DNA of 64,000 nucleotides from Magnolia sinica. Lineage: Eukaryota; Streptophyta; Magnoliopsida; Magnoliales; Magnoliaceae. Shown here one piece after another: positions 1 to 64,000 of this stretch (positions within the stretch are counted from its first letter, which is position 1; every line of letters begins with the position of its first letter). The stretch lies in assembly GCF_029962835.1 (NCBI RefSeq), contig NC_080574.1:20434001-20498000 (forward strand), in the 5' to 3' direction. Made by a program: the position numbers and the translations under genes. The notes beneath the pieces are model-generated. The model saw nothing but the letters and a program-made list of their open reading frames with translations, was not told the origin of the DNA and did no database searches.

Positions 1-802
1 ATAATTTTTTTAAATTGATATATTAAGGTATTCGTGCTAAGCTTTCCATCAAATTCTCTACTAAAAGTCAGCCCACGCTGTGTAACATCCACGAATCACT
101 TCAATGTCCTAAAATCACTTTAAAAGTCTTTTTCTGTACCAGGCCTTGATTCAAGTCACTTGTCCCTAGCCCATAAACCCTAACCCCTAATCGATTTGGA
201 AAGGCCCTACCTACAATCTATGGCCACCCCAAAAGAAAAAGAATAAAACAATCCAAAGTTTGAAATTAGTTCAATGTAAGAATTTTCTTTAGGTTATTCT
301 TCATCCACGGCAAGTCCCATCATATAAACTGCTTGGATCATTGAAATACATAACTTTATAAGTATCTTTTAAAAATGAACCTGAACTGCTAACAACCATC
401 TTTAAACAGCCTACTCTTTTTGTATAACAGCGGGCCAATTGATGATTAGACCAGGCCATTATCATTGGCCAGGGCTCAGAACAGCCTGGAGACCGGGCCC
501 AGATTTCAAGCTCGATCCCAGCCCTGTGGGCAAGTTAAGCGCCTGGCTCTACAGGGTAGGGCTGCTGTTAGCACCTGCTCATCATTGATCGAATCGTCTT
601 TCGACTCTGTGGGTTTTGAAAACCCTTTTTCATGAAGATTGAAAAACCTCTTCCTCTTTTCTATTTATAATAATAATAATATTTTGAAAAATATATATCT
701 GCAAAACCACTCAATACATATACACACAAACTTCCAACACCTTTTATAATACAAAACAAAAACTAATGAACAAATCATTAGATAATTCAAACTCTCCACA
801 TT
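1..802. other. Non-coding region 3' of the Ser/Arg-rich gene
   Basis: No coding frame or mobile-element terminus is recognised. It is AT-rich and lies on the 3' side of the minus-strand gene that ends at 803, so it should include that gene's 3' UTR. A short run resembling the plant telomere word (around 170-195) is too brief to matter. Confidence 0.4.
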
Positions 803-1918
803 TCAAAGAAAGATAAAGCAATCTAAGGAGATGAAAGGATTATCTCTGTCTTCTTCCATGGGAACAATAGAGTTGGAGTCTTCTAGCTTAGAGACTACCT
901 CTCCTTGTTTACATTCATCACATTCAGTATTTCTGTGCTGCTTGTAACTCTCTTCCTTCTTCAAGCAATAAACACGACTCCTTGAGCTTGAAGGACTCTT
1001 GGACCTTGCGTTTTCTTTCCTTGTGGTTGCCGCCCGAATAGTAGCATAGCTCGTGGATCCCTCCCTGTGCCTGCGATTCTTCTCCGATGGATTTCTCAAA
1101 AGATCACGGCGAGTGTCTGCATTGAATCTTTGGCTGGGAGATGGAGAATGACCTCTACATAAAGCGTTGCGCTTGGAAGTCTCCTTTAGTGGACCCCTTG
1201 AAAGATCCCCGCATGTATTGCCACTGTTCAATCTTCGACCAGAAGATGGAGAAGGTGAAAGACCTCTACTAGCAATGCCACGCTTGCAATTCCCCTCTCG
1301 TGGATTCTGATTTCTTAAAGTATCTTCCTTCAATCGACGGCAAGGAGACTGAGAACCCAAATTCCGCCTGGGGAGAGAGGCAGGGGAGCGCCGCTCATTT
1401 TCATTTCTACTGCTCCTCTGTCGAGGCAGAGAAGGTGAACTTGAACGAGATTTCTTGGGGGTTTGGGAATGGGCACACCGTCTAGGAATTGACTGCTTTG
1501 GGGTAGCTACAATCACTTTAGATGGTTCTTCTTTTGCCGGTGGGGTTGGAAATTTAAGGGGCTTTCTAGGCTTTGAAGTCTTCTCTTTCTCTTTGGTTAG
1601 ACCGATTCCACTTGAACATGCACTATCCCTCACACGGCCCCGCGAAAACTCATTCGATATTGAACAAGATGAAGATGATGTAGTAGTAGTTATACTACTA
1701 GTTGTGGTGGTGGTGGTGGTGGTAGTGGGAGTGGATGTAGTAAAGAAGGAAGAAGAAGAAGAAGGAGAAGGAGAACAGGGAGCAGTATGTTTGTTAGAGA
1801 TGTCTTTGGAGAGAGGAAGAGTAGGAAGGGAAGGCGATTGGGAAATGACAAGCTTGTCTTGAACAATGTCACATTCTTCTTGAGAAGAAGATGCACATCT
1901 GCTCATGCAAGTGCCCAT
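803..1918 (-). CDS. Ser/Arg/Pro-rich protein with an MGxCxS acylation motif
   Basis: An intronless 371-residue reading frame. I start it at the internal ATG at 1918 because the protein then begins MGTCMSRC: Gly2 with Ser6 fits N-myristoylation, and Cys4 and Cys8 could be palmitoylated, suggesting anchorage to the plasma membrane. An in-frame ATG at 2005 would add 29 residues and bury this motif, so it is less likely. The middle is low complexity: a Ser run, then a Thr-rich stretch with nine consecutive Thr (from a GTG/CAC trinucleotide tract), then several imperfect units of RG-(L/H)-SPSPS followed by R-x-N and Arg-rich spacers, as in proteins loosely named serine/arginine repetitive matrix-like. 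The C terminus is acidic and ends in a hydrophobic ISLDCFIFL. No enzymatic domain is visible. I take it as a genuine plant gene of unknown function; the family resemblance is from memory. Confidence 0.75.
   Translation of the reverse strand: MGTCMSRCASSSQEECDIVQDKLVISQSPSLPTLPLSKDISNKHTAPCSPSPSSSSSFFTTSTPTTTTTTTTTSSITTTTSSSSCSISNEFSRGRVRDSACSSGIGLTKEKEKTSKPRKPLKFPTPPAKEEPSKVIVATPKQSIPRRCAHSQTPKKSRSSSPSLPRQRSSRNENERRSPASLPRRNLGSQSPCRRLKEDTLRNQNPREGNCKRGIASRGLSPSPSSGRRLNSGNTCGDLSRGPLKETSKRNALCRGHSPSPSQRFNADTRRDLLRNPSEKNRRHREGSTSYATIRAATTRKENARSKSPSSSRSRVYCLKKEESYKQHRNTECDECKQGEVVSKLEDSNSIVPMEEDRDNPFISLDCFIFL
1680..1775. repeat. Trinucleotide microsatellites inside the Ser/Arg-rich gene
   Basis: Consecutive tracts of tag/gta, gtg and gaa-type triplets. 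On the coding (minus) strand they give the poly-Thr and poly-Ser runs. Length change in steps of three would alter the protein without a frameshift. Confidence 0.8.
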
Positions 1919-2524
1919 GGTGCTAATCTGTGTTTTTTCAAAATGAATGAGAAAAACAAGAAGACATGGATTACAAGGACATGTGTAGTTTGGCCCTCTA
2001 TTCATTGAGGTAAAAAAGAGAAGTGGTAGTAGCTTTTTGCTTTTTCTTTGTTTTTTAAATTTTCCATCCCTTCAGTTGCGCTCATATAAAATTTATGCGG
2101 GGCCACAATAAGGGAATCGTGTAAAATCATGTATAAGAAAGTTTTGTGTGGCCCACATAGAATTACAATGTTTTAATTTTTAGTTTCTCCCTTCATCAAA
2201 TCTGGATGCATCTGATGAATGGATTAGATGGTGTATAAAAAATTCTATGGTCCCCACAAACAGTGGTGAAGATTTTATTAGTTAGGTTTCCCTCACGACT
2301 CTTCTTTGTGATGTGGCCTACCTTAGTTTCCTTTCTGAATGATTTTTTGGATTTAATACCTAAGGTTGAAGGGATCATTTAATGAACGGGGTAGATCGAA
2401 TACACAGTTGATGTGGGCCCCAACAGAATCTCAGTACCACCGCAAGTTATGGTATCGGGACCATGCGAGCGCACCTGTTTTTATCCTATGTTTGAAATGT
2501 ATAGGCGGGCTTCGTGTAGGCTCG
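1919..2524. other. 5' flank of the Ser/Arg-rich gene with MITE-like debris
   Basis: Upstream region of the minus-strand gene. From about 2080 it carries words typical of the foldback repeats found throughout the window (gtggcccacat, a diverged atcatttaatgaacgg), so promoter and 5' UTR probably occupy only the first one or two hundred bases. No clear TATA box can be assigned. Confidence 0.4.
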
Positions 2525-3556
2525 ATGGCACTTTCTTTTCATGAACCACTCTACTCGCGGACACACGTGCTAACCTGATAAGTGTGCGGAGATAACTGAG
2601 CTGTATATCCGTGCGATCCACCCCTGCAAATTGGTCCGTCCAAAAACGAAGGGTGGCGATCTCTTACTTAGGGCACACTTGCATGAAAGTAACGAAAGGT
2701 TGTACTAAGTTGACGAACTTTCTTCTGCATGTGTGACCTACCTGATGAGTTGATCTGGCTGTTTCTTGAGATCTCCAATTCTAAGAATGGGGATCATCTG
2801 ATACACGGATCAGATTTCATTCTCACATGCCATGTTGGCACTTGTATACGCGTGTGTGGTGAGGGTGCGCGTGGGGCTAGCGAAGCTCTTGAAACCGTTG
2901 TCCAACGGATATATAGGACAAAGGCATGAAGCTATGATGGTTATTTGCTTTTTTGTTCGCTTTTGGAAAGAGATGGACCTCTGGATTACTCTTTCCGCAG
3001 ACCAGGGTCTGTCGAAATGCAGAGCGCGACTTGGCGTGCCCGGATTGGAGTACTACCCCAGCCAGGACCTCTCGAGAGACGGACGGTCCTGTGGATCCAT
3101 GGGGCCACCTCTATGTATATGTTTTATCCACGCTGTCCATCCATTTTTACAGATCATATTAGGCCATGAACCATAAAATGAGGCAGATTGAAGGCTCAAG
3201 GGGACCATACCACAGGAAGCTGTGGGGATTGAAAGTTTACCGTTGAAAACGTCTTGGGTGACACAGAAGTTATCGATCAAGCTGGTATTTATGTTCTCCC
3301 TTCGTACAGGTCTATGAACAGGAGTTCAATCCAAACTGGGTGTGGTCCACGTGAGCATTCGATGCGCCTCCTTTCGGTCTTATGATCTAAAATGATCTAT
3401 CAAAATGGATAGACCGCGTGGATAAAACATATACATCAAAGTGAGCCTCACATATGCCTTTGACTCGGCCGTCCGTCTCTAGTTAAGTTATCGATTTAGA
3501 GCGGATTTGGTGACGACCCTTACTCATCCAAGATAGTGCAGCCATTACAATAGGGC

Positions 3557-4206
3557 TGATGTAGAGCGGGCCGCAAACACTTTCATGTCCAAGATGAATC
3601 AAAGAAGGCTCGATCAGAGATAGAAATCATTAAGACCGTTAGAACCATAAAACAGGTATATCTCGCAAACCGGAATGAGTTACTCGACGTACCATATATG
3701 ATTTTGGGGTAGGACGAGCTACTTTAGCCAACCTTGCCCACGTCGAATTTGCGAGATTCCATCCTATTGACGGTGAAATTCCATGTTTAGTTCTGTTTTT
3801 ACTATAAATAGTAAGTTTTAGTTTGATTATAACTCTTCATTCGTTGGGCTTTAGGAGTTGTGTCCAACATGAAAAGTGCTTAGAATAATTAGGAGAATAA
3901 CGTGGTTAAGCCACATACGAAACTTACTATAAAAAGTAAATTTACTATTTATAGTAAGTTGTGAATTTCTAGGAGTTTTAGTTTTAGTTTGCTTATGATT
4001 TCTTTCCTATTGGTTGGTATCCCTATTTAAAGGGTTGTGAACTTATTTTTATGGATGGATTAATCAATTTCAAATTTATTAGAATTTATTTATATTTTCT
4101 GCTTTTTTTCCTCGTGGATTTGAGAAGTCTAGAGAAGTTCCGTGGATTCGGAATAGTTATTCTCTTGAGGACGACGGTGCTCGACCTCATGTTCTCCCTC
4201 GCGTCA
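3557..4206 (+). repeat. 5' LTR of the small Ty3-type element
   Basis: 650-bp LTR. It carries TATAAATA-type promoter words near 3803 and a nearly perfect 36-base palindrome centred near 3941 (built on CTTACTAT...ATAGTAAG). The left edge is fixed by the point where homology to the 3' LTR starts, the right edge by the primer-binding site. Confidence 0.85.
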
Positions 4207-4209
4207 GTT

Positions 4210-4220
4210 TGGTATCAAAG
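4210..4220 (+). other. Primer-binding site (tRNA-iMet-like)
   Basis: TGGTATCAAAG lies three bases after the LTR. It resembles TGGTATCAGAG, the site complementary to the initiator tRNA-Met 3' end used by many plant Ty3 elements, with one mismatch. Confidence 0.8.
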
Positions 4221-4239
4221 TTAGGTTTTTCTAGGATAG

Positions 4240-4989
4240 ATGACTTTTAACGACTGGTCGGACAACAATCCCATGGGCGGTGTTCCAGGGAATTTACCTT
4301 TAACGGCAGCAGCTTTCGAAACAGCATGGTGAGAGAATCGACAAGCCATGCAAGGGCTGCAGGCTTCCATCGATCGCATGGTGGATCGTTTGGTGGAGGC
4401 CCTAGGGCAGCTCCATGTTCATGGTGGTGATCCACCATTAACAATTGCTAGAATTCGTAATCATACTGATTGTAGGGTGACACTATCAGTGCACCACAGG
4501 ATTACTCTTGATAAAGTGGGATCTAGCGACATGATTTCACAGTATCTTAGACGAGGTATTGATCAGATGGATCGGATGGATCAACAATTCAAGATGAAAG
4601 TCGATCTTCCTAGTTTTAATGGTCAACTCTACTTCAAGGACTTCCTCAATTGGTTACTTAAAGTCGAATGTTTCTTCGACTACATAAACATAATGGAAGA
4701 AAAGAAAGTTAAACTCGTGGCCTACAAGTTGACGGGCAGAGTTTCAGATAAGTGGGAACAACTTCAACTCGAGCGAACGAGACGGATGAAGGCGCCAATC
4801 CGCATGTGGTCGCGGATGAAGAAATTATTGTGCATGCGATTCTTCCCTACTAATTACGATCATGTATTATTTCAACAAAATCAAAATTATTGGGAAGATA
4901 ACCAATCATTAAAGGGTTATGCAGAGAAATCATTTTATTTGTCGGCAAGAGGTGACTGGGTTAAAACGGAGTTGCAACAGACCACATGA
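4240..4989 (+). pseudogene. gag remnant of the Ty3-type element
   Basis: The frame opens at ATG 4240, meets an in-frame TGA at 4330-4332, continues through a second ATG at 4348 and closes at TGA 4987-4989. The part after 4348 (213 residues) has a retrotransposon gag (capsid) profile: a FNGQ...F.DFLNWLLKVE..F segment, then a VKLVAYKL.GR.S..W motif and a C-terminal RFFPTNYDH...Q block. Such proteins form the virus-like particle. The CCHC zinc knuckle expected downstream is missing because of the internal deletion. Both stops are TGA and could derive from CGA arginine codons by C-to-T change. Confidence 0.85.
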
Positions 4990-5144
4990 TTCATCAGTGG
5001 CGAACATGTGACCCCTATGGGAACGGTGAACCAACTTAAGACTTCTAAAGTGGAGAGACAATCTCTCATGACTGAAAAAGCCTTAATATTAAACAATCTA
5101 AGGAAACGGGAGATATATATGCATTAGTTGAAGAGAAAAAATAT

Positions 5145-5783
5145 GTGGAGCCTATGAATATTCTAGAGGATTTGGAACCAGTATCGCAGGAGTTCAAGAG
5201 GGTTGTGCTCGATGAACTCCCTAATAAATTACCTCCCATACAAGATATGCAAAATCACGTTGATCCTGTCGCAGGGGCAAGTCTGCCTAATTGCCCACAT
5301 TATCAGAAGGAATGTGAAATCTTGAAGACAGAAGTGAAGGAACTGATTCATACTAGCCAAGTCAAGGAGAGCATGAGTACATGTATTGTGTCAACTCAAG
5401 AGCTTAATGTCATGTACAAAGAAATGACTAATAAACATCGGCATAAAAAATTATCTCAGAATCATGAACCAAGTCCCTTGAGTAACTCGAGGACGAGTTT
5501 TTTCCAAGCAAAGGGGTCTGATATAGGACGTGTCATAGATTCATTCCTAGCATGGTTGGACCAAAGGAAGGTAGACTATAAATTGATCGTAACTTTTGAT
5601 TTAGGTATTTTTATTACCCACCAAACCGAGTATCATGAATCGAAGCAACACGAGAACTCGGGGACGAGTTCTTTTGAAGTGGAGGGGATTGATGTAGAGC
5701 GGGCCGCAGACACTTTCATGTCCAAGATGAATCAGAGAAGGCCCGATCAGAGACATAAATCATCAAGATCGTCAGAACCATAA
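5145..5783 (+). pseudogene. pol remnant: RT N terminus fused to the element's 3' tail
   Basis: A 212-codon frame. Its first third matches the linker before plant Ty3 reverse transcriptase (DELPNKLPPIQDMQ followed by the GASLPN.PHY motif) and reaches the VKESMS.C region where RT would begin. The rest of RT, RNase H and integrase is absent. The remainder holds two similar segments around residues 110-125 and 168-182 (NSRTSFF..KGSDI and NSGTSSFEVEGIDV), an internal duplication of the polypurine-tract region. The frame runs 94 bases into the 3' LTR. This is a deletion product with no plausible function. Confidence 0.8.
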
Positions 5784-6351
5784 AATAGGTATATCTCGCA
5801 AACCGGAATGAGTTACTCGACGTACCATATATGATTTTGGGGTAGGACGAGCTACTATAGCCGGGTTGCCCACGTCGAATTTGTGAGATTCCATCCTATT
5901 GATAGTGAAATTCCATGTTTAGTTCCGTTTTTACTATAAATAGTAAGTTTTAATTTGATTATAACTCTTCATTCGTTGGGCTTTAGGAGTTGTGTCCAAT
6001 ATGAAAAGTGCTTAGAATAATTAGGAGAATAACATGGTTAAGCCACATATGAAACTTACTATAAAAAGTAAATTTATTATTTATAGTAAGTTGCGAATTT
6101 CTAGGAGTTTTAGTTTTAGTTTGCTTATGATTTCTTTTCTATTGGTTGGTATCCTTATTTAAAGGGTTGTGAACTCATTTTTATGGATGGATTAATCAAT
6201 TTCAAATTTATTAGAATTTATTTCTATTTTCTGCTTTCTTTCCTCGTGGATTCGAGAAGTCTCTGTGAGGAGTCCAGAGAAGTTCCGTGGATTCGGAATA
6301 GTTATCCTCTTGAGGAAGACGGTGCTTGACCTCACGTCCTCCCCTGCGTCA
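5690..6351 (+). repeat. 3' LTR of the small Ty3-type element
   Basis: 662-bp LTR preceded by a purine tract (about 5676-5688, gaagtggagggga). It matches 3557-4206 with scattered substitutions and one insertion near 6262. It is followed by ggggc, the partner of agggc before the 5' LTR. Confidence 0.85.
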
Positions 6352-6470
6352 GGGGCCCACCTTGATGTATGTATTATGTATCCATGCTGTTCATCCGTTT
6401 TTCCATATCATTTTAGGGCACTATCACATAAATAAAGCAGATATAATAATCAGAGGGGTCGTGCCATGCC

Positions 6471-8097
6471 ATGGCACTTTCTTTTCATGAACCACTCTAC
6501 TCGCGGACACACGTGCTAACCTGATAAGTGTGCGGAGATAACTGAGCTGTATATCCGTGCGATCCACCCCTGCAAATTGGTCCGTCCAAAAACGAAGGGT
6601 GGCGATCTCTTACTTACGGCACACTTGCATGAAAGTAACGAAAGGTTGTACTAAGTTGACGAACTTTCTTCTGCATGTGTGACCTACCTGATGAGTTGAT
6701 CTGGCTGTTTCTTGAGATCTCCAATTCTAAGAATGGGGATCATCTGATACACGGATCAGATTTCATTCTCACATGCCATGTTGGCACTTGTATACGCGTG
6801 TGTGGTGAGGGTGCGCGTGGGGCTAGCGAAGCTCTTGAAACCGTTGTCCAACGGATATATAGGACAAAGGCATGAAGCTATGATGGTTATTTGCTTTTTT
6901 GTTCGCTTTTGGAAAGAGATGGACCTCTCGATTACTCTTTCCGCAGACCAGGGTCTGTCGAAATGCAGAGCGCGACTTGGCGTGCCCGGATTGGAGTACT
7001 ACCCCAGCCAGGACCTCTCGAGAGACGGACGGTCCTGTGGATCCATGGGGCCACCTCTATGTATATGTTTTATCCACGCTGTCCATCCATTTTTACAGAT
7101 CATATTAGGCCATGAACCATAAAATGAGGCAGATTGAAGGCTCAAGGGGACCATACCACAGGAAGCTGTGGGGATTGAAAGTTTACTCATGCTAATATTT
7201 TTGTTTATAGTTCATCCCAATAGGAATGACGTTATTAACTGTATGGATGGCATCTAAACATCACTGTTGAACTTAGAAAGTTTTCACCGGTAGGAATTTC
7301 CCTCACCACATTTTCCTTTAGTACGGCTCACTTGAGCTTTGGATACAGTTCATTTTTGATAACATGCACTAAAATGAACTCACAAAACGGATGGACGGGG
7401 AGGATTTCTCACAAACATCACAGTAGGCCCCACGTAATTTCCCAGTGCAGGAACTAACTGCGAAAGCCTTTCGCAGGAAATCCGCGTCCGCTTTACGCAT
7501 GTGGAAACGGATTAGCTACTCCCCCTGCCTCTAGCCAATGGCTGGTGTCGGTGCTGTGTGGGACCCATCATGATATATGTGTTTCATCCATGCCATCCAT
7601 ATATTTTTCTAGATTATTTTATGATACGAGACCAAAAATGAGGTATATCCCAATCTCAAGGGGACCACATTACAGGAAACAGTGTAACGTCTTGGGTGAC
7701 ACAGAAGTTATCGATCAAGCTGGTATTTATGTTCTCCCTTCGTACAGGTCTATGAACAGGAGTTCAATCCAAACTGGGTGTGGTCCACGTGAGCATTCGA
7801 TGCGCCTCCTTTCGGTCTTATGATCTAAAATGATCTATCAAAATGGATAGACCGCGTGGATAAAACATATACATCAAAGTGAGCCTCACATATGCCTTTG
7901 ACTCGGCCGTCCGTCTCTAGTTAAGTTATCGATTTAGGAAGACGGTGCTTGACCTCACGTCCTCCCCTGCGTCAGGGGCCCACCTTGATGTATGTATTAT
8001 GTATCCATGCTGTTCATCCGTTTTTCCATATCATTTTAGGGCACTATCACATAAATAAAGCAGATATAATAATCAGAGGGGTCGTGCCATGCCATGG
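6471..8097 (+). repeat. Tandem duplication, copy 2 (LTR element deleted)
   Basis: Copy 2 matches copy 1 from atggcactttc. It differs in two large ways. About 500 bases (7188-7687) replace roughly 10 bases of copy 1 (near 3240-3249). And at 7936/7937 the sequence jumps from the position equivalent to 3499 straight to the equivalent of 6314, so that only the last ~38 bases of the 3' LTR remain. The tail 7937-8097 then matches 6314-6470 almost exactly. Confidence 0.85.
7188..7687. mobile_element. Chimeric foldback/MITE segment specific to copy 2
   Basis: The first part (to about 7490) ends in gaaatccgcgtccgc and resembles the right half of the foldback at 36791-37288. The second part begins near 7504 with aaacggattagctactcc, the left terminus of the Mutator-like MITE family, and stops after the first half of that MITE. 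Two half-elements are joined, with no intact right end. Confidence 0.6.
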
Positions 8098-8447
8098 GAA
8101 AGAGCCATGATAGAACCACCTTTCATTAAAAACTTCCTAGGGCACATCTTAATGTTTTAATAGTGTTTATTCGCTATATAATCTGTTGGTAAGATCACAT
8201 GAGCCTGAATGAAGGTTAAAAACAAATATTAGCTTGATCCAAAACTTTCGTAGTCCATTAATGATCAATCACCATTGTGTCAATGGTACAGTCCACTTGA
8301 TATATACTTGGATGAGCTTCTTTTTTGTGATAATATGGTAAAACGATTTGGAAAAATGGATGGACGGTGTGGATACATAATACATACAACGAGGAGGGCT
8401 CCACAGTAGTAAGGGTAATGCCATCATCCTGAAGCCATTATTATTTT
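8098..8447. other. Foldback-derived non-coding DNA
   Basis: Contains the usual interior words of the local foldback elements (tagtccattaatgatcaatcacc; atggatggacggtgtggatac) but no intact termini. No coding frame is supported. Confidence 0.5.
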
Positions 8448-9200
8448 AGCCGGAGCCTTTCGATAATAAAGCGTGGGCCCTACTAAATTAATCATTAGGC
8501 TTATCCTTCGACTGATCTAATCTGTTCACTTTAATCAGACACCTGTGAATGCATAGTAGAGTTATTTTAAAAAAATGAAGCATTTATAGCGCACAATGCA
8601 TGAGCAATGTCCACTAAGTCTAGACTATTTCCACAGATATGGCCCACCCGTGATTAGCTTTTCCCTCAAACTTCACTAGATGACTTGAAATTAAAATCTC
8701 TTTCAAGTGGATGACCCAGTCGTGAGAGTGTAGTGTCCATCCATACAACTATTAATTGTCAAAGAGGCTTCGGCTCTTCGCATGGTCTCCACTTGTAAAA
8801 AAATGAAGAAAAAAAGAAAAAAAAAGTTAAAAGGCCTTCTCACGCAAAGGCCCCACCTTTTGAATTCACATGAGATCCTATTTAGGGCTCACTTAATCAT
8901 CTTGGAGTTGATCCAAGCCGCCCACAAGAAAGGAGTTTTAATTTCATAACACATGTCAAAGTTCGAAGGAAAAACTCATCACCATGGACCATAAGTGAAA
9001 ATATTCTAGAATTAGGGCATAACACTCATGCAGTTATAGGCTACAAAAAGCTCTAATTTTTTTTTTTAAATTGTAATAACCTTATTGCGGCTTCACAGCT
9101 GTCTAATCAAAGTGAACAGATCAGATCATTTGAGGGATGCCCCCAATCATTGATTTAGTGCGACGTACACCCCATTCTTAAAAGGCTTTTTTAGCTTCTG
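8448..9200. mobile_element. Foldback element, about 750 bp
   Basis: The left arm (gatctaatctgttcacttt near 8514) is matched in inverted orientation near 9106-9130 (aaagtgaacagatcagatc), and the complementarity extends outward into ttagccggagcctttc and its diverged partner. The interior is AT-rich and non-coding. Boundaries are approximate and no target duplication could be read. Confidence 0.5.
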
Positions 9201-9296
9201 CAAAACGTTACCACTGTACAAGCAGATGGCTAGTAAAGGAGCATTTTCATGAAAAAAAAGTCGAATAGCATCCAAGGGCCTAAAAAAAATAATGAC

Positions 9297-9470
9297 TAGA
9301 GCTGGGCATCGAGTCGAGTCAGACCGAATTAGGGCTGAACTGACTTGATTCGGTTTTGAAATAGGCATAACCCGAACTTGAGTCCACTTGGTACTGAGTC
9401 TATCATGCCTGACCTGATTTGAGTCCAGGTCTATGTATATCTGTATATTTTTGTATCTTATTTTAGACTA
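9297..9470 (+). mobile_element. Truncated 5' end of a hAT-like element
   Basis: Begins TAGAGCTGGGCATCGAGTCG, the same terminus as the 1.5-kb element at 44857-55974, and continues with the 'gacctgatttgagtcc' low-complexity sequence of that family. The right end is missing. Confidence 0.55.
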
Positions 9471-9471
9471 T

Positions 9472-10640
9472 GTGTCACGTCCCAAATCAATTTCTAGCAT
9501 CCACTCGCTATAACCTGAATCCAGTGGTGACCACCTCTGTAATACCTGATTTCGACTCATAACTTATGCCAAATTTCAAAAGCAGAATTCCACAAGGAAG
9601 ATTCAGAATTTTATTTTTATTTTTATTTTATTTTATAAATTTAAGCATAATTTTGAAACTATACAAGCAACATACATATTCATTAATCAATTATTCAAGG
9701 TACAATATTGATACAAAATATCTCAAAACATAAACAAAGAGTGTGCTCCAGCACCGCCATCAACTGCCTTCTACAATAACTTGCACATTAAACCATGTGC
9801 TAAGATTTTATGAAGCTTACTAGAGCGCATGTATGTGTGCACAATGTGTGTAATAGATATATTGTAGCAATACCAATATTAACATCAGAGTAAGTGGAAA
9901 TGATGGAGTCAATCATACAACTAGCTATACCAACGCTATACAATATATACCGCAGGATCATATTGTCACAATAGATGTGATGTAAGAATAAAAGAATGCA
10001 TGATGAATAATTGAGTCATGCTGTGTAGTATCATACACTGGTAGGGGTTTCGCACCCACTATTACAGCAAATGTTAGCCTCTTAACTAACATGTGTAGTA
10101 ATTATACGATGATAGACTCCTAATCCCGAATAGTCACGTACCTATTGAGGATCATGGTCCATGATTATATGACACTCGAATTACTTTTACGTGTTTACAA
10201 TCCAGAGTGCATGAATGCCAAATGCAATGCAACATGCCAATCTTGTCGTCTAATCCCCATCATAGTACAGTTCTCACATGGAACCTCACCAACGTCTTAT
10301 ACACTTATGACTCTGTTACCGCCTATTGCTCATTTAACCAAGCGAGTGTAAGAGATATCACTATTCGCACTATCAGTGGTATACCAAAGCCCACTCGACC
10401 CGTCGATAACGAACCCATTTCGGAGCTGCTTAAACTTAACCTAGCATATAACCCTATGCACCTGGGTGGGTAAGGTCACACCCCTTCCAACCGACCTTAA
10501 TACCGTGGGAGACGCTGCCTGCAAGCATTCGGCCCTCATGCGCTCATGATTTCACTCGGTCTAAGACAATGGAATGTTCTACTGGTATCGCATGATTTAT
10601 GACCTTTCATCCATGGATATCTTTAGCACCCAATATGCTG
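9472..10640 (-). other. Possible LTR relic
   Basis: An AT-rich stretch beginning tgtcacgtccc. Read on the minus strand it would end gggacgtgaca, as many plant LTRs do. It has no second copy, primer-binding site or coding frame in the window, so this is only a guess. The frames it contains show no recognisable domain. Confidence 0.25.
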
Positions 10641-10854
10641 TAATAAAATTTTCAGTATCCATATATATTTAACAAAATATAACAAATGTTAAACTAGTAA
10701 TTTAAAAGTGTAATCAATTCAATATTGCCAATAACAAGAGAATATGAATAATTAATCTCTTTCAAACAGATGGTGGTGCAGTCTCACCTAGACTTTTGAT
10801 CTCATTCTCTTCCTCAAATGATGTGCAAGACATATGTGTGAGTGAAAATTTCAC

Positions 10855-10858
<4 letters not shown>

Positions 10859-10932
<74 letters not shown>

Positions 10933-11277
10933 TGCTACCTGCGCACCTTCTTATGTGAGCACCCATGCACACCTTTGCACACTTGTCATGGGCTATGGAT
11001 CTAAACGGTCCACGTGGTGCGGCACCTCTTGAAATCTCACTAGCCCAACCTTTAGCTTGAAGCAAAATTCTGGTGGGCCATAGCAAAAGGAAACAGTTTC
11101 CTCCCTTGATTTGCATTTCTCTTTGCTATGGCCCACTAAAGTTTTAGATCAGGCTGAAAATTAGGCTTACAATGTTTTAAAGGGTACCGCATCACGTGAA
11201 CCATTCAAATTCTATGGCCATGACACGTGTACAAAGGTGCACATGGATGCTCATGTAAGAAGGTGCGAGTGTGAGCA

Positions 11278-11312
<35 letters not shown>
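10859..11312. mobile_element. Foldback MITE bounded by microsatellites
   Basis: Arms 10928-10990 (gaatgctacctgcgcacc...) and 11218-11281 are inverted copies (ggtgcgagtgtgagcattc at the right end). The left arm is preceded by (TA)n then (GA)n, and the right arm is followed by (CT)n, so the microsatellite forms part of the inverted repeat. The interior holds a gctatggcccac inverted pair, so the whole ~350 bases can fold into a hairpin. Confidence 0.75.
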
Positions 11313-11428
11313 GGAGATAGAGAGGGCCAAGTCAAGGTCTAAGTCAAGCTTTGAGTTGACTGAGTTGAGCTACCTTTTACTCGACCTCGGCTTATTTTTT
11401 AATGAGCCGAGTCAAAAAGGCCTAGACC

Positions 11429-12057
11429 TAGGGTTGTACATCGAGCGGAGTCAAGTTGAGGTGGGCTAAGCTTGGCTTGACTCGTTCGTGCTCTCCTCGA
11501 GTTCCAGTTTGAGCTCGAGCTCGGCTTTGAGCTTACCATTGGAGCTTGGCTTATTTGCCAAACCTTTCGAGTCGAGCTTGAAGCAAGCTAGTGGATCGAA
11601 TCGAGGCAAGCTTACCTTGAGTCGAGTCGAGCTTGCTCCCAACCCGACCCAACTTGCAACCCAACTCAACCCAGCAACCTGACCCAATTGACACCCAACT
11701 CAACCTAGCCACCCGATCCAACTAACTCAACCCACACTGACCCAACTCTCAAATCAAATAATCAATTAATAATATATATAAAATATTTACTTTTTTATTT
11801 TTAAATATAATTATTATATATAATATAATTATATATATTCAAGTTGAGCCGAGCTCGAGCTCGATCTTCGAGTTGAGCCGAGTTTGAGTCGAGTCAAGTC
11901 AAGATCCATTGTGATCGAATTTAGCTTGTTTTCATAACGAGTTGGCTCATTTAAAGCTTGGCTTGTCTCGAGTTATCGTTCGAGCCAAGTTAAGTTGAGC
12001 TATATTGAGCTGAGCCAAGCGAGCTTTTTGACCTAGCTTGGCTTGTGTACAGCCCTA
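11429..12057 (+). mobile_element. hAT-like non-autonomous element with perfect 8-bp TSD
   Basis: The termini are TAGGGTTGTACA and, inverted, TAGGGCTGTACA. The 8-bp direct repeat cctagacc sits at 11421-11428 and 12058-12065. An 8-bp duplication with short TA/CA-type termini fits the hAT superfamily. The interior is low complexity, dominated by words such as gagtcgagc and gctcgagctcg plus an AT-rich block near 11770-11840, with no transposase. It sits inside older sequence of the same type (about 11320-12150), a nested insertion. Confidence 0.85.
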
Positions 12058-14117
12058 CCTAGACCTGTCCCAAATCCTCCTTTTGGGCTGAGGTGATTTG
12101 AGCTAAATCGAGTCCAGCCAGCGGGCTTTACAAGTTAGCTCGGCTCATGTACAACTCTAACCAATATAGACCAAAAAGCACCGTAAGGGTGAAAAGAAAA
12201 GTTGATCTTGCCCCTGGGACCTTTGGTTTTCACATTCTCCTTAATCATTGGGTCAACATCAAAAAGAGATTATAGGCCCCACCTTTATACATGTGTGATC
12301 AATGCTGTTCATCCGCCTTGTCATTTATTTTTCAACCACGAACGCAAAAAATGAAGAGATGTGAATTGTAGGAGGGCCTTAGGAAGGTTTCAAACACTAA
12401 GGTACGTTTGAACCATAAATTGAATATGCTTGGGGTGACTTGAGTATTTAATTTACCTCATTTTTTGGGTCATGCCCTAAAATGATTTGCAAAAATGAAT
12501 GGACAGTGTGGATTTTTTACAAAAATAGTGGTGTGCCCCTCCTAGATTCCAATCCAAGGATGAAAAGACAATGTGACATTTGAATGACCTGACTGGAAAA
12601 AGTGGAACGGCCTTCCAATCGTTCAAACGTTTTTGGGCTCCAACATCATATTTATATGTAATCCAAACAATTCATAAAGCAGCCCAACCTCCATAGGGTC
12701 ATTCCCATTAGAACAAACTAAAACAACAAAAATATTAGCGAGATTCAAAACTTTTGTGGCCCGGCCCATGAATCTTTCTATGGTGGACGGACTACAATGT
12801 CTAATTTTTTTTATTTTTTTCGTGTGGCTTATGTGAGCATTGGATTTACTTCCTTAGAAGGGTCATGCCCAAAAAATGATTTGGTTAAATAGATGTACAG
12901 CGGGGGTTTTTGTGTTTTTTGGCAAACATCATGGTGGGCCGACCTAGCTTTTTACCCAAGGACATCGAGGGGCTATCTTTGGGGCGCGGAGCAGGTGCAA
13001 CCCTAACAGTGGGGGCCCATCTTGATGCATCTATTGCATATCCACGGCATCCAACCTTTTGATAAGGTGACGGAGGCCTGGACGAAGGGTAAAGCAATTA
13101 TTAGACTGATCCAAAAATTTTGTGGCTTACAAGCTAAATGTTAAATGGTGAATCACCACTATGTCCTTTGTTTTGGTCTAAATGAGATTTGGATTTGTTT
13201 CATAAATGATCTTTAAAAAATAGATAGACGGTGTGGATATACAATACGCACATCAAGGTAAACCCCACAGTTAGGGTAACACTATATTGGGTGAGACGAG
13301 GCCACACGTAATCCATTCTCCCCTCTTTGCATTAAAAGCTGGCAACGTGACGTTTGAATAACCCTATGGACCCCACCGTAAGTGGGGCTCACTGTGATAT
13401 TTGTGAGAAATCAACCCCAGATGTGAAGCTCAAATGGGCCACATGACTGGAAATAGTGAAGCTTCTTACCATTCAAACCTTTGTGAGCTCCGCTCCAATG
13501 TTTATATGCGATCCATGCAGCGATCCATGCAATCCAAACAATTTGTAAAGCAATCCAACCCTTCATAAGGTCATTCCCATTGAGATGATTAGAAAGAACA
13601 AAGATATTAGCATGATCCAAAGCTTTTTTTTTTTTTTAATCCCCATGAATGTTTCAATGGGGGCATACAATCTCCATTGTTTTCTTGTGTTGCCGACTTG
13701 AGCTTTGGATCTACCTCATATGTGGAGTCACACCATAAAATGAGCTCGCAAAATATATAAGCAGGGTGGATTTCTCACAAACACCACAGTGGATCACTTG
13801 ACACCATAGTCATCTCACTGCCATGGTTTAGTTTTAAATGAATGATATTTTAGACTTTTACAAAATAAGGTTCCATGTAATCCACACGGTATACAATGTC
13901 AGGTGGCTATATCAATAACCACACAAAATAATAAGCAGATTATTTTAAATATTTTAAAAGTGGGCATGTATCTAAAAGTAGCCCAAAAGGAAGGCAGTTA
14001 TTTATAATTAACTCAAGTTCAAATCCAAGACAGCAAGTTTAAGCTAATCAACTACTTTTGTACAAAGGTGATTACTACTAAATTTTATTAAAAGAGTAGC
14101 TTATTTGATAACATGAG
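12058..14117. other. Foldback-rich non-coding DNA
   Basis: Several incomplete foldback elements can be traced by their interior words (cattttttgggtcatgcc, gatggacagtgtggat, ccaaacttttgtgg): roughly 12180-12620, 12630-13320 and 13330-13810. None has both termini clearly preserved. No coding frame is supported. Confidence 0.5.
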
Positions 14118-14279
14118 TTAAAAATGCTTCCCTCCACATACAAATGATTCTATAGCTCGGACTATTGCTTTAAAGATGGCCTTCTTCACTGACAACCTCT
14201 TCGGTGGGACCCTTCCAATCGGTCTCCCTCTTTCCCCAGTATCCACCGTCTCTGGCTTTGAATCATTCGGTCGACCCAT
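14118..14279 (-). CDS. Small basic peptide of the VPPKR family, copy 1
   Basis: A 53-codon frame from ATG 14279 to a stop at 14118. The protein has a polar N-terminal third containing DSKPETVD, then RPIGRVPPKR, then a basic amphipathic segment starting VKKAIFKAIVRAI, and ends SFVCGGKHF. It aligns without large gaps to the peptides at 27343 and 33167. The substitutions keep the PPKR and VKKAIF cores and the C-terminal Cys-Gly. I start at 14279 rather than at an upstream in-frame codon because this Met aligns with the start of copy 2 and lies about 35 bases downstream of a shared TATA-like box. No signal peptide is evident. From memory, short plant proteins of unknown function carry a PPKRGxVK motif; I cannot name a gene. 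Confidence 0.68.
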   Translation of the reverse strand: MGRPNDSKPETVDTGERGRPIGRVPPKRLSVKKAIFKAIVRAIESFVCGGKHF

Positions 14280-14309
14280 GACCCTCGCTTGAGAGAGTGG
14301 AGCGTGGAG

Positions 14310-14441
14310 GAACTTTAAATACAGGAAGGAGATTTGAAGTTGAAGCAACTTTACTCTGCAGGTGAACCTGGCAATAGTACCACTCTTATTATTTATCTTC
14401 CTTTAAACAAAAAAAGAGTTGGTTTTGCGGGCGTACGTGTC
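14310..14441 (-). promoter_or_regulatory. Conserved upstream region of peptide copy 1
   Basis: On the minus strand, TATTTAAAG (near 14312-14320) lies about 35 bases before the ATG. Upstream is a block shared with the other two copies (ggttcacctgc, gttgcttcaact). TACGTGTC, a G-box/ABRE-like word read on the plus strand, lies at 14434-14441. Conservation across the three paralogues, more than the motifs alone, supports promoter function. Confidence 0.55.
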
Positions 14442-15798
14442 ATTGGGACAGGTGAGGGCCGGGCTAAGTTCTGTCCAAGCCCAGCTGACAATTTTCAACA
14501 TAGGCCCTGGTCCTAGAGAGAGAGGTTGGAAGATGAGGGGGCATGGGTTTGAGAAGAGAAAAGGAGTGGTTGCTTGGGGTGGGCCGACCATAATGATTAT
14601 TTGAAATCCACTCCCCATCACTCGGTGCATCACCCCATTTTAGGCCGTAAGGGTCAAATATCAGCCCTATCGGTGACCACACGATTGAAAAAGTGTAGAG
14701 GAAGACACTTACCCTTCAAGCTGCTTCCCTTGATGCCGCCCACCTGAATTACAAATGGTATGATTTTTGGGGCCGTGGCTAACATATGGTGTGTCATCTA
14801 AATGCTAGATGATAGGATTTCATATAATCATTACAGTAGGCCCTGTAAAATTCAAGGGTGGACATCTCTACCGACTATTTCTTTTGATGGCCCCACATGA
14901 ATCCCATAATAGCCTTATTCTTTGCCCTGGGCCTAAAGTACGATTACACATACACAGTGAGTATCATCAAAAGCAAAAGTTCACCCTTATTATTTTATTT
15001 TTTCCAGCAAAAATAGAAGGCTAAGATCATCTCCAAAGTGAGACCACATAAGATGGAATAGATTATGGATGGCATCCAAGAGAATATGGACGGTTCGGAT
15101 CATTGTATCATCTCAGGATGTGGGTCCCAGTGGGTTGGGATGCAGGCAGGAATATCCTCAGTCGACACGGAAAAAAGGAACAAAAACACAATGTTAATAA
15201 TGTTACTAAGATGCTCACGTGGCCAAGAAACACGGATTGCTGCAGTTGCAGCCCTAATCTCTGTGAAGCACACCGTGATGTATGTGTTCCCACTGTCTTT
15301 ATCGACTTGCTTTTTTTTATTATTTATTTTTCTCGGTTAGTCACCCTTGGAGGGATTCGGTACCAAGACCTCAGTGTTGAAACAAGGTATTTTTCACTCA
15401 ATCTACCACTTGAGCTTATTTTAGGGCATGTGCCCAAACCATGGAGATCCAAAGCTTAAGTGGACCACACCGCACCAAACAATAGGGATTGAATGACCAC
15501 AGCTAGAAACCTCCTGCTGCTGGGGGCCACACCAGTTTTGAATCAAGAATTGATATTTTAGTTTTCCCTTGGTCTCGGTGGCCTGATAGAGAGAAGGCTA
15601 TATATCACAATAAACACTGGGATTGAACGCCTGAAACGTTCGTGTTGAACCGAACTCTACAATTATATTACAAAAACCCAAATCAAGCTGCAGTTTACTT
15701 TTCTTACCTTTTTTCTGCGGGGAGAGAGAGAGAGAGAGAGGTGGATGGGCTTATGATCGGATCCCCTTAATCCCTTAATATAACGAGAGGGCATGATT
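14442..15798. other. MITE-derived non-coding DNA
   Basis: Contains foldback interior words and a repeated gatttcatataatcattacag-type segment, plus a (GA)n tract near 15722-15740. No terminus pair or coding frame could be supported. Confidence 0.4.
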
Positions 15799-16240
15799 AA
15801 AATATACATCGTTTCTTACTTTGGTTAGCTTCTCACGTGTACTTTGGTTAGCTTCTCACGTGTGAACCCCTTTGTCCATCCATAGTGGTAGAGAAAATGT
15901 CACTTTGAAATTAGCTTGTTTGTCACGTGTGAAGCCTTGCGTCCATCGTTACTTGCAGAGAGAATATATAGGTTCCTTTGTATGGACGCAGATTGGGGTG
16001 ACACGTACTTCAATCAGGCCATGACCATGGACCTGATAGAGAGAAAGCCACTTTGAAGTTAACTGCTCGCGTGTGAAGCCTTTTGGCCATCCATACTGGT
16101 AGAGAGAAGGCCACTTTTGAAGTTAGTTTGTCACGTGTGAAGCCTTACGTCCATCCTTACTTGCAGAGAGAATAGGTTCCTTTGTATGGACGCGGATTAG
16201 GGTGACACGTAGTTCAATCAGGCCATGACCGTGGGCCCAC
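15799..16240 (+). repeat. Tandem repeat of about 204-208 bp with G-boxes
   Basis: Two main units: tgtcacgtgtgaagcc starts at 15921 and again at 16129, and caatcaggccatgacc occurs at 16011 and 16215. Shorter partial units precede them, including ttggttagcttctcacgtgt twice. Perfect CACGTG hexamers lie at 15834, 15857, 15924 and 16132. Confidence 0.8.
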
Positions 16241-17767
16241 CTCGATGAATACTTGTGGTCTTTAAGTGTTGGAAAACAAAAATAATTAAAAATATGCTCA
16301 CGCGTTTTATTTTTACAAAGGTGAGCCACTGTGTCTGCTGGATTCCAATGGATAGTGTCGTATGGAGATATGGGTGTGTTGTGCATGTGAAATTCACTTC
16401 TACCATTAGATGTATAATCCCATGCTAGACCTAAGCCCTAAAATAAAAAATCTAGTTTACCGTGTGATTTATGTGAGCCTGCCAAAGAAAACAGATAAGA
16501 AAGAAATGGGGATCATTGACTTTTTACAAAGCACATATAATAATAATGCAAAATCCATTTGAAAATGTGATTTACAAATTTAGGTCTGGACCTCCAAAAA
16601 TCAGGACAATCTGTAATTCAGGTGGGTTACACTGAGGGAAATAGATTGGAAGGTGAGCATCATCCTGTCTACTGTTTCCAAAAATGTAGTCCGCCTAAAA
16701 CATTAACGGGGTTGTTTTTTCATCCTACTCTTAAAGTTAGGTTACAAATGCAATTAGCATCAACGCTACATGGGGAGAGTGGTTTTGGGTCAACATGTAG
16801 TATCTCTTGGGGATAAGTAAACTTTTACCATTTTCTACGGTGAAAGGAATATTTAATAAAATAATGAAAGTAAAGATTATTCTTGAAATAAAGCTAACCA
16901 ATATGCACTTCCTTTGAAAAAAAAAACAAAAAACAAAAATCAATTTGGAACCTTTCCTTCTCATATTACCAACGAATTTCGAATAACATGGGCTCACAAA
17001 TTGGATGGATGGAAATGGATATAACACAAGTGTCATGGTGGGCACCTGGTACTTTTGTTACACAGGCTCTCGTTATATATAAAAAAAGGGTTTTGCTTGG
17101 GTAACCCAGTCGTTCCACCAAATGGATCTTGGCTCGGGTAGGCCCCATTGTGATATTGAAATAGCCCACGGCCTCCTATCATCAGTGGTGGACCCCAATC
17201 ACTTTCAAGCGTGTCTTGGTGTCCAAAAATGCATAAATCCCATGGTTTTTATTCTTTTATTCCTTCTATAGTTAATGTTGCCCTTGCATTGTTAAGCCAA
17301 AACACCAGCATAACTCAGAATAAGTTGCTGGAGGGGGTCACATAAGTTTTGAAATGTCCTAATTTTAGGGAATCCATTAATCCTGACCATGTGCATCAGA
17401 TGAGAGGATTGGATAGTATAAACACACCATGGTGGACTCCATGTATAATCTGGGAAATTTTTAACGGTGAATTAAACTTGCCATCTCAACTGTTTCCCAT
17501 GGTGTAGACCGCCCACCGGATCTTTGAATCAGTCTCAGTTTTGGGCCCGGTCCAGGTCTTCATACCTAATGGATAGGTGATCTGACCCACGTGAAGTCGT
17601 GCCGTCTGCAGCAGCAATGAAATCATGGCCGCGTCTGCCTACGAAAGTCAGACAATCGTTTTCAACTATCAATTGACGGCACTAGAGTTCCCGCGACCTG
17701 CGCACGTTCACAAGCGGCGTGACTTTTGCCCTTCAAGCGCACGTGGGAGAGTGATGTCATGTGTTAA
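16241..17767. other. Non-coding DNA with MITE fragments
   Basis: Short stretches of foldback-type words occur near 16410-16470 and 17400-17600. Nothing else is recognised. The frames present have atypical composition and no domain. Confidence 0.4.
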
Positions 17768-18470
17768 TGGAGAAGGACCGGACCGAGCCAGCTCGGTCAA
17801 CTTGCTCGACTGGGCTTGATAAAGCTCGATGTGCTCGGTTCCAAGCTGAGTTCGATCCCAGTCGAGCTGGAAACTGAGTTCGAGCTGGCCCGAGTTCAAC
17901 TCGACTCGGTTCCATATATGACTCGAACTGGCTTGACTCGGATCGTCTCCTGTAAATAGTGAAAAGAAAAGAAAAGAAAAAAAATCCTATATTTACCTCC
18001 TTTTCCTTTCATTAAAAAAAAATTCACCTGGCACCAAACCCTAGCTCTCTACCTCTCTCAAACTTTGCTCATCCTAGACTCCTGCCTGACCAGCATCGGC
18101 TTTGCCTCCCTCTCTCTGCTTGTCCCGCCCAACTAGTAGCGAGCCAACAAGTCCGCCTCTCTCTCTCTCTCCCTCTTGTCCCACCGCCTGCAGCAATGGC
18201 TCTGCTCGAAAAGTCGAGCTCAAACTAGTCCAATCTGTTGATCGAGCCGAGGCCAGCTCGACTCGGTCCAACTCGATGCACACCCCTAGACCAGAGTCCT
18301 ACCTTTTGCACCATTTAAAAAAAGTGCCTCATCCTCTCATGTGTTATAACTAATAAACCGGCTCGACTCAGTCCAACTCGATGTACACCCCTAGACCAGA
18401 GTCCCACGTTTTGCACCATTGAAAAATAGTGCCTCATCCTCTCACGTGTTATAACTAATAAATGCCTATC
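17768..18470. mobile_element. hAT-like low-complexity fragment with tandem 3' ends
   Basis: Carries the 'ctcgactcggtccaactcgatg' composition of the local hAT-like family and its right terminus tgtacacccctag, here present twice. The left terminus is lost. The right end plus ~85 bases of flank is duplicated in tandem with a period of 105 bases (starting 18256 and 18361). Confidence 0.65.
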
Positions 18471-18501
18471 TAGATTAGGGATATCAATGGGCCCTAATGA
18501 C

Positions 18502-18640
18502 CTTTTTTTTTTTACACACGCACACACACCCCACACACACGCCGTAGTGAAATTTCACCACCTATGGGTACTCAAACCCTTGACCCGGTGATGAAACTCC
18601 CGAGAGTCTACCACCCGAATCGAGTAAGAGTAAGGCCAAG
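18502..18640 (-). mobile_element. tRNA-derived SINE (minus strand)
   Basis: On the minus strand it has a pol III B-box-like segment (ggttcgag is here ggtttgag), the family-specific ccataggtggtgaaatttcac, a GT-rich tail (gtgtgtgtggggtgtg) and a terminal poly-A (T run at 18505-18514). It matches the copies at 26056 and 32204. Its target duplication is unclear. Confidence 0.7.
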
Positions 18641-20498
18641 CTTTCTGGCTCAAGGTTTGGCCCAAGGTTTGGGTTGGGGTTTAAAATTCAAGCCCGCTTC
18701 TTAATCAGGTGGGCATGGACTGTGAACAAAAGCCATCAGTCCAGCCCATTAAAGTGGCAAGGGCAAAGGAATTTTAAATTATAAATTTCACAAAACCACC
18801 TAACGTATATAGAATTTACGTTTTGGTGCCTTTTTCAAAATGTTTTTCAGTAAGCTGCCTTAAATCTCCTAATTATCATCCCACTTCCTTTTCGTTACAT
18901 TTCTCAACCCCTTGCTGCAGCAGTGAACTAGATGATGGCGCGAGTAGGTCCCATCATGATGTTTATGTGAAACCCACCTTAACCACTAAGTGCTTCACCC
19001 AATTTGAGCCCACAGCCTAAAAATCACCCTCATTAGGGATTTAGATGGACCAAATAATTGCAAACAATACATTGGTCAATCCTCACCTTTCAAACTATTT
19101 CCCTTGGTGTGATCTAGATGGGCCTGATTTTTGGGTCTCTATCTTTATTTTTTAATGACATCTAATAATTAGAGTGGATTTTGTAAAATCACCACAGTAG
19201 GTCTTATAAAATTCAATAGTATTAGCCTAATTTCCAACCTTTTCCTTTAGTATCACTCAATGTTATCACAAGTCAACCTAATTTTTTATTTTATTTTAGC
19301 TGTGGGCCTAAAGTGAAGTTATATATCTAATGGTTGGAGTAGTTTTTACATCCACCATGGCGGCCCTGCCAAAAATGCATCCATCATTCATTTCTTTAAA
19401 AAGGTAAGCTTCATATTAAAAAAGAAAAAGTCCCCATATTTGATTTTTTACTAGGCTGTGAGATCCACTCCAACCATTACATATGTAATCTCACATTAGG
19501 CCCAGAGCCCAAAAACGATATATTGACCTGTGAGATCAAGTGGGACATACCAGAGGAAAAAGTTGAGATACACGTCCTATCTTAAACTTTATAGGGTCCG
19601 CTATGATGATTATATGAAATCCACTCCAACTATTAGATACCACGCCAAAATTTTGACTAAAAGCACATCCGTGATTCAAGTGGGCCACACCATTGGAAAT
19701 AGCTTGGAGGGTAAGTGTTGCCTTTTGTACACTGTTTCCAACAGATTGGTCCGCCTGAATCACCAATGGAGATGAGTTTTGGGTCTTAGTCCATAAAACC
19801 AAATATTACATTGATTCGAGTTCCTAACTGGCTGATTGGTGAGTATTTATTGAACGGTCAAGATAAAAAAATCATCAACAGGCAGCGTCAAACAACAAAA
19901 TGACCACTAAGTCACAGCGTATGAAGCGCCATACTCTAACAGAGTATGTCAAGCTATCCTTACCATCCGGTCAATGTATTTAATTTTTCAAATGTTGATG
20001 GTACTGTTTTCAGCAGAGTCATCATAATGAACCCTACAGAATAAACGTCTCATGTCACTATATGCCGTGGGACCCACTCATTCCTGGCCAAATAGTTAAA
20101 AATCTAGGCCGAAGCTGACCTCAGGCCTAGCCTGTTGACAGTCCTTTGCCCAAACTGGTACTTTTTAAGTGGATTATCCTGTAGGTGTGTAAATGGGTCA
20201 GGTTGGAGTCATCACAACCTCAATCATTTTTGTAATGGACTGACCTGCAGCCCATTACCGTGTAGGCTGACCAAACCCACTTAATATTCATAAGGTCTAA
20301 CCCGAGCTGACCCATTTAACTGAAATTGTGTAGGGTTTGACTGACCTGACTCAATGCAGCATGACCAAACTCATGTTTAAGACGGGAATATTGGGTAGAA
20401 GGTATGCCCAATGTCACGTAATTAGTGGATCTCTAAACCACATGTGGACATTGAATCTATGAGTTTGTTTCAGGTTTCGGGCTAGGCCAGGTTGGGCA
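18641..20498. other. MITE-rich non-coding DNA
   Basis: Several overlapping diverged inverted segments recur, for example tataatgtgaaatccactcc-type words near 18950, 19450 and 19610, and gtagtccgcctgaatc-like words. This is consistent with another short element family that I could not delimit. The region from 20170 to 20490 has tandem 'gacctgaccc' composition. No genes. Confidence 0.4.
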
Positions 20499-21037
20499 GG
20501 AGACGGATTGGCTACTCCCCCTGACACCAGCCCCGTGGCTGGTGGTCGGTACTCTGTGGGCCCCACCATGATGTATGTGTTTCATCCATTCCGTTCATCC
20601 ATTTTTACAGATCATTTTACAGGTTAATACAAAAAATGATAGGGATATAAATCTTAGGTGGACGACACCACAGGAAAACGATAGTGATTGGATATCCACC
20701 ATTAAACTCCTCCTAAGGCCAATTGTACTGTTTATTTGACATCCAATCTCTTGATTAGGTCATAAATACCCAGATGAATGGAAAAAATAGATATCAGCTT
20801 GATCCAGAACTTTCATGGCCCCCAAAACGTTTTTAATGGTCAAAGTTCATTCAACACTGTTTCCTGTAATGTGGTCCACTTGAGATTGAGATATATCTCA
20901 TTTTTTCTTTTGTTCCATAAAATGATCTATAAAAGTTTATGGACGGAATGGATGAAACACATACATCATGGTGGGGCCCGCAGAGCACCGACCATCAGCC
21001 AATGGCTGGTGGCAGGGGGAGTAGCCAATCCGTTTCC
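20499..21037. mobile_element. Mutator-like MITE, copy A
   Basis: The termini are inverted: the left begins ggagacggattggctactcc and the right ends ggagtagccaatccgtttcc. The 9-base flanks ggttgggca and ggttgggta match at 8 of 9 positions; 9-bp duplications are typical of Mutator-like elements. The two ~250-base halves are themselves diverged inverted copies, so the whole element is a long hairpin. It has no coding capacity. Confidence 0.82.
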
Positions 21038-21124
21038 GGTTGGGTAGGGTTCAACCCAAGTCCAACCCATTTAATTAACTGGTCCACGCTTTTAACATGA
21101 GTCGAACCCTTTTCACATTCAGGG

Positions 21125-21663
21125 GGAGTTGGTTTTTCAATTCTGGTGTAAAATACACGTAAATGGGTAATGTGATTAATTACACGTGTAATTTCGGTAC
21201 TTTTTTTACATTAATTTATTATTTATTATTTATTATCGATAGTGATGGCTTGCTTTTTACACTAAAATTGAGGAAGAAGCGAGATTTAAAGTGGGCCCAG
21301 TGTAATATATTTAGCTTATCTACGTCGTCCATCCATTTTGCAGGCTGATTTTAGGACATGAGTCCAAAACTGAAGTAGATCCAAAGCTAAAGTGAACCAC
21401 CCCCACGAAACAGTGGGTGGAATGCCCATCGTTAAGAACCTTTTACGACTACAATTTCGTTTGGTGTGGGCCACTTGAGCTTCATATCTACCTCATGTTT
21501 GGGCTTATGCCCTAAAATATTCCGGCAAAATAGATGGACGGCATAGATATGTCATGGACATCATAGTGGGCTGCACGAATTTACGTCAATTCCTCTATTC
21601 TCTTCCAGTAGCTAACTATCACCACCACACCAAATATGGATAAAGGGTAATTATTACCCTTTC
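21125..21663. mobile_element. Foldback MITE ending gggtaattattaccct
   Basis: The left part has gtaaatgggtaatgtgattaatta and the right end has gggtaattattaccctttc. The interior has the shared gtgggcccag / gatggacggcatagat halves. This resembles the Tourist-like element at 40021-40681 but with different ends. Confidence 0.55.
21558..21663 (+). repeat. 106-bp perfect direct repeat, copy 1
   Basis: From acatcatagtgggctgc to attaccctttc, identical as far as I can read to 22095-22200. The repeat spans the end of one MITE and brackets a second MITE interior. Confidence 0.85.
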
Positions 21664-22094
21664 CCCGGAGCTGGTGGTCGGTTCTCTGTGGGCCCCATCA
21701 TGATGTATATGTTTCATCCATTCAGTTCATCCATTTTTAAATATCATTTTATGTTTTTATCTCAAAAATGAGAGGGATATAAATCTCAAGTGGATCACAC
21801 CACAGGAAAACAATAGTGATTGGATATCCATCATTTAAATCCTCCTAAGGCCCTCTGTACTGTTTATTTGACATCCAATCCGTTGATTAGGTCATAAAGA
21901 CCCAGATGAAGGGAGAAAACAAAGATCAACTTGATCCAATACTTTTATGGCTCCCAAAAAGTTTTTAACGGTCGAAGTTCATTCAACACAGTTTCCTGTA
22001 ATGTGTTCCACTTGAGACTGGGATATACCTCATTTTTTGTGTATTAGCATAAATTGATCTAGAAAAATAGATGGACGGAATGGATGAAACACAT
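21664..22094. mobile_element. Mutator-like MITE interior lacking both termini
   Basis: Follows copy A (20499-21037) closely from ggagctggtggtcgg onward and ends at gatgaaacacatacatc. The ~25-base terminal inverted repeats on both sides are missing, replaced by the 106-bp direct repeats. Confidence 0.75.
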
Positions 22095-22200
22095 ACATCA
22101 TAGTGGGCTGCACGAATTTACGTCAATTCCTCTATTCTCTTCCAGTAGCTAACTATCACCACCACACCAAATATGGATAAAGGGTAATTATTACCCTTTC
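22095..22200 (+). repeat. 106-bp perfect direct repeat, copy 2
   Basis: Partner of 21558-21663, offset 537. The perfect identity marks a recent duplication or a repair event. Confidence 0.85.
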
Positions 22201-23896
22201 ATACATTGAACCCACCCTCATTGGGAAGAGGAAGGCTAATACAATTCACATCGAGTATGTCTATCCAAACAATTGGCTGAGGATGGCTGAGGAGCAGACA
22301 TCATGGTGGGGCCCACCAGCCCAAATGAAATCTCCGGCAGATTCCCGGGGGCAAATGGTCAGCAATTCAACTTCTTCATTCAATCGTTTACCATGATTGC
22401 ACGATCTTTCTCTTCGACAACCTCTCACCGTCACCTCGATTTCAAATCTCAAGAGTCCTAACTGCATCCAATGACTAAGACAAAAGTAAAATTTTTTATC
22501 CATGTTCAATCTCTGTCACTGATCCCGCATGCCAATTGGGCCCCACTTACATGAGGAGACGGTCGGAATTGAAATGATCCACCGCAATTGGGACCCAACT
22601 GATAACCCAACTCATTGTCCTGATTTCACGCACACGTGTGTCACGTTAGCACGTATCATGTGTACAACCTATCGTGTAGAAACTCATCCGGTCGCTTGTT
22701 ACTATATATGTCCTGATCTACAAGTGAGGCTTATGATTAGTTAATACATTGGCCATCACCATTACGAGAAATCTATCAGAATGGACGATCACAACCCTTC
22801 AAATTAAAATGTGGGCCATGGCTTTACCTTTTATCTTATCCATCTATATACTGCCCACAGGTAGAAGGGATTGGATCTTCCAATTGGGAGATATTTCCAG
22901 GGAGGTCCCTGATTTACATTAAGTTACAACTAGATAACAGTTTAGCTCACTGATCTGAACCATGGGCCCCACATACGGGGTCCACCAAACTGTCTTTTTG
23001 GAAGGCGTGGATTTTCAAATCACTTTGATTCAGTGGATGGTTGACATGGTTACCTACCAAATCAATGGTTCTGATTACCTTACACATGCATCACCTGAAT
23101 GGTGGGAATGCTGGAGAGAGTGAGCCCCACTTAGACCCTTCACTAATCAGTTACATCTCCATTGATACCTGCGCTTGTACGCAATTGGAAGAATCTGAAC
23201 CGTTAAGTTTGTGGGACACCACTGCTTGGACTATCCTAGCCATCATATGATAGGCAATCGGACTATATATTGATCACTTGGGCCACCATGTGAAGGAGCT
23301 ACTTATAAAATAGTACTTCAATTAGACTGCTAGCGGTAGAATTAGCATCCGGAAAATGGATGGCTGAAAAAGAACCACGCTAGCGTGAGGTACACCAAGC
23401 GTGCTTCCACGTGGATGTGGAACTTTCATGAGATCCACACCTTCCATCAGGTATGCTGCCTCATGTTCAGCAAGGAACCTAAAAATCAAGATCATCTAGA
23501 ACTCAGGTGGGTCACACCTGAGGAGAAAAATTATATTCATTGGGTGGTTAGTATCATAAATCCTAGCCATCAAGCGTTGAGGGATGGAATCATAAAGTGT
23601 AATGATCTAGTGGACTGAGTGGATGGAAAGCCTCTTATCCGAAGATAGTTCGAGTCTGAATTAGGACCGTCCGATTCTTGAGAATTTTGGACGTTAACAA
23701 AAGAAGAGAGAACTGGACCTGATGGACGATCCATATACGTGTGATGCATATAAATCCAATCGCAGCTATGTGCATGGACTTAGCCCACTAGGTCAAATCT
23801 CAATCAGAAAGTGGTCAACACTTAACAACCGACACTAAGTGCGTATTTTAAACGGTGAGGATGCGCTTTACGAGGAAGAAGAAGGTGGTCATCCAT
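22201..23896. other. Non-coding DNA, mostly unassigned
   Basis: Weak foldback-type words occur (gggccccacata, atggatggtt) but no termini. Several open frames exist but lack domain features and plant codon bias. I see no gene. Confidence 0.35.
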
Positions 23897-24437
23897 GGAA
23901 ACGGATTGGCTACTCCCCCTGCCACCAGTGCGGTGGCTGGTGGTCGGTGCTCTGTGGGCCCCACCATGATGTATGTGTTTCATCCATGCCGTTAATACAT
24001 TTTTACAGATCATTTTAGTGCTTAATACTAAAAATTAGAGGGATATAAATCTCATGTGGACCACACAACAGGAAAGCAATAGTAATTGGATATCCACCAT
24101 TAAAATCCTCCTAAGGTCCACTGTACTGTTTATTTGACATCGAATCTGTTGATTAGGTCATAAAGATCCAAATGAAGGGAAAAAACAAAGATCAGCTTGA
24201 TCCAAAACTTTTATGCCCCCAAAAAGTTTTTATTGGTCGATGTTCATTCAACATACGTTTCCTGTAATGCGGTCCACTTGGGATTGGGATATACCTTATT
24301 TTTTGTCTCATACAATAAAATGATCTATAAAAATAGATGGACGGCATGGATGAAACACATACATCATGGTGGGACCCACAGAGCACCGACCACTCACAGC
24401 CATTGGCTGGTGGCAGGGGGGTAGCCAATCCGTTTCC
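23897..24437. mobile_element. Mutator-like MITE, copy B
   Basis: The left terminus is GGAAACGGATTGGCTACTCC, the right its inverse ending ccaatccgtttcc. The 9-base flanks gtcatccat and ttcatccat match at 8 of 9. The interior is a long inverted repeat, as in copy A. Confidence 0.85.
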
Positions 24438-24616
24438 TTCATCCATGGCTTAGACAGGTGGTCCCCACCACTGGTACTGGGTCTTACGTTGACATGAATA
24501 GCCCACCTGGCGGACCAGGATTTCTCTGTCTATAAGACCTGGCAACAAGTTGGTTGATGCCTGCAGTGTGAAACGTTGAAACGGAGGGAGTCGTACAGTT
24601 CACGTGCTTCTGAGCT

Positions 24617-25142
24617 TGACGCGGATTGCGTGGTTAACCCAACACAACGCAACTATGTAGTTTAAGGACTCTGTGGGGCCTACCGTGATGTATGTGTTTT
24701 ATCCACACAGTCCATCCGTTTTTCCAACTCATTTTATGACTTGAGATCAAAATCCAAGAAAATCCAAAGCTCAAGTGATCCACACCACATGAAACAGCCG
24801 TGATAATTAAGTCCACCGTTGAAACCTTAGTAAGGCCCACAGTGATATTTATTTTCCATCCAACCTGTTAATAAGGTAACAGAAACCTGGATGATAGGAT
24901 AAGAAAATTTTCAGCTTGATCTAAAACTTTTGTAGCCCCTAAGAAGTTTTCAACGGTATGCATTCAATACCCACGGTTTCCTTTGATGTGGTCCATTTGA
25001 GGTGATGCTTAAACTTTCACTTCATACCCTTAGATGGGCTGAAAAAACGGATTTACGGTGTAGATGAAAACATACATTACTGGAAGGCCGAAAAGAGTCC
25101 TTACACTGCGTAGCTACGTGGTGTTGGTTCACCACGCAATCC
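24617..25142. mobile_element. Foldback element with gacgcggattgcgtgg termini
   Basis: The left end gacgcggattgcgtggttaac is matched inverted by gttcaccacgcaatccc at the right. The interior halves (gtgatgtatgtgttttatcc and gatgaaaacatacattac) are inverted copies of the window-wide foldback core. Confidence 0.65.
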
Positions 25143-25222
25143 CCTAGCGGGTTCCACCAAATCTTCCACGCTAAAAATGGACGTTCACACTTGTCTCGAG
25201 ACAGTGGAATCAGCGCGGAATA
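25095..25222 (+). repeat. Diverged direct repeat flanking a MITE, copy 1
   Basis: From gtccttacactgcgtagc to cagtggaatcagcgcgg. It matches 25911-26040 with many substitutions. It includes the right end of the foldback at 24617-25142 and its 3' flank. Confidence 0.75.
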
Positions 25223-25224
25223 GG

Positions 25225-25872
25225 GAAGCGGATTGGCTACTCCCCTGCCACTAGCCCGGTAGCTGGTGATCGGTGCTATGTGGCCCCACCATGATGTGTG
25301 TTTCATCTTTTTTTAAGATCATTTTAGAGCTTTATCTTACAATTAAGAGGGATATAAATCTTAAGTGGACTACACCATAGTAAAACAATAATGATTGGAT
25401 ATCTACTATTAAAATCCTCCTCCGGCTCACTTTACTATTTATTAGGCATACAATCTAGGCCAAGGGAAAATACAAATATCAACTTAATCCAAACTTCTAT
25501 GGGCCCCTATTTTTTTTTTTAATGTTCAACATTTATTTGACACTGTTTTCAGTAACGCCGTCCGCTTGAGATTGTGAGATAGCTCATTTTTAGTCTCGTA
25601 CCCTAAATTGGTATCGATCCCTTGTGGGGTTGGCTAACAGTGAAGTGTCAACTGACAGTGGGGGTGTACTAATAAGCTTAAAAAAACAAAAAAAAAAAGG
25701 TCTCATGCAGGGGTATACTAACAAACTAATCAAAAAATATAAAAAAAGTCTTATACCATAAAACAATTTAAAAAAATAGATAGACGGCATGGATGAAACA
25801 CATACATTATGGTAGGGCCACGGAGCACCAACCATCAGCCAATGGCTGGTGGGGAGTAGCCAATCCGTTTCC
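25225..25872. mobile_element. Mutator-like MITE, copy C (decayed)
   Basis: The left end is ggaagcggattggctactcc, the right gtagccaatccgtttcc. The interior is broken by an extra ~120-base AT/A-rich insertion around 25610-25745. No 9-bp duplication is legible. It lies between two diverged direct repeats. Confidence 0.7.
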
Positions 25873-25910
25873 ATGGGTGAATATTTTATCAACGGTGGGT
25901 CTAACAAAAT

Positions 25911-26040
25911 CCTTACACTAGGTAGCTACATGGTATTGGTTCACCACGCAATCCGCGTCCAGGCTCCACCTAATCCTCCCGACCAAAAACGGGCGTTCAC
26001 ACTCGGCTCCAGACAATGGAATCACGAATCGGCGGCATGG
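25911..26040 (+). repeat. Diverged direct repeat flanking a MITE, copy 2
   Basis: Partner of 25095-25222; keeps gttcaccacgcaatccgcg and the flank gacaatggaatcacg. Confidence 0.75.
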
Positions 26041-26055
26041 ATTAGGTAAATATTG

Positions 26056-26199
26056 GATCCCCACTCTTGCTTGGGCGGTAGACTCTCACGAGTTTCAACA
26101 CCCGGTCAAGGGTTCGAGTATCCATAGGTGGTGAAATTCCACCAGCGCGTCTGTGGGGTGTGTGTTCGTGTGTATTAAAAAGAAAAAGAAAAAAGAGGA
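26056..26199 (+). mobile_element. tRNA-derived SINE with 9-bp TSD
   Basis: A pol III A-box-like ttgcttgggcggtaga near the start and a B box ggttcgagtat at 26111-26121 mark a tRNA-derived head. Next come ccataggtggtgaaattcc, a GT-rich region and an A-rich tail. The insertion is flanked by taaatattg at 26047-26055 and 26200-26208. SINEs are copied by LINE machinery, and a LINE 3' end with a similar A-rich tail lies 4 kb away. The family is shared with 18502-18640 and 32204-32336. Confidence 0.88.
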
Positions 26200-27342
26200 T
26201 AAATATTGTAACATCCGGGGGCTTTGTACTCCAGGTTTAAATTTCGTAAAAGTGGGTCCATGGTTCAGCCATCCAGATTGTCAATTCTTCAGGACTATGA
26301 TGGATTGTCCTGGACAGAGAATTCTTATCCATTCACCTGGAGGCATACAAGTACGCTGGATAAGGAATAGATCAACAACGGTCTGACATGAACTAAAGAA
26401 AGGGCTGGCATTGGCGGGGTCGAGTGGGAGATATTTGTGTCATTTTCCATCCAAGGTTGGCCACATCACCTGCGCCATTGAAAAATGGCCTCCCCTTGTA
26501 TAATTTTTAATCCAAGATGGGCTCCGTAAACAAGGGATGCAGGTGTAGAATATCCAAATTTTATTGAATTAACGTTTTATCATCTATCTAACATTTGGCA
26601 AACGTGTACAATCAATCAGGGATGTCCAAATTGTAGGGCCCAATTGTAGAAGCAAAAGTCCAATGATTGCACACTGATCGGACAATCTTAACCATTGAAT
26701 TGGTAATAATAAAACAGTCAGTGGTCCAAATTCAGTAGAAAAATCAGATGGTTAAGATCATCCTATCACACATGGAAGTTGTGCACCATTTATGGACTCG
26801 GACCAACTTGCTCGGCCCAGCGTAGAGTAGGGAAGTGACCAGGGTGACTCGACTCGTACGATTGGCATTGGACCCGTCCATCCAAGTCAAGCTCAAAATT
26901 CATAACCGAATGTAAGATTTAATTTCCAGAACTCCCAAAGGATTTTGTTGTGCTTGTTGTGCATTGGATATGAAAATCTTCTTAGCGTGATATCAGTGCG
27001 GTTAATAAGGATGTTGAGGTCTTCTTTCCCTGACACCTCCGAGAAGTTAGGATAAGGCTCAAGCTTTTGTCAATGGTGTTGGATTGAGAATACAACAATA
27101 TTTTATATATGTGAGGGTGGAAGGGTTTGAAACCCACCAAAACTACTTTATGAAGCCTATGGCTATCCCAGCTTCACTCGAATACAAATCCAAGCATGAT
27201 AGATTAAAGAAAACAGAAATTAGTGCATTACAAATCATTGTTTTGTATATAATAATATCAGAACAGAAATTCACGTAAGCAGACATTTCAACTAATAAAA
27301 ATGGTGCATATTAATATAGTAATTACAACTGAAATACATTTA
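26200..27342. other. Non-coding DNA upstream of peptide copy 2's 3' end
   Basis: No terminus pair or coding frame is recognised. The last ~20 bases (aatacatttac) are shared with the 3' flank of peptide copy 3, so the duplicated block extends slightly beyond the stop codon. Confidence 0.35.
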
Positions 27343-27519
27343 CTAATCCAAGTTGCCACAATGATCTCCACATAAAAGGGATGCCATAGCTTGTGCTATT
27401 GCTGCAAAGATAGCCTTCTTCACTGCCCCCCTCTTGGGTGGGACCCTTCTAATCGGACTCCCTCTTCCTACAATCTCGGTTGTCTCCGGCTTTGGATCCT
27501 TTGATGGACCCACGATCAT
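27343..27519 (-). CDS. Small basic peptide of the VPPKR family, copy 2
   Basis: A 58-codon frame from ATG 27519 to TAG at 27343. The order is an acidic/polar N terminus with DPKPETTEIVGRG, then SPIRRVPPKRG, an amphipathic basic helix candidate beginning VKKAIFAAIAQAM, and a tail with LLCGDHCG. It has one Cys at the conserved position and a second four residues later. It is 58 residues against 53 and 47 for its paralogues and looks the most intact. The ATG lies about 45 bases from a TATTTAAAG box on the minus strand, leaving room for only a short 5' leader. The ~500-base block containing it (about 27320-27820) is paralogous to 33145-33580. The function is unknown to me. Confidence 0.7.
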   Translation of the reverse strand: MIVGPSKDPKPETTEIVGRGSPIRRVPPKRGAVKKAIFAAIAQAMASLLCGDHCGNLD

Positions 27520-27558
27520 TCTCACTCTCCCTCCATCTATGGAAGAGTGGAGTGAGGA

Positions 27559-27722
27559 ACTTTAAATAGGCAAGGTGACTTGCAGGTGAAGCAACTCTAG
27601 TCCCTGGAATACTAGCAATAGTACCACTGGTGTGATTTCTCTTCAAATTTTTTTTTTTTTAATAAACAAAACAAAACAAAACAAAACAAAACAAAGGAGT
27701 TCGTTTTGACTTGCGTGACTCA
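27559..27722 (-). promoter_or_regulatory. Conserved promoter of peptide copy 2
   Basis: On the minus strand, CTATTTAAAG (27560-27569) is the TATA candidate. The block up to about 27640 is shared with copies 1 and 3. A palindromic TGACTCA (27716-27722), the GCN4/bZIP type of site, sits about 150 bases upstream at the same relative place as in copy 3. An (AAAAC)n tract lies between. Confidence 0.6.
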
Positions 27723-28780
27723 AGATCCAGCTTGCATCGGGGCTCACCGAGGCCAACATGTTATGTGGTCCAAACCATCCATGTTATGAACTCTATGCTA
27801 CAGGGTACCACTGCAATATCCGTTTGATCCAAAACTTTTGTGACCCATTCGAAGTTTTTAATAGTTAATCACTACTATTTCCTATGGTGTGGTCCCTTGA
27901 GATTTGGATTAGCTTCATTTTTCCATCATTTATTTCCTAAAATGAGCTTTCAAAACGTGTGGACAATGCCAATGTAAGGCATACACATAAAGGTGGGCCC
28001 CATAGTTAGGGATAGACCCAAGCCGTCCAACGTAGATAAACATAGAAAAGTAATAAATAGAATTGTCAGGTGAGTTTCATGGTTTATATTGTTAAAATTG
28101 CGAATCATCCATCCTTCCAAGTGCCAGTATATGGATGGATAGGTTTAATTTTTCGAATCCTTTATAAATATCATGTAAATAAGTAATTATTATTTTTACA
28201 TCCTGTTTGAAAAGTAACATGTATTTATCATCCGTAAATATGTCAAAAAGAACTTGTTTAAATGCGTGGGCCTCACTGTGATATATAGGATATATCCGCT
28301 CCATCCATCTATTTTAATAGAACATTTTCCAAGGTGAGCAGAAAAATGAGGCAGATCCAATGCTCAAGTGGCCCACACCAAAGGAAACAGTGGCCTCAAG
28401 AAGTTTTTAACGACAAGTGTTTGATTCCCTTTTTCCTATGGTGTGGTCCACTTGAGTTTTGGATCTTTCTCATATATTTTTTTTTCTCATGCCCTAAACT
28501 CAACCAGCATAATGGATGGACGGTGTGGATAAGCCACTTACATCATGGTAGGCCCCACATATATTTCAAAGTGCCCTCCGTTTTTGCCTTAAAAAAAGTA
28601 CGGGTCCAATCAAGCATTGAGAACAATAATAATAATGCGGTAATTACTTAATTAATACCCATTTACAACTCATTCACTGGAAGCCCCTTAACCTGCCACC
28701 TATTCGGTGGAAATATAGCTCTACCGTATCATTGTTCTTCAGATTCTACCGTGTCATCTTCCAGTTCAACTGTTTAAGAT
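27723..28780. other. Foldback-derived non-coding DNA
   Basis: About 27740-28020 and 28260-28570 carry foldback cores (gtgggccccat, gtgatatataggatatatcc, atggatggacggtgtgg). AT-rich arms near 28130-28260 and 28620-28680 may be the ends of one element of the taattatt type, but I could not fix them. Confidence 0.45.
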
Positions 28781-29320
28781 GATGGAAACGGATTGGCTAC
28801 TTCCCCTGCCACCAGCATATGGCTGATGGTCGGTTATGTGTGGCCCCACCATGATGTATGTGTTTCAAACATTCCGTCCATCTATTTTTCTAGATCATTT
28901 TAGGGTATGAGACAAAAGATGAGGTATATCCTAACCTCAAGTGTACCACATTACAGGAAACAATGTTGAATGAACGTGGACCATACAAACTTTTTAGGGG
29001 CCATAAAAGTTTTGGATAAAACTGATCTTTGTTTTTTCTCTTCATCTAGGTCTGTATGACCTAATCAAGAGATTGGATGTCAAATAAACAGTATAGTGGA
29101 CCTTAGGAGGATTTTAATGGTGGATATCCAATCACTATTGTTTTCCAGTGGTGTGGTCCACTTTAGATTTATATCCCTCTCATTTTTTGGATCAAGCCAT
29201 AAAATGACTTGTAAAAATGGATGAGAAGCATGGATGAAACACATACATCAGGGTAGATCCCACAGAGCACCGACCACCAGCCACTAGGCTAGTGGCAGGG
29301 GGAGTAGCCAATCCGTTTCC
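28781..29320. mobile_element. Mutator-like MITE, copy D, perfect 9-bp TSD
   Basis: Starts gatggaaacggattggctac and ends ggagtagccaatccgtttcc. The flanks gtttaagat (28772-28780) and gtttaagat (29321-29329) are identical. This copy gives the clearest evidence for a 9-bp duplication and so for Mutator-like mobilisation. Its interior is a long inverted repeat as in copies A and B. Confidence 0.9.
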
Positions 29321-29429
29321 GTTTAAGATTGTACACATTGGTACTGCCTTCTTTTCCAAGACCTAGGAAAGGCCACGAGGTTCATGTTTCAATGGGATCC
29401 CCGCGCGGAAGATCCGAGATGCAGGGACC

Positions 29430-29965
29430 GGCCCTGATTGTTTTTTTCAAAGCCAGTGTATTTGCACTGGAAATATGTAATTATTACGGTTTGCCGTGTT
29501 AGAAATTTCATAGGGTTTTGTGCCATTGAAATTAGTTTAAAAAAGATGATTTTAATTTTTGAATGGCACGGTAATGTATATGATATATCCGTTCCGTCCA
29601 TCTATTTTACTACAATAATTTGAAGCATGAGACAAAAAATGAAGTAGATACAACACTCAGGTGGGCCACACCAAAAGAAACAGTGGCCTTACAAAGTTTT
29701 TAACGGTAAGTATTCGATTCCCTTCTTTGTATGGTGTGGTTCACTTAAGTGTTGAATATATCTCATTTTTTTGTTTATATTATAAATTCAAATGGCATAA
29801 TGTACGAAAGGTGTGGATAAGCAAAATGTATCACAGTGACACTCATATATATTTTATAATGTTTATAAAAAAAAAAGTAGCTAAATCAGATATGTTGTAG
29901 ATATACAGGGAAATATTTATTACTCTTTTTCCTAGTATTTTCCGGTGCACTGGAAAATCAAACAG
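29430..29965. mobile_element. Foldback MITE with ccctgnttgattttcc termini
   Basis: Left ccctgattgtttttttcaaa and right ggaaaatcaaacaggga are inverted partners, followed inward by ccagtg/cactgg words and gtaattatt / aatatttatt. The interior again holds the shared foldback core (tatgatatatccgttccg). Confidence 0.65.
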
Positions 29966-30074
29966 GGAATCGAATACCAGTAGAAAGGACGATTCTAGCA
30001 CGTTAAAATGTTTCCTTTTCACATGCGGAGCTATATTTCATACGCAGCTGCATATGATACTTGATACTCAGGTA

Positions 30075-30400
30075 CTTAGATATTTTACACGTAGCACTAA
30101 TTAACTCAAAAGGACCGATTGCATCGTGGTACTCATCTAAACTATGTCAAATTTCAAAAAAGTATATTGTTTGGACAATCCTAACCCCTGATTCGTAAAC
30201 ACTTGTTTGTTGACATAAGACCGTTAGATAATTTCATTACAAATCGTCCACTGCGTGTCCACCAATCCGACCGTCAGCTGATCTTACATTTTGGTTTATG
30301 ATATATCTGTACAGGGACCCATATTTGAACAGTTTAGACTAACTTAGATGGGTGCCAAATATGCAATTTCTAAATAATCTTTTAGTGATTGCACCACATT
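30075..30400. repeat. Dispersed inverted duplicate, copy 1
   Basis: Matches 36215-36545 in inverted orientation: for example ccaccaatccgaccgtcagc here against gctgacggtcggattggtgg there, and tagatattttacacg against cgtgtaaaatatctg. It is diverged and non-coding. Confidence 0.75.
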
Positions 30401-30765
30401 CTCTCAGAGCATCAGAGTTTTCCTCTTACATTGAATTTGGAACCTTCTATTTTTATATTTTTTTTTCCTTGCTGGATAGTTGAAAACTATATGTCTGAAT
30501 CTTCAGAATTTGCAATCCACAATCATTTTGGAACATGTCCGAATCTACCGACCTTGTAATTCTATAGCATTTATGGGCATTTATGGGGTTCACATCTGAT
30601 CAATGCTTGGATAATCAAGTCATTGTGGAAAAATATCAGAGACATGTTCCCTGTAATGGATTTGAAGATCCGTTGGCAGAGAGGGAAGGGAGACAAGAAT
30701 ATTTGGAAGACTAATTTGACTGGTCTGGGTTTGCTGGAGAGCAGATCGACATTCCTTATTCCAGT

Positions 30766-31003
30766 TGAGTTGAAAGCCTTGGAAATCTGCAATTTTCTGG
30801 GAAAAGCTGGCCCTCTTCCGCCTTCTGTTGTCCCCTTATTACTTATACAGGATGATATTAACCACATTTTTCATAAGGGGTTCTGGAGTTGAAAGCCTTG
30901 GAAATCCGCAATTTTCTGGGAAAATCTGGCCCTCTTCCGGCTTCTGCTGTCCCTTTCTTACTTATACAGGAGGATATTAACCACATTTTTCATAAGGAGT
31001 TCT
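30766..31003 (+). repeat. 119-bp tandem duplication in the LINE
   Basis: gagttgaaagccttgg starts near 30767 and again near 30886, and both units run to cataaggngttctg. The offset of 119 is not a multiple of three, so the duplication itself breaks the frame. Confidence 0.85.
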
Positions 31004-31044
31004 GCACGGCTGACGAGCTAGCGCTCTAGGTCTGGCCGTACACG

Positions 31045-31394
31045 GTGAATGGGGAGTTCTTTGTGAAAACGGCTTGGGAGACAAGCAGGAGGTCCCGGCC
31101 CTGTATCGGATGGGCAAAGAGAGTGTGGCATCCCCTACTCCCTCCCAAAATTTCCCTGCTAGCGTGGAAATGCATTCAAGGTACGGTCCAGTCGAGTGCG
31201 CTACACAAGCTAGAGGGGTCTCTTTAGCTTCCCACTGCGTCTGTTGTGACAGGGCAGAGGGTCAGGTTCCTTCATGCGAAAACTCTCTCCATCTTTTTCT
31301 CCGTAGTGACTTGGCGGTTGCTATTTGGTCGATTTTCGCGGATATTTTCGGTAAGGCCAATCTGCCCATCTGCTCCATTGAAGAAAGGTTGTAG
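31045..31394 (+). pseudogene. LINE zf-RVT domain remnant
   Basis: The first half (to 31227) reads NGEFFVKTAWE then W..LLPPKISLLAWK, the characteristic start of the reverse-transcriptase zinc-binding domain. The second half continues in another frame with CVCCDRAEG, a CxxC pair, and SLHLFLRSDLAVAIW, the usual HLF...W end. A frameshift near 31200-31230 and a stop separate them. The family is common at the 3' end of plant LINE ORF2 proteins. Confidence 0.8.
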
Positions 31395-31670
31395 TGCTGG
31401 TGGAGCGGTCCCCCTCTTCGAGGCTGGGGTGGGATTCTCAATAAGCTAATTCCTTATCTAATTCTTTGGAAACTTTGGGTTGGAAGGAATGAAACAAAGT
31501 TTGAGGGTCGGCATCCCCATTGGCAGACTCAAGTCTCCCAGATCAAAGGTAGGACGCTAGCTATCATCAATTCTAAGGTCCCTGCGCAATCCTACTCATG
31601 GGCTACCAGCAACATTCTAACAGGTCTGGGGATCTCGGTTCCTGCCTTTGCCCCTAGAAGGGCCCAAGTA

Positions 31671-32228
31671 TTGAAGTGGGCCAGATCTCCGACTAACTGG
31701 GTTAAGTTAAATGTAGGTGGGTCTTCCTTGGGGAATCCTTTCAATGCGGGGGGTGGAGGCATTTGCAGAGGGGAACATGGGGATTTTATATTCGGTTTCT
31801 CGGCAGATTATGGGGTGCTGACGAATACAGGGGTTGAAATTAGAGCGGTCCACGACGGACTGCTGCATTGTCTAAACAAGGGTTTGGTTAACATCATCAT
31901 AGAATCTGATTCTCAGCTGGTGGTGAACATGCTCACTGGGAAGTCTAGTCCAGGCTGGAAATAGAAGTGTTGGTGTAACAGGATCAAGGATCTGCTGGCC
32001 ATGGTTCAAGCCAAATTTCAACATATCCTAAGGGAAGGAAACGGGCCAGCGGATGCATTGGCTAGGCTGGGAAGCTCCTCACAATCCTCCGTTTTATTCT
32101 CGAACAAGTCGGGCCTCCCGCGTGTGGTTAGAGGGCAGATCTATTATGGAAAGAAGCAGATATCTCACAAACAAAAGTTGTTCAAAAAAAAAAGTCAATG
32201 GGGATCCTTACTATTGCTCCGGTGGTAG
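31671..32228 (+). pseudogene. LINE RNase H (RVT_3-type) remnant
   Basis: One frame interrupted by a TAG at 31962-31964. It has the RNase H order LNV-x-GSS, then EIRA, IIESDSQLVV and GPADALARLG. The first catalytic Asp is replaced (VGGSS instead of VDGSS), while the later Glu and Asp positions are still present. With the stop and the lost Asp it cannot be active. Such domains degrade the RNA strand during LINE reverse transcription. Confidence 0.85.
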
Positions 32229-32336
32229 ACTATTGGGAGTTTCAACACATGGTCAAGGGTTCGACTATCCATAGGTGGTGAAACCCCATTACGGCACGAG
32301 TGTGTGGGGGTATGCATGCGTGTTAAAAAAAAAAAG
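32204..32336 (+). mobile_element. tRNA-derived SINE next to the LINE tail
   Basis: Has the family's tggtagac head, a B-box-like gggttcgactat, ccataggtggtgaaacc, a GT-rich region and a poly-A tail at 32325-32335. The flanks gtcaatgggg and ggtcatgggg are an imperfect ~9-10 base duplication. It inserted directly after the LINE A-tail. Confidence 0.8.
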
Positions 32337-33166
32337 GTCATGGGGCCCACTTGTAACAGTGAGTAATTCGGTTGTACTTAGATATATACTTCTGTACTTG
32401 GCATGCAAGTAAGATGAGGACGCAGTTTGGATAGTGTCACTGCCACTAGCCACTGTTTTATCCATGACGTCCATCCATTTTTACATATCATTTTAGAGAT
32501 TGATTCCAAAAATTAGGGGATATAAATCTCAGGTGGACCATCAGTTCGGTAGTGTGTGGTACACCAGCCAATCCGATTTCCCACCTAATCGGCTCTCAAT
32601 TACACAATCCTCTACCCCACGTTCTGCTCTGCAGGCTCATGTTTTTAGTTTGTACTAATGAGGCCAAAGATAATGATCGAAACATTGCCATATTTGACCC
32701 AATGTAGAGGATGTGGATTTATTGGGAAAGCCTTTTGCACGAAGTTCCCGTGATGGGTTGTTAGGTGTGGCCCACAGTGATGTTTGTGAGAAATCAACAC
32801 CATTCATCCATTGTGGGAGCTCATTTAAGGACATTCGACCTAAAATGAGGTAGATCTAAAATTTTGGTGGTTCTTTGTGCCAGCTGTATGCATAACTACG
32901 TATAACCTTGTTCTATCCCACGAGCTATTTGCCTGCAATATATCAATAGTCTCAATCACTTTGAGAATGTTGGACTAATGCTTCAAGGACATCATGATCA
33001 CACGTGCTTCAACATGTTTTTAACATTTTGGTGTCTTTTATTATTTTATAGAAATTATAAATCTATAATTTACACTATCAATTAATTATTTTTATTATTA
33101 TTTTATTTTATAAAAAATCACGGCAGTTACATTAACATTCATGTGGTAATTACAGCTGAAATACAT
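32337..33166. other. Foldback fragments
   Basis: About 32450-32580 is the right part of a foldback ending gtgtggtacaccagccaatcc, the terminus also found at 37766 and 38041. Around 32700-32880 another fragment begins ctgatgggttgttagg. 33040-33120 is AT-rich. No gene. Confidence 0.45.
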
Positions 33167-33305
33167 TTACGAATGCAGGTTACCACGATGACGCTGCTTC
33201 CCTCCACATAAAAGGGATACCATAGCTCGTGCTATTGCTGCAAAGATAGCCTTCTTCACTGCCCCCCTCTTGGGTGGGACCCTTCTCCCTCTTCCTTCAA
33301 TCTCG

Positions 33306-33310
<5 letters not shown>
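33167..33310 (-). CDS. Small basic peptide of the VPPKR family, copy 3 (short)
   Basis: A 47-codon frame from ATG 33310 to TAA at 33167. It keeps EIEGRG, RRVPPKRG, VKKAIFAAIARAM and LLCGG, and ends QRHRGNLHS. Against copy 2 it lacks three residues (SPI) through a clean 9-base deletion. Its N-terminal third is gone: the corresponding DNA is now a (CT)n microsatellite. The present ATG lies at the junction between microsatellite and core, so the start may be fortuitous. It may still be translated, since the TATA-like box remains about 50 bases upstream, but it could equally be a decaying copy. The divergence between copies 2 and 3 looks mostly conservative in the core. Confidence 0.58.

Positions 33311-33354
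<44 letters not shown>
33308..33354. repeat. (CT)n microsatellite
   Basis: About 22 CT units, directly upstream of peptide copy 3 (GA on the coding strand), replacing the sequence that encodes the N terminus in copies 1 and 2. Confidence 0.9.
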
Positions 33355-33356
<2 letters not shown>

Positions 33357-33357
<1 letters not shown>

Positions 33358-33487
33358 AACTTTAAATATAGCAAGGAGACTTGTAGTTGAAGCAACTCTA
33401 CTCGCAGGTGAACCTAGCAATAGTACCGCTGTTATGGTTTACCTTCATTTAAACAGAGGGAGTTCGTTTTGCATCTGGTGTGACTCA
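33357..33487 (-). promoter_or_regulatory. Conserved promoter of peptide copy 3
   Basis: On the minus strand, TATATTTAAAG (about 33360-33370) is a strong TATA candidate. The block through 33430 (gttgcttcaactac; ggttcacctgcgag) is shared with copies 1 and 2, and TGACTCA lies at 33481-33487. Confidence 0.6.
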
Positions 33488-34431
33488 AGATCCAGCTTTC
33501 GTCGCGGCCAGCCGGAGACAACATCTTGAGTTCTCCAAACCATCTATGCTATGAACAATATGCTACATGGCATCACTGCAAGAAAGTTAGGATGATTGCT
33601 ACTATAACCATAGGGAGATGAACTTGGAAAAATGTAAATAAATAAACAAAAATCAAATGGCTCTCATTTAACTCTAAAAATAGAAGGTTAAGCTTATCTA
33701 TGAAACCATACTAGAATAAACTATAGGTATATATGCCAATATTTATGATTTCAATTCATCTAAGTGGGAATAACCTTATAATATTTATGTTTTCAATTCA
33801 TCCAATTGGGAATAACCTTATGTACGATTTGGATGGGATATGAATATCATAGTGAGAACGGGTCCACTTGATTTTTGCATCTACCTCAAATTTTGCCTCA
33901 TATCTTAACTTGAGCTAGCGTTAACTGATGGACAGAAATGGATTTATGGCGGACATTGGGAGGCCCACATAGAGGTCAATGGGCCGAGGTCGGGCTGCAA
34001 CAATAGAATATTGAATAAGGCCCGCCCGGACCGGCTGAAAACAGTTCAAAATACGGGCCAAGACCAACCCCAGGCTTGGCCCTTATACATTCCTAATGAA
34101 AGAGCTTCCGATGATATGCGCTGCCTGGTGCGGCACGGGAAAATCATATCCCTTGCCCATGATAAGTACATTGTACATCATGCTCGTATTTTCTTTTGGA
34201 AGTGGGGCCATGGTATAGTGATCCAGATCGTTGATATGTTAGACTACAATGCAGATGGGACATTCCCAAAAATTTCTCAGGTTGAAAGATCATTGACCAT
34301 CTTCACGGATCAGTATGGATCGCTGCTAGGTTTCTTTCGTTAACCGCCCAATTTTCGGAAACAAATTGGTTGTGCATGAAGGAGATTTTTTTTAATTTTT
34401 TGTTTTTTCACAAGCTAAAATCCTGGAGAGC
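33488..34431. other. Non-coding, unassigned
   Basis: To about 33580 it is paralogous to the upstream flank of peptide copy 2. A ~42-base direct repeat ('tatttatg.tttcaattcatc') occurs at 33750 and 33785. The open frame near 34011-34343 has no domain I recognise and I do not call it. Confidence 0.4.
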
Positions 34432-34840
34432 CGATTAGGTGAGACCCCGGACTCACGCAAGATGGTGCGACCCTTACTGTGGGGCCCATTTTGATGTATG
34501 CATTCCGCACAACACCATCCTTCCGTTTTTTCATATCATTTTAAGGTTTATAAAAAGAAAAAAAAGTGAAGCATATCCAATTATAAGAACGTACCATAGG
34601 AAACAGTAGCCACCTTCCCCCCCTAATACACACCAAGGAATAATATTATAAAGTGGTCATCCTGAGAAGTTTTTAACGGTAAAGCATTAATTAATAACAC
34701 CACGGTTTCCCATGGTATGTTCTACCTTATTATTGGATCCACTTCATTTTTTGGATAATTTTCTAAAATGATCTGAAAAACGGATGTAAGGGTGGCAACG
34801 TATTGGGTAAGGCCGAGGTCTCACCTAATCCGCTCAAAAC
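34432..34840. mobile_element. Foldback element with attaggtgagaccccgg termini
   Basis: The left ccgattaggtgagaccccgg is matched inverted by aggccgaggtctcacctaatcc at the right. Core words: gtggggcccattttgatgta and gatctgaaaaacggatgta. Foldback remains continue to about 34990. Confidence 0.7.
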
Positions 34841-35244
34841 CTGAGCCTCCGGAGGGGGGCGGATTAGTTTACTACCCTCACTTGTTCTAAATTCAGGATA
34901 GACTGCGCTTGAAGGGGCCACCCTGATGAAACATTCACACCGTCCACCCATTTTTTCATAGCAAATTAGATTCTCTGCTTTGTTACATGTCAAATTACTA
35001 GTTTCTCTAAAAGCTCGAGCCATTACTGAGAGACATTAACACATGATAGATTTATTTGACAATTTGATTGATTGATCTGTACCATATATCTAGTCTAGAA
35101 CAAAATTCATATACTACCCTGCAATAATCAGATAAATTGTTTGATCCAAACTATCCTTGATTTGGCCTTATTTTCTATGACCGTCCTTTTTACAAGCCAT
35201 GCATGTGATGATCAGTGTTCTTTAGACCCAAACAAATTAATGAG

Positions 35245-35811
35245 TAGGGGTGTACACGAACTTAGTTAGCTCGGTTAGCTCACTCGACTTAACCTGAAAA
35301 GCTCGATTCAACTCGGTTTGAAGCTGAGTTCAAGCTAAGTCAAGCTGAATTTTTTATCTCGAAAAAATTTCGAACTAAGTTTGACCTTGCTCGAGCTCAA
35401 CTCAGCTCGGATTGAACCCTAACTCAAATTAAACTCGAATCAAACCAATTCGGTGACTCGGTTACTCTAATATTGATGTTGTTTACCAAGTGTTTGATGA
35501 CATGACTCAACGAAGCGTCAGCTAGTGGCAAGAAAGGTATGTATACGAAACAAATAACATTTTCTTTGATTTTGATAATTCCTACAAGGTATTTGATGAA
35601 ATACTTGTAAACAGCTATTGCTGTTTTACAAACGGTGAGAAATTAGAATTGCACTGCATTTGTTTGTGAAAATGCCGCGGAGGCTGGATTTTTGCTCGAA
35701 CTAGCTGAGTTGCTGACTGAACCGAGCTGAGTTCGAGCTGGGGTCAGCTAGTGGCCGAGCCGAGTCAAGTTGAGGCCAACTCGACTTGGTTCGACTCGGT
35801 GTACACCCCTA
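35245..35811. mobile_element. hAT-like element, taggggtgtacac termini
   Basis: Starts TAGGGGTGTACAC and ends GTGTACACCCCTA, perfect inverted termini of 13 bases. The 8-base flanks ttaatgag and taaatgaa agree at 6 of 8. The interior is gctcgag/gagttc low complexity with an AT block. Confidence 0.78.
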
Positions 35812-36214
35812 TAAATGAATCAAATTGTTGATTGGACCTATTTTGTGTGTAAAGAATCAAGACCATCTATATTAAAGGCCATTGATCAAATGGTTATAAT
35901 TATTCAACTTGGAGCTAATGAACAATCTAGATCAATGGAATGGGCTGTCCAAACCTACTTAATGTAACTAGGAGCATCATAACTGGTAGTAGTTTGAAAG
36001 TACTTAATGGTTTATCTTGCTTTATGCCAAAGAGTATAAAAGTATTTCTCTGTCAAAGTACAACCAAATTCTTACAAGTGGGCCCATGGTTTGATCGGAT
36101 GTGATGTCACTTACGAGCCCCGAATTCAACTGGGACATGTGGGTTTCAAATAGCGAACGAAGAAAAAGAAATGAAAGGGTCTAAATTCAATGATACTCTG
36201 GGAGAATACGGTGT
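35812..36214. other. Non-coding, unassigned
   Basis: Nothing recognised beyond AT-rich sequence. Confidence 0.35.
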
Positions 36215-36545
36215 ATGATATGCAGTCGCTTAACGATTACTTAGAAATTGCATATTTGGCATCCAAGTTACTTAATCTAAACTGTTCAAATATTGGTTCC
36301 GGAACAGATACATCATGAACCAAAACTTAAGATCAGCTGACGGTCGGATTGGTGGACATCCAGCGGACGGCTGGGAGTGAAATTACCGAATGGATCTAAG
36401 TCAACAAACAAATGTCCACGAATCAAAGGTTAGAATTGTTCAAACAATCTGAATTTTTTTAACATTGGCTTAGTGACAATGAGTCCCACAACTCAATCAG
36501 TCTATTTTGAGTCAATTCATGCCACGTGTAAAATATCTGCAGTGG
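36215..36545. repeat. Dispersed inverted duplicate, copy 2
   Basis: Inverted partner of 30075-30400; see that entry. Confidence 0.75.
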
Positions 36546-36790
36546 GAGTCGTTTGAAATCTAGATTGGTTGAACAATCCAAACGTATTTTGGGCAGAGGC
36601 TTGGTGTATGAAATACGAATAATGGTATTTTTCATTTTCAACCGTTCAATAAATGTCTAGAAATCCAATGGTTAGATAACAAGATAATAATAATATAGTG
36701 TGTGACATATTTAAACAGGTACACCCTAATTTGGACGGTTAGTTCAAATAACTCGTTGATACCGATTCCCCAGTGAGGTGGCTACCAGTG

Positions 36791-37288
36791 GCGCGGATTT
36801 CCTGCGAAAGCTGGAAGTTCCTGCACTGGGATCTTAGGTGGGGCCCACTGTGATCTTTTTGAAAATTTTTTTTCGTCAATCTATTTTGTGAGTTCATTGT
36901 AGAATATGTTGTCAAAAATGAACTGTATCCAAAGCTCAAGTGAGCCCTGCTAAATGAAAATGAGGTTAGGAAAATTCCTACCGTGAAACCTTTTTGGGTT
37001 CAACAAGATGTTTAGATGCCACCAATACTGTTAATAACGTCACTCCTATTGGGATGACGAATCAAAACTTCCCTTACCCCACAAATATTTTAATTGTGGA
37101 TGTTTAATTATTACGTTTTTTTGCTCACTTAGGCTTTGTATACTGTTCATTTTTTGGAACATGTCCTGCAATGAACTCACAAAATTGATGGACGGGAAGA
37201 TTTCTCACAAACATCACAGTGGCCCGCCTAATTTCTCAGCGCGCAGGGACTTCCTACGAAAAAGCCTTTATGAGGAAATCCGCGTCCG
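36791..37288. mobile_element. Foldback element with gcggatttcc termini
   Basis: The left gcgcggatttcctgcgaaagc matches the inverse of gcc..tgaggaaatccgcg at the right. The flanks ctaccagtg and ctgacaatg agree at 6 of 9, weakly suggesting a 9-bp duplication. The half-element at 7188-7490 belongs to this family. Confidence 0.7.
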
Positions 37289-37765
37289 CTGACAATGAAG
37301 TGTGAACTGACAAGCTAACGAAGACTAAAAAAAACAGAAAGAAAATACACAAGTTCCCAGCGATATCTCAGTGCCTGCGTATCAAACCTCGCACTCCCGC
37401 AGAGTATCAGGGTATTTCTCAAAATTCTTACAAACGGTACAGAGTCAAGTCAATGTGATCAGAAAAAATTCATGAGATTCCAGCCCTTCGAATATCGTAC
37501 GCATGCGCACAACAAATGTATACTTGGATTGCATATAACACAATCCAGACCGTTAAAAGATGGACCCTATTGTCGCTTGGATCACCCAACAAAGAGATGG
37601 TCAGAAAGAATCAACCATATTAACCGGAGCCCAATGAATCGTTAGAAAGAAATCCGATCGACGAGTTCGCTGGATTTTAGTCCATCCAAGTGGGGCTCAT
37701 GATTTAGACGGTTGAAAGGACATACATGCATGCCATATGTACTGTGAACGTTACCAGTTGGGATG
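37289..37765. other. Non-coding, unassigned
   Basis: No element end or coding frame is supported. Confidence 0.35.
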
Positions 37766-38737
37766 GAAGCGGTTTGGCTGGTGTACCACACACCACCGAT
37801 CTGACAGGTGTGGGTACGTGTCGTGCGAAGACGAGAGCTGCCGCTCCTCGAGCTTCGAGCTATACGAACGGTTAAAAGGAGATCAATGATGGATGACGCC
37901 GAAAGGGTACGTTCAATCTCCCCTGCTTTTTGCAGTGTGGTCCACTTGATCTTGATTTCTGTTAGTTTTTGGCAAACGCCTTACGAGAAGATCGCCGAAT
38001 GGAAGGACGGTTGGGATATAACAAATACCGCATGATGGGTGAAGCGGATTGGCTGGTGTACCACACATCAGCTATACAGCTGGTGTATTGGCGTTAGCAA
38101 GTTTTCTGGGTCCCATCATGAGGTATGTGTTATATCTAAACCGTTCATCCATGTGGGGAGCTCGTCTTAAGCTTGAGACGAAAAATAAGACAGATATAAA
38201 GATAAAGTAGACTACACTGCAAAAAGCAGCCGGGGATTCAACGTCTCCCATTGAAACCCTTTTGGGGTCAAGGAAGTTCCGTATCAATATGAAATTTGAT
38301 TTTTCCTCTTTGTCCATGTATTTTCTACCTTATTAATAGATTGAATTGTATTTTTTACCTTATTAGTAGATTGAATGGAAAATAAATGTTCGGTGGAGCC
38401 CTATAAATATCTTAACCGTGAAAATTATTATCATAGCTGTTATTTTCGGTGTGGTATATTTGAGCTTTGGATATTCACTTTTTTGTCTAATGCTCCAAAA
38501 TTAGCGCGAAAAATGGATGAACGGTGTGGATATAATAAATACATCATTGTGGGGCCATGTAACTTTTATCTCCGTTTGTACAACTGGGAGCTGGAGGAGC
38601 GTCGGCGCTCGTCTTCGCACGACATGTAGCTACATAGCTGGTGTGTGGTATCCGCTTCCCATGGGAACCAGAGAACTTGGTTACGTCAACATACCAGCCA
38701 GGTCGGTGGTGTGCAGTACACCAGCCAGTCCGCTTCG
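37766..38737. mobile_element. Two adjoining foldback elements, ggctggtgtaccacac type
   Basis: Left termini gaagcggtttggctggtgta (37768) and gaagcggattggctggtgta (38041) and a right terminus cagtacaccagccagtccgc (about 38715-38735). The first copy seems to be a left half only. The second (about 38041-38737) has inverted ends and core words tgaggtatgtgttatatc and atggatgaacggtgtgg. An inner arm (gacgagagctgccgctcc against ggagctggaggagcgtcgg) is shared between them. Confidence 0.65.
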
Positions 38738-39575
38738 ATATGCTATTGTCTGGCTGGCATGGAGGAGTACGGTACATTCCGGAAATACTAAAGAAAGAAT
38801 CTAGTAAAGAAACCATATCATCGATTGGTTGGAGAGAGCTCGGAATGTTGAACTACACCATAAAACTGTCGAATAACACGGCAAAACCGGTTTTATTCGA
38901 AATGAGAACGTCAAAGATCACGGGAAATCAAGAACTGCCGTTTTGCCTCTCAAAGCTTTTATAAAAGCGATAACCGGGTCCGCATATTCGCCGTTAAAGA
39001 TAACGGCAGACATCGATCCTAATTCCGAACGAAGGTCAACCCCCACACCAGAAACCAACTCGAAAATGAAAATTCTCTTCTTCTTCTTTTTTGGCAGCAA
39101 AATGTAAATATACGGAAAATATCAAAATCGCCAAAGCTTAAATGCAACAAAACATAAAAAACATTAAATTCCCATTATTTTTTTTCCTCCATCGAAAAAT
39201 CATTAAGAATTACACAAAAACGCATTCAATAGCTTAAACTCGAACCAAAAAAAAAACCGTAGAACATTTTCGCCTCGAACAAAAAATCGGACAGAGCAAT
39301 AATAATAATAATAAAAACTTTGCATTTCCATTAAATCGTGATAGATCGCCTTTCAAAAGCCAAAAACTCGTAAAAAAGCATATTATATTTTCAAAATCGA
39401 GAATATTCGTTGCAGAAGGCTTCGAAATTCTTCCGATTTCCGATAATCGAAAAATATCAGAAAAGAAAAAAAAATAAAATCCTATCGATTTCAAACAAGA
39501 AAACCAAAAAGCGACTCAAAAAATCAGATCGTTCTGATAAATTAGAAAAAAATTGAGAGAAACTGACCAACTGAC
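38738..39575. other. Region downstream of the carboxypeptidase-like exon
   Basis: On the minus strand this follows the splice donor at 39575, so its first part would be intron 1. It is AT-rich with no PGCSS-type second exon of the family visible. Around 38940-39070 is less AT-rich but has no recognisable domain. Confidence 0.4.
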
Positions 39576-39838
39576 CTCCATTGAGCCAAAGCAGCAGATG
39601 TTTTTATGATACTCCGCTTTCCGCTTCCAAAAACCAATAGAACGGCGCCTTCTCGTCTTCTTGCCGGATTTTGACGTATCCAGCGGAGTGCTGGAACTTC
39701 ACGGCTGTTAACCGGCAAACCTGACACTCTGTCGGAATCTTTCGATTCCTGACTCTGAGCTTTCTGGAGACAAGAAACTACCAAAACGAATATCAGAAAA
39801 TGGAGAAAAACCCGATAAACTGAAACGTAGCGGTTTTC
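39576..39838 (-). pseudogene. Serine carboxypeptidase-like (S10) first-exon relic
   Basis: On the minus strand an open segment without Met encodes a hydrophobic signal-peptide-like stretch (VFLHFLIFVLVVSC), then QSQESKDSDRVSGLP. After a one-base frame change near 39703-39713 the neighbouring frame continues VKFQHSAGYVKI, then EKAPFYWFLEAES, a TAA at 39604-39606, and LLLWLNG. Family order is known: D-R-V-x-x-LPGQP, F-x-x-Y-AGYV, ALFYWF-x-EA, then LWLNGG with an intron right after it. All are in the right order, and a GT donor (39575-39574) sits exactly after the LNG codons. The real protein would be a secreted or vacuolar acyltransferase or peptidase. The stop, frameshift, missing ATG and absence of later exons make it a pseudogene fragment. 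Confidence 0.72.
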
Positions 39839-39898
39839 TCAGATCTCTCTCACAAAAATAGAAGTTGAAGTGTGTTTCAAAATGCAGAGAGAGTTGGA

Positions 39899-39906
39899 AC
39901 TTATAC
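39899..39906 (-). promoter_or_regulatory. TATA-like box before the carboxypeptidase-like exon
   Basis: GTATAAG on the minus strand, about 60 bases upstream of the open segment and inside the first unit of the tandem repeat. Confidence 0.35.
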
Positions 39907-40020
39907 AAGAAAGAAAGGTGGAAAAGGTAAAGAAACGTTTGTTTTTAGTGAGATTTTATTTATTTATTTTAATTTTTACGAAGAGAAAATATCAGTATGC
40001 CGGGAGAGTTGGAACTTTTA

Positions 40021-40681
40021 GGCCTGTTTAATCACTATTTACCAAGGTAATTACTTCACTTTTTCGATGCCGACTTGACCGGTTACTTTTTAAACACTTA
40101 AATTGAAAATTTTACAAAATAAATATGGGGCCCACCGTAATGTGTGTGGCTTATCCACACCGTCCATTCATTATGCCAACTGAATTTAATGCATGAGCCT
40201 AAAAATTAGGTAGGTCCAAAGCTCAAGTGAACCACACCACAGGAAATTGCGAGATTCGAATGCCTACCATTAAAAACTTCTTGAGGCCTTAGAAGTTTTA
40301 GATCAAGCTTATATTTATGTTTTTCACTTATCCATGCGTATGTGACCTTATGAACCGGTTAGATGGTAAATAAACCTCAATGTGAGCTCAATAAAGATAT
40401 AAACTTTTAATGGTAGACAAATTAAGTCCATTATTCCCTTTCACGTAGGTCAATTGAGTAATAGATCTACCTTATTTTTTGGCCCATGCTTTAAAATATT
40501 CTAATAAAACAGATGGACGATACGGATATATCATATACATCATGGTGGGGCCCACAAATTTAAGTAAAATATTTTTGGACCCATTTTCTAGGTGGAATTA
40601 CTCTCTCATACTCAAACAAGTGAAAAGGTATTAATTACCTTTTTACCAGAAATTTACCGGTAATGAAAATCAAATAGGCCC
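40021..40681. mobile_element. Tourist-like MITE with TTA TSD
   Basis: Termini GGCCTGTTTAATCAC and (inverted) GGGCCTATTTGATTTTC. The flanking TTA occurs at 40018-40020 and 40682-40684. The pre-insertion site can be reconstructed from the tandem repeat it interrupts. TTA/TAA duplications are typical of PIF/Harbinger-derived Tourist MITEs. The interior again has the shared foldback core. Confidence 0.85.
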
Positions 40682-40976
40682 TTATAAGAAAGAAAAATAG
40701 AAAAGGTAAAGAAATGTTTGTTTTTAGCCGTATTTTACTTTTTTAATTTTTTTTAGTACTTAAATGATTGTTCAGGGAAGAGTTGGAATTTATTCGAGAA
40801 AGAGAAGTGGAAAAGGTAAAGAAACGTTTGTTTTTACTGAGATTCTATTTACTTATTTATTTTATTTTTTTAGTACTGAAGGTGATGGAACTTACACGAT
40901 AAAGAGGAGTGGAAATGACGAAGAAATGTTTGTTTTTAGGGAGATTTTATTTATTTATTCTATATTTTTACGCACG

Positions 40977-41355
40977 ACGCGGATCGCGTCCTACCCCATA
41001 TCTGGACACGAACGGGCAGTTCTGTGGTTGAGCCCACCGGGATGTATCTGTTTATCCATACTGTCCATCCCTTCTCTCCGTTCATTTTAAGTTATAAACA
41101 CAAAAATTAAGCAGATCCAACAATTGAATGGACCACAACACATGTGACTCTTGCATTTAATGCCACTTGCATTTAAGCTTATTATTTAGTGTGAGTAAAT
41201 TGATTTTTGGATTTACATTATTTTTATGCACATAAGTTAAAATGATGGGAGAGAAGGGATGGATGGAGCGGATAAAAATATACATCGCAGTGGGCCCACC
41301 CACAGCACTGAACGCTTGTGGCTTTGGACCGGCGGGATAGGACGCAATCCGCGTT
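40977..41355. mobile_element. Foldback element, gcgtcctacccc termini
   Basis: The left gacgcggatcgcgtcctacc is matched inverted by gataggacgcaatccgcg at the right. A relative lies at 43016-44012. Confidence 0.65.
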
Positions 41356-41982
41356 TGTTCGTGGGTAAGGAGGGGCACCTTGTCACGAACGTACGCTGCA
41401 CGTATTGCATGCTACCTTCCCGTCCTTGGCCACGAACGGGTAGTTCTGTGGGTGGGCCAGTGCAGGTGGCGAAATTCCGACCCAACCAGTCACAGGGAGA
41501 CCGTGTAACAAAAAGATCCGCGGAGCATCTGTGACGCCTGCGTAATATCCACTCCCTCCATCCGGTGAGCCAGCTCAAGTTATGACGGGAGTCCGAAAAT
41601 TAGGCAGATTTAAAACTCATGTTGTCCACACAATAAGAAACGGTGTGGAATGGACGGCCACCATTAAGACCCTGTCCCACAAAAATTTGGATCAAGCCGC
41701 TATTCGTATTTTATCTTAATCGGGTGGGAGTCACCTTATGAACGGTTAGAGTACATATAAACATCGGTGGCCCCAAGAAGGTTCCAAGGCGTTTCCATTT
41801 CCACGTTTTTTACGTTTTTGCACGCCCACCTGAGTTTTGTTTCATCTCATTTTTTCAATGGCGTACTAGCGTGTGCTTGCGAAACTGACGGACGGAGTGG
41901 ATGTTACGCAAACAACGAGGACCTCATACGGTTTTGTTGCACGTGACATCTCTCTGTAACACGTGTCATCGAAAATTCGGGA
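41356..41982. other. Foldback fragment
   Basis: 41400-41930 carries a diverged foldback core (gtgggtgggcc, ccactccctccatccgg, acggacggagtggatg) without clear ends. Confidence 0.45.
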
Positions 41983-42505
41983 GCGGATTTTGTGATACCC
42001 CGGATCCACCGGGGTTGGTGGGACCCCTGACTGTGGGGCTCACAGTGATGTATATGACTTAAATCCACACCGTCCAAACGTTTTGAAAGCTCATTTTATG
42101 GCATAATACTAAAAGTAAATCTGAATCAAATCTCAGGTGGACCACACCACAGGAAACAGTAGTAATTGAATCCTCACCATTAAAAACTTTATGAATTCCA
42201 CCAGAATGCTTATTTGCCATCCAACCTGTTAATCAGGTCGCAAAAATCTAGATGAAAAGAGTACAGAAATATCATCTTGATCCAAACCTTTGGTGGCCCA
42301 CAAGAAGTTTTTAATAGTTAATCACCACCGTTTCCTGTACTAGTCCATATGCAATTTGGAACTGCTTCATTTTTTGGATCAAGCAATCAAATGAGCTTTC
42401 AACATGGAATGATGGCGTGAATATAGTCGCATTCATCACAGTGGGTCCCACAGTCAGGGGTCCACCCATCTCAGTGGATCTGGGGTCTCACCTAAGTCCT
42501 CTCCC
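41983..42505. mobile_element. Foldback element, attnggtgagacccc-like termini
   Basis: The left gcggattttgtgataccccg and the right cggggtctcacc-type end (ggatctggggtctcacctaa) are inverted partners. The inner arms ggtgggacccctgactgtgg and ccacagtcaggggtccaccc are also inverted copies. Related to 34432-34840. Confidence 0.7.
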
Positions 42506-43015
42506 CGAGAATTCGATTCCCCTGCTAACCCAGGAGTTTACTTTTTATTTATTATTATTATTATTATTTTTTTTTTAAAGAACTTTGCTACTCTTGCAAT
42601 ATGATGGTTCATATGCAGGTGCTAATAAATTGCACAAGAAGAATAAAGATAACTTAGATCATACCGGCCAAATTGTATGATGGATCCTAACCAAATGGTG
42701 ACACCGATTCCATTTCCTAACTTGCTTACCGGTGGACACATAATGGACGGTCAAAATGATACGATTCAACGGCCTATGTATTTCAAAATAAACTTTCTAC
42801 CGAACTGTGGTTGGTTTATTTCGATCAAGCTAACATTCATTTTGTAAATCTAGAGTGGGCATCGAAACTTGGAAGGTTATATCTGAGTTAGTGCATGACA
42901 TGTGTATAACTTCTGTGTGCCTGCATACCACACTCGTCCAGCATATCAACATTTTATTTTTAGCCTAAAGTGCTTTTGCCAAATCGTGCTACGGTGTGAT
43001 ATCCATCAGTCGTTC
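42506..43015. other. Non-coding, unassigned
   Basis: Contains an (ATT)n/T-rich tract near 42545-42580. No gene or element end. Confidence 0.4.
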
Positions 43016-43451
43016 GGACGCGGATTACATCCTACCCCTGCCGGGACGGAGTCGTTCCTGCCAAGGGCTCTGTTGTGGCTGGCTTTATATATATACGTGT
43101 GTGTATGTTATCCACGCTGTCCATCTATTTTAACATATCATTTCACGGCATTAGCCCAAAAAGGAGGCAGATACCAGGCTCAAATAGGCCACACCACAAT
43201 AAGAACTGGTAAAAATGATGCCAACGTTGAAACCTCCGTAAAGCCCACTATGGCGTTTATTGGCCAATTAATCTGTTCATAATGTCATATTGACCTGGAT
43301 GATCGGAAAACACAAATATCAGCTTGATCAAAAACTTATGTAGCTGAAAGAAGTTTTCAACGGTAGGATTGAATCCCCACTGTTTCCTGTGGTGTGATCC
43401 ATTTAAGCCATTTAAGCCTTGCATCTTCCTCTTTTCTGGGCTGATGCATTA

Positions 43452-43897
43452 AGGGCGTGTTTGGGCGTTGGGATTGGAAGGGATTCGGTGGGATGGGATT
43501 CAAAAAACATAATTACCCTGTTGCCATGGGGCCAGGACCGAGTCCGTCCTTGAAGGGGTAGGACGCAATCCGCGTCCTCGCCGTGCGGCCGTACTGTGTC
43601 GGGCCGTCCATATAGTGGGGCCGAAACTTGATGGATCATGATCGAACGTCACTCAGGTCCGATAATCGTGAAGGTCTTTATGGAACCCATTAAGTGGATG
43701 GCGAAGAGTAAATGCTTTGAAGTCCATTTTTAACGGCGCTGTCTCTGGGCATCCACAGTTAGGGGCGTACATCGAGTAGAACCGAGTCGAGCTGGCCTCA
43801 ACCAGACTAGGCTCGGCCACTAGCTGAGTGGAATTGGCACGGGACGATGCAATTCCATCCCACCTAATCCCTTCTAATCCCAGTGCCCAAACACGCC
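43452..43897. mobile_element. Tourist-like MITE carrying filler DNA
   Basis: Termini agggcgtgtttgggcgttgg and (inverted) aggcgtgtttgggcactgg, with inverted homology over about 60 bases. TTA occurs on both sides (43449-43451, 43898-43900). The middle (43541-43828) is not MITE sequence but a close copy of DNA found about 430 bases downstream. Confidence 0.8.
43541..43828 (+). repeat. Direct repeat, copy 1 (inside the MITE)
   Basis: Runs from aggaccgagtccgtccttg to ctaggctcggcc, matching 43970-44270 at an offset near 427. It includes the first ~70 bases of the hAT-like element that starts at 44200. Confidence 0.85.
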
Positions 43898-43969
43898 TTA
43901 AAGTGATCCGTTAAAAATTGGATGAATGGCGTGGATGAAACAGTTACATCACAGTGGGCCCACTGAACC

Positions 43970-44270
43970 CCTGCCAGGACCGAGTCCGTCCTTGAAGGGG
44001 TAGGACGCAATGCGGCCGTACTGTATCGGGCCGTCCATATAGTGGGGCCGAAACTTGATGGATCATGATCGAACGTCACTCGGGTCCGATAATCGTGAAT
44101 GTCCTTATATGGAACCCATTAAGTGGATGGCGAAGAGTAAATGCTTTGAAGTCCATTTTTAACGGCCAAAATGAGATTGCTGTCTCTGGTATCCACAGTT
44201 AGGGGCGTACATCGAGTAGAACCGAGTCGAGCTGGCCTCAACTAGACTAGGCTCGGCCCACTAGCCGAGC
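43970..44270 (+). repeat. Direct repeat, copy 2 (donor-like location)
   Basis: Contiguous with the foldback end and the intact hAT-like element, so this looks like the original location. It lacks about 14 bases (ccgcgtcctcgccg) that copy 1 retains. Confidence 0.85.
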
Positions 44271-44777
44271 TCGGACCTCGAGCTTCATTGGCCTGCTCGA
44301 CTCGATTCGGTCAGTGGCGCGGGCCAGTTTGAGCCAATATTGAGCAAAGTTTGCCTGTGCAGCATTTTCACAAACAAGTGGGCTGCAACTTCAAAATCTC
44401 CCTGTATTTAGGACAACAGCAATGGGTTTTTTAGGTATTTTATCAAATGTCATCTAAGAAACATAACAAGCCAAAAAAAAAAAAAGGTATTGGTTTCATA
44501 TACATACCTTCCTTGCCACCGGCCACACTTCGTTGGGTAATTAACTCAAACACTTGGTGAACAACATAAATATCAAAGTAACCGAGTCACCGAACTGTAT
44601 TGATCCGAGTTGGGTTCAATCCAAGTTGAGATGAGCTAGGGCCAGCTTGAACTCATTTTCGAGCTTAATAAATCAGCTTGACTCGGCTCGAACTTAGCTT
44701 TGAACCGAGTCGAATCGAGCTTTTTCAACTTGAGTCGAGCAAGCTAACCGAGCTAGCTCAATTCATGTACACCTCTA
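44200..44777. mobile_element. hAT-like element, taggggcgtaca termini
   Basis: Starts TAGGGGCGTACAT and ends tgtacacctcta (inverse TAGAGGTGTACA). The flanks tccacagt and tctacagt match at 7 of 8. Its interior has the same gagtcgagc low-complexity composition as 11429-12057 and 35245-35811. Confidence 0.82.
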
Positions 44778-45802
44778 TCTACAGTAGGGCTCACTATTTT
44801 AATGGTCTGGATTGTTGTATATGCATGCCATGTGTACGATAAATGTGCTCCGTGGCTAGAGTTGGGCATCGGACCGAGTTGAATCGGATTGGGCCCAACT
44901 CGGCCAGGTCTAAGTTCTGCATGGCCTGACCTGAACTCGGTCCGATCTGGGACCAAGTCCAGATCCTCTGACCTGATCCAATCCTAAACCATTCTGACCT
45001 GGACCGATCCGAGTCCGACTCGGTCAGGAAAACCGAGTCAGATCAGATTGGCCCAAGTTCAGATCGGGTTTTTTTTTTTCCTTCTGTAAAGCTTTAGTAG
45101 CACTGTAGTTTTTATAATGCAAGCAAATCAAAGTATCACATTACATACAATGGTAATGAAGATGCAGATATTTGGCTGATCGAATGAATTAATGCAAGCA
45201 AACCAAAGTATTAATGCAAGCCACAACACAAGGAACAATGTAAGAGAGGATGCCCACCCTTGACTTACACAGGGGGCCCACCTGAATTTCAAAACAGCCT
45301 AATTTTTAGCCTTCCCTTCATCCAGATCAGATGAAGGGCCCTGGATTTCAAATGTACAAAACAGTGGACCCTTCATGCAAATCAAGGACATTCCCTCCCT
45401 ACTTGTTCACTCTGGTGTGGCACACCTGATTCACAGATCAGTCTTCTCTTAGGGCCCTAAGGATGCATACAATGGACAGTTTGGATTTTATGAATGCATC
45501 ACATGGCCCCCACATCTACCTAGTACCACACAGGTACCACTGGTGCATGCCCCATGATTAAAATGAGATGAATGCCCCTATTTACCAAAAGAAATTTCTT
45601 CAGGAAAAATGGAATTTGATAGAGTGGAGATTCAGATACACCCAAACGCCTTGTAAATCACTATCTGCTTTCTATCCCATTCTTCTCCCACAGTTTCGAG
45701 CTCTTCCAACGCTCCATGACCCATTTTTCCTCAAACCCAAATGAGTACTACCATTGCTGATAATCTCAATCTGGGTTTTGGTAAGTTTCGATGATTTGAT
45801 CC

Positions 45803-46343
45803 TGTTGGGGACAAAAGATACAGAGTTCGGAGACTCGGACTTAATGCCTCGGGTCGCCAAAGGATGTGTCAGATCCGAGGCATGGTTCACTAAACCGAGA
45901 CAGAAGTTAAGTCGGTTCGGACGACACATCAGTGATCCGGGCATGCATCGGGCCGATCTTCTTATCAGATCGGCCAGCGCAAGATAAAACCTCATCCCGA
46001 ATATCTTGGGATAAGATCCCCGACCCCGAAGCTCACGGGATCGAATGAAGACTGGAGATGGGTACGATCCTATCTCCGTGATACTAGGAGAGGATCCCGC
46101 ACACGATATCAGGAGGAGAATCCTCGTACGATTAAATGCTCCAGCAGCTATAAAAGAGGAACCTTCATCGTCTTGTGAGGTAGGCAAAAATTCTTTCTCA
46201 AAATCCCTCAGTACATTTAGACCCAGAATCCAGGCCTGACTTTGGCATCGGAGGGTCCCCTGCTCAAGCTAGGGTCTCCTTTGTCCTCTTTCCGTGCAGG
46301 TATACGAAGGTCTAAGAGGACGAACCAGATTTTTGCATTAACA
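45803..46343 (+). repeat. 5' LTR of the gypsy element
   Basis: Begins TGTTGGGGACAAAAG, ends GCATTAACA. A TATAAAA box lies at 46149-46155. It differs from the 3' LTR at about ten sites, all transitions. Confidence 0.93.
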
Positions 46344-46346
46344 GTT

Positions 46347-46365
46347 TGGCGCCGTCTGTGGGAAC
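46347..46365 (+). other. Primer-binding site
   Basis: TGGCGCCGTCTGTGGGAAC begins four bases after the LTR. TGGCGCC-type sites are usual in Tat/Athila elements and are complementary to a tRNA 3' end; I cannot say which tRNA with certainty. Confidence 0.75.
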
Positions 46366-46404
46366 CGTACAAAAAAGCCATCTCATATTTCTATATTGAA
46401 TTCC

Positions 46405-47677
46405 ATGGTGATGACTAGAAGGACGGTCCCAGAAGAAGATTTGAACGAGATTGCGATTACAGGGCCAGCGGGTCCACTCGCGGTCCCCGCAGCCCAGAAC
46501 CCACCTAACAACCGCCAACGAGGAGCGACTAGAACAAGCAACAATCAGCGGGGTCGCAACGATGGACGGTTGGACCAGGAGGTTCAAGAAATCCAGTCTG
46601 ATATGAATATGATGAAGCAGATGCTGGAACGAATGTATCAGCAGCAAATGCAGCCACTCCCGCATCCTCAAGGGGAGACAGTGCACGTACCGACTGCGGC
46701 GGTTGATCCTCAACCTTCCGCGCCGCAGTTTTTCCCGGCCGAGCCAACCCCAAGGCGAATCAGAACCATCTCCAGCGCAGTCGGCCAACGCTTCCCTGCC
46801 CCCGACCGATCTTCGACACGAAATAGAGCGAAGAAGGCGCAACCGCCCTTCCATGGAAGGCACGGCAGAGAGCAGTGAACCTTGGAAAGCCGATATTCAA
46901 AATTTTAAAAGAGAAGTGCGGGAAGAAATGGCGAAAGAGATGGCGGACACGAAGCATGGCCGGAATATGTATTCGACCAGATCCGAGGCAAAGGCGTCCC
47001 CCTTTGTGGACTCGGTAATGAAGGCTCGGTTGCCCGAGAGGTTTCGATTACCTCAAATCACTCCTTTCACCGGCAAGACCGACCCGACGGAGCATATCGA
47101 ATGCTTCAGAACCTATATGGAGCTCCACGATGCCTCGGATGCAGTAATGTGTCGGGCCTTTTCTCTTACATTGACTGATGTAGCTCGACTGTGGTTCAAA
47201 CAGTTGAAACCAAAGTCCATCAGCTCATTCGTTGAGCTGAGCGACGCCTTCCTCACTAACTTCATCGGTGGAAAAAAGAAATTGAAGCCCCCTGCACATC
47301 TGAACAGCATAGTTCAAAAGCAGGGAGAGCTATTGAAAGATTATATCAAGCGTTTCAATTTCGAATCCCTTCAGGTTCGAAAACATTCAGAAGAAACGGC
47401 TCTCAATGCGCTCATGCAAGGAGTTAGAGATAAGCCATTCCTGGCATCTCTAGACAAAACTCCGCCCGATACTCTGGCAGAATTTATTGCACGGTCGGAT
47501 AAGTATGCAAACGCCGAAGAAACGCGAATTCTGCGTGAAACTAAAACTTTGGTCAAAGAGTCGGCCAAAAAGGAAGCCGACTCGGCCGGAGGAAGGAAAC
47601 GCAAGGATGATCAAGTGCATGATGAGCGAAGGTCAGGCAAACGACCAGATCGAAGATTTTCCACATATACCCCCTGA
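46405..47677 (+). pseudogene. gag of the gypsy element, frameshifted
   Basis: ATG 46405 opens the first frame (to TGA 46878), encoding a Gln/Pro-rich N terminus with a short coiled-coil-like QEIQSDMNMMKQMLER. Homology then moves to the next frame (open 46703-47677), which holds the capsid domain: PERFRLPQITPFTGKTDP, HIECFRTYMELHDASD, ARLWFKQLKP and a C-terminal YIKRFNFE block with LDKTPPDTLAEF. A +1 shift around 46700-46800 and a second shift near 47670, which returns to the pol frame, break it. The zinc knuckle (CHYHRDHGYNTSDC, CxxH-type, near 47780-47825) lies in the pol frame after an in-frame TAG at 47731-47733. Confidence 0.88.
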
Positions 47678-47733
47678 ACAAGACTCAGGAACAGGTATTG
47701 ATGGAAATCAAAAGCAAAGGCTTTGTCAACTAG

Positions 47734-49623
47734 CCCAGTAAGCTCAGGAGTAATCCTAATCGGCGGGACAAGGATAAATACTGCCATTATCACCGTGATC
47801 ACGGGTATAACACAAGTGATTGCCGTCACCTAAAGGAAGAGATCGAACGACTCATAAAGGACGGCCGACTCAAAGAACATGTGGTTAAAGCTGGGGTAGC
47901 TGAGGGACGTCCGACGGAGAGTCAGCCTATGGAAGAAATCCGGACAATTATCGGCGGTCCGCGAGGTGGGGGCGACTCAAACAATGCTCGAAGGAATCAT
48001 GCGAGAAAACTTAGTCAGCCTAAGTCCGAGCTTATGATTATAGATCGACCACCAAAGGAGAAGAAAAGGGAAAGATATTGCATTTCGTTCACAGATGAAG
48101 ATGCCCGAGGTATCTATCACCCCCACGATGACGCATTGATTGTCACCCTGACTATCGCTAACCGAAAAGTGTTCCGGATACTCGTCGATACGGGGTCATC
48201 TGCAGACGTGTTGTTTACTCAGGCGTTCGACAAAATGGGGATCAAACGATCCACGCTACGTCCAGTTCGGACCCCGTTAATCGGTTTTTCCGGAGGACAA
48301 GTACTGCCCGAAGGGATTGTCTCGTTACCACTCACTGCTGGTAGTGCCCCACATCAGAGGACGATGATGGTTGAATTCTTGGTCGTCGATCAACCCTCAG
48401 TATACAACGCAATACTCGGCCGACCTTCATTGAGTCTCCTCCAGGCCGTGATATCCACATACCATCTTTCACTGAAATTCCCGACTGAGTCGGGAGTAGG
48501 AATTGTCAAAGGAGACCAGCAAGATGCGAGGCGTTGTTACATGATAGCTGTAAAGGGAACCTCCGATAAAAGTCCGATCAACATATCAACGATCGAATCA
48601 TTGGACCCTCGGGGCGAGAGTCATGAACGAGGGAAGTTGGTCGAAGATCTTATCTCAGTCCCCTTGGTCGAAACAGATGGATCCAAGACGGTACGAATTG
48701 GCTCGTCTTTACAGTCCCCCTTGAAAGAAAAGCTGATAACCCTGCTCCGTAGGTACGCCGACGTATTTGCCTGGTGTCATGAAGATATGCCCGAGATCGA
48801 CCCCTCTGTGATGACTCACCGACTCAACATCGATCCGTCATATCGACCGATCCGACAGAAGCGACGACCGCTCGGCCCTGAACGATACGTCATCATTGAA
48901 GAAGAAGTCAACAAACTCCTCCAGGCTAATTTCATAGAAGAAATACACTATCCAGAATGGGTCGCGAATGTCGTGCTTGTAAAGAAATCCAACGGGAAGT
49001 GGCGAGTCTGTATTGACTATACTGACTTAAATAAAGCCTGCCCGAAGGATAGCTTTCCGCTTCCAAGGATAGACCAGCTAGTAGATAGTACCGCCGGACA
49101 TGAGCTCCTTAACTTCATGGATGCATATTCAGGGTATAATCAAATTGTAATGCATCAAACAGATAAATCAAAAACTACCTTTGTCACCGACAAAGGCCTT
49201 TATTGTTACCGAGTGATGCCATTTGGTCTGAAGAATGCTGGCGCAACTTATCAAAGATTAGTTAACAAAATCTTTGCTCGGCTTATAGGCCGAACCATGG
49301 AAGTATACATTGACAACATACTCGTCAAAAGTATACACGCGGCAGATCATGTGAATGATTTGGAAGAAACGTTTCTCATCCTACGGAAGTTTCGGATGAA
49401 GCTGAATCCGAGTAAATGTGCTTTTGGGGTGGGCTCTGAAAAGTTCCTCGGTTTCTTGGTTAGTCAGCGAGGAATAGAGGCAAACCCTGAGAAGAAAAAG
49501 ACTTTGATTGATATGGAATCCCCTAAAACCATTAAGGACATCCAAAGGTTGACTGGACGAGTCGCAGCACTTAATCGGTTCCTATCCAGAGCCACGGATA
49601 AATGTCTCCCTTTCTTCAAATAG
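47734..49623 (+). pseudogene. gypsy protease and reverse transcriptase
   Basis: One long frame ending at TAG 49621-49623. After the zinc knuckle comes the aspartic protease with catalytic RILVDTGSSADVLF (from about 48175), then the linker FAWCHEDMPEID, then RT with VVLVKKSNGKWRVCIDYTDL, LPRIDQLVDS, FMDAYSGYNQI, MPFGLKNAGATYQR and the active-site box. That box reads YIDN at 49306-49317, where the family has YIDD, so the second catalytic Asp is Asn (GA to AA change at codon 49315). The stop at 49621 sits just after the FLSRATDKCLPFFK region that leads into RNase H. The enzyme would convert element RNA to DNA in the particle; this copy cannot. Confidence 0.93.
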
Positions 49624-50070
49624 TTGAAAGGAAGACAAACAATGGGTTGGACGGAAGAATGTGAAGCGGCATTCCAACAATTAAAATCATATCTCGGTTC
49701 TCCACCTCTCTTATCAAAACCCAAATCAGGGGAGTCCCTGCTCCTTTACCTAGCAGTATCCGAGGCAGCGGTTAGCTCGGCTGTGAGAATTCGAAGGAAA
49801 GCAACTGCCGGTTTATTACGTCAACAAAGCCAGCCGAAACGAGATACCCAAGCTTGGAAAAAGTGGCCTTGGCTTTAATAACTTCCTCTCGCCGACTCAG
49901 CCGTATTTCCATGCCCATACCATCATCGTGATGACCGATCTTCCGCTTCGCCGGGTATTGCAGAAACAGAAGCTTCCGACCGACTCACGAAGTGGGCTAT
50001 CGAACTGAGTGAGTTTGACATTCAATACGAACCGAGGTAGGAATCAAAGGGCAAGCCGTAGCTGATTTTA
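49624..50070 (+). pseudogene. gypsy RNase H1-type domain, badly broken
   Basis: Starts in the pol frame (GWTEECEAAFQQLKSYL, then PPLLSKP and LLLYLAVSEAAVSSA), loses the frame near 49790, and reaches TAA at 49876. The downstream parts HAHTIIVMTDLPLRRVLQK and GQAVADFIAE appear in other frames, so at least two further indels lie between. GQAVADFIAE is the usual junction with the second RNase H. Confidence 0.85.
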
Positions 50071-50655
50071 TTGCCGAGGAACACCACCAACCGAATTCCC
50101 GGCCAACGATATGCCAAAGGATGTTGCGGTTCCAACAACAACCGCTCCCCGACCCTACCCTGCCCTATTTCCTGGAAACTGTTTGTCGAAGGTTCTTCCA
50201 ACTCGAAGGCAAGTGGGGTCGGGGTTGTGGAAACCCCCGATCATACCTATATACAGTATGCCTTACGACTTGGATTCCAAGCGTCGAACAATACAGCAGA
50301 ATATGAAGCATTATTACTCGGCCTCCGACTCGTCGCTAGCATGGGAGTCACGCACCTAACTGTTTTCAGCGATTCTCAGTTGGTTGTTAATCAAGTTACC
50401 GGTGTATACCAGACACGGAAAGACCAATTAAGAGCATACATGGAGAAAGCGAAAGAACTTATCAATGGATTTCAACTCTGTCGTGTTACTCGGATCCCTC
50501 GTACAGAAAACGGCAAAGCCGATTTATTAGCAAAGCTCGCCTCCGCCGATAAAGATGATATACCCAGGTCCGTCCCTGTCGAATACGTCGATAAGCCGAG
50601 TATAAATGAACCAATTAGCGAAGCTGTCAATACAATCGACTCGGAACCATCCTAG
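50071..50655 (+). pseudogene. gypsy archaeal-type RNase H (aRH)
   Basis: Back in the pol frame. It carries the aRH sequence WKLFVEGSSNSKASGVGVV, then SNNTAEYEALLLGLRL, VFSDSQLVVNQVTG and GKADLLAKLASADK. The first acidic residue is Glu (FVEGSS) where Asp is usual; the later Glu and two Asp are present. It ends in a TAG (50653-50655) before integrase; in an intact element the frame would continue. A second, archaeal-type RNase H is characteristic of the Tat lineage. Confidence 0.9.
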
Positions 50656-51888
50656 ATCGATCCAATCCGCCAATACCTTGACAAGGGAAAGCTACATGAA
50701 GATCGTGCCGAGGCTCGACGAGTTAAGATTCGAGCCTCCCGTTACACCATACTCAACGGAACCCTCTATAAGAAAGGTTACTACGCTCCGTTGCTGCGGT
50801 GCCTCAAACCCAGTGAGGCGAATTATGTATTACGTGAAATCCATGAAGGAATCTGCGGAAACCACTCTGGAGGGCGATCTCTCACCCACAAGGTCCTACG
50901 ACAGAGATATTACTGGCCCACTATCCAACACGACGCTCGCAAGCTCGTCCAAAAATGCGACAAATGTCAACGGTTCGCGGCAATTCCGAGGCAAGCCCCC
51001 GAGGCATTGACGCCGATGACTGGTCCCTGGCCCTTCGCACAGTGGGGTGTCGACATCATAGGTCCACTCCCTATGGGAAAAGGTCAGACCAAGTTTGCTG
51101 TGGTAGCAGTGGATTATTTCACGAAGTGGGCCGAGGCAGAGCCATTAGCTAAAATAACCGAGTAGAAGATCACCGTGTTTGTATGGAAAAACATTATCTG
51201 CCGATTCGGAGTACCCCGTACCATTATTACAGACAATGGAAGACAATTTGATAATAGGAGCTTTCGCGAGATGTGCGACAACCTCGGAATCAGAAACGTC
51301 TATTCTTCACCTCATCATCCTCAAACTAACGGACAAATTGAGGCGGTTAACAAGATTATCAAGCAACATCTTCGGACCAAGCTTGACCTGGCCAAAGGAG
51401 CATGGGCCGAAGAGCTCCCGAAAATTCTTTGGGCTTACCGAACTACAGCTCGAACCGCCACAGGAGAAACTCCCTTTTCACTCGCGTATGACTTGGAAGC
51501 CGTCACTCCCGTTGAAATCGGATTACCTTCGACTCGAATCACTTCGTTCAATGCGAAAGAAAATGAAAAACTCCTTACACTCGGGCTCGACCTTCTGGAC
51601 GAACAAAGGGAAGTGGCGCGGCTGCGCACGGAGGCACGACAACGACAAGTGGCTCGGTTCTACAATACCCGAGTTAAGATCAGGAGGTTTCGAATGGGAG
51701 ATATGGTTCTCCGAAAAGTGTTTTCCAATACCAAGGAATTTGGATCGGGTACGTTGGGACCCAATTGGGAAGGACCCTATATCGTCTCGGGCACCATCCG
51801 ACCAGGAACGTATCGGCTAGAAGATCTAAACGGACAATCATTGCCTCATCCTTGGAACGCTGAGCACCTCAAGATTTACTATCCTTAG
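50656..51888 (+). pseudogene. gypsy integrase
   Basis: In the same frame as the aRH domain. The N-terminal HHCC zinc site is seen as EIHEGICGNHSG ... KCDKCQ. The catalytic core has the first Asp in WGVDIIGPLP, the second in IITDNGRQFD and the Glu in TNGQIEAVNKIIK, so the DDE triad is intact. An in-frame TAG at 51163-51165, between the first and second Asp, truncates it. The C terminus (FRMGDMVLRKV, LGPNWEGPYIV, YRLEDLNG, PHPWNAEHLKIYYP) is complete to the natural stop at 51886. Integrase would insert the DNA copy into the genome. Confidence 0.93.
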
Positions 51889-52038
51889 CTCGGTACTCAA
51901 TGTTTAAGGACTCTGAACTAAGAAAGACTAAAGCCAAGTTAAATGAATAAAACTAAGCGTTTTCTTTCATTCATCAACCACATGCGAGTACAACATGTGA
52001 ATACATCGATTTTAAAAAAAAAACACAAGGGGCCCTGG

Positions 52039-53192
52039 TTACTGTCCTCCGGTAGGAACGGTACCCGAAGCATTCTCGCATGTGCCGGCCTCATCCCCAG
52101 CAGTGACTTCAGCAACGGCGTCCGGATTCTCGGATTCCGAGGCTCCTCCTCCCTCGATTTCTGAGAGATCAAGGTCAGGAAAAGATTTCTTTATGTCTTT
52201 GACACATTCCAGAAATCCGCTTTGGAACAAGCGATCCCTCTCATCCTCGAACTCCGCTGACTCAAGGAAAGCTTGGACGGCTTGGTCCCTAGCCTTCTCA
52301 GCCTCCCGAGTCTTCTCGTTGGCCTGCTGAATATGCCCCGCCGCCTCAAGCTTAGTCCGAACCAAGTCATCTGCACAAGAAGCATGGACTGCGAGAACTC
52401 GTCGGTTCTCTTCTTCAGCTCTGGAAAGGAGAGCCAATACCCGAGTAACCTCGGCTTGCGCTTCATCAAGGGCTCTCCTGGAGAAAGCCGCCTCTGCTTT
52501 TGCGTCTTCGGCAGCTTTCCGGGCAAGGGCCGCCTCGCCTATCAGAACGCTGACCCGAGTTTCGGCATCCTTGCGTCGCCCTTCGGCTTCCGACAAAAGA
52601 GTCTGCAGCCGATGAGTCGAAGATAATTCTTTGCTGGCCTTAACCAAGCAGGGAGCGAGTTCAAAAAGCACCCTTGCTGCATGGCCGATGGTTTGCGATG
52701 AAGGAGCGTTGTAGAGACTGATGAACTCTTTTTCGCTCCCATGGGCTAAGGCCCAGGGAACCATCCCCGACACCACCTTCTGCAGGACGGACGACCCTTC
52801 TTGGTTCGTTTTCTCCCCTCTGGAGGATGCAGTCCTCGTCTCTTCTTCCCCTCTGGAAGACGCAGCCCTAGTCTCTTCCTCCTGTCTCGGAACATCCGTC
52901 GCAACGTGTCCCGAGTCGGGTGCCGCCTGAGGTTCCAAGGCTGCGGCCACCGTCACTTCCACCCTTTCCTCCGGGTAAGAAATTACGACGATAGTAGGGG
53001 CAGAAGAACTCGCAGGCTCCTTCTCCTTCCGCACCACTCTTTGTCTCTTCGGCGGCCGAGGCTCCGACAGAAGAACTGATCGCGGAGGAGCCTTTAACTT
53101 CGAAACTGCCCTAAGAGGAGGACGAGCTCCAGTCATTTCCGAGGGGGCCGATTCGGGAACAATCCTGAGATGGGGTCGAGCTTCGGGCAAAT
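52039..53192 (-). pseudogene. Antisense extra gene of the gypsy element, exon 3
   Basis: Open frame of 383 codons entered through a polypyrimidine/AG acceptor (AG at 53194-53193). The N-terminal part is Pro/Arg-rich with a basic PPKRQRVVRKEK cluster that could be a nuclear signal. From about residue 150 comes a helix region, then a long Ala/Glu/Arg-rich coiled coil (AEGRRKDAETRVSVLIG onward, with EKTREAEKARDQ). The acidic end finishes PTGGQ. It joins in phase with exon 2. This exon itself has no stop. Proteins of this type are annotated in plants as 'putative gypsy type transposon' (Transposase_28-like); their function is unknown. Confidence 0.8.
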
Positions 53193-53267
53193 CTAAAAAA
53201 AAAAAATAAAAAAATGAAGTAAGTCAGGAAAAATTCAGAAGATACATGAAGATACATTTTCAATTAC

Positions 53268-53414
53268 CTGTGACGGCCGAGTCTAGACCTGCGAGATGAA
53301 GACGCTCCGGCTGTAAGAGCACCTTCCAGGACCTATCTGCTGGATCCAACGTCCTCAACTCTTTGATCCGAGCTGAAGCACTGGAGCCGAGCTTTTACCG
53401 CTTCTTCGGAATAT
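53268..53414 (-). pseudogene. Antisense extra gene, exon 2
   Basis: 147 bases between an acceptor (CTGGCAG, 53421-53415) and a donor (GTAATT from 53267). In phase it encodes DIPKKR, a TAA at 53397-53395, then ARIKELRTLDPADRSWKVLL, a motif I recall from this family. Introns on both sides are about 73-75 bases. Confidence 0.75.
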
Positions 53415-53487
53415 CTGCCAGACACAAGCCCGTCAGACTCAGAATATTACAAAAATAAAGAAGGGCAAGAGAGAAGACCCAAGTCAC

Positions 53488-54376
53488 CTGCTCTCTGGAA
53501 CGCCCGAGGAACACGAGCCTCGCAGGACCCGGACTCAGCCGTCTCCCAGCGACCACAGGCCCAAAACCAACGTTCTCTCCAATGTTTGTTGGAAGTGGGA
53601 GGGTCAGTTATTAGGGAGCCGCCTCCGCCCCGCCAAGCAGCGAAGACATAAAAGCCGGGGTAGTTCGGGTTCACGCGCACTTAGTATAAGTGGAGAAATT
53701 CGTCGACTGTTAGCGGTGGCTGTTCCATCTCAGCCCACAACACCGCACACCCGAATAAGTTCCTCCACCCATTCAGAACTATTTACCCCGGGACAATCTG
53801 AATACGAGATAAAACTCCCCGGACAATGGCCTAAAGGGGCAGGCGCAAGCCGCATTGCATCGAGACTTGGTAGATCGCGACCGCCCCAGCAGGAGGATGA
53901 TCCGGCAAGTCATTCGGACGGGGGAGATTAGTGATAACCGATTCGGGGATGTGATACCCGATTTGGATTCTGTCTAAGTCCGCCTCAGTTAAAACTGAAG
54001 GAACCGGGCCGCTTAGATCATCCCCCGATCCTTCTCCTTCAGACTCGGCGTGTGCCGACTTATCAACAGGAACCGGCCCAGAGGTTCCCTCGGCAATCAA
54101 TATTTCCTCTTCCTCCTCCTCTTCTTCCTCCATGCCCCTTGGAAAATTAGGCCTTCCCGGGCGGGTTATTAAAGGCGACCCACCACGAGAAGGATCAACG
54201 GAAGCAGGGCGCTCCGCCGGAGCTTCAGTGACCCTCTCAGAAAGAAAAGCAGCGTTCGCATCAACTGCTATCTCTGTCAGTAAGGAAGGCGATTCCGCAA
54301 CATTCCAAAAACATTGCGCTTCGCTTTCATCTCCGGAAACTCCCTCCTGGGGACTTCGAGAACCTCTAGCCGCCAT
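53488..54376 (-). pseudogene. Antisense extra gene, exon 1
   Basis: ATG 54376 (MAARGSRSPQ) opens a 296-codon exon ending at a GTGACT donor (53487). It has an acidic EEEEEEEEE run, then DLDRIQIGYHIPESV and YQVSMQCGLRLPL. In the same frame follow GWRNLFGCAVLW-type and NPNYPGFYVFAAW, PPTSNKHWRERWFWACG, the order of the Transposase_28 domain. The frame is cut by TAG 53833-53831, TAA 53785-53783 and TAA 53683-53681 (codons 182, 198 and 232). The three exons join without a phase change, supporting the splice model. The gene is convergent to gag-pol. Confidence 0.8.
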
Positions 54377-54554
54377 TATCACTAAATAAAGAGGAAGGGG
54401 AGACTCACCGGAGGGAGGAAGGAAAACGGAAATGGCGAAAGGAGCCGCTGACAGTTAAGAAAGAGGAAAGGAAGAAGACGAAAGACCGAAAAAGCTTCAA
54501 AGGAAATGCAAAGCGGGAATGACAGTAGAAGTTCGGAATGCGGGACCCCCACCA

Positions 54555-54561
54555 TTTTATA
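54555..54561 (-). promoter_or_regulatory. TATA box of the antisense gene
   Basis: TATAAAA on the minus strand, 180 bases before the antisense ATG, in the unique region between that gene and the 3' LTR. It suggests its own promoter, independent of the LTR. Confidence 0.5.
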
Positions 54562-54850
54562 AGATTGCCATGTGGCGGAAGCAATTAATGGGGAAATGAT
54601 TCGACGCCTACATCGACTCCCCCACTCGACACGTGGCGCACGTCGACTGACGACAATAATGCCCTTGCTACGTGTCCAACCCTCATTGGCGGGGTGAGCG
54701 ATTTGACAGCTGTCGGCGCATGCGATGTCAGAAACTGAACCGTCTCCCGTCAAAGGCGACACAGAATGCATTAAATGACTACTTATTGTCTCGGACTAAG
54801 TTATGAACCGACTCAAAACTCGCTACTCCTAAGTGTCATATGAAACACAC

Positions 54851-54862
54851 GGAGTAAGGGGG
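54851..54862 (+). other. Polypurine tract
   Basis: ggagtaaggggg ends five bases before the 3' LTR, the expected place for plus-strand priming. Confidence 0.75.
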
Positions 54863-54867
54863 CTTAC

Positions 54868-55408
54868 TGTTGGGGACAAAAGATACAGAGTTCGGAGACT
54901 CGGACTTAATGCCTCGGGTCGCCAAAGGATGTGTCAGATCCGAGGCATGGTTCACTAAACCGAGACAGAAGTTAAGTCGGTTCGGACGACACATCAGCGA
55001 TCCGGGCATGCATCGGGCCGATCTTCTTATCAGATCGGCCAGCGCAAGATAAAGCCTCATCCCGAATATCTTGGGATAAGATCCCCGACCCCGAAGCTCA
55101 CGGGATCGGATGAAGACTGGAGATGGGCACGATCCTATCTCCGTGATACCAGGAGAGGATCCCGCACACGATATCAGGAGGAGAATCCTCGTACGATTAA
55201 ATGCTCCAGCAGCTATAAAAGAGGAACCTCCATCGTCTTGTGAGGTAGGCAAAAATTCTTTCTCAAAACCCCTCAATACATTTAGACCCAGAATCCAGGC
55301 CTGACTTTGGCATCGGAGGGTCCCCTGCTCAAGCCAGGGTCTCCTTTGTCCTCTTTCCGTGCAGGTATACGAAGGTCTAAGAGGACGAACCAGATTTTTG
55401 CATCAACA
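54868..55408 (+). repeat. 3' LTR of the gypsy element
   Basis: 541 bp, the same length as the 5' LTR. TATAAAA at 55214-55220; ends GCATCAACA followed by GATCC. Confidence 0.93.
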
Positions 55409-55982
55409 GATCCAATAGTTGCAAATCACTATCCCATAAGAAGAAATTTCATCATGCAAGGCAATTGCACTAAAATGCAAAAAATCAATTTTCATTTCCT
55501 TCAATGATTACCGGAAGAAGTTGCAGAGTAGCTGGTGTTAGGATCCATTAACTGTACGAGATCGTACTTTTTCCCTCACCTCAGCAACTGGATCATAGAT
55601 TATAGGTCGTTCGTCCAAATGGGTCTCATTCCATATGGGTAGAGAAGACGAATACGATATGGGGATTTTTATGGTTCAGCGTGGTGGCAAGAGGTGCGGT
55701 TAGGGTAGGTTAAAAATATAGTCGAAAAAGGTAAGTAAAAGTAATACACACACACAAATATATACGGTCCAGATCGGGTTAGTCCGAATCGGATCCAATC
55801 GGATTGGATTCCGGATCGGGTCGGTTCGGAACAAGGCCTATTTGGATTCGACCCAAAAATATTTTAGATCTGGCTTATGCTACCCGATCCTGACCATCGG
55901 TTCTGTTCGAATCGGGTCGGATCGGGTTGGATTGGGTCGGATCCACCGGTTTGGGTATGAAATGCCCAGCTCTATCCGTGGC

Positions 55983-56560
55983 CCATAACGATTTATGTAT
56001 TTTATCTACACCGTTCATTCATTTTTCTAGCTCGTTTTAAGTTACAGCCAAAAAATGAGCCAAATCCAAATCTGAAATGGACAACACCATGGATAAAAAG
56101 TGGTGATTCAACGACCACGGTTAAAAACTTTTTAGGCGGCGCTGTGATGTTTATTCACCATCAAACCTATTGATTAGTTCACACAGGCCTAGAATAAGGG
56201 AAAACACAAATATCAACATCATCCAAAACTTTCGTAAGAGCATTCAAATTACCACTGTTTCCTTGTATGGTCCACCCGGGATTTGGTTCGCCCTCAGTTT
56301 TGGAATAATGTCCTAAAATGAGCTGGAAAAATAGATAGACGGCGTGGATAAAACACATATATACATCATGTTGGGCCCACGGAGCAACGACTTGCAGCTG
56401 GCGCCACAGGTGGAATCAACGGGTGCATGCGCGCTCACCATAAGAAATCAATTCCCAATTACCGAAACTACTCCGTGGGCCACACATCCAAGGTTACACG
56501 TGGCGTGCACACGATGCCCTCCATTCAACACTAGCATTTCTGAATGAGATTTCCAACTGG
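55983..56560. mobile_element. Foldback fragment
   Basis: Foldback core (ttatgtattttatctacacc; gatagacggcgtggataaaac) from about 55983 to 56390. The hAT-like element inserted near its left end, so its left portion lies before 44849. Confidence 0.55.
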
Positions 56561-57445
56561 TGGCATGAATGGCATACTGAAATTGGAAAGATGAGGAAAC
56601 AGTCACACGTTTGAGAGCGTTGAATGTTCACGCAAATGTCATTACCTCAAAATGGTTTGGCTTTTTGTGAGAAGAAAAAGGCAAAATGGGACAAGCTGCA
56701 GCAGGTGAAGCAAGATGGTATGCTTGCACTCCATTTTAGATGGTCCAATATCATGGACTATTTACACATGGATGCATCATGACACAAGTCTCATCAATGG
56801 AACACTTGTATCATTTAACCTGGTGGCTTTTAAATGGCAAGTTAAAAGATAACTAATCTGCGGTTGAAATTTTAAAGTTGAAATCGATCTATTAATATCA
56901 ATCTCTCAACTTGATGATTTCATTTTTATTTTCTCTCATTTTACTATGGAAATATGCCATTATTGGTTTTTTATTTCCAAGGCTTGGACATTTACCGAAA
57001 AGAAGGATGATGGCCATTTCTCTCTCCTCTCATGTCTACCTTTATGTTTAGTCTTTCGCTAGCCCTATAAAGATAATTAGCGTTTTCATCCTTGTTTTTA
57101 TACTTTGATGATGAGTTACTCTTCTTTTATGGCCACTCATCTGTCCTCAATTTGTACTTTCTCAATTATTTCTACCATCTTATCCAATGAAATATTTTAA
57201 AACTCCATTTTAAGCTATAAAAGATTATGTGGTGGAAACTGTAATTCGTTTATTTCACTAAAATTAAAAGAAATTTAGATAATAGATAGTTATTATTTAA
57301 AGATCAATAAAAAACTAAACAACTATGCAACTTAAAAAATGAAAATATTTTAATATGATAAGATTATCCAAATATTGCCGTGGACTTGCCCTTAACTTTC
57401 ATGGTATATATGAAACTTCCATTGTTTCTCTTTCACATTTACTTA
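56561..57445. other. AT-rich non-coding DNA
   Basis: No element end or coding frame recognised. Confidence 0.35.
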
Positions 57446-58121
57446 TGGGTTGTTTGGATGCCTCTAATTTTTTATTTTTTTTTTAAGTTATAAGCACGTT
57501 ACACTTAAAAAGAATTTCAAGTATAATCAGTTTACATGCTATTTCATTTTACTTTTAAGTGGTAATTTGTTTATACGTAGATAAATTATTTGTTTGGCGA
57601 GCTTGTAAAGTGTTTTTCATGGATAAAATATGTATTCATACCATATATACAACTTGGGCGGTGAGCTTTCCAAAATCTACAAATCACATAAGGATTTAAT
57701 TTTTTTTTAAGTCTTAAGAGAGCATTAAAACATACATATACTAAATAGATTGGATGTTTTCTACCTATCACAGTAGGCCCTAGAAGTTTTTAATGGTGGA
57801 CGTCGCATCCTTCCCTTGTGTGGTCTATTTCATAATGGATGAGCTATTTTTTTTTAGGCAATAGAAGAGCATCAAGGGAAGCACATTATAGATAGATTAG
57901 ATGTACCATACAAATTATAGTGGGTCTCACAGATCATTAATGTATATTATCCATAGTGTTCTAACACGTATAATGCCTTTTTAATGGTAAAGAATTTACT
58001 TGAAATTTGAAACATGATTTTTTAATCTGTGTGTAAAGCCTTTATAAGCAAATATATGCATTTAAACAACCCTTATAATCCTTTTACAACTTAAGGACTT
58101 TAGAGGCATCCAAATGATCCC
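57446..58121. mobile_element. MITE with tgtttggatgcctctaa termini and TTA TSD
   Basis: Left tgggttgtttggatgcctct and (inverted) gggatcatttggatgcctct. TTA occurs at 57443-57445 and 58122-58124. The interior is AT-rich with a ttataagcacg / aagtcttaag-type inverted structure. Tourist-like by its duplication length. Confidence 0.75.
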
Positions 58122-58236
58122 TTAGAGCACAACCAAATAAGTTACTTTTTCTACTTATAGTAGTAGATACATACTTAATTGAAATAAGTAAGTTCAGTTT
58201 AAGATTAATCATAAATACCTTTTTAACTTATGTGAT

Positions 58237-61200
58237 TATAACGTCTCAGAAAAATTCGTACAAAGACCCGAGTACCACCTCAGGCAGAAATCGCTAAGGA
58301 TCAAATTATGTAAAAATTAGATAAAAATTAATTAAGTACTAAACTGAATTGATTGGTAGATTAGCTTGAACTGCTTTATATACGAATTGTAAGACCCAAA
58401 ACTAGTAGAATCACTAACTCTACATTACTTGAAGACCTAGGATAAATCTCAAAATCTAGTTGCTTTCGTGAGCATTTTGAAACTCCGTATCGGACCTGAA
58501 CCGCGTATCGAATGTCCAATTACCGTGAAACTATACGATTATGACTGTCTTACTGGGCTTGACAACGATCTCGGAAATCAAATCCTAACAGTATCTAAAA
58601 ATGCATAACTTGAGCCCGGAGCGAAATGTGTGAGAAACACGAATATCTTTAGAAATTGAACTCAAACTTAAGTGAATTGGGCCGTTCGCTTGTAGGGCAA
58701 ATTTAAGGTTTCAGACCGTCAGATTTTGACCCAAGTACACCCTCGGATTAGGAAAAATTACTAACACATGTCAGTGAACTTGTAACCCTGATCGAGTGAC
58801 AATAGCCGTTGAACTGAAACTGGTCATCCGCTGTCGATCCGTAAATCCGATGGGATCGAAAACTTAACCTAACATAGATCCATTGTCAGGAAACCTTCTC
58901 TGGACCGTATGCAGAAAATGGACCTCCAGGTGAGCTCCGTTGGCCTGAAACAGCCACCCTTTGGCTATAACCTAAGTATACCATAGCCCTGGGGCTATTG
59001 ACATCAGTTCTGGGCCTATATAAGGGCTTAAACCTATCCCTCTCTCATTTCATACGAGATTTCGAACCCTAAGAGAGAGAAGAGAGAAAAGAGAAGGAGA
59101 AAGTGAGGAGGAGAGAGAAAGTGAGAGTTCGTTGCCGGAATTTATTTCCGCCACTCCACGTGCTAAATCGCCTCTCCCGTGTCGTTATACCGGCGATTTT
59201 GATTCTGTTTTTGGGTAAGAAATCCTAACCCTGATATGTTTTAGGTATCCAATTAAGTAAATGACGAAATAGCTAACCTATCTCACGCTATAGGTTGCCA
59301 TTGTGCCGTAGGCGAAGACTTAGTGTTCGAACTGAGTTCGATACGAGTTTACCGGTGAAAGGTGTAGACTATAAACGTTTAGGTTATGGTTTTCAAGGCT
59401 TTCAATATCAGTTAATGATTTATGACTGACTTAATTGCTATCACATATGCTTAGATACGATGTTTTCGCGTATTACACATATATATGAACTATGTTGAAA
59501 ATAATGCATTCCATGTGTTTGTTGAAATGTCTGAATGAATATGGAATTATGATTTGTGCTTGCCATGATTATTGATTGATAATACATGATTGTTGTATGT
59601 GTGGCAACTCCTTTGTGAAAGGATTTGCTACAATATATGTTATAACTAGTTTATTACATTTATGTTAATATGTGTAGTATAAATGTTTGATAAAATGCCT
59701 GACTGAGAAAATGCTTGTTGAAATGCATTAGATGAGGGTATTGAGATAGGATTCTCCATTACCTTACCTATAGTTACAGTTTCCTTCATGTAAACTATCT
59801 TACTACTACTGCTTTATGGATGAAATGCCTATGTGTAATAACATGTGCACTATGTGTTTGTTGAAATGCTCAAATGAAATTTATATTTAGATTGGTTGTC
59901 ACATGCTGTCTTTGACTATCACATGTGAACGCTATTGTTTTGGAGTGTGATTGGAGCTACGATGTAGTCCAAGCAATCGGTAACGACTTCCGATCGTATG
60001 GCTGAATCAATTTAGCTGTCACGGACTCGTTCGCTGAATCCGAGCCGTACGGTGATTAACAACAGTGGTTAGGTCACAAGGAGTGCGTATGCGCTCCATG
60101 TCGATTAATGCAACGTGCGCTCGTACTAGTCGAGCTTGTCAAGTAACCCGATTGACCTAATGTATGTTCACCATGTTTGAATGCTACTGCTTGAATCTAA
60201 AGTATCACTTACGAGTGAAAAACCCTTTTAACCTTAGTACCACGATCCGCCAAGACTCATGAGCCGGACATGATGGTATGGGACACCGTGGTCGAGCTGC
60301 CGGCCTAAGCTGGGGTGACGAGCCTCCCCGTAGTGTCCAGTGAGCAAATCAAACACGTGAGCCGAATATAGTGGTATGAGACACTGTATTTGAGCTGTCG
60401 GCCTACGATCAGGTGATGAGCCTCTCGTAGTGACCTCGAGTATACACTAGGACTACATTAAGGTGACGAGCCTTTCCGTAGTGACCTCGAGTATAAACTA
60501 GGCCTGCGCTGAGGTGACGAGCCTCTCCGTAGCAACCTAGAACTTGTCTATCGTATGTAACGAACTAGGATTGACGACCTTAAATGGATCATCATTTGGG
60601 TAAATGATATAAAGGGAGGTACCTTAGCTTCCTAAATCTGCTGCATGAATAAACCTAATTAAATATTTGCTAACATGATCATGCACCGCATTGCATGTGC
60701 TTTGGCGAGGAAGTGCACATTTAGGGAGTTTGTCATGCGCGACCGTGAGATGATGTCGATGAGGGAGTGCAGGCGAGGACATGCATCATTATAGCATATC
60801 ACTCCTTCATTAATAAGAGTACTTAAGACATGATTATAATATTGTACTGCTTTATCATTACTGCTTGACTGAATTGATAACATGTTAACCTTTGCCTTAT
60901 AGCTCCACTGAGTTGATCATTTACTCCCACTCTGGGACGGTGTTTTAAACTGCTGAGGGTCAAATATTGCATATCGAACCCCATCTTGCCTGGATTTACG
61001 AACATAGTACGGTTTAACAGCCTGATTTAATCATGTTTGTGATGCAGGGCGTATTTACAAGCCTGGACTGAAAAGGGTACTAAAAGCATGGATTTAATGC
61101 TCAGAATCCACCAAGGTAAGGGACGGACTCCATGGGACCAAGATCAATGGGATTACACACCAGGGATCCACAAAAATCGAGAAACTGAACTCAAGCGGCC

Positions 61201-63636
61201 TGAAAGTCAGCCAGATTGCAAGATCACAAGGTTTCCACCATCCACTCAGCTCGAAACTTCATACATGGCCTGAGGACCATAAATTAATCATACACATTGA
61301 AAATCAGCCATTGGATCTTTTTGAAAATGTCCCAACGGATAGATGAGCCCACAACTTATCAATCTGGGGCCCGCCTGATATCTTGAAATACTTCAATTTT
61401 GGTATCAACCATTTAAATCATACGGCAACCAGGTTGGACGGAGCTGATCTCTCATATACATCAGCATGGGACCCACATGTGCATTGCACATGTACAGCAT
61501 GGATGCACCAGGCGTGCACGGAAACTCCAGGACGGTCAAACCGTCCTGGACTCGAATTCTTTCACAAACAGAGAAGGAAACGATCTCTGTTTCTCTTTCA
61601 CGCGCAACCGACCGCGGGAAGTAACAGTGGGTCACCATCATCATGGATTTAGATGATCCACACCATTCATTCGTCCAGTGGGGTAGCTGTAACCCTCATC
61701 TAGGTGACCTTTTGGCCCCATGCAGATGCAAACACGAAGATCGATGCACAACATAGGATGAACGGTGAATTGAGTGAGTACAATGGGCCGCACAAGAACC
61801 TACGAAAACTACTCCTCCCCGACTGGTTTTTCACAAGGATTTCAATGGACGGTGGGGATTTCTCAACCGATTTCGATCATGGCCTCCACCAACGTCCCAG
61901 CGCAAGAAGCGCCAAGCTCTGTTGCGCGCAACCGGGATTTTCGGGCCGTTCCGTGATCAAGATGGTGATCTGATCAGCCATCCAGTCCGTTCAAAAGATG
62001 GAGTAAGCGATCTTGAACCCCACCAAGAAGTCCGATTTTGATTTTGGATGATCAGTCGTCCAAAATCTCAAGCCAAACGTGGGTTGATCGCGGGTCCTCC
62101 GCCTGTTGCTGCGGAAACTGTTTTATTCCGACTCCAACACAGTCTCTGGTGCGTATGACTTCCGCATGGAGGACGAAAATTCCGCTCCGACGAGAGGGTT
62201 ATAAAAAAAGAGAGAGAGAAAGAGTAAAGAGAAAAAAACGGAGGTCGGCTGGAGGAAGACACGGGAAGGAGATTCTTTGGGGAAGAAAGCTTGGGTTGCT
62301 GAGATCGTGAGCTGAGCTTGGTGAGAGGGAGCTCATTTGAGGCACGGCTGGAATGTGAGCAAAATGGGCAAGGCTTGGCTTTGAAGGAACGGAAGAAAAG
62401 AAGAAGCAGGAGGGATTCGGCTGGACGATCTGGGTTTTTTTTGTTTCTTGTTTTCTTTTCCTTTGATTGTTTTTCTGTGGTGCTAGCATGATTATGCTAG
62501 GCTAAACCTCTTAGTTAGGGCTAAGAGGTGAAGCCTGTAGCGAGATGAGAGATTCTACTTTGTGCCTTTAAATTTCATAAACTGAATTTGATTTAGTGAT
62601 TATTATAAGGAATATTTTTCTTAGTCTTTAATGGTCTGTTGTGACTAAAATTACAATGGGTTTGCAATGGCTCTGAATATTTCTTTCTCCTTTTATGTTT
62701 ATGAAGTCAGGAAGCCCTGTTGTTCATCATTGCTCCATGGGTATGGTAGGATGACAGTATCCTTCCTGATCCTCATACATTGTTGATTGGCTGGTAATTA
62801 GTTTAATCCTGTCGTTTGCTTTGTCTCCTGGGCATGGTTAGATATTGGAATCCATTCTAATTCATATACCATTCACATCTTGAAAACTATATCAAAGGAA
62901 GTCTAGTTAAATTCCATGATTTATAAGCAGGCATAATTTCTCCCCGATCTCTACAAGTGGATCCTCCGAATCCCTAGTTTCCGTCCTCGAAAGTCCTTAA
63001 AGTTTGAGATAATTGTTCCACATTTATTTCTTAAATTCTACTTGGTTTAGATTACATCTTAGTCTAGTTCTAGTTCTACTTGGTTTCAGATTACGTACAG
63101 GTATCAGTCCCTGTGGATTCGACCTCGGTCTTACCGAGTTTATTACTACATCACAACCCTATATTTGGAGAGTGAACAAAAACCTTGATAGTAATGCTTT
63201 AGCCTCTATCCGTTTATGTCTCACGGATGAGGTTCTCTTTTATGATGATGAGGCGGAGTTCTCCTACATGCAACTTTCTGCCGGGTCTATGTAGACCTGG
63301 AGTTGCGTTAGCGGGTTTACAGGGTTGTAAACTAGTTGGACACTACATTGTATCATTTTGTGAATTTTGGAACTATACTTGTAATTATTTAACCCGGTAA
63401 CATGCTCATGCTCTGGGGACTTACAATCTCTTATATATTTTATATACTTATCACAGTCTTCCGCTTATGTAATTTAAATGTCTCTGGAGTATGATATATT
63501 GATTTGGTGTAATCTCATTCATGTTTAATGCACTAATATAGACAACATTCAATCATGATTATTTATATTGCATATGTGATGCGTTGGAACTCACGAATTG
63601 GGCATCTGCTCGACCCCCAATTTTCAGGGCGTTATA
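58237..63636 (+). mobile_element. Probable long solo LTR, interrupted
   Basis: Starts tataacgtctcagaaaaatt and ends cagggcgttata; the flanks gtgat and gtaat match at 4 of 5. It carries a TATATAAGG box near 59017, followed by a GA-rich leader, and tandem degenerate blocks with ggtgacgagcct around 60240-60540. No gag or pol is present. The proposed structure is a Ty3-type LTR of about 3.3 kb with a second LTR inserted. Termini are mutated from TG...CA, so confidence is moderate. Confidence 0.5.
61067..63178 (+). mobile_element. Probable second LTR nested in the first
   Basis: Ends with ctgtggattcgacctcggtc followed by ttaccgagtttattac and gtgaaca, a run I recall from the 3' end of plant gypsy LTRs. 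It has a TTATAAAAAAAG box near 62200, followed by GA-rich sequence. The left edge is uncertain: it may be tgaaaaggg at 61067 or a few bases earlier. No target duplication is resolved. Outer LTR sequence seems to resume at about 63185. Confidence 0.45.
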
Positions 63637-63641
63637 GTAAT

Positions 63642-64000
63642 AGACCAAGTTCATATAACCTTATTTCAACACTGAGGTCTTGGTATCGATTCCCAAGTGG
63701 GGTAGGGCTAACCGTGGGGTGTGTGCTAAACCGAACTTGGACAGTTCCAACACATCATCTTTCCCTTGCCTTTACACTTGAACTTATATCGCAAATTTTT
63801 CTTTTCTCGTTTAAAATCTCTTTCACTAACAACTAATGCATTCGTAGAGGAACATCTGCTCTTTCTTTCACAGCTGCTTCAAATGATTGGTTGAGATAAC
63901 AGTTCCGACACTAATAGCATCTTTACTATTGCATATAATGTCTTCATGAGAATTTAAAGTTTCCTTTCATTTAAGTAAGTGCAAGCTGAAAAAAAAAAAA
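63642..64000. other. Unassigned right edge
   Basis: No coding frame or element end recognised; a short T/A-rich sequence ends in poly-A at the window border. Confidence 0.3.

Follow-up and report, generated by a model that had tools for sequence, protein, structure and literature searches.

Three short frames in Magnolia sinica are probably short protein-coding genes, closely related to one another, in an array of seven or more tandem members that belongs to a family of short basic proteins encoded at four loci. That the family itself is real and coding we hold with high confidence. For the individual copies, named A, B and C, the sequence moderately favors translation of A, and the prospects of translation for B and C fall slightly short of even. 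We lean slightly towards A being a working gene and regard B and C as about evenly poised between working and decaying. The copies lie in a window of 64,000 nucleotides (the whole stretch analyzed, G000:C2:20434001-20498000), and the genome searched comprised 1,838,573,281 bases in 127 contigs.

The frames of 53, 58 and 47 codons had been predicted from the letters of the window, and all were recovered exactly, each running from ATG to stop (Table 1). They are intronless insofar as each coding part reads as one open stretch. Alignment confirmed that their products have RVPPKR, VKKAIF and Cys-Gly in common, with a hydrophobic stretch after RVPPKR-x-x-VKKAIF, and their similarity is far beyond chance (tblastn, E 9e-14 between A and B, 3e-15 between B and C). 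The surrounding DNA is dense in repeats.

Table 1. Features of the three copies, in window coordinates
Feature	Position	Strand	Remark
Copy A, 53-codon frame	14118..14279	-	start at the same alignment position as in the more distant paralogue L007
Copy A core RVPPKRLSVKKAIFKAIVRAIESFVCG	14133..14213	-	motif plus the stretch predicted helical in B
TATTTAAAG box of A	14313..14321	-	42 nt before ATG
Copy B, 58-codon frame	27343..27519	-	
Copy B core RVPPKRGAVKKAIFAAIAQAMASLLCG	27367..27447	-	predicted helix, residues 32-51
TATTTAAAG box of B	27560..27568	-	49 nt before ATG
Copy C, 47-codon frame	33167..33310	-	
Copy C core RVPPKRGAVKKAIFAAIARAMVSLLCG	33203..33283	-	
TATTTAAAG box of C	33360..33368	-	58 nt before ATG
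Duplicated block, the coding frame with about 300 bp 5' of it	27310..27816	-	68.8% identical to 33137-33581

The original prediction of a three-member family proved too narrow. Copies A-C sit in a seven-member tandem array on the same contig, and at least 17 open short frames were found genome-wide, seven at C2 (including A, B and C), six at C8, three at C1 and one at C6; this count is a lower bound, as the genome-wide searches score the best candidates only. DNA-level searches of the genome gave no matches other than A, B and C. Protein B, searched against the same genome, returned seven matches, all on the minus strand of C2 within 176 kb (20448130-20624524) and none with an internal stop; each of the four further array members begins at an ATG of its own, and their products are 66-71 residues long. 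A local profile search (20434001-20698000) also uncovered two eroded C2 relics, in L021 and L023, which have lost the PPKRG part and are located in 91%-identical segments. When L010 was used as the query, ten matches were obtained, six at C2 and four at C8, and the latter had E-values of only 0.36-0.58 each, yet all lie on the same strand within 375 kb. Intact C8 frames are PPKRGQIKAHIF and PPRRGQIKAKIF. A C8 protein in turn retrieved nine matches (six C8, two C2 and one C6), and the C6 member, RPPPKRGQIKSRI, retrieved itself, five C8 frames and three at C1, where the sequence is RPIPKRGQVKAAI. Tandem arrays account for three of the four loci. In the tree, which is unrooted and carries no support values, neighbors are nearest relatives (A-B-C; L009-L010), the pattern that unequal crossing-over would leave.

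All 17 sequences have in common the motif P[KR]R-x-x-[VI]-K-x-x-I ahead of a hydrophobic stretch, and its P, R, K and I are invariant at fixed spacing in every one of them, A-C included; copy A carries Leu in place of the usual Gly. The C8, C6 and C1 loci resemble A-C in having a short frame with no visible intron and P[KR]RG-x-[VI]-K-x-x-I followed by the hydrophobic stretch, but their members differ in the tail and have GQ[IV]K within the motif, whereas A-C have Cys-Gly and the TATTTAAAG block. The C-terminal Cys-Gly, which had been put forward as a family trait, is therefore confined to 3 of the 17. One array compared with another by single pairs gives weak E-values (0.16-4.8), and the links between loci rest on a short motif, but comparison of profiles with hhalign gave a probability of 95 for C2 against C8 (E 2e-8), 86 for C8 against C1 and 77 for C2 against C1; the link of the single C6 member comes from the protein searches and a DNA pattern, outside these comparisons. 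The pattern, written for PP[KR]RGQ[IV]K, had seven matches in 1.84 Gb, all of them family members (six C8, one C6), against one match for its reversed control, and the family motif is thus sharp enough for detection by DNA pattern alone. In such repeat-packed surroundings, the block might be a transposon fragment or repeat with an open frame by chance. We give this next to no credence, as a 300-bp query from C matched A, B and C only in 1.84 Gb (a search that skips very common words, so that the result is not absolute) and the paralogues stand in tandem arrays with their motif conserved.

Purifying selection acts modestly on the core at the level of the family. Codon models gave a core omega of 0.58 for seven members (p 0.045) and of 0.53 for eleven members (p 0.006), the latter being approximate because the C8 clade falls inside C2, beside L010, in the eleven-member tree, probably through a long-branch effect. 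Omega outside the core was 0.94, no different from 1. Columns with gaps in more than two of the seven sequences were dropped from the smaller set and columns with any gap from the larger one. The omega = 1 likelihoods were taken from a grid of kappa values and the p values are approximate; the test on the whole alignment gave p 0.044 with kappa fixed at 1 and p 0.13 with kappa free. Pairwise core dN/dS between A-C and L008-L010 was 0.24-0.44 in all nine comparisons (dN 0.26-0.38; dS 0.8-1.5, with some values above 1 and near saturation), between A-C and L007 it was 0.52-0.76, and between L009 and L010 it was 0.86. The whole-frame omega of C8 was 0.85, no different from 1.

The pattern of gaps and substitutions around the frames was also compared. 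In all three C8 pairs tested the coding part is gap-free, against 64-152 gap columns in the 400 bp upstream and 34-52 in the 200 bp downstream; the coding part of L009-L010 has 16 gap columns. In none of four pairs tested did the coding part carry significantly fewer substitutions than the 200 bp downstream (p 0.14-1.0); it fell below the upstream stretch only. Counting substitutions only, the neutral chance of meeting no stop on the seven-member tree is 6e-5; since an open frame also persists in the L021 and L023 relics, openness by itself says little. The idea of genes kept by selection holds to a modest degree for the family, by virtue of the four positions invariant in all 17 sequences, the core omega and the gap-free C8 coding parts.

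No such selection is evident for A-C themselves. For the three alone the core omega was 1.09, and dN/dS for A-B and A-C was 0.86-1.07, that is about 0.9-1.1 and near 1, the value that the original prediction had itself named as speaking against selection. Copies B and C differ at no synonymous and four nonsynonymous sites over 35 codons, and a longer alignment of 43 codons contains 3 and 10 such differences, respectively. The family looks like a set of working genes, with A-C as its least constrained members. An omega of about 1 would also suit a real family of which A, B and C are a pseudogenizing side branch, neutrally drifting duplicates whose frames have not yet been broken. At the divergence of A and B a frame would stay open with a neutral chance of 0.44 (substitutions only), and relics of the array lie nearby. 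The starts of two copies have also changed. Copy B has GTG at the start codon of A, and an in-frame ATG located two codons 5' of it can serve as the start instead; its leader contains a 4-codon upstream frame that ends 2 nt before the ATG and may or may not be inside the transcript. In copy C a GA microsatellite has taken the place of the N-terminal part and provides the ATG at its edge; a 13-nt gap and the microsatellite stand where B is coding.

Other features of the same copies argue against such decay. The coding part shared by B and C differs at only 3 of 103 sites, far fewer than the farther upstream stretch (43/164) and the downstream stretch (20/81; flanks overall 16-26%), although gene conversion could mimic this contrast. 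The two gaps within the frame of C relative to B are 9 nt each and in frame, and the motif and the TATTTAAAG box are intact in all three copies. We therefore consider decay of A-C a serious possibility that nevertheless falls clearly short of even, and retain short protein-coding genes as the preferred reading. As the synonymous sites of B and C are unchanged over 35 codons, gene conversion accounts for their coding conservation at least as well as selection does.

A conserved promoter had been proposed for the three copies. DNA similarity and the TATTTAAAG box do lie 5' of all of them, but special conservation of the promoter was not borne out. In B and C the proximal promoter (11/68 sites different) shows no clear excess of conservation over the farther flank (p 0.12). 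For copy A, similarity ceases to be recognizable at about 150 bp from the ATG in the upstream direction, which leaves no wider flank as a yardstick for its upstream conservation. The promoter similarity among A-C mostly reflects shared ancestry of recent copies. Among the 11 upstream regions examined, a TATTTAA box within 350 bp was absent from the eight that do not belong to A-C, and a TATA-like box of any sort within 350 bp was absent from four. The 500 bp upstream of the 11 genes showed no excess of W-box, as-1 or G-box elements; TGGGC[CT] occurred 10 times upstream of these genes, where a crude shuffle with no control for multiple tests led to an expectation of 3.5.

The upstream similarity also bears on whether the conserved part could be an RNA or a regulatory DNA element instead of a coding frame. 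The upstream block of A and C, with 12% difference, matches the core (17%) in conservation, synonymous change between B and C is absent over those 35 codons, and B folds somewhat better than its shuffles (z -2.3). The corresponding scores of A and C are only -1.0 and -0.3, however, the window has no match in Rfam, and the amino acid motif is kept in deeper paralogues whose synonymous sites are near saturation. We regard an RNA or regulatory element as highly improbable.

The proteins themselves were described at the outset as containing an amphipathic basic segment, of which the basic character is evident and the amphipathic character is not. All 11 proteins computed are basic, with a pI of 9.6-11.9 and a net charge of +4 to +12, and the helical moment exceeded that of shuffled sequences (p<0.05) in just three of the 11. 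AlphaFold, applied to the three window sequences, predicted a single helix that spans residues 32-51 of B and left the remainder unstructured, at a mean pLDDT of 62. Charge and tandem turnover could suggest secreted, membrane-lytic antimicrobial peptides. We find this very unlikely, given that no N-terminal hydrophobic signal sequence is visible on inspection by eye, 8 of the 11 helices show no significant excess of amphipathicity over shuffled sequences and the cysteines are not conserved across the 17 sequences. A membrane-active or nucleic-acid-binding role had been guessed at the outset from charge only; the weak and variable amphipathicity argues mildly against membrane lysis. Database comparisons placed the proteins in no described group. 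Pfam-A, with DVL included and E-values up to 10, contained no family for any of the 11 proteins scanned (of 17), and the A-C profile had no relative in viral contigs and GTDB genomes and no convincing one in the PDB, where its single match (E 0.43) was taken as chance. A literature search by motif strings and topic words yielded no such plant family in titles and the beginnings of abstracts.

As to function, we tentatively propose that each family protein is a small, intracellular and largely disordered polypeptide of about 47-78 residues, of which the motif and the single helix that follows would dock either with a partner protein or at the surface of a membrane. Such a protein, expressed on demand, would probably modulate a stress response in an inducible way. 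This half of the mechanism is a guess that leans on a putative likeness to reactive-oxygen-responsive Arabidopsis genes, and the docking-helix and stress-modulator mechanism as a whole, though the likeliest in our view, we consider less probable than not. Repeated unequal crossing-over has probably given rise to A-C, gene conversion has probably also homogenized B and C over their coding part, and a loosened constraint has probably allowed B and C to change their starts. It can further be speculated that a plant family which Pfam does not cover, marked by P[KR]RG-x-[VI]-K-x-x-I and one helix, is diversifying in this array through gene conversion and start-codon turnover, with A-C as new functional variants of stress-signaling micropeptides; this fuller view seems improbable to us. 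The start-codon changes of B and C are in any case informative about how tandem small genes get lost or remade, and short genes of this kind are easily missed by annotation in repeat-rich plant DNA.

Among known systems, the ROT4/DVL polypeptides are likewise short, basic and encoded by small genes of plants, but their conserved C-terminal motif differs from that of the magnolia family. Orthologues of the family may occur across flowering plants, and if they do, the 17 copies offer a ready set for learning the binding partner of the motif. The Arabidopsis genes At2g18210 and At4g36500, which encode short proteins with a putatively similar motif, are candidate relatives. Both genes appear in work on reactive oxygen. 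At2g18210 is listed in one study as a 'protein of unknown function' whose level rises at an early stage once H2O2 has formed in chloroplasts (PMC3485569). At4g36500, described as 'similar to unknown protein (At2g18210.1)', is placed in another study among singlet-oxygen-regulated genes and is also up-regulated with H2O2 (PMC4071827).

Two eroded relics of the small-protein family lie on the same contig, in stretches L021 and L023, where the family motif has decayed and the frame is still open; the duplicated segments that carry them are 91% identical. Within the window, the Ser/Arg-rich frame likely begins MGTCMSRCASSS, a start that resembles an N-myristoylation site, and Pfam at E 0.01 assigned it no family.

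Features in the window and, in local coordinates, in L021 and L023
Feature	Position	Strand	Remark
Ser/Arg-rich frame	803-2071	minus	stop-to-stop, 422 residues
Direct repeats, 716 bp each	2525-3240, 6471-7186		99.7% identical
Repeat copies, about 440-540 bp	20499-21037, 21663-22107, 23897-24437, 28784-29320		
RNase H-like frame	31395-31964	plus	RVT_3 match (Pfam)
LTR-type direct repeats, 543 bp each	45802-46344, 54867-55409		98.2% identical
Small-protein family relic	L021:703-954	minus	
Small-protein family relic	L023:5281-5544	minus	

The 440-540-bp repeat, largely palindromic and present in both orientations at 85-87% identity, is a MITE-like element. The RNase H-like frame is perhaps a LINE remnant, and its neighbour at 30560-30892 has no Pfam match. 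The 716-bp pair encloses a weakly gag-like frame (4333-4989, score under Pfam's cut-off), and the whole may be a recent non-autonomous LTR element; more internal duplications occur close by. Between the 543-bp repeats, the plus strand matches gag, protease, RT, RNase H and integrase in frames split into several pieces; this is a fairly young LTR retrotransposon, Ty3/gypsy-like from its domain order.
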